Shown here piece by piece: positions 1 to 23,839 of a stretch of DNA of 23,839 nucleotides. Made by a program: the position numbers and the translations under genes. The DNA is from a virus: the IMG/VR virus record IMGVR_UViG_3300042463_000316, positions 1 to 23,839 of that record, one strand, 5' to 3'. The notes under the pieces were generated by a model. The model saw only the letters and a program-made list of their open reading frames with translations, was not told where the DNA came from and searched no databases. Numbering within the stretch: the stretch's first letter is position 1; each line of letters begins with the position of its first letter.

Positions 1-3000
1 GAGCAAACATCATCAAGTCTCTAGGAAGTTTACGTTGAATAGTCATATCAACATTATTAGCTCCCATTTCTGTATTTAATCTCTGTAAAGCAGATTGATA
101 AGCAGCTGTTGCTGCATCTAATTCTTCTTGTGTCTCAGCATTTAATACAGCATTTTGAAGTCTAATTAGCTCATCTTGTTCTTGACCTTGTTCTAAAACT
201 TCTTTAGCAGTAACTGGAGTAGTATCTGTAGCTAAATCCATATTTAGATTATTAAGTACTCTAGTATCAGTGACATTAGGGACTATTCCGTATTTAGCTT
301 CTTCTGCAGTAAGAAAAGTATTAAAATCTGATGGATCTTTATAGCCATCATTCCTAGTTACATTTGGTGCAATAGGTATTATAGGTGTAGTATTACCTGT
401 TGGCATATACTTATTTTCCTCAGTTGCTAAAAATTCTGCTAAATACTCATCTTCAGGATTTGCAAAATACTGTTGTGTTGGCGGTGGATCTCCTAACATA
501 CCTCCTTCAGCCATTAAACGTCCTCCGTATTTTTCAATATGATCTAATGGTTCATACATTTGTTGACCTAAATGTTGTCCCATTCCTAACATATTAAATG
601 CTGCAGGATCATAAGATGCTAAAGACTCGTTATACATTTGTCCACCATTTTCATGTTTCCATCCCGCAGCATTTTTTGCAAAATTTGCTTGACGTCTTGT
701 TGATGGATCATAAATTCCTTCTTTTGCACTTAGCACTTTATTAGCAAATTCTTGAACTCCCATACTTGCAGCATTTGCTTTAGCAGTAAACTTTCCTTTA
801 TTTGCAGGATTAATATTAATACTTCCTCCTGCTGCATAAAGATTAGTTAATGGTTGTCCTTGTGGACCAGCATTATCTTTATAAGTAGGATAATTAGCTT
901 TATATCTATGTTGAGGAACTAAGTATCCTCCTTGATTCATATAATTAGAATTCATCACTGCTCCTAATTGAGAAGAATAAGTAGGTGTATTATCTTCAGA
1001 AATTCCTAATTCTTTTCTTTTTTGGTCTTCTAAATACTCTACATATTTGTCTCCTGTAAAGTCTGTCCAACCTCCTTCGTAAGAACTGCGAGTAGTGATA
1101 GCTTTAAAAGGATTAAATAAACTTCCTAATACAGCTCCTGCTTTTGCAGTATTTTCATTTTGCAATTCTCCTTCGTCATTGTATTTTTCAAATACATTTT
1201 CTTTTAATTGTCCACCTACCATATCGCCTACTCCAATTAATCCTCCTACAACTGGATTAATTGCTGATGCTATGCCTACACCTGTATTATAAGCAGCATC
1301 TGCTTTTTGTTCTGCAGTAGCATTTTTATCAGCAAATGTCATTCCTGCATTAACACCTTGAGCAGCTAAACCTGCGTACTGTCCAATTTGTCCTGTAATT
1401 TTAGATGCTTTTTCTGCAGCAGTTGGCTCTGATCCTTTTGATAATGCAGATAAAGAAGATGCTATTCCTGGAGTAGGAGTACTAGCTAAGTAAGAACCTT
1501 GTGCAAGTCTAGCTTTTTCTTCTGCAGTTAAGCCGCCTCCGCCTTCAAACATTCTACCTCCGTAGTTGTACATATTACCACCATAGTTATACATACTACC
1601 TCCCATATTGTACATCTGTCCACCGAAGTTGTACATCTTTCCTCCGCACTTATACATATGGCCACCATAAGCCATAACTGGCATACCTGCTTGAGCTTCT
1701 GGCATTTGTGCTAACATTTCTGGTGGAATTTGATTAGAATCAACAGGTTGTCCTGTTTCATCCATCATTACTTCTTGCTCAGTCATTTCACCTGGCATAC
1801 CTTGTCCCATTTCCATTGGTTGATAAGACTGCATACCTTGCATCATTTGATTGTATAAATCAGGTGCTAATGATTGTAACTCTTGAAGTAGGTCATCTAC
1901 TTGTTCTTGCTTATAAAATTCTTGTGCCGCCATTAAATTATCTAGGTCACGTTTTATTGCATTCTCTTCTATAGTATCATTTTCTCTACGAGAAGTAGGA
2001 CGATTAAGAGTTTTAGAAGCGTCGGCAAAAGTTTTACCTATTAAGTTTTTAGATAAACCAAAAGCATTAACAGTTTCTTTATCAACTTTTAAACTATCTG
2101 AAAAGATATAATCTTCAGAGTTTAGTTTAGTCTCTCCTTGTTCTACTAAGTTTACTTGTCCGTTAGGAGCCATTCCTTGTGGAATTCCTCCAATAGGATT
2201 TTGTTCGTGAGTACCGCCAGCATTAAACTCTGTAAGTTGTGCCATAGGCCCACCGTCAGCAAAAGAGTTTGCTTTAATTTTTGCTTGTACATTAGTAGGT
2301 AGTGCTTTAAAACCTGGATTATTAAAGCTTCCTCCGTATTTAAAAGATGGATTTTGCATAGTTTCAAATTGTGATGTATTTCCCATTTCTCCTGTAGGAG
2401 TTGGTAAAAAAGGTTTATTATAATATTGCATAGATTCTTCTGGAGAAGTAAATAGCTTATTTGTATTAGGGTAGCTTCCTGGTAAATAACCAATAGGCGC
2501 TCCTCCTTCTTTAATACGAGAATCAAACTCTGGTTTATTTAAATATAAACCTGGAGTAGTAATTCCTGTAAAAGAATCAAATATAGAAGATTTAGCTACC
2601 TCTTCTCCTATATTTTTTGCTACAGCTCCTGCTTTTTTAGCAGCAGCTCCAATAGGATAACTAGCAAATAATTCTGCATTAATATAAGGTTGTGTGTTCA
2701 TTCCTCGTACATCAGTATCAGAATCTGTATGTACTATTGCTTGAGAAGCCATTCTTTCTGGATGTGCATAAACAGATTTTCCTGTAGATATATCAAATAA
2801 AGCACTTGCTCTACCTCCTATATTTAATCCTGTTAAAGGCCCTTTTCCTAAAGTATAATCTAATTGTCCTGAAACTTTAGGCCCCATTCTTCCAGCAGCC
2901 CCTTCTCCACCTTTAACTCTTTGTTCATAATTTTCAATAACTTCTCCAGAATTTAATTCTTCTAAGCTAACAGTAGGAGCATAAGTTCTTATTACACTAT

Positions 3001-6000
3001 ATGGAGCTTTTGTTTGAATAGTAAAAGGAAAACTTCCTCCTACATATCCATGTAATTTTCCTCTAGATTTTCCTGGGTCTTTTTTATTAAAGTGCACTTT
3101 AACTCCAGGTTCTGCTCCTGCATAAAATCCTCTATTTTGGCTATAACCTAATATAGCGTCTGCAAAAGCTTCTCCTCCTGGACCATACTCAGCATTAGTA
3201 TCTCCTAATTTACTAGCTAAACCTACACGACCTTCAATACCTATTTCTTTTGGACGAATTCCTCTAGTAAATTTTTCATAAGGAGCATTTGGAACTCCTA
3301 TTTCTCTAGCATATTCTCCTTCTAATTCAAATCTAGAAGGATCTTTTGCATATGCAGCAGCATTATCTGTATAGTCTTGATAAAACTTTAAAGATGCAGG
3401 AACTACAAGTCTATTGTTTTCTGCAGTAGATCTATTTAAATTAGGTTTTGTTAAACTTACATTATAACCTAAAGAATTAATATAATCGCTATAGTTATAA
3501 CTTGCAGGAGAATATTCTAATCTAAGTGCATTAGGATTTTTAATTTCTTTATAACCAGCACTTTTGATTCTAGATTTTCCGCCATTATCATATAGATTTC
3601 CTCCCATTTCGTGCTCTACTTTTTTAGCTTTGCCTTTAATGCTAACTTTTTGATTGCCAGGAGTTTTTGCAAATTCTCCTGATGCGTGTCCGTATGCTAA
3701 CCATTTTTGGTAAGCTCCTTTAGATTTAAAATTCATAGCTCCACCAGATTTAAAAGTAGTAGAATCATCTTCTGCTAAAGTACTTGTCGTAGGTACTTTT
3801 CCTGAAGATTTCATTCCTTGTAGACCTTGATTTAATATTTCTTTTCCTTCAATTAATGCAGGTCTAGATGCTCCTATAGCTCCTATCGGCATTAATGTAA
3901 AATCTTCAACAGCAGGACGAGGTAATAAATGTTCTGCTGGATTTACTAAATTAGGATCTTTTACTAAAGTTTGTAATTCAGGATTAGATTTAAATATATC
4001 TAAATTCTGATAACCTTCTGGATTAGCTGCAACTTCTCTTAAACCTTGTAATGTTTCATCAGAATATCCACTTAATTTTCCTGATGCAATTAAACTATCT
4101 ACATCTGCAATTGTTGGGATACTTCGTTGTCTAGCAATTAATCCCGCTCCTTCTGGTTTTATATTAGCTAAACTTTTTCCTGCAGCAGCGGCTTTTGTTT
4201 GCGGCACTCGATGTACAAATATTTGTTCTTGTCCTTTAGCATAATTAAAGGCATCAGGATTATCTTTCAAACTACTATAATATCTATTTCTTGTAGGACT
4301 TAAAGTTCCTTCAGCTACTGCTTTTTCATATGCAGCAAGATCTTCTACAGTTTTAAAATTAACTAAATCGTCTCTTTTAAATATGTCTGATATAGAAGCT
4401 TTTCCTGTAGCAACATTTCCGAGTCCTAATCTTTGTGATTGTCTAGCAGCTTCTCTAGCTCCTGATAAAGCTCCTAATCCTACAGGTACTCCAAGGTTTA
4501 ATCCTGCATTTAAAAGTTCGGCATTACGAGTCTCAGTATCTCCTTGCCTCTGTGCTTCTACAGCATTTGTAAGATTGCCTACTCCTTGTGCCCCAAAATA
4601 TATATCAGCAGCATTTCCTGCTGTAAGTCCTGAACCTAAAATCTCTGTTCCTGCTAAACCTGCTAAACCTTCTAATGCAGCAGGTACAGCACTAGCACCA
4701 AGAGGAAGCGCCCACATCCAATCTGTAGATTCTACTGGTGCATCATTATAGTTATTCCAAGCATTAGCTTGTTGCCCTGGAGTAGCAAACTTTTGTTCTT
4801 CTTTTGCTATTAATAAATCTCTTTGAGCATCTTCAATAGAATTAAACATTCCTTGTTTAACTAAAGCTTCAGCATTACTTTGTAATTCAGGAGTAATAAA
4901 TTGTGCAAGTTGATTAGCATCCATAGATTTATACATAAATCCTGGATCTTTAACATTTTTAACAGCAATACTTCTATCAATATTTTGAGAATATTGATTT
5001 AAGTTTTCTGCTTGCATTGTATTTTTAGCTACATTCTGAAGTGTTTCGCTAGGAGCAGTAGGTTGTAACAACGGGTTATAATTCTTTGTCCTTGGTTGCA
5101 CTACTGCTTGCTTATTTAACAACGCTGTTCTTTTACCTGATGGATCATTAACAGGAATAAAACCGTTAGTACCTGGCGCACTTATAAACCACTTATTATT
5201 TACTTTTTTATATTGAGCATCGGGTCTTCCTGCGTAGGTGTAAATAGGACCACCTAGATCATAAGTGTTAGCATTGATTTTCTTTTCTTGAGCTAACATT
5301 GCTTTAGTAGGTTTTTTACCAGAACCTTTATTTGCTCTAATATTATCCCATAGACCTCTTTGAGAATAACTACCGTCAGCACGTTTTAGCATTCCACCTT
5401 TTGCAAAATTTATAGGGCCTTCTGTGTTTCTTAAAAAAGTTTGTTCTTCAGGACTTGCAATAGATTCATTATATGTAGCAATATTTCTACCATACATATT
5501 AGTAATAGGTCTATACCCAATCTTTCTATCTTCATCTACAGCGTGTTGAAATGTTTGGTGCGCAGGAGATTTTAAATATTCTCCCGTATTACTATTAATA
5601 CTATATGCATGGTAATATCCATCATTTTGCTTTGGTTGACTATAATCAAATACCGATGGCCTACCCTCAGAATCCCAATATCCTCTTATATCATAAGTAA
5701 CATCATCTGTTTGTAGATTTTCAGGTAAAGTATTATAAAACTTTTTAAAAGCTTTTTCTTCTGCAGAATTTAATTTTGTTAAAGGTCCTCCGTTAACATA
5801 AGCATAACCTTTGCTAGGGTAATTGAGATCTTTGCCTTCTCCTTCTAACTGTGGAGTATTAGACATAGATAAAACACTTCCACCGTATTTATAAGGTGCA
5901 GGATATTGTCCTGATGTAGAAGCATAGATGCTATCTTTTAATCCTCTACCGCCTTGTCTAAAACTATCTTCTGGTAAAGAATAACCACGGTCAAAATATC

Positions 6001-6253
6001 CACCGTCTCTAAACATACTTCCTAATGCAGAAGCATAAGTGCTGTTTAGTAACTTTCCTGTTTCATTATCTCTATCATGGAGTGGTCCTCCGTCTGCGTA
6101 ATAGTTTCCTAGATCTGATGCAAAGAAACTATTAGGATAAGGTTGCGCTAAAAGCTCTCCACCATTTTCAAACGGTAAAGCTGTAGTATCTCGATATACA
6201 GGTATTCCTTTTGATTTATAAGGATGTGGAATATTTTTAGGCTTCTTCTTCAT
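1..6253 (-). CDS. Giant crAss-type cargo-like virion protein, 3' end outside window
   Basis: One open frame runs from the ATG at 6253 (N-terminus MKKKPKNIPHPYKSKG) to the left edge, giving at least 2084 residues with no stop. I checked the frame at about ten places. The start overlaps the stop of the muzzle-like gene as TAATG. Short GG motifs (NGG, DGG, YGG) recur throughout. Around residue 1345 is GGTHEQNPIGGIPQG followed by NLVEQGE and DYIFSD, a signature I associate with very large virion proteins of crAss-like phages. Residues 1527-1574 form a GGxMYxx heptad repeat. Hydrophobic stretches lie near residues 513-565 and 1655-1680, and residues about 1020-1200 alternate like beta strands of an outer-membrane barrel. 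Known context: in crAss-like phages a giant protein beside the muzzle gene is capsid cargo that leaves with the DNA. Inferred role: ejected internal protein. It has no recognisable enzyme motif, so it is not an RNA polymerase subunit as far as I can see. Confidence 0.85.
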   Translation of the reverse strand, partial: MKKKPKNIPHPYKSKGIPVYRDTTALPFENGGELLAQPYPNSFFASDLGNYYADGGPLHDRDNETGKLLNSTYASALGSMFRDGGYFDRGYSLPEDSFRQGGRGLKDSIYASTSGQYPAPYKYGGSVLSMSNTPQLEGEGKDLNYPSKGYAYVNGGPLTKLNSAEEKAFKKFYNTLPENLQTDDVTYDIRGYWDSEGRPSVFDYSQPKQNDGYYHAYSINSNTGEYLKSPAHQTFQHAVDEDRKIGYRPITNMYGRNIATYNESIASPEEQTFLRNTEGPINFAKGGMLKRADGSYSQRGLWDNIRANKGSGKKPTKAMLAQEKKINANTYDLGGPIYTYAGRPDAQYKKVNNKWFISAPGTNGFIPVNDPSGKRTALLNKQAVVQPRTKNYNPLLQPTAPSETLQNVAKNTMQAENLNQYSQNIDRSIAVKNVKDPGFMYKSMDANQLAQFITPELQSNAEALVKQGMFNSIEDAQRDLLIAKEEQKFATPGQQANAWNNYNDAPVESTDWMWALPLGASAVPAALEGLAGLAGTEILGSGLTAGNAADIYFGAQGVGNLTNAVEAQRQGDTETRNAELLNAGLNLGVPVGLGALSGAREAARQSQRLGLGNVATGKASISDIFKRDDLVNFKTVEDLAAYEKAVAEGTLSPTRNRYYSSLKDNPDAFNYAKGQEQIFVHRVPQTKAAAAGKSLANIKPEGAGLIARQRSIPTIADVDSLIASGKLSGYSDETLQGLREVAANPEGYQNLDIFKSNPELQTLVKDPNLVNPAEHLLPRPAVEDFTLMPIGAIGASRPALIEGKEILNQGLQGMKSSGKVPTTSTLAEDDSTTFKSGGAMNFKSKGAYQKWLAYGHASGEFAKTPGNQKVSIKGKAKKVEHEMGGNLYDNGGKSRIKSAGYKEIKNPNALRLEYSPASYNYSDYINSLGYNVSLTKPNLNRSTAENNRLVVPASLKFYQDYTDNAAAYAKDPSRFELEGEYAREIGVPNAPYEKFTRGIRPKEIGIEGRVGLASKLGDTNAEYGPGGEAFADAILGYSQNRGFYAGAEPGVKVHFNKKDPGKSRGKLHGYVGGSFPFTIQTKAPYSVIRTYAPTVSLEELNSGEVIENYEQRVKGGEGAAGRMGPKVSGQLDYTLGKGPLTGLNIGGRASALFDISTGKSVYAHPERMASQAIVHTDSDTDVRGMNTQPYINAELFASYPIGAAAKKAGAVAKNIGEEVAKSSIFDSFTGITTPGLYLNKPEFDSRIKEGGAPIGYLPGSYPNTNKLFTSPEESMQYYNKPFLPTPTGEMGNTSQFETMQNPSFKYGGSFNNPGFKALPTNVQAKIKANSFADGGPMAQLTEFNAGGTHEQNPIGGIPQGMAPNGQVNLVEQGETKLNSEDYIFSDSLKVDKETVNAFGLSKNLIGKTFADASKTLNRPTSRRENDTIEENAIKRDLDNLMAAQEFYKQEQVDDLLQELQSLAPDLYNQMMQGMQSYQPMEMGQGMPGEMTEQEVMMDETGQPVDSNQIPPEMLAQMPEAQAGMPVMAYGGHMYKCGGKMYNFGGQMYNMGGSMYNYGGNMYNYGGRMFEGGGGLTAEEKARLAQGSYLASTPTPGIASSLSALSKGSEPTAAEKASKITGQIGQYAGLAAQGVNAGMTFADKNATAEQKADAAYNTGVGIASAINPVVGGLIGVGDMVGGQLKENVFEKYNDEGELQNENTAKAGAVLGSLFNPFKAITTRSSYEGGWTDFTGDKYVEYLEDQKRKELGISEDNTPTYSSQLGAVMNSNYMNQGGYLVPQHRYKANYPTYKDNAGPQGQPLTNLYAAGGSININPANKGKFTAKANAASMGVQEFANKVLSAKEGIYDPSTRRQANFAKNAAGWKHENGGQMYNESLASYDPAAFNMLGMGQHLGQQMYEPLDHIEKYGGRLMAEGGMLGDPPPTQQYFANPEDEYLAEFLATEENKYMPTGNTTPIIPIAPNVTRNDGYKDPSDFNTFLTAEEAKYGIVPNVTDTRVLNNLNMDLATDTTPVTAKEVLEQGQEQDELIRLQNAVLNAETQEELDAATAAYQSALQRLNTEMGANNVDMTIQRKLPRDLMMFA
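1532..1675 (-). repeat. GGxMYxx heptad repeat inside the giant cargo-like protein
   Basis: Read on the minus strand, residues 1527-1574 are six near-perfect heptads (MAYGGHM, YKCGGKM, YNFGGQM, YNMGGSM, YNYGGNM, YNYGGRM) and then FEGGGG. Each 21-nt unit shares the Gly-Gly codons, a Met and a Tyr, while the three other positions vary (H/K/Q/S/N/R after GG). The nucleotide repeat is imperfect, so it looks like an old in-frame expansion under protein-level selection. Low-complexity Gly/Tyr/Met tracts of this type suggest a flexible or aggregating linker; the function is unknown. It follows an acidic, Met/Gln-rich region (residues about 1450-1526). Confidence 0.85.
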
Positions 6254-9200
6254 TAGAATATTTGGACATCATAGTAAGACATTAATTTGTTGCAAATAAT
6301 CTCTTTGTTATACGAGTTATCAAAGTATAAAGTTACAATAAAATACGTACTACGCAAACGATCTTTTTGACTAGTGCTAATTTGGTTTCTAGGTATTTTA
6401 ACGCGCCATTTATCAAATTTACGTTTTAATCTATTTGAGGAGTAAAGTATCTTACCTGTATCTTGATATTCTGTTTGAACCCTAAAAGCTGTAATAGTTT
6501 GTGTACGATCTATTACTTTAGCATCATTTCTTACAACAGAATTATATTCTAAAGTTCTAAGAACTTTATTGAAATCTGCATTAGGATTAACTACCATTGT
6601 AATGTAAGCCTCTTGTACTTCTCCATAAAATTCTCCCCAATTTCCTATATTATGGGTATATACAACGTCTTGATTTTCTGGATCAGGGGACATTAATATA
6701 TCTCCATTTTCTAAATAAATTGTAGGGGTTGCAGAATAATGAGAAGAAAATTGTTGTAGTAAGTCATCATAAACAATACTAGCATTAAAAAATCTATCTT
6801 CTTCAGGATTTACTTCTCTAGAATTTCCTATAATAGTAAATAAAATAGTTAAAGGATCGCTACCTGTAGTAAATTCTGTTTCTACTAAATAATATGTATC
6901 TGTAGATTCTACAAAAATTATATCTCCTGGATAATAAGTAGTTCTTACTAAAGGAAGTAAATAAGTTCCTGTGCCTCTAAATGTAAAAATTATTTCATCA
7001 TTAACTTTATCTCTTCCTATTGTAATACCTCTAGATAAAATGGGATTATCACCTCCATTTTCTTTTCTCCAAAATATAGCATCAGGTAAAAATTTAAGCC
7101 AACTGTGAATACCTTTAAGTTCGGAAATAGGAACATTACCATCTTCTATTTTTCCTCTTAAAAATATTTTTCTGTGAATTGCATCAAAGAAATATATTCC
7201 GTTGTCTGTAGTTTTTACTCCCCACTGATGAATAGCTCCGTGCTCTTTAGAATAATATTGATGCTTACCGAATCCTTGACCTGTACCCAACTCTGTAGGA
7301 ACTCCATCAGCAGTAGTAGTAATAGCGGCTCGGTTAATAGCGTAGACTCCTACTGCTTTATCCTGAATAAAATGTATTAAGTCTTTCCAGTTAACTATTT
7401 TATTTATAGGGCCGTAGTCATCAATATCATAGTAATTGTTAATTCCAAATTGTGTCCACGAATCTATTAGTTCATTGTTAATCTTAACATTAGAAAGATA
7501 TGCTCGAACATCGTTGATAATACAATCTCCTTGTTCTTCTGGTTTAACTACATATACAATCTCTCTATTTTCTTGCGAAGCAATTGTCATATAATCATAC
7601 ATTCGCAATGAAGGAGCAATTGTATAAGAGTTTCCGTTTTCTTGTTTTAATAAAGCGTACTCACCTGTATTCCAAGTAAATTTAGCTTGAGTTTTTAAAG
7701 TAGCTCCTGTTGCTAAATCTAAATTAAAATGACATTCTATAGGATAAAGTTCAGTGACACTATTAGTTTTTCTGTATAAATCATTTCCGTCAGATCCTTT
7801 AAAATAAAAATCTTTTTCAAGTTCGGCAAGTCCTGCTTGGAAAGTAAACATTCCTATAAAAGTATCTCCACCATAAACTATTGGGCTTGGGGGTGTAAGA
7901 GCATTTATTTCTATCACTGGAGATGCTATCATAAATTTGTTAATCTCTAAAGCATTTTGAGAATAACCGTCGTAAACTTCTGCTCTAGGAATTACTATAT
8001 CTATAATAGGAGTACATTGACTGTGTATTCCTAAATTAGGTGCAAATGTTAAAGGATTAGCTACATCTGTTCCTCCAGAAAGTCCTCCATTTAATACATT
8101 AGGAGATCTAAAATAATTATACATTTGAGAAGGTAACCCTGTTATAGCTAAACCTGTTAATGGGTCAATGTTGATATAAGTCATATTACCTATTACTCCT
8201 GATCCTGATTTATAAATCTCAGGAGTAGTTGTACTAGCACTTCCTTGTGGGTTATTTAAATGAGCAGCAGCATTTAAAAAGTCGTCTATTACATAATAGT
8301 TTCTCATATAATAGCTGTCATAATTACTAGTAACTTTTTCTTTATAATCACTAGTGTATGGCATAGCCATAAAAACAGCATTCTTAAACTTTTTAATCTG
8401 ATGCACAGGAGATGAAGATACTACAGGAAAAGTATTTCTAACAGTTGTTCCCCACTCTTGACAGTTATCTGCTAAATCTATACCATTAAGATCTATATTT
8501 CCTCCACCTAATTGAGTTCGGCCGTTATATCCATAAGCACCAACAATTAATAATGAACTGTTAGTAGCAATTGATGGGACTAATACTTGGGTGTTTTGTG
8601 TACCATAAGATAATTCTGGAGAATAGAATCCTATGTAATCTCCTTTTAAATAATAATCTCCAAGAGGAGATACTTGAATTTGAGTAACACTTGGCGAAGG
8701 GGGAGTAGCATCTACATCATGGTCTGTAAGTGTAGTAAAAGCTGCGTTAAGATTTCCTGAAGATCCCGCATAAGGAAATAAATGTAATGCTCTACCGTTA
8801 GTAACTCCTTCTGGAATACGTAAATCAAAGTTTACTCCTGATGCTGGATTTACTACAGGAGCTCTCCAAAATGTTTTTAGTACTCCTTGTGCTAAACGAT
8901 GGCGATCCGACTCTTCTCTTTTTACCCTTACTACTTGGTAGCTAGTAACTTTGTTTAATAAAGATGCACAAGAAGTAAGGTCTATACTAAATTCTATTCC
9001 TAAACTAAGTCCTATAGTATTAAATTGAAAAGGAACACCTGCATTTTCTTCTAATGCTGTAGGATAGTAATAATAATCTACTCCGTCTACTGTGCAAGTA
9101 ACTTCATCGTTAACATCACTTAAATCTGGAAACTTAATATCTCCAATGTACTCTACATAAGTAGCCTCACCTTTGTTAGTATAAAATACTATACCAAAAC

Positions 9201-10719
9201 GATAAACTTCTCCTCTTTTATATCCTCTTAATAATCCTGACAAAAATGGTGAAGCAAAACTAGGAAAAGTCGTATTAGTATAATCTCCGTATCCGTCGTT
9301 TAAATTATGAAGAGGAAAATCTGGAATATTAGATACGTTTCCAAAACCTGCTGTAGGATTATTACCGTCGATAGTCATACGTTCTAGATGAAACTTATAA
9401 CTAATGTTAGGCCCGTCTCCTCCTAATGTAGTACCGTTAGCTTTATATTTATATTGAAGATTAGTATGCCAATTAGGATCCCATTGAGCATCTGTGTTGT
9501 ATCCCCTAGTTGCCGAAGCTACACTGCTTACATTAAAAGCATTTTTTAAATTATTAGCTAAAGTACCTGGAGTAAATGGCGGAGAAACAATTCCTCCTAC
9601 ATTTCTATATCTTCTAGTTTTAGCATCAAAAGTTTCACCAGGTTCTAATAAATCTTGCACACTAACTATTGAGCCTTTTATGTTAGCAATAACTAATGAA
9701 GCATCTTTTTGAGTTAATGTTTTTGCAGTTTTAAAAGGATAAGATTTAGTAGTAAAAGTTAAAAGTTCTATTGGAAATTCTTGTCCTTCTACTCCTGTAT
9801 AAGTAAAAGTAATTTCTGGTAAATTATTAATATTAGTTTCTTCTGCTAAAGTTACTTCTGGTACAGGATTTAAAGAACTACCGTTTGGATATCTAACTAC
9901 AATAAGTTGTATTGTTTCATACTGTCCGTAATTACTAGTATCGATTGTAACCTCAATAGATTTACTAGTATTTTCATCTAGTAAATCTGATCCAAAATAA
10001 TTAGCAGATTGTGTTAAAGTTTCACTTGCAGGTACTATGTGAAACAAATTACTTGGAGGAGAAACAAGAGTTTCTTTACCATCTACAGTAACAAGTCTGT
10101 AAGCTACTTGGTATGTTCCTGCTAACATAGATCCCCCACCTGTTACTACTTTTAATAACGGTTGAGTATATTCAATATCGGGAAAAATATCTAATAATCC
10201 AGGAACAATATTAGGAAGATTAGGATCTACAATATTAATAGTTCTTAAAAAATTATTGTAATCTGTCCAATATACTCTTTGTTTACAGTCTGATTCATAA
10301 TGACCAATTGCTTCTATTGGCCATTCTTTGTTAAACATTAGTATATTACTATAATAAACTAAACTTGGGTATCCAGGTAAAATTTCTAAAGTTGCTTCGT
10401 CATACTCTACTTCATAAATCCAACCGTTTGATCCTGAATCATCTGCTACAAAAAATACTATTTTATTTCTAATTGTAGTATATCCAATAATTGCTACTGT
10501 TCCTACAGCAGACCAAGTTCCAAAAGGATCACCTTCTTCAGATTCTGTAGGAATAGTAAATGCTTCAGTGTTACCTTTAATATTTGTCCAAGACCCCATA
10601 GATTCTCCACGATCTGTAGAAATTCTAATGTCGTTAGCATCTATATAAAAATTAGGTTGAATTACGTCTCTACCTGCATCTTTATTGAGTCCTGAATAAT
10701 TATTTATATGTCTTTCCAT
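6253..10719 (-). CDS. crAss-type muzzle / stabilization-like tail protein
   Basis: The product is 1488 aa. It opens with MERHINNYSGLNKDAGRDV, followed by YIDANDIRIST, the start I associate with the protein called stabilization protein in crAss-like genomes and muzzle in the structural work on phiCrAss001. The body is beta-rich, full of Thr, Asn, Gly and Tyr, and has no signal peptide or membrane segment. Useful landmarks are YQVAYRLVTVDGKETLVSPP near residue 200, YQVVRVKREESDRHRLAQG near the middle and GINYFDAIHRK-like text in the C-terminal half (read GIYFFDAIHRKIFLRGK). Family knowledge: it forms the distal gate of the short tail. It starts one base after the preceding gene's stop, and its own stop shares a base with the cargo gene start, which implies translational coupling and co-assembly. 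The family call is by eye; the virion role is likely, the exact position in the tail is inferred. Confidence 0.8.
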   Translation of the reverse strand: MERHINNYSGLNKDAGRDVIQPNFYIDANDIRISTDRGESMGSWTNIKGNTEAFTIPTESEEGDPFGTWSAVGTVAIIGYTTIRNKIVFFVADDSGSNGWIYEVEYDEATLEILPGYPSLVYYSNILMFNKEWPIEAIGHYESDCKQRVYWTDYNNFLRTINIVDPNLPNIVPGLLDIFPDIEYTQPLLKVVTGGGSMLAGTYQVAYRLVTVDGKETLVSPPSNLFHIVPASETLTQSANYFGSDLLDENTSKSIEVTIDTSNYGQYETIQLIVVRYPNGSSLNPVPEVTLAEETNINNLPEITFTYTGVEGQEFPIELLTFTTKSYPFKTAKTLTQKDASLVIANIKGSIVSVQDLLEPGETFDAKTRRYRNVGGIVSPPFTPGTLANNLKNAFNVSSVASATRGYNTDAQWDPNWHTNLQYKYKANGTTLGGDGPNISYKFHLERMTIDGNNPTAGFGNVSNIPDFPLHNLNDGYGDYTNTTFPSFASPFLSGLLRGYKRGEVYRFGIVFYTNKGEATYVEYIGDIKFPDLSDVNDEVTCTVDGVDYYYYPTALEENAGVPFQFNTIGLSLGIEFSIDLTSCASLLNKVTSYQVVRVKREESDRHRLAQGVLKTFWRAPVVNPASGVNFDLRIPEGVTNGRALHLFPYAGSSGNLNAAFTTLTDHDVDATPPSPSVTQIQVSPLGDYYLKGDYIGFYSPELSYGTQNTQVLVPSIATNSSLLIVGAYGYNGRTQLGGGNIDLNGIDLADNCQEWGTTVRNTFPVVSSSPVHQIKKFKNAVFMAMPYTSDYKEKVTSNYDSYYMRNYYVIDDFLNAAAHLNNPQGSASTTTPEIYKSGSGVIGNMTYINIDPLTGLAITGLPSQMYNYFRSPNVLNGGLSGGTDVANPLTFAPNLGIHSQCTPIIDIVIPRAEVYDGYSQNALEINKFMIASPVIEINALTPPSPIVYGGDTFIGMFTFQAGLAELEKDFYFKGSDGNDLYRKTNSVTELYPIECHFNLDLATGATLKTQAKFTWNTGEYALLKQENGNSYTIAPSLRMYDYMTIASQENREIVYVVKPEEQGDCIINDVRAYLSNVKINNELIDSWTQFGINNYYDIDDYGPINKIVNWKDLIHFIQDKAVGVYAINRAAITTTADGVPTELGTGQGFGKHQYYSKEHGAIHQWGVKTTDNGIYFFDAIHRKIFLRGKIEDGNVPISELKGIHSWLKFLPDAIFWRKENGGDNPILSRGITIGRDKVNDEIIFTFRGTGTYLLPLVRTTYYPGDIIFVESTDTYYLVETEFTTGSDPLTILFTIIGNSREVNPEEDRFFNASIVYDDLLQQFSSHYSATPTIYLENGDILMSPDPENQDVVYTHNIGNWGEFYGEVQEAYITMVVNPNADFNKVLRTLEYNSVVRNDAKVIDRTQTITAFRVQTEYQDTGKILYSSNRLKRKFDKWRVKIPRNQISTSQKDRLRSTYFIVTLYFDNSYNKEIICNKLMSYYDVQIF

Positions 10720-10720
10720 A

Positions 10721-11551
10721 TTATACTGATGTAGCGCCTCCTGCAGTAGGATTTGACATTACGCTTGTAGCATTAATTGTAGATACTAATCCTAAAGTTG
10801 CTTTAGGTCTAAATTTACGAAGTTCTGGAAGTTGCATATTAGCAAAGAAACTTGCGTGATCCTGTAACTGCGGAATAGTACGTACAGTTGCATTTTTTAC
10901 TGTTTCTGCTTCATCTACACCGTTCCATTGTTTAGCATGGTTAACTGCTTGAGCAAAATACCAATCACGATCTCTTTCTATAATTTGATATTTGTCTCCT
11001 GCAAGCTCGTTACGTATCCAAAGTTTTCTTGCAATTTTATGTGCAATATAATGAGCCCCTGCTTCTAACCATTGTTGTTCTGCAGGAATAGTAGGATAGC
11101 CACACTCGTCAGTTGGAATAGCGGAATAACTCATTGCGATAATACCGTGATTTTGCGAAGTAAAAATATATCCTTGTCCTACTGTATAAGTATTTCTAGA
11201 TTCTGAAGTATAATCACGATTATCTAGATGATAACGTTTGTGAAAATAATCAGTCTTCCAACGCATTGGAACCATACGGCCTTTTCCGCATTGTGCCTCT
11301 TCAATAGTTTCTACTCCTTCTATAGTTGCAGTTTGCCCTATTTTATAAAGATCAAAAGGAAGATCCGCTCTACCATCACATACTTCCATATAGGCAATTT
11401 TTTCTTCCATAGTCACACCTACATTAGTGTGTGCCATGAATTCTGCTAACCATTCTACTCCTTCTTCTTCGTTAATATCGTAGTTAAAGCCGAAATCCCT
11501 GATAGTTTTATCAAGGATTGTTTTATATGAAACGGTATGTCCAGCGTACAT
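10721..11551 (-). CDS. Virion neck/tail ring or adaptor protein, crAss-type
   Basis: This 276-aa soluble protein has the segment MSYSAIPTDECGYPTIPAEQ near the middle, then an alpha-helical stretch with HYIAHKIARKLWIRNELAG. I associate this pattern (short beta lead, YPxIP, then a long helix) with a structural protein found next to the IHF-like and muzzle genes in crAss-like phages, where ring or head-tail adaptor proteins sit. No catalytic motif is seen. The C-terminal 30 residues are low in charge and rich in Thr, Ser and Ala, which suggests a flexible tail. Its ATG shares a base with the stop of the 97-aa gene (TAATG), and the muzzle gene follows after one base. A structural role is likely; which ring it is cannot be told from sequence alone. 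Confidence 0.65.
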   Translation of the reverse strand: MYAGHTVSYKTILDKTIRDFGFNYDINEEEGVEWLAEFMAHTNVGVTMEEKIAYMEVCDGRADLPFDLYKIGQTATIEGVETIEEAQCGKGRMVPMRWKTDYFHKRYHLDNRDYTSESRNTYTVGQGYIFTSQNHGIIAMSYSAIPTDECGYPTIPAEQQWLEAGAHYIAHKIARKLWIRNELAGDKYQIIERDRDWYFAQAVNHAKQWNGVDEAETVKNATVRTIPQLQDHASFFANMQLPELRKFRPKATLGLVSTINATSVMSNPTAGGATSV

Positions 11552-11844
11552 TATCCTAAACCATTAATTACTTTTTCTAATCTTTCAGCTAAAGAAGTTT
11601 TTTCTTCTAAAGGATCCTCTGTGTGTACAGATTTTTCTTCTGAATATTGCCACATTCCTTCAGCATCTTTAAATCGCTTACATACTTTTTTGATGTAACC
11701 GCCTTCAACTTTTTCTACTTTTACTTCTTCAGAAGAACCATCAGCAAATTCTTTTTTAATACACTTTGTTTCTGATTCTACTGCTTTGTTGTTACCAGGC
11801 ATTTCTTTCATTTCGCCTAGTTCTACCATCATCATCTTATCCAT
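11551..11844 (-). CDS. Conserved small acidic protein of the tail module
   Basis: I do not recognise a named family. The product is 97 aa with a Met-rich start (MDKMMMVELGEMKEM), an acidic/lysine-rich middle (GSSEEVKVEKVEGGYIKKV) that looks like two beta strands with a turn, a WQYSEEK segment, and a C-terminal helix (SLAERLEKVINGLG). It has no signal peptide or membrane span. It overlaps the IHF-like gene by 8 nt and the next ring-like gene by one base, so it belongs to the same transcript and is probably made in step with the neck proteins. It could be a small virion component or an assembly chaperone; the sequence does not decide. Confidence 0.8.
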   Translation of the reverse strand: MDKMMMVELGEMKEMPGNNKAVESETKCIKKEFADGSSEEVKVEKVEGGYIKKVCKRFKDAEGMWQYSEEKSVHTEDPLEEKTSLAERLEKVINGLG

Positions 11845-12379
11845 AATAAAATACTTTTCTGTTAGGGTCTTTAACTATTTTAGCTATTAGTCTAGAGTAT
11901 TGTCTAGACGGTTTAAACTTATAAAAATTTTTATACTTAAGAGCAGTGGTTATTTTATCCCAATGATGCTCATAAAATTCTTGTGATGTATGCTCGTTTT
12001 CGTGATAAATAACTGTTTTATCTTTTATCTCAGTTATTTGCTGACGATTTAAATCTGGATATTTATTATGCCAATGTGCCCAGGTTTTATGCCAATCAAC
12101 TCTTAGTGTTTTAGATTTAATTCCTTCTTTATTAAAAAACACTAATTTTTTAGATCTTATTCTAAATTTTCCAACAGATGGTATTTTAATTTCTAATCCT
12201 GTTGTTACAATTTCTTCGCTAAATGTAGAAATTAAATCTTTTAAAAAAGCATTATAAACTACTTTATCTACTTTATTTTCTTTTGAATGTAGCAAATAAT
12301 ATTTCCAAAAGTCACTTTTTTTTACATTGCCTGTAACTTTTCCTTTTCCTCTTTGTAAATATGTTAGTTTATTTGACAT
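11837..12379 (-). CDS. IHF/HU-like virion protein (crAss IHF subunit family)
   Basis: The product is 180 aa. Residues about 15-85 follow the HU/IHF layout: helices in KKSDFWKYYLLHSK and YNAFLKDLISTFSEEIV, then the beta platform GLEIKIPSVGKFRIRSKK, where GKFRIR corresponds to the conserved G-x-F core. Cellular HU/IHF subunits are about 90-100 aa. This protein carries roughly 90 further residues, with VDWHKTW, VIYHENEHTSQEFYEHHWDK and a basic end. That extension (VDW, HxNEHT, WDK) is what I recall of the protein annotated as IHF subunit in crAss-like genomes, which sits in the tail module and is a structural ring component in some members. It lies between two other neck-type genes and starts on the stop of the upstream one (TAATG). 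Alternative: a nucleoid-type DNA-binding protein packaged with the genome. Confidence 0.75.
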   Translation of the reverse strand: MSNKLTYLQRGKGKVTGNVKKSDFWKYYLLHSKENKVDKVVYNAFLKDLISTFSEEIVTTGLEIKIPSVGKFRIRSKKLVFFNKEGIKSKTLRVDWHKTWAHWHNKYPDLNRQQITEIKDKTVIYHENEHTSQEFYEHHWDKITTALKYKNFYKFKPSRQYSRLIAKIVKDPNRKVFYYG

Positions 12380-13086
12380 TACTGTTGTTGTCTAGGAGAT
12401 TGACTTGCTCTTTCATCTTCAGTATTATTAGCATCATCATATTTAAACATACCTTTTTGTATCAACTCTTGTAAAATAATAGGTTTAATATATGCCCAAA
12501 GCCACTGGTTAATTGGGTAAGGATCTGAAGGTTTCCAACAAGTACTATTAGTTTGGCAATTAACAAAGTTTCCTAATTCTGTAGGATCTTCAAATACTCC
12601 TCTAACTGTAATATATTTCATTAAATAGTGTGTAGTATCTTTACTAAACACATAAATATAATTATCATATAAAAAAGTATAAATTGATTTTTTAGTAGTC
12701 CTACCATTTCCTGCATAAGGAACTCTAGAATAATCTATAAGCAAAAATCTAGGTTTCATAATATCTGCAGGCCCTATAGATACAATTGCTTTTTTAAAAA
12801 ATAATTCTAATGTATTTGGAATCTTTTCTTTAGTCCTAAGAACTTTACATCCTGAAGGCACACTTATACAACATTGTATAGGATCTACTTGCTCTAATTC
12901 TAAACAAGATAAATCTTGTATTACAAAAGGATCAATACTACGGTTTTTATTATACTCGTTTCTTAACCATAAAGATCTTTGAGCATTTATTAAATCTGTA
13001 AAGTATTCATATGAATAAGAAGACTCTACGGAATTAATCGCAAGAGCTTCATCAATTTGGCCATGAAGATCATCTAATGACAGCAT
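12379..13086 (-). CDS. Putative crAss-type neck ring / adaptor protein
   Basis: This 235-aa protein begins MLSLDDLHGQIDEALAINSV and has a helical N-terminus (YEYFTDLINAQRSLWLRNEYN, seen in two parts), a beta-rich middle with several Cys (SCLELEQVDPIQCCIS, CKVLRTKEKIP), and a C-terminal helix (WLWAYIKPIILQELIQKGMF) before a charged, Gln-rich tail ending SPRQQQ. This plan (helices, beta barrel with an LI-x-Y strand, final helix) resembles connector or ring proteins in the neck of podoviruses, and the position upstream of the IHF-like gene fits crAss gene order. It starts 24 nt after the 46-aa gene, and a TATATTTG box lies 5 nt before its ATG. Structural role probable, exact name uncertain. Confidence 0.6.
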   Translation of the reverse strand: MLSLDDLHGQIDEALAINSVESSYSYEYFTDLINAQRSLWLRNEYNKNRSIDPFVIQDLSCLELEQVDPIQCCISVPSGCKVLRTKEKIPNTLELFFKKAIVSIGPADIMKPRFLLIDYSRVPYAGNGRTTKKSIYTFLYDNYIYVFSKDTTHYLMKYITVRGVFEDPTELGNFVNCQTNSTCWKPSDPYPINQWLWAYIKPIILQELIQKGMFKYDDANNTEDERASQSPRQQQ

Positions 13087-13091
13087 AATAA

Positions 13092-13099
13092 CAAATATA
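13092..13099 (-). promoter_or_regulatory. TAnnTTTG box 5 nt before a start codon
   Basis: The minus strand reads TATATTTG, then TTATT, then the ATG of the ring-like gene at 13086. It matches the Bacteroidota -7 consensus TAnnTTTG and sits in the only intergenic gap (24 nt) at the head of the neck/tail module. I see no TTTG at the usual -33 distance, and transcription from it would give an almost leaderless mRNA. It is therefore a candidate, not a firm promoter; chance matches are common in DNA this rich in A and T. Confidence 0.3.
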
Positions 13100-13110
13100 C
13101 GATAAATTAT

Positions 13111-13251
13111 TTAACGTCCTTGTCCTTTGTAAGATTTCTTATAGTTCTTAGAAGTCTTACTTTTAGACGTTTTAGTTTTAGCGTGTATACCAGGGCGAGA
13201 AACTTTAGTAACAACTCTCTCAGCAATACCTGCTCCTTTTGCTTTTGCCAT
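13111..13251 (-). CDS. 46-aa highly basic phage protein
   Basis: This gene is short and easily missed. The protein starts MAKAKGAGIAERVVTKVS, continues with RPGIHAKTKTSKSKTSKN and ends YKKSYKGQGR, with about 17 Lys/Arg and only one acidic residue in 46. I recall very similar tiny basic proteins (AKAKG, SRPGIHAKTKTSK, NYKKSYKGQGR) in crAss-like and other Bacteroidota phages, so it is real, although its role is not known to me. It starts 2 nt after the stop of the 52-aa gene. The composition suits nucleic-acid binding or a structural tail that packs against DNA; that is inference. Confidence 0.85.
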   Translation of the reverse strand: MAKAKGAGIAERVVTKVSRPGIHAKTKTSKSKTSKNYKKSYKGQGR

Positions 13252-13253
13252 GA

Positions 13254-13412
13254 TTATCTATTTTTAATAGTAAAGTTTAAAATAGTAAGTAGATAAAACT
13301 CTCTAGATATATCCACTTCTATAGTAAAGAAATCAATTTTGCCAAGTCTAAATCTTATTGCAAACTTGTCCCATTGTTTATTCTTTACTTTCCATGTATT
13401 TCTAAAAATCAT
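13254..13412 (-). CDS. 52-aa small protein of unknown function
   Basis: This short gene starts MIFRNTWKVKNKQWDKFAI, has RFRLGKIDFFTIEVDISREF in the middle and ends LLTILNFTIKNR. It is basic and beta-rich, with alternating hydrophobic residues, and has no membrane span or signal peptide. Its ATG overlaps the TGA of the endolysin gene (ATGA) and its TAA ends 2 nt before the 46-aa gene, so it is translationally coupled at both ends, the best evidence that it is expressed. I do not recognise a family. Confidence 0.75.
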   Translation of the reverse strand: MIFRNTWKVKNKQWDKFAIRFRLGKIDFFTIEVDISREFYLLTILNFTIKNR

Positions 13413-14218
13413 ACTATATCGTTTGATTCGATTAATGTATAAGTAAACTTATTTCCGTGAATTGCTCTTGCTTTACGACAAATTGCCATAAACTCTTCAA
13501 AGTGTGCAGATTTCTTAAACACTTGGCATCCTTCGCTCCAATTTTCTACAAATGTAGAATCTGAACCTGCCTTGTGTATGTTAATTCCAAATAGACCTTC
13601 TTGTGTTCTATCTTCAGCATACACCATGTTACGGTCTGCATCACGGTAAACTTTTACAGGTTTGTTTTGTCCCAATGCTTCATATTTACCTGCGTGAAGT
13701 CTCATTATGTGAGAATCAATGTATTGACCTTCAACAAGTCTTGCAACTCCTGCTTTGTTACCAAACTTCATAACACCTTTAGTTCCTGGGTCAGTAGTCG
13801 CTGGCCAACAATGAAAGTGCTCTACACCATCAATAGTATAAGTTAAAGTTAAATGGTCATCAAATAGGTTAGTTACTTTTTGCCCTGTAGAAGAGTTACG
13901 TACTCCTATAATGTTAAGCATTAAGTCTTTACCTTCAAACCACTTGTAACCTTTAGATGCTACTGCGGTTTTTACTTGAGTTGCTGTGTATTTAGCAACA
14001 GCTGCTGGTTTAGAAGCTACAGGTTTACTATCTACAGTAATGCCCATCTTAGCTAGTGTAGCAGGACCTACTACTCCATCAGGAGTTAATCCGTTTTTAG
14101 TTTGCCAAGCTTTAACTGCTTCTTCTGTTTTAGGTCCAAAATTTCCTACTGGATCTACACCTAATACTACTTGAATCTTTTTAACAACCTCGTTGTTGTC
14201 TCCTCTTTTAAGTACCAT
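13409..14218 (-). CDS. Endolysin candidate: peptidoglycan-binding plus L,D-transpeptidase-like domain
   Basis: The product is 269 aa with two domains. Residues 3-61 are a PG_binding_1 repeat (LKRGDNNEVVKKIQVVLG, then GPKTEEAVKAWQ and DGVVGPATLAKMG). After a short Ala/Lys/Pro linker, residues about 85-265 form a beta-rich domain carrying GINIHKAG and, 13 residues after the His, SEGCQVF. A His followed by Ser-x-Gly-Cys is the active-site pattern of YkuD-type L,D-transpeptidases, and proteins with NIHxxG...WSxGCQVF occur in phages as putative lysis enzymes. There is no signal peptide, so release would depend on a holin, and a two-span holin-like gene ends 2 nt upstream. It might cut, rather than make, cross-links; that is inference. 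Alternative: a virion-associated wall enzyme. Confidence 0.75.
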   Translation of the reverse strand: MVLKRGDNNEVVKKIQVVLGVDPVGNFGPKTEEAVKAWQTKNGLTPDGVVGPATLAKMGITVDSKPVASKPAAVAKYTATQVKTAVASKGYKWFEGKDLMLNIIGVRNSSTGQKVTNLFDDHLTLTYTIDGVEHFHCWPATTDPGTKGVMKFGNKAGVARLVEGQYIDSHIMRLHAGKYEALGQNKPVKVYRDADRNMVYAEDRTQEGLFGINIHKAGSDSTFVENWSEGCQVFKKSAHFEEFMAICRKARAIHGNKFTYTLIESNDIV

Positions 14219-14220
14219 AA

Positions 14221-14502
14221 TTATCCTAATTCTTCGTTATTATTTTCTTCTTCATTATTTTGCTCTACTTTTTTCTTTAAGGACATAATTCGTCCCGCAG
14301 TAGTAATGCCAAATGCGCCAAGAGTTAAGATCATAAAACCGTCAAAAATAAATTCTTTGATGATTAATTCTTTGCTAAAAATTCCTGTAACAACATCAAC
14401 AAGTAATACAGTTACCATAGCAAAAAAAGATATTACTCCTACAAATGCTTGCTCGTTTATGTTATTATCATCTGAAATTAATTCTCTAAAAAACTTTTTC
14501 AT
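14221..14502 (-). CDS. Two-span holin-like membrane protein
   Basis: The product is 93 aa: a charged start (MKKFFRELISDDNNINEQ), two hydrophobic spans at about residues 20-40 (VGVISFFAMVTVLLVDVVTG) and 52-72 (IFDGFMILTLGAFGITTAG), and a strongly charged tail (KKKVEQNNEEENNNEE). Size, two spans with N and C ends predicted inside, and position 2 nt before the endolysin candidate fit a class II-type holin. I recall similar proteins with the SDDNNIN...VVGxISF start in phages of Bacteroidota. Inferred role: timed permeabilisation of the inner membrane. Function is inferred from architecture and neighbours only. Confidence 0.75.
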   Translation of the reverse strand: MKKFFRELISDDNNINEQAFVGVISFFAMVTVLLVDVVTGIFSKELIIKEFIFDGFMILTLGAFGITTAGRIMSLKKKVEQNNEEENNNEELG

Positions 14503-14509
14503 AATTTTT

Positions 14510-15052
14510 CTATTTAGGAGCCTTTACAATAATAGGTCTCTTTGGTTTAATAATATCGTTATACCATCTTTTTGGCGGTTCTTCTTTATTGTTGTTAGAA
14601 TCAAATGGCTCTTCAAGTCTGTAGAAAAATATATCGCCTGTTATATCATCTTTTCTTACATAATAATAACTTAAATCAACAGCATATACAGCAGTATCTT
14701 TCCATGAATAATATATCCACGCTGTTTTTTTAGCCATATCTTCTAACCAATTTTCTAATAATTCAAGTTTTCTTGCAAGTGCTGTGTCATAAGTAAAATT
14801 ACTTATTAGTGAATCTTGCAATAAAAGCATACGTTCTTTTACAATAAGTAAGCTATCTTTTTTTAAACTCTCTACGTTAAGAGAAGCTATTTTATTTTTT
14901 TGTGACTCAAAGATATTATTTATATCCTGAGCTTGTTTTTTAGTAAGGATAACAACTGAGTCTCCTTTAATTACCGTCTGAAGCGGGTAGTTTGATTGGC
15001 TGAAAATCAAACTGCTCACCAGTAGACTGCTTAAGATTAATATCCTTTTCAT
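14510..15052 (-). CDS. Secreted periplasmic protein, possible o-spanin-like partner
   Basis: The product is 180 aa with a clear Sec signal peptide, MKRILILSSLLVSSLIFSQ, cleaved after the FSQ often seen in flavobacterial exported proteins. There is no lipobox Cys. The mature part has a helical, probably coiled-coil stretch (KKQAQDINNIFESQKNKIAS to KERMLLLQDSLIS) and a beta-like C-terminal region ending in basic Pro-rich IKPKRPIIVKAPK. Its first 28 codons overlap the end of the preceding gene in another frame by 86 nt, including that gene's stop. An inner-membrane coiled-coil gene overlapping an exported-protein gene between holin-like genes recalls Rz/Rz1, but the missing lipid anchor speaks against a standard o-spanin. 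It ends with TAG. Confidence 0.75.
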   Translation of the reverse strand: MKRILILSSLLVSSLIFSQSNYPLQTVIKGDSVVILTKKQAQDINNIFESQKNKIASLNVESLKKDSLLIVKERMLLLQDSLISNFTYDTALARKLELLENWLEDMAKKTAWIYYSWKDTAVYAVDLSYYYVRKDDITGDIFFYRLEEPFDSNNNKEEPPKRWYNDIIKPKRPIIVKAPK

Positions 15053-15356
15053 TTGCTAACTCTTTTTTTATATCTTGTACAAGTGTTTTAGTGCTGTCTA
15101 AATTGCTCATAACTTCTGTAACCATTTGTTCTAAGCCTTTTTTATCTTCTACTAATTTTTTATTTGCTGTTTTTAAAGAGTTAACATTTTTTTTAAGACC
15201 ACTATTTTGTTTAGTAAGAGAACTATTTTCATTTGTAAGAACTTCATTTTTTTCTACAACTACAACATGACCATGTCCAGTAGAAAATACTTGTAAAACA
15301 ATAAGCACTACAAAAGCTATAGCAGAACCTAATATGATTCTTTTATTCTTTTTCAT
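14967..15356 (-). CDS. Membrane-anchored coiled-coil protein, i-spanin-like
   Basis: The product is 129 aa. Residues 7-26 (IILGSAIAFVVLIVLQVFST) make one N-terminal membrane span after a basic MKKNKR, so the rest faces the periplasm. Residues about 35-105 are a long coiled coil rich in Asn, Ser, Lys and Leu (LTNENSSLTKQNSGLKKNV, LKTANKKLVEDKKGLEQMV). That is the layout of i-spanins (N-in span plus periplasmic coiled coil), and the protein is close to Rz in size. The start overlaps the TGA of the upstream gene (ATGA), and the 3' end overlaps the secreted-protein gene by 86 nt. Alternatives: an anti-holin or an unrelated membrane tether. Spanin role is inferred. Confidence 0.7.
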   Translation of the reverse strand: MKKNKRIILGSAIAFVVLIVLQVFSTGHGHVVVVEKNEVLTNENSSLTKQNSGLKKNVNSLKTANKKLVEDKKGLEQMVTEVMSNLDSTKTLVQDIKKELANEKDINLKQSTGEQFDFQPIKLPASDGN

Positions 15357-15598
15357 TTCTTTTTGCTAAACAAGGTTAAAATAGTTTCTTTTAAACTTTT
15401 ACTTTGCTCAGTACTTTCGTCTAACTTTTTTTCTAAATTGTCTCTGTACTCTCCTTCTAATTCTTCAACTCTTTGTCTGTAATCATCTTCACTTTTCATT
15501 AGTCTATTAAGAAAAATCCAACATAAATATCCTAATGCTAAAACAGCAAATCCTAAAATACCATATTGAGTTAGACTATCAAAAATTCCAAAAGACAT
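15353..15598 (-). CDS. Small single-span membrane protein, holin-like paralogue A
   Basis: The product is 81 aa with one hydrophobic span at residues 12-31 (YGILGFAVLALGYLCWIFLN) followed by a charged, probably coiled-coil cytoplasmic tail (EELEGEYRDNLEKKLDEST) ending LTLFSKKK. The span is plainly related to that of the next gene upstream (15601-15795): both have YG-[IP]-[LI]-G-x-x-V-L-A-L-G-Y-x-x-W-I-F. Small one-span proteins in lysis cassettes are commonly holins, antiholins or pinholins; which one applies here is unknown. It begins 2 nt after its paralogue ends. Confidence 0.75.
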   Translation of the reverse strand: MSFGIFDSLTQYGILGFAVLALGYLCWIFLNRLMKSEDDYRQRVEELEGEYRDNLEKKLDESTEQSKSLKETILTLFSKKK

Positions 15599-15600
15599 GA

Positions 15601-15795
15601 TTACTTATTTTTTCTAGTTTTTCTTTTTGGTTTAGCTTCTTGTTGTAATCTGTCTTTTTCCGCAAGATGCCTTTGAATAAATATCCATGCAACATATCCT
15701 AAAGCTAAAACAATTAACCCTATTGGACCATAGTTACTTAGCTCTGCAAATACTCCAAAATTTGGAGCACTTGTATTTATTGCTGTAGTATCCAT
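15601..15795 (-). CDS. Small single-span membrane protein, holin-like paralogue B
   Basis: The product is 64 aa, with a polar N-terminal arm (MDTTAINTSAPNFGVFAELS), one span at about residues 22-40 (YGPIGLIVLALGYVAWIFI) and a short, very basic C-terminus (EAKPKRKTRKNK). It shares the span sequence with the following 81-aa protein but lacks that protein's acidic coiled-coil tail, so the pair looks like a tandem duplication that diverged in the soluble part. A holin/antiholin pair made from duplicated genes is one reading; hetero-oligomeric holin subunits is another. The gene begins 2 nt after the stop of the 85-aa gene. Confidence 0.75.
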   Translation of the reverse strand: MDTTAINTSAPNFGVFAELSNYGPIGLIVLALGYVAWIFIQRHLAEKDRLQQEAKPKRKTRKNK

Positions 15796-15797
15796 AA

Positions 15798-16055
15798 TTA
15801 TTTTAATATTAACTGTTTAACAGCATCAGATAGTTCACTGACACTTCTTGCTAAACTTTTAATTTCTAATTGAGTTTGTTCTTGTATTGCTTGATACTTA
15901 AGCCTGTTTTCTTGTTCTACTAATTCTATCTTACCTTTAAGCTTTCCTTGCTCTTCAGTGTTTTTTCTCACATCGTTATGGACTATTTTTAAAAAATATC
16001 CAATAATTATAGTAGCAGTACCTAAAATAAAGGTAGTTATCTCAGCAGGGTTCAT
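15798..16055 (-). CDS. Small membrane protein with cytoplasmic or periplasmic coiled coil
   Basis: The product is 85 aa: an N-terminal span at residues about 5-25 (EITTFILGTATIIIGYFLK), then a long coiled coil to the end (EEQGKLKGKIELVEQENRL, EIKSLARSVSELSDAVKQL). It resembles small phage proteins often listed as putative holins or as membrane-anchored assembly factors. Its ATG overlaps the TGA of the spanin-like gene (ATGA), and three more membrane proteins follow directly, so it is part of the lysis/envelope cassette. No catalytic motif. Function not established. Confidence 0.75.
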   Translation of the reverse strand: MNPAEITTFILGTATIIIGYFLKIVHNDVRKNTEEQGKLKGKIELVEQENRLKYQAIQEQTQLEIKSLARSVSELSDAVKQLILK

Positions 16056-16567
16056 CTTTTAAATTGTTTAATGGTAAGGAATGTAAATACTAGGCTTATT
16101 GCTATAAAAAACCAAAGCCAAGGGAATTTTTTATTTTCTTGGCGCAATTTAGTTTTTTCAACTTTTTTATTTTGTTTATGTTGTTTTGTAGCAAATCGTT
16201 GGTTTACTTTATTTTGCTTAGTAGCATATTTTAAAGAATCGCGATACATTCTTGATATAACTTTTAGACTATCTTTAAATCTTTTATTATCAAACTTAGT
16301 TTGCCAACGAGTTTGAATAGTTACCTCTGGACAATTACAAGGAGTAGTAGTAGTAATATAGATAATCGAATCTTTTCCGTTTATCCCCTTAATTTTTAAC
16401 GTATCTGTTTTTGAAACATAAACAGTATCGCAAGTTATTTTACCGCCTTTATCTTTAAATTTATTAAAATGGTATTCAGGAGAACATGATGTTAAATAGA
16501 ACATTAAAAATCCTGAGAAAATTAACGTAATAAAAAGAATTAAAATATGACGTATATCAATGTTCAT
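16052..16567 (-). CDS. Unimolecular-spanin-like lipoprotein
   Basis: The product is 171 aa. The N-terminus is a lipoprotein signal: hydrophobic residues 8-25 followed by the lipobox LTSC, with Cys28 as the lipidation site. Residues 148-171 (FPWLWFFIAISLVFTFLTI plus KQFKR) form a C-terminal membrane span. In between is a periplasmic stretch with TPCNCP and a basic helical region (about 95-145, KRFKDSLKVISRMYRDSLK). An N-terminal outer-membrane lipid anchor plus a C-terminal inner-membrane span is the defining plan of u-spanins such as phage T1 gp11, which fuse the two membranes in the last step of lysis. It heads the cassette of holin-like and endolysin genes, after a 75-nt gap with a promoter-like box. 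The name rests on architecture, not on similarity to T1. Confidence 0.75.
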   Translation of the reverse strand: MNIDIRHILILFITLIFSGFLMFYLTSCSPEYHFNKFKDKGGKITCDTVYVSKTDTLKIKGINGKDSIIYITTTTPCNCPEVTIQTRWQTKFDNKRFKDSLKVISRMYRDSLKYATKQNKVNQRFATKQHKQNKKVEKTKLRQENKKFPWLWFFIAISLVFTFLTIKQFKR

Positions 16568-16572
16568 AAAAG

Positions 16573-16580
16573 CAAAAATA
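16573..16580 (-). promoter_or_regulatory. TAnnTTTG box at the head of the lysis cassette
   Basis: The minus strand reads TATTTTTG, CTTTT and then the ATG of the spanin-like gene. It matches the Bacteroidota -7 element and lies in the largest intergenic gap of the window (16568-16642, 75 nt), which otherwise holds only very AT-rich sequence. The -33 region is T-rich but has no clean TTTG. As at 13092, the short distance to ATG would make the transcript nearly leaderless. Confidence 0.35.
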
Positions 16581-16642
16581 CAGATAACTACTTATATAGA
16601 TAAAAATTTTTTTTATATTTTACGTTTATTATAGAAAATTTA

Positions 16643-17521
16643 TTATACAGGAAATCTATAACTATCTACATGGTTATATATCAAATCTGCTTTACGGTTA
16701 CGGAGTGCTTTTATTTTAAGGATTCGTCCGCCTATTGGTTTAACGGGTGCGCCTCTTTCAACGTGCCATCCGTGTGTACCTTCACCGTATTCCTCTTTGT
16801 ACGTTCCTGTGAGCATCAAGTGAATATACCGTTGGTTTAATCTGTAGCCAGTCTTTGCATGGTGGTCTAAAGTCTCTCTTACATCTGTACGTCCTGCGTT
16901 TTCGTGAATGTGACCCATTGTGAATACGTCCATGTTTTCGTACATTTCTAAGGCTCTAGTAAGATTCAATGCTCCTTTGGTAACTACACCACCTCCACCT
17001 GAACCGTGAAAGTGTTTAATTCTTGTTGTAAGTACAGCAGTAGAACCTTTTTGAGATACGTTTTTAACCACTATCCAACCACCGTAACCTGAAGTGTATA
17101 CTTGTGAGTTATTTTTGTAGTTCAATAGATCTACAAATCTTTGTAGAATGTCAGTTTCTTGCCACTTGATTATCGCAGTCTCGTGGTTACCGTAACCGAT
17201 TACTTTAATAATGTCTGCATACGGAGAAAACCATTCAGCAGCAGTTTCTACGATAGAGTCTAAATACCTAGCGTTGTTATGTTCAGGTAGGATGTCAGAC
17301 TTGTTACCTCGCTTATCACCTTTGCCTTGCATTAAACAAAACAAATCCCCATTAATTATAACAGGGATGTCGTTCGCTTTGCAGTAGTCAAGATGTAGAG
17401 TAAGTTGTTCACGGTCACATTTTGGGTTATCCCAGTGTAAGTCGGATAACATTGCTATCTCAACTTCAGGCTTGTCAAATATGATTTCGTGAATGTTTTT
17501 AGAATGTTTTTTAACTTGCAT
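16643..17521 (-). CDS. Calcineurin-like metallophosphoesterase
   Basis: The product is 292 aa with the metal-binding motifs of the metallophosphoesterase superfamily in order: DLH (Asp27, His29), GD (Gly58-Asp59), GNHE (111-114), a lone His pair in KHFHG (170-173) and GHIHE (203-207). The set is complete, so the enzyme should be active on a phosphoester, probably nucleic acid or a nucleotide given the phage setting; the substrate cannot be told. It lacks the extra domains of SbcD/Mre11 nucleases. It lies between the fibre genes and the lysis cassette, an unusual place for a nucleic-acid enzyme. Its base composition looks richer in G and C than its neighbours (about half of one 60-nt stretch near 16741), which may mean separate acquisition. 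It starts 20 nt after the 52-aa gene stop. Confidence 0.9.
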   Translation of the reverse strand: MQVKKHSKNIHEIIFDKPEVEIAMLSDLHWDNPKCDREQLTLHLDYCKANDIPVIINGDLFCLMQGKGDKRGNKSDILPEHNNARYLDSIVETAAEWFSPYADIIKVIGYGNHETAIIKWQETDILQRFVDLLNYKNNSQVYTSGYGGWIVVKNVSQKGSTAVLTTRIKHFHGSGGGGVVTKGALNLTRALEMYENMDVFTMGHIHENAGRTDVRETLDHHAKTGYRLNQRYIHLMLTGTYKEEYGEGTHGWHVERGAPVKPIGGRILKIKALRNRKADLIYNHVDSYRFPV

Positions 17522-17541
17522 TATAAAAGGTTTGTTAGTTA

Positions 17542-17700
17542 TTAATTATTAGGTTTTTCATCAAACCAATACCACCCATCTACTGGGTAATCGTAGCTGT
17601 CTTTATCTTTTGACTTTAACTCATAATCTGATGAGTATACAAAGTTAGGAGCATACATCCATTCTCCTTCTTCGTTCTTTTTGTAAAATCCACATTCCAT
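17542..17700 (-). CDS. 52-aa small protein following the LRR adhesin
   Basis: This short gene starts MECGFYKKNEEGEWMYAPNF and ends YPVDGWYWFDEKPNN. It is rich in Tyr, Trp, Asp and Glu, with a pattern (FYKKNxxGEWMYAPNFVY ... VDGWYWFD) I recall in small phage proteins encoded just after tail-fibre genes. Its ATG is 2 nt after the stop of the 732-aa LRR gene, so it is probably co-translated with it. It may be a fibre cap, chaperone or accessory subunit; the role is inferred from position only. Confidence 0.8.
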   Translation of the reverse strand: MECGFYKKNEEGEWMYAPNFVYSSDYELKSKDKDSYDYPVDGWYWFDEKPNN

Positions 17701-17702
17701 AT

Positions 17703-19901
17703 TTACCCTATTATAGTCCAACCCCTAGATGTTACTATTAATCTATCTGCTGCTGTCAACCCTGCTGCTCCAGTAGCTCCAGTAATATTTATAGTCTTAG
17801 CCGTAACAGTACCTTGTGCTGCCATATCATTAAACAACTGTACTAACTGAGCAGTTGACATATTGGTATAAGAAACATTTATCTGAGGAGATGAGCCTGT
17901 CCATTGTCCTGCTGATGTATTTAATAATCTAACAGATTGAACGTCAGTTTTACCAATTGATAGTGTAGAAGTTGAATTTAAACCAAGCGTTGATAATGGA
18001 GCAGCAAAAGATATAGAAGTTAATCTATTGTTTGTATTAGCATTAGCAGCCGCTAATGGTGTAGCTGTTAAAGAACCTAGCCTGTTAAAGTTGGCTATAG
18101 TAGTTAAATTTTGACAATTTGCAAATATACCAGTCATACCAATTACAGAACTAAGTTGTGCAGCACCTGGGAAAACTACAGTTTTAAGTGAAGTACAGTT
18201 GAAAAAAATATTATTAAAGCTAGTAGCTGCTGTAGAAACAGTATTAGGTAACGTGACTGATTGTATTAGTCTACATCTAAAAAACATACCACCAAAATTT
18301 GTGCAAGCACTCATCGATGTCGGAAGTGTTACTGATGTTAAATCGTCACAGTCTACAAATAAATCACTTACTGTTGTAACAGCATTTAATGTGGAAGGAA
18401 ATGTAACAGTTTTTAAAGTTCTACACACATTAAAAGTGCTACTTAATGCAGTCAAACTTGTCATGCTTGTAGGTAGGTTTATTGCTGTTAAATTTACACA
18501 ACCGTTAAATGCAGAAGCTAAACTAGTTAATGAGTTTTGAGCACCTGGAGTCCAGTTTAATGTTTTTAATGAAACACAATTATTAAAAGTACTAGCTAGA
18601 GTTCCAATAGTTAAAGTAGAAGGTATAGTTGCCTCTTCTAATTTATAGCAGTTAACAAATGCACTACCTAAAGAAACTCCTGTAGTTGCTGTTGTAGGAA
18701 GTGTTATTTTTCTTAATGAATAACAATTTTGAAAAATAGTAGCAAATGTAGTACATGATGGTGTAGATGTAGGAAGTATGCAAGATGTTAAAGAAGAACA
18801 TCCAAAAAATGTATTAGAAAAAGTACTTACATTTATATTAGATGGTAATACTATGCTTTTTAATTGAAAACAGTTAAAAAAAGATTGAGTAAAATCATAT
18901 GTACTTGTAGGTGTAGCGGTTGCTGGAAAATATACATTTTGTAAGTTAAAACACTCACTAAATATTGAAGTAAAATTTATAGAGGCTACAGTTGGTAAGC
19001 TATTAAATTTAACCCATTCTAATTGCCAACAACCTGCAAAAGCACTTGAAAAACCAGCAATATTATTAATAGAAGGTAGTGTAATATTTCTTAAATTACG
19101 GCAGTTAAAAAAAGCGGTATTAAAATTTGTACAACTGTTCAATGATGTAGGAAAAGTAACTGTTCTTAAACTAGTACAACCACTAAATGCACTTCCTAAA
19201 CCTGTAATACCAGTTGCATTAGATGGAAGTATAACCTCAAGTAAGTTAACGCAATCTTGAAAGGCACTATTTAAACTTGTTAAACTAGATGCTGATGTAG
19301 GCATTATTATTGTCGTTAACGCATTACATCCATTTACTATATTAGTAAGATTGCCCCAAGATACGGTAGCTGGTAGTTTTATGTACTGAAGTAGGTTAAA
19401 TACACTGACAGAGCCGTTATTTAAAGGAGCTGACCAAAAAGAAGGAAAAGTAGATGGCACTGTACCATTGCCGTAGTATGCCTCTAGTATCCCACATGAT
19501 TGAGCGCTAATTGTAACTCCAGATATAGGTATTGCAGATATTTGGCAACCACTTAAAACGGAAACACCAGTTCCTGTAAAATAAACTCTAATCTTAAACG
19601 TAGTATATCCTAAAGAACAAGGAGTACCTGTCCCTGGAGTATATGTTTTTGTAGATACAGTGAAACCTGTTGTTGTTACTGTTGTAGTTGTTGCATCTCC
19701 CCAATCAATGACTATATTCTGAGTCCCTGATGTTCTAGTAAATGCAGTTGTTATCTGACATGAAGCATCTCCTAAATCACAAATTAAAAACTGAACCTCA
19801 TTGGCAGCATCTGTAATAACTGGCCAATCTACAGGCCTTACCCAATTAGATGGGCCTTCAACTCTACTAAAATAATTCTGTACAGGTAAATTAAATGCCA
19901 T
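17703..19901 (-). CDS. BspA-type leucine-rich-repeat adhesin, likely receptor-binding protein
   Basis: The product is 732 aa. Residues about 20-110 form a PKD-like beta domain with IDWGDATTTT at 65. From about 185 to 601 there are 17 repeats of some 24 residues with the core F-x-x-C-x-x-L-x-x-[VI]-x-[LF]-P, for instance FSGCTSLRTVTFPTSL, FFNCRNLRNITLPS and FNGCVNLTAINLPTSM. This is the BspA/TpLRR type, known from surface proteins of Bacteroides and Treponema that bind host or bacterial surfaces. The C-terminal 130 residues end with LTAADRLIVTSRGWTIIG after a VQLFNDMA helix. No signal peptide, so it is not a bacterial surface protein. Set among fibre genes, it is best read as a virion adhesin (inference). 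It starts 2 nt after the upstream stop. Confidence 0.85.
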   Translation of the reverse strand: MAFNLPVQNYFSRVEGPSNWVRPVDWPVITDAANEVQFLICDLGDASCQITTAFTRTSGTQNIVIDWGDATTTTVTTTGFTVSTKTYTPGTGTPCSLGYTTFKIRVYFTGTGVSVLSGCQISAIPISGVTISAQSCGILEAYYGNGTVPSTFPSFWSAPLNNGSVSVFNLLQYIKLPATVSWGNLTNIVNGCNALTTIIMPTSASSLTSLNSAFQDCVNLLEVILPSNATGITGLGSAFSGCTSLRTVTFPTSLNSCTNFNTAFFNCRNLRNITLPSINNIAGFSSAFAGCWQLEWVKFNSLPTVASINFTSIFSECFNLQNVYFPATATPTSTYDFTQSFFNCFQLKSIVLPSNINVSTFSNTFFGCSSLTSCILPTSTPSCTTFATIFQNCYSLRKITLPTTATTGVSLGSAFVNCYKLEEATIPSTLTIGTLASTFNNCVSLKTLNWTPGAQNSLTSLASAFNGCVNLTAINLPTSMTSLTALSSTFNVCRTLKTVTFPSTLNAVTTVSDLFVDCDDLTSVTLPTSMSACTNFGGMFFRCRLIQSVTLPNTVSTAATSFNNIFFNCTSLKTVVFPGAAQLSSVIGMTGIFANCQNLTTIANFNRLGSLTATPLAAANANTNNRLTSISFAAPLSTLGLNSTSTLSIGKTDVQSVRLLNTSAGQWTGSSPQINVSYTNMSTAQLVQLFNDMAAQGTVTAKTINITGATGAAGLTAADRLIVTSRGWTIIG
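18099..19349 (-). repeat. 17 tandem BspA-type leucine-rich repeats
   Basis: Residues about 185-601 of the LRR protein are 17 units averaging 24-25 residues. Each carries a Cys between two small or polar residues ([NGQSD]-C) and a following Leu-x-x-Ile/Val. Units differ in the surface positions while the hydrophobic core is kept. The nucleotide repeats have diverged and no two units look identical, so this is not a recent expansion. Such arrays often gain or lose whole units, which would change the binding surface. Confidence 0.8.
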
Positions 19902-19903
19902 GA

Positions 19904-20605
19904 TTAAATGGTTGGGAATATAGTTACTTCTCCTAAGATATTACTTTGAGGAGGAAACAATGAAAAGAAAGTACAACTACCTGATGCTACAGTCACTTGA
20001 GTTTGCATACCGCAAGTGGTTACTTCTAAATAGCTTGTGTTATCAGGTGTAAAATCAACCCTTGTATTTGTAGTTATATTGACATTTGAAAATGTATAAG
20101 TATAAAATCCACCAGACAACACCCAGCTTGCAGCAGTTAATGTCTGAGCCGTTAACTTTATAATAGATGAACTACCACCGCCATACTGCGGAATGTTCAA
20201 CGTAGCACCTATTAAAGTAGCTGCGCCACTTGTTCCCGTTGTGGTTAATGTTAAAGTATTAGATATAGTTTGATTAGGATAAGCTCCTGTTATACTAATA
20301 CCTGTTCCTGCTGTTGGATTATATTGTGCAGGAATAGTAGGGAATGTGGCTAAAGAACCGTCTCCTCTTATATATTGAACAGTAGTACCTGTAGGTATTG
20401 GAAAGTATAAAGAGTTATATGTGGGAATACCATTATTCCAAACTACTGATGGATTAGGATATGTTCCTGAAAGATCTCCTCCTGCAGGTCCCGTAGGAGA
20501 TCCTCCGCCTCCTCCACTAATTGTTTTAATTTTACCGTCCTTACTTACAATTGTGATAGAAGACTCTCCAAAAGTATTACCGTCTTTATCTATTTTACTA
20601 ATCAT
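19904..20605 (-). CDS. Short fibre-like protein with collagen-like and GDLSGTYPNP motifs
   Basis: I place the start at 20605 (MISKIDKDGNTFGESS, 233 aa), 4 nt after the upstream stop; the in-frame ATG at 20629 would add eight residues and overlap the 98-aa gene. The protein has a short beta start, a Gly-rich collagen-like hinge (SGGGGGSPTGPAGGDLSGTY, then PNPSV), a YIRGDGSLATFP segment, a Thr/Ser/Gly-rich shaft and a C-terminal beta domain (VDFTPDNTSYLEVTTCG to the end) that resembles fibre-tip domains. The GDLSGTYPNPSV motif is common in adhesins and phage fibres of Bacteroidota. Likely a trimeric receptor-contacting fibre; the target is unknown. Confidence 0.75.
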   Translation of the reverse strand: MISKIDKDGNTFGESSITIVSKDGKIKTISGGGGGSPTGPAGGDLSGTYPNPSVVWNNGIPTYNSLYFPIPTGTTVQYIRGDGSLATFPTIPAQYNPTAGTGISITGAYPNQTISNTLTLTTTGTSGAATLIGATLNIPQYGGGSSSIIKLTAQTLTAASWVLSGGFYTYTFSNVNITTNTRVDFTPDNTSYLEVTTCGMQTQVTVASGSCTFFSLFPPQSNILGEVTIFPTI

Positions 20606-20609
20606 AAGA

Positions 20610-20906
20610 TTACATTTCTGTAAGAACAATTAAATAAGTAGTTCCTGCAACAGAACTAGTTATTATTAATTTATCTTGAGGTTTTAGTGGATATTTTGTA
20701 GTATCAAATACAGTATCTCCAGCATCAAGATCTAATTTACATAAACTAATAGTATTTCTTGCTTCAGAATCGTATCGTTGTATATCAATAGAATATGCAA
20801 TAGAATTATTAAACATTAAAGAATCTGTTTTATAACTCTTATTATTAAAAGCAGAAAATATTGTGTTATTTCCTACCGTTAATATTCCTTGTTTTACAAC
20901 ATTCAT
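20610..20906 (-). CDS. 98-aa beta-rich virion protein
   Basis: The protein starts MNVVKQGILTVGNNTIFSAF and contains LDLDAGDTVFDTTKYPLKPQ and ITSSVAGTTYLIVLTEM. It is beta-rich, without a signal or membrane segment. I recall the LDAGDTVxDTTxYxLxxxD pattern from small virion-associated proteins encoded beside tail-fibre genes of phages. It has the clearest ribosome binding site in the window (AAGGAG, 7 nt before ATG), so it may be needed in high copy, as for a decoration or fibre-shaft protein. It could also be a fibre-base adaptor. Confidence 0.75.
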   Translation of the reverse strand: MNVVKQGILTVGNNTIFSAFNNKSYKTDSLMFNNSIAYSIDIQRYDSEARNTISLCKLDLDAGDTVFDTTKYPLKPQDKLIITSSVAGTTYLIVLTEM

Positions 20907-20913
20907 TATTACT

Positions 20914-20919
20914 CTCCTT
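20914..20919 (-). promoter_or_regulatory. Strong Shine-Dalgarno sequence for the 98-aa gene
   Basis: On the minus strand the 19-nt gap between the 417-aa and 98-aa genes carries AAGGAG, with GAGAG-type context, 7 nt before the ATG at 20906. Most other starts here have only A/T-rich leaders, as is usual in Bacteroidota, so this site stands out and supports this start codon. Confidence 0.65.
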
Positions 20920-20925
20920 TTTTAA

Positions 20926-22179
20926 TTATCTACTTATTTCTTCCCAGTCTATTGATGCAAGAACATTACCTCCACCGCCACCAACATCAGAAGCAACCAC
21001 AATAGTAAGTTCAAATGGTGTTGATGTTAATGCATTTCTTTCAAGCTGTGTTTTAAAAAGTGCTTCTTTAAGAATATCAACTTGAGTTGATCCTTGGTTT
21101 GACACACTAAAAAACCCACTTGCAAGTATTCTACCCCCTGTAAATGAGGATCCAGTTATATTGTAATCAACAGAAGACCCTCCTGGTGCTGGTAACCAAC
21201 TACCTCCTGTAGTAGTTCCTGATGCTACTACCTGCCAATTATAATTACCTGCGCTAGTTGCTATTACAGAAATTGCAGTACATATTATTATACTATCTAA
21301 TCGATTAGGTGATGTTTTAAGACGTAAACTTATTGTAGGATAAAATGTCCCTGCTACTGGTAAGTTTCTTGGAGTTGTTACAGGTATTCCAATAGCTTGT
21401 TGTAACCCGTTAAGTTGATATCCTCCTTCAGATAAAACCGTAGAGCATATCTGTTTCAAAGTACTAGCACCACTTGTATTTCCTGTATTTGTTATCTCAT
21501 ACCTTAGTGGTAATGATGCTGTTGTAATGTATGTACTAGTAATAATGTTAGCGTGATGAAACTTATGGCATACATAGAAGTTTCCGTTTATAACAAATCC
21601 TATTCTAACCGTACCTACGCCTAACCATTCCAAGTCCATAAATAGGATCTGTGCCTTTGTTAGATCCAGTGTAACACCACTAGGACCTGTCCCATTCATT
21701 TTATCTACGTTCCAACTTGCCTGTGCAACTGGAGTATTTATTACTGCTCCTGATACAAAACTTCTTTCAACAAAACTTACAGTACTATTGTTAAGTTCTA
21801 GATAGTATCCGTTATTTGATCCATAGTAACCAACTCTTTGTCTGAGGTTGGTTTTAGCGGAACTCATTACAAATGTTGAAAGTACAAGCAAACTCTTGCC
21901 AGGCTGATACGAGAACACTTTAGTTGTCTCTCTAACAACCTCAGAGCCTGATGCCGCTGTTACAGCTAAATCAACTAGTCCTTGAGCAGAGTTAAATGTA
22001 GCAGTACCACTTGTAGCAGTAGCTGTGGACCACAGTTCGTTATCATCAAATCTATGACTTGAATCAAATAATGTAAAAGGTTCACTTACTCTTAATCTTC
22101 CAAATGCATCTGCAAGCATAGGAAGATTAGTAAGAATATTAGAATTTGATGCTGCTATTGTAGATATGGTTGTACTCAT
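20926..22179 (-). CDS. DAFGRLRVS-type phage structural protein (adsorption region)
   Basis: The product is 417 aa. Near residue 23 it reads LADAFGRLRVSEPFTLFDS, a hallmark I know from virion proteins of many marine phages, including cyanophage and pelagiphage types, usually encoded with tail fibres. The rest is predicted all-beta: a jelly-roll-like region with GYYGSNNGYYLELNNS, MDLEWLGVGTVRIGFVING and YVCHKFHHAN, then a C-terminal half with FELTIVVASDVGGGGG and ending ASIDWEEISR. No signal peptide or membrane span. The ATG overlaps the TGA of the 73-aa gene (ATGA). Role: virion component of the fibre or capsid surface, probable; which one is unknown. Confidence 0.75.
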   Translation of the reverse strand: MSTTISTIAASNSNILTNLPMLADAFGRLRVSEPFTLFDSSHRFDDNELWSTATATSGTATFNSAQGLVDLAVTAASGSEVVRETTKVFSYQPGKSLLVLSTFVMSSAKTNLRQRVGYYGSNNGYYLELNNSTVSFVERSFVSGAVINTPVAQASWNVDKMNGTGPSGVTLDLTKAQILFMDLEWLGVGTVRIGFVINGNFYVCHKFHHANIITSTYITTASLPLRYEITNTGNTSGASTLKQICSTVLSEGGYQLNGLQQAIGIPVTTPRNLPVAGTFYPTISLRLKTSPNRLDSIIICTAISVIATSAGNYNWQVVASGTTTGGSWLPAPGGSSVDYNITGSSFTGGRILASGFFSVSNQGSTQVDILKEALFKTQLERNALTSTPFELTIVVASDVGGGGGNVLASIDWEEISR

Positions 22180-22397
22180 GCTTCAAATGGGTTTGGAGTT
22201 GGCTTTGGCTCGTATGGAATCAAAGGAAGTTCTTTTACCCATAGAAACTCAGGAGTCACACATTGGTCTATTTCTTCTACTGAGATAATCCAATTATCGT
22301 TCAAGTCCTGAATAGGATTGAAATACGAATCCTCGTCATATAACTGACCTAATAATTCGTCTTTTTGTACTTCTGTTAATAGTCCTACTTGTATCAT
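22176..22397 (-). CDS. 73-aa small protein of the fibre region
   Basis: The product starts MIQVGLLTEVQKDELLGQLY and ends PYEPKPTPNPFEA. It is acidic, with a helical start and a WIISVEEIDQC strand/helix in the middle followed by a Pro-rich tail. I recall proteins with LLTxxQKDxLxGxxYxxDSYFNPIQD in fibre regions of phages, without known function. Its ATG overlaps the TGA of the homing endonuclease gene and its own TGA overlaps the next ATG, so the three are tightly coupled. Possibly a fibre assembly helper. Confidence 0.75.
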   Translation of the reverse strand: MIQVGLLTEVQKDELLGQLYDEDSYFNPIQDLNDNWIISVEEIDQCVTPEFLWVKELPLIPYEPKPTPNPFEA

Positions 22398-23107
22398 ACG
22401 TTTCTAAAATTACTTAATATTTCCACAAAAGTTTCGTGAGGATAAGCTCCTTTGGCTTTATTTGTCCATACGCAAACAAAATGGACATTTCCTTCAACAT
22501 AACCTAATTCGCTATCTATTCTATCTAAAGAAACAAGATAGGGACTTGAAGTCATATCTCTTTTTTCATTATAAGTTCTTGGGCAAAGCATATTCATATT
22601 AGTATATGCACACTTAAAATCTTGTTGCTCTAACAATTCTTGCAGATATTCAATACTTACTTCAAAAGGATAATTTCTTGATTTAGCATTTGCCCTCCAT
22701 CTACCAAATAAAGCATTATGAATATTTTTTGTCCCTCCTTTATTACAATTTCTTGGTTGCCTTTTTCCGCTTGCCCATACTTTTTTAGTTATACTTCCTG
22801 AGCCTACTTCTCTATTTACATTATTCCTGTCAAGAATCATTCTTACTTTTTCAGCACCTATCTTGTATTTTTTACCTAATGCTGTTTGAGTGGCTCCATT
22901 TAAATAATCATTGCACAAATCATCTTCAAAAGAAAATCTTAATAGATTAATATTTTTATACATTTCAGTCTTGCCAAGTATAGCAATGCCGTGCATTTTT
23001 AAAACTCTCCTTACTCTATCAGTTGTTGCATTCAAATCCTTTGCAATTTCATGCATAGGTTTTTTACCATAGTTTGACTTTATATAATCAACATCTAATG
23101 GCTTCAT
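22394..23107 (-). CDS. Free-standing HNH homing endonuclease with two helix-turn-helix domains
   Basis: With the start at 23107 (MKPLDVDYIKSNYGKKPMHE) the product is 237 aa; the frame is open to 23152, but the extra 15 residues (MLTLLYICLMGRWNN) look like read-back into a promoter-like leader. Two helix-turn-helix units come first (IAKDLNATTDRVRRVLKMHG and ALGKKYKIGAEKVRMILDRN). The C-terminal nuclease domain has KCAYTNM, SLDRIDSELGYVEGNVHFVC and WTNKAK, matching an HNH variant seen in phage homing endonucleases, where the DRIDS...GYVxGNV part is the catalytic core. It is inserted between a fibre gene and the 73-aa gene, the normal habit of such selfish genes. Intact, so probably active. Target unknown. 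Confidence 0.85.
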   Translation of the reverse strand: MKPLDVDYIKSNYGKKPMHEIAKDLNATTDRVRRVLKMHGIAILGKTEMYKNINLLRFSFEDDLCNDYLNGATQTALGKKYKIGAEKVRMILDRNNVNREVGSGSITKKVWASGKRQPRNCNKGGTKNIHNALFGRWRANAKSRNYPFEVSIEYLQELLEQQDFKCAYTNMNMLCPRTYNEKRDMTSSPYLVSLDRIDSELGYVEGNVHFVCVWTNKAKGAYPHETFVEILSNFRNV

Positions 23108-23129
23108 ATTATTCCATCTTCCCATTAAA

Positions 23130-23161
23130 CAAATATACAACAATGTAAGCATATTATCAAG
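23130..23161 (-). promoter_or_regulatory. Candidate promoter of the homing endonuclease
   Basis: The minus strand has CTTG at 23161-23158, a 20-nt spacer and TATATTTG at 23137-23130. The second matches the Bacteroidota -7 consensus TAnnTTTG, and the first matches three of four bases of the -33 TTTG. Transcription would begin near 23125, giving a leader of about 18 nt before the ATG at 23107, with GGAAGATGGA ahead of it. This supports the downstream start and an independently expressed gene. Confidence 0.45.
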
Positions 23162-23839
23162 GGATTTGGCGATTTAAACTCGTTTGAAATGCTTGTACAG
23201 CCGTGTAAAAATTAGCTGCTTCGGTGTCGGTTAAGCCGTCTGAAATGTATTGAAATGCTCTTTCTCTGTTTGAAAAATTTGTAGCTGTTCCGTTGTTATT
23301 TCTTGCAGCAATGTAATAGTTAATAAGAACATTTGTTGATAAATTAATTATACTATTAGACCATGTATTTGTTAAAACACCATTTCTAAATCTTTTTAAT
23401 TGATTAGATGCTTGATTCAACGAATGCAATCCTCTTGTGTCTCCACCTAAAAAAGAAAATTCACCACCTCCATATCTTAGGTAGCCGTTTGTATCTAATC
23501 TTGGATAATCGTAAATATTTCCAGGACCTTGATTTACACCGAATTCATTACCGCTAATACTATTTGTTCTCAAATAATATCCCCAATTAAAATTTGTATA
23601 ATCTGAATTTGATGGTTGAAATTTAGTATCAGCAAAAGCATTTGTACCATTCGGCAATGCCCCGTTAGCTGAATGTGTCCACCCTCCATTAAACACTAAC
23701 CTAAACGCCGCATCAGTGTCAAGTGGATTTTTCAAGTTGAACTTATGCTGACTAGCTGTACCTCCAACAAACGGATACAACGCTTTCATCTTTGACCATA
23801 CTCCGTAACCTTTCAAGTCAGTAACAAGCGTGTTAATAG
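23157..23839 (-). CDS. Fibre-like protein, C-terminal lectin-like domain, 5' end outside window
   Basis: The frame is open to the right edge (INTLVTDLKGYGVWSKMKAL upstream of the TTG at 23816), so this is the 3' part of a longer gene, with 227 complete codons seen before the stop. The visible part is a LamG/concanavalin-like domain of the type common at the C-terminus of phage adhesins: LYPFVGGTASQHKFNLKNP, AFRLVFNGGWTHSANGALP, then LNQASNQLKRFRNG, INYYIAARNNNGTATNFS and the closing ISDGLTDTEAANFYTAVQAF. This fold binds glycans in other proteins; here it probably contacts the host surface (inference). The TGA lies just upstream of the homing endonuclease. Confidence 0.8.
   Translation of the reverse strand, partial: INTLVTDLKGYGVWSKMKALYPFVGGTASQHKFNLKNPLDTDAAFRLVFNGGWTHSANGALPNGTNAFADTKFQPSNSDYTNFNWGYYLRTNSISGNEFGVNQGPGNIYDYPRLDTNGYLRYGGGEFSFLGGDTRGLHSLNQASNQLKRFRNGVLTNTWSNSIINLSTNVLINYYIAARNNNGTATNFSNRERAFQYISDGLTDTEAANFYTAVQAFQTSLNRQIP

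Follow-up and report, generated by a model that had tools for sequence, protein, structure and literature searches.

A giant, modular gene of the cargo protein 1 family at the edge of a distant crassvirus contig

The window analysed here, a stretch of viral DNA of 23,839 nucleotides, is cut at its left edge inside an open minus-strand frame which, with a probability of about 0.82, represents most of the cargo protein 1 (C1) gene of a distant crassvirus, the predicted product being a portal-anchored ejection protein with envelope-crossing modules. The family is already known, and what is new about this member is its size and make-up, its extra length being, as sequence comparison shows, a mosaic of swappable parts. 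The features of the frame and of the neighbouring genes are as follows, residues being those of the giant protein.

2..6253, minus strand: giant cargo protein 1 gene, 2084 codons, running off the left edge, 3′ end missing
6152..6253, minus strand: N-terminal signature (MKKKPKNIP..RDTTALPF.NGG), residues 1-34
5273..5398, minus strand: short basic module 'KRADG', residues 286-327
4454..4717, minus strand: Ala/Gly-rich hydrophobic stretch, residues 513-600 (hydropathy, best 19-residue mean 1.33)
3875..4441, minus strand: insert domain, residues 605-793 (profile searches)
3596..3736, minus strand: short basic module 'NFKS...YGHASG', residues 840-886
2519..3337, minus strand: beta-rich insert domain, residues 973-1245 (profile searches, models)
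1907..2236, minus strand: crAss_CARG1 portal-binding domain, about residues 1340-1449 (Pfam, gp45 match, alignment)
1529..1672, minus strand: seven-residue tandem repeats GGxMYxx, residues 1528-1575
1205..1291, minus strand: Gly-rich hydrophobic stretch, residues 1655-1683 (the protein's highest hydropathy, 1.55)
635..838, minus strand: short basic module 'KGKFT', residues 1806-1873
6253..10719, minus strand: muzzle protein gene (PF25731, E 1.7e-126)
10721..11551, minus strand: tail ring protein 1 gene (PF24228, E 2.4e-43)
12379..13086, minus strand: tail ring protein 2 gene (PF25702, E 2.6e-35)

The frame starts with an ATG at 6253 and continues without a stop to the left edge, encoding 2084 aa (226 kDa), and the open frame that the earlier note had reported over this stretch is thereby confirmed. 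Each of the other five frames of 1-6253 contains 96-266 stops, and a run of 2084 stop-free codons has a chance probability of ~10^-75 given the base composition. The GC content at the three codon positions is 50%, 42% and 13% respectively, the start codon overlaps the stop codon of the muzzle gene (TAATG), and a near-identical contig from another record (L002), which covers the first 1219 residues, differs by only four nucleotides over this length, three of the changes being synonymous and one an Ile/Val replacement. The unbroken frame, the codon-position GC, the overlap and the existence of a copy with mostly synonymous changes thus establish that the frame is a real gene cut by the edge, and no stop or frameshift was found inside 1-6253. 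The complete 1809-aa ORF of a further locus (L003) matches the giant protein at 44-64% in several blocks. As the earlier note had also pointed out, an out-of-frame ORF of 124 aa is present as a mechanical ORF at 2152-2526, and the giant frame encodes the largest protein of the window, the next being the muzzle protein of 1488 aa. No contig extending past the left edge was returned, either by an exact search with the first 34 bases or by a query with the last 215 residues, and the stop codon is therefore not seen. Genes of this kind are left unannotated where a contig ends and may readily be taken for two unrelated hypothetical proteins.

Residues 1340-1451 match the Pfam family crAss_CARG1 (PF25725) with an E-value of 2.5e-26 and a score of 92.8 bits, which exceeds the curated cut-off of 27 bits. 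Among solved structures the only match is gp45 (cargo protein 1; PDB 7qog_M) of phiCrAss001, with an E-value of 1e-13 over residues 1339-1450, and in an alignment of nine members of the CARG1 domain the motifs GGxHE, NLVE.GE and Y.FS are kept. A second, weak block of similarity pairs residues 1802-1871 with residues 366-428 of gp45, a segment that precedes the portal-binding domain of gp45 but follows that of the giant protein. PHROGs and NCBIfam provided no family for the giant protein, nor did a Pfam search with seven pieces of it, none containing the whole CARG1 domain, give a match at E-values up to 1. The earlier note had judged this large protein to be probably virion cargo and had suggested a search against crAss-like proteins of that kind; the CARG1 domain and the match to the virion protein gp45, together with the place of the gene after those for the muzzle and ring proteins, support this reading. 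Assignment of the giant gene to the C1 family is thus supported by its anchor domain and gene place, while its presence in the virion is predicted from gp45, which was found in the phiCrAss001 particle by mass spectrometry and cryo-EM (PMC10172136).

Ring protein 1, muzzle protein and giant gene follow one another in the same order as in phiCrAss001, where gp45 comes after gp44 (muzzle), and in relatives that could be read further the series of ring, muzzle and C1 genes continues with a C2-like and a giant gp47-like gene. The near-identical contig encodes a capsid protein that matches Crass_capsid (E 1.8e-83) and is only 31% identical to its best named match; on this sequence evidence we place the phage as a crassvirus distant from named genera.

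Profile searches of the fetched loci gave the order of modules along the chain as N-terminal signature, KRADG, insert domain, NFKS, beta-rich domain, CARG1, GGxMYxx repeats, hydrophobic stretch and KGKFT. The insert domain of residues 605-793 has no Pfam match and recurs in four relatives (L003, L004, L018 and L072); neither of the two inserts matched named phages in tblastn searches. Both hydrophobic stretches have a modest hydropathy, the stronger one lying after CARG1, and on hydropathy residues 513-600 could possibly provide membrane segments and residues 1655-1683 a single one. Comparison with gp45 reveals a shared portal-binding domain, a shared place directly after the muzzle gene, the KGKFT module, GG motifs and a Gly-rich hydrophobic stretch. 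However, gp45 has 842 aa whereas the window protein has at least 2084 aa, i.e. at least 2.5 times as many, with some 900 more residues before CARG1 and with insert and beta-rich domains that are not found in gp45. The arrangement also differs from that of gp45, with KGKFT and the strongest hydrophobic stretch coming after CARG1 in the window protein; the KGKFT module precedes CARG1 in gp45 and L005 and follows it in the window protein and cr108_1, while gp45 has a predicted membrane helix (residues 136-158) before CARG1.

The C1 gene of six named genomes encodes 609-923 aa. When IMG/VR was scanned with the CARG1 alignment, 217 relatives were obtained and 80 retained, and the longest closed CARG1 frames among the IMG/VR relatives gathered have 1809 and 1802 aa; the giant protein is longer than all of these, and its CARG1 domain starts later than in any other. 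Most intact relatives possess a C-terminal domain (about 160-180 residues matched) that is absent from the part after CARG1 present in the window. The 3′ end of the giant gene, beyond the contig, probably carries this domain, in which case the full protein would end with it and have roughly 2300-2500 aa.

The N-terminal signature and CARG1 occur within one frame in the window and in three relatives (L003, L005 and L030). About fifteen distinct loci (L004, L018, L020, L023-L027, L029, L034-L036, L038 and L044 among others) have two adjacent genes between the muzzle gene and the C2-like gene, which contain the same kinds of part and together encode about 1670-2900 aa, and in most relatives the N-terminal signature opens a separate upstream gene. 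From these comparisons the window gene would be the fused form of the pair, or else the pair the split form of one gene. The C1 proteins of L003, L026, L044 and L005 have modules, CARG1 and synteny in common with the window protein, and L003 and L005 also carry the N-terminal signature in the same chain, but each IMG/VR relative has a different module set and most are split in two genes. Many also include a glucosaminidase, unlike the window protein, in which Pfam searches of the whole protein and of the seven pieces at E-values up to 1 recognised no hydrolase, neither a glucosaminidase nor a lysozyme. Among 43 C1 proteins, a glucosaminidase is present in eight, a phage lysozyme in two and a GH19 domain in one, and in L026 and L044 the glucosaminidase shares the chain with a relative of the beta-rich domain of the window. 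The mosaic nature and the frequent two-gene split in relatives were absent from the earlier reading of the frame as a cargo protein.

Close relatives of the beta-rich domain (residues 973-1245) are confined to L026 and L044. The model of the window domain itself, built from three sequences, shows about 11 strands at a pLDDT of 33; a Foldseek search with this low-confidence model gave no significant match, although the list includes outer-membrane proteins, and the model was set aside as too poor. A barrel-like module is present in L020 (twice), L031-L034, L037, L040 and L047, and the model for that of L033 (pLDDT 60) has ten strands, each about 12-15 residues long. In structural comparison it comes closest to a designed 10-strand membrane barrel (Z 15.0, 2.3 Å, 140 aligned residues); next come nitrobindin-like barrels of the soluble type (Z about 12) and natural outer-membrane barrels such as Pla, OpcA, NalP and KdgM (Z 10.5-11.4), both kinds falling within Z 10-12.5. 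Alignment of the window domain with the barrel-like module by hhalign gave an E-value of 4e-4 at a probability of 35%, with a score of 34.2, whereas 200 shuffled profiles scored 12.7 ± 2.3 and at most 24, and reversed ones 21-23, which indicates at the level of sequence profiles a distant similarity beyond chance. Because this similarity is to a module modelled as a ten-strand barrel, it is plausible that the window protein contains a barrel; that such a barrel would be a membrane barrel is a further step. Neither beta family matched any PDB sequence in a profile search, and a deeper search for the barrel family with one member as query recovered near copies only.

In the phiCrAss001 particle, twelve copies of gp45 are bound through residues 425-552 to the portal wing within the capsid, and residues 214-245 occupy the tail barrel; the authors expect the protein to be the first to leave and to contribute to a membrane channel (PMC10172136). 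By analogy, copies of the giant protein would be held in the virion through CARG1 docked on the portal wing and ejected before the DNA, whereupon its modules would assist in opening a route across the outer membrane, the peptidoglycan and the inner membrane. The Gly/Ala-rich hydrophobic stretches might then enter a membrane and residues 973-1245 might form a beta-barrel, a peptidoglycan hydrolase being found in the same region in many relatives. That the protein is packaged, docks on the portal and leaves early, and that each module acts on the envelope, is what we infer from these likenesses. Twelve copies of residues 1-1339 would amount to 1.7 MDa, and the estimates for phiCrAss001 are 0.4 MDa for the lumen of the tail barrel and 5.1 MDa for the capsid zone (PMC10172136). 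As 1.7 MDa exceeds the former and is within the latter, copy number or placement must differ from those of gp45: most of this mass would have to lie in the head, or the copies be fewer. The proposed route recalls the internal virion proteins gp14, gp15 and gp16 of T7, which are ejected first and cross outer membrane, peptidoglycan and inner membrane, as the window protein would by hypothesis. In T7, however, these functions are divided among three proteins, whereas here they would sit in one long chain, and the channel of gp14 is helical, in contrast to the beta-barrel suggested for the window protein. T7-type ejection proteins follow the same principle of exchangeable hydrolase domains, one for peptidoglycan being able to switch between homologues of gp16 and of gp15 (PMC8954989); no sequence relation was found between them and the window protein. 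A broader generalization, to which we give rather less than even odds, is that some crassviruses package in the virion one long cargo protein, or two adjacent ones, equipped with a beta-barrel for the outer membrane, a hydrolase for the peptidoglycan and segments for the inner membrane, all assembled by module exchange at GG linkers. A literature search returned no description of giant, modular or hydrolase-bearing crassvirus cargo proteins, which is not proof of absence.

The motif [YF]-x-x-G-G-x-[ML] is strongly enriched in the window protein. Counting GG sites with one of [FYMWHI] two or three places before, there are 31 compared to 7.3 in shuffles, none of 1000 shuffles reaching as high, and the muzzle protein of the window has no such excess. 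In the pooled proteins, the third position ahead of the first G is enriched 5.9-fold in Y and 6.7-fold in F relative to background, and the third position behind that G 5.7-fold in M. The KRADG, NFKS and NNPGF modules of the window protein begin after exactly two residues past a GG and KGKFT after one, while in relatives the second gene opens at or close to one of these modules (MSKKDLIKRADG, MNFKS, MNRGINNPGF), and GG linkers are also the sites where fused and split versions of the gene differ. We read GG as a flexible joint between successive modules, at which the splitting or joining of genes is tolerated. The enrichment and these coincident starts would also suit a virion polyprotein, one giant chain being cut after GG motifs into separate cargo proteins such that fused and split genes yield the same products; this is rather unlikely, as a joint that merely tolerates recombination may leave the same pattern, and in phiCrAss001 a pair of separate gp45 segments was attributed to a single uncut chain (PMC10172136).

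A further reading, similarly improbable, takes the first 1300 residues not as cargo but as an exposed component, of the tail or linked to the muzzle, that happens to be fused to C1. That this part has its own gene between muzzle and C1 in most relatives, and that in L033 this gene has its own barrel and glucosaminidase domains, would fit such a component, but L003, L005 and L030 join it to the portal-binding domain, which is inside the capsid in phiCrAss001, and N-terminal peptides of gp45 are present in the virion, where the authors place them in the tail lumen (PMC10172136). A chimera of two genes misassembled into one frame might likewise be suspected from the two genes often found here in relatives and from the fact that the contigs of both the window and L002 end inside the gene. 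However, L002 has the same sequence over residues 1-1219, the intact fused gene of L003 (1809 aa) preserves the order of N-terminal part, insert, NFKS and CARG1, and L026 joins the beta domain to CARG1 as in the window. Misassembly was set aside on this agreement and is barely credible.

Cargo protein 1 matters because it is thought to leave first, and so bears on how crassvirus DNA and the large RNA polymerase of these phages cross the Bacteroidota envelope, while most of its chain is without an assigned structure. The relatives present C1 as a conserved portal anchor and a C-terminal domain combined with interchangeable, putatively envelope-related modules, each of which is open to expression and test.

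The window encodes several enzyme-like proteins and a repeat protein, all on the minus strand.

Enzyme-like and repeat genes of the window
13409-14218, minus strand: peptidoglycan-binding domain protein, 269 aa (PF01471, E 8.7e-14)
16643-17521, minus strand: homologue, by sequence, of calcineurin-like phosphoesterases or DNA repair exonucleases
17703-19901, minus strand: BspA-type leucine-rich repeat protein, 732 aa (PF13306, E 4e-40)
22394-23152, minus strand: HNH / endonuclease VII-like gene, by sequence similarity

The PF01471 protein resembles phage endolysin families, and the phosphoesterase or exonuclease homologue sits amid structural genes. The BspA-type gene is likewise flanked by virion genes, and its product is possibly an adhesion or host-contact protein; the GC skew changes sign at 18-19 kb, within the region of this gene. 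In phiCrAss001 the gene block that corresponds to the one holding the HNH / endonuclease VII-like gene is interrupted by genes annotated as intron-type endonucleases. The 97% identity between the window and contig L098 ends, except for 40 bases, at about 20921, a break that is a putative local replacement or insertion.

Among relatives in which the N-terminal part of cargo protein 1 (C1) and its portal-binding domain CARG1 are encoded by two adjacent genes, L024 has an AT-rich spacer of about 54 bases (2516-2571), with nearly identical copies in L025, L026 and L027. All four spacers contain TATCTTTAC just upstream of the ATG of the second gene, which we take to be a candidate promoter-like sequence for Bacteroidota; among the relatives compared, this type of spacer is missing from loci with fused genes. 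CARG1 and the C-terminal domain lie in separate short frames in L045, L050, L053, L055, L071 and L077, which could reflect either reassigned stop codons, such reassignment being known in crassviruses, or gene splitting. In the named gut crassviruses cr128_1 and cr85_1, whose C1 is annotated 'hypothetical protein', reading by eye finds an apparent lysozyme-like sequence between the basic KGKFT module and CARG1.
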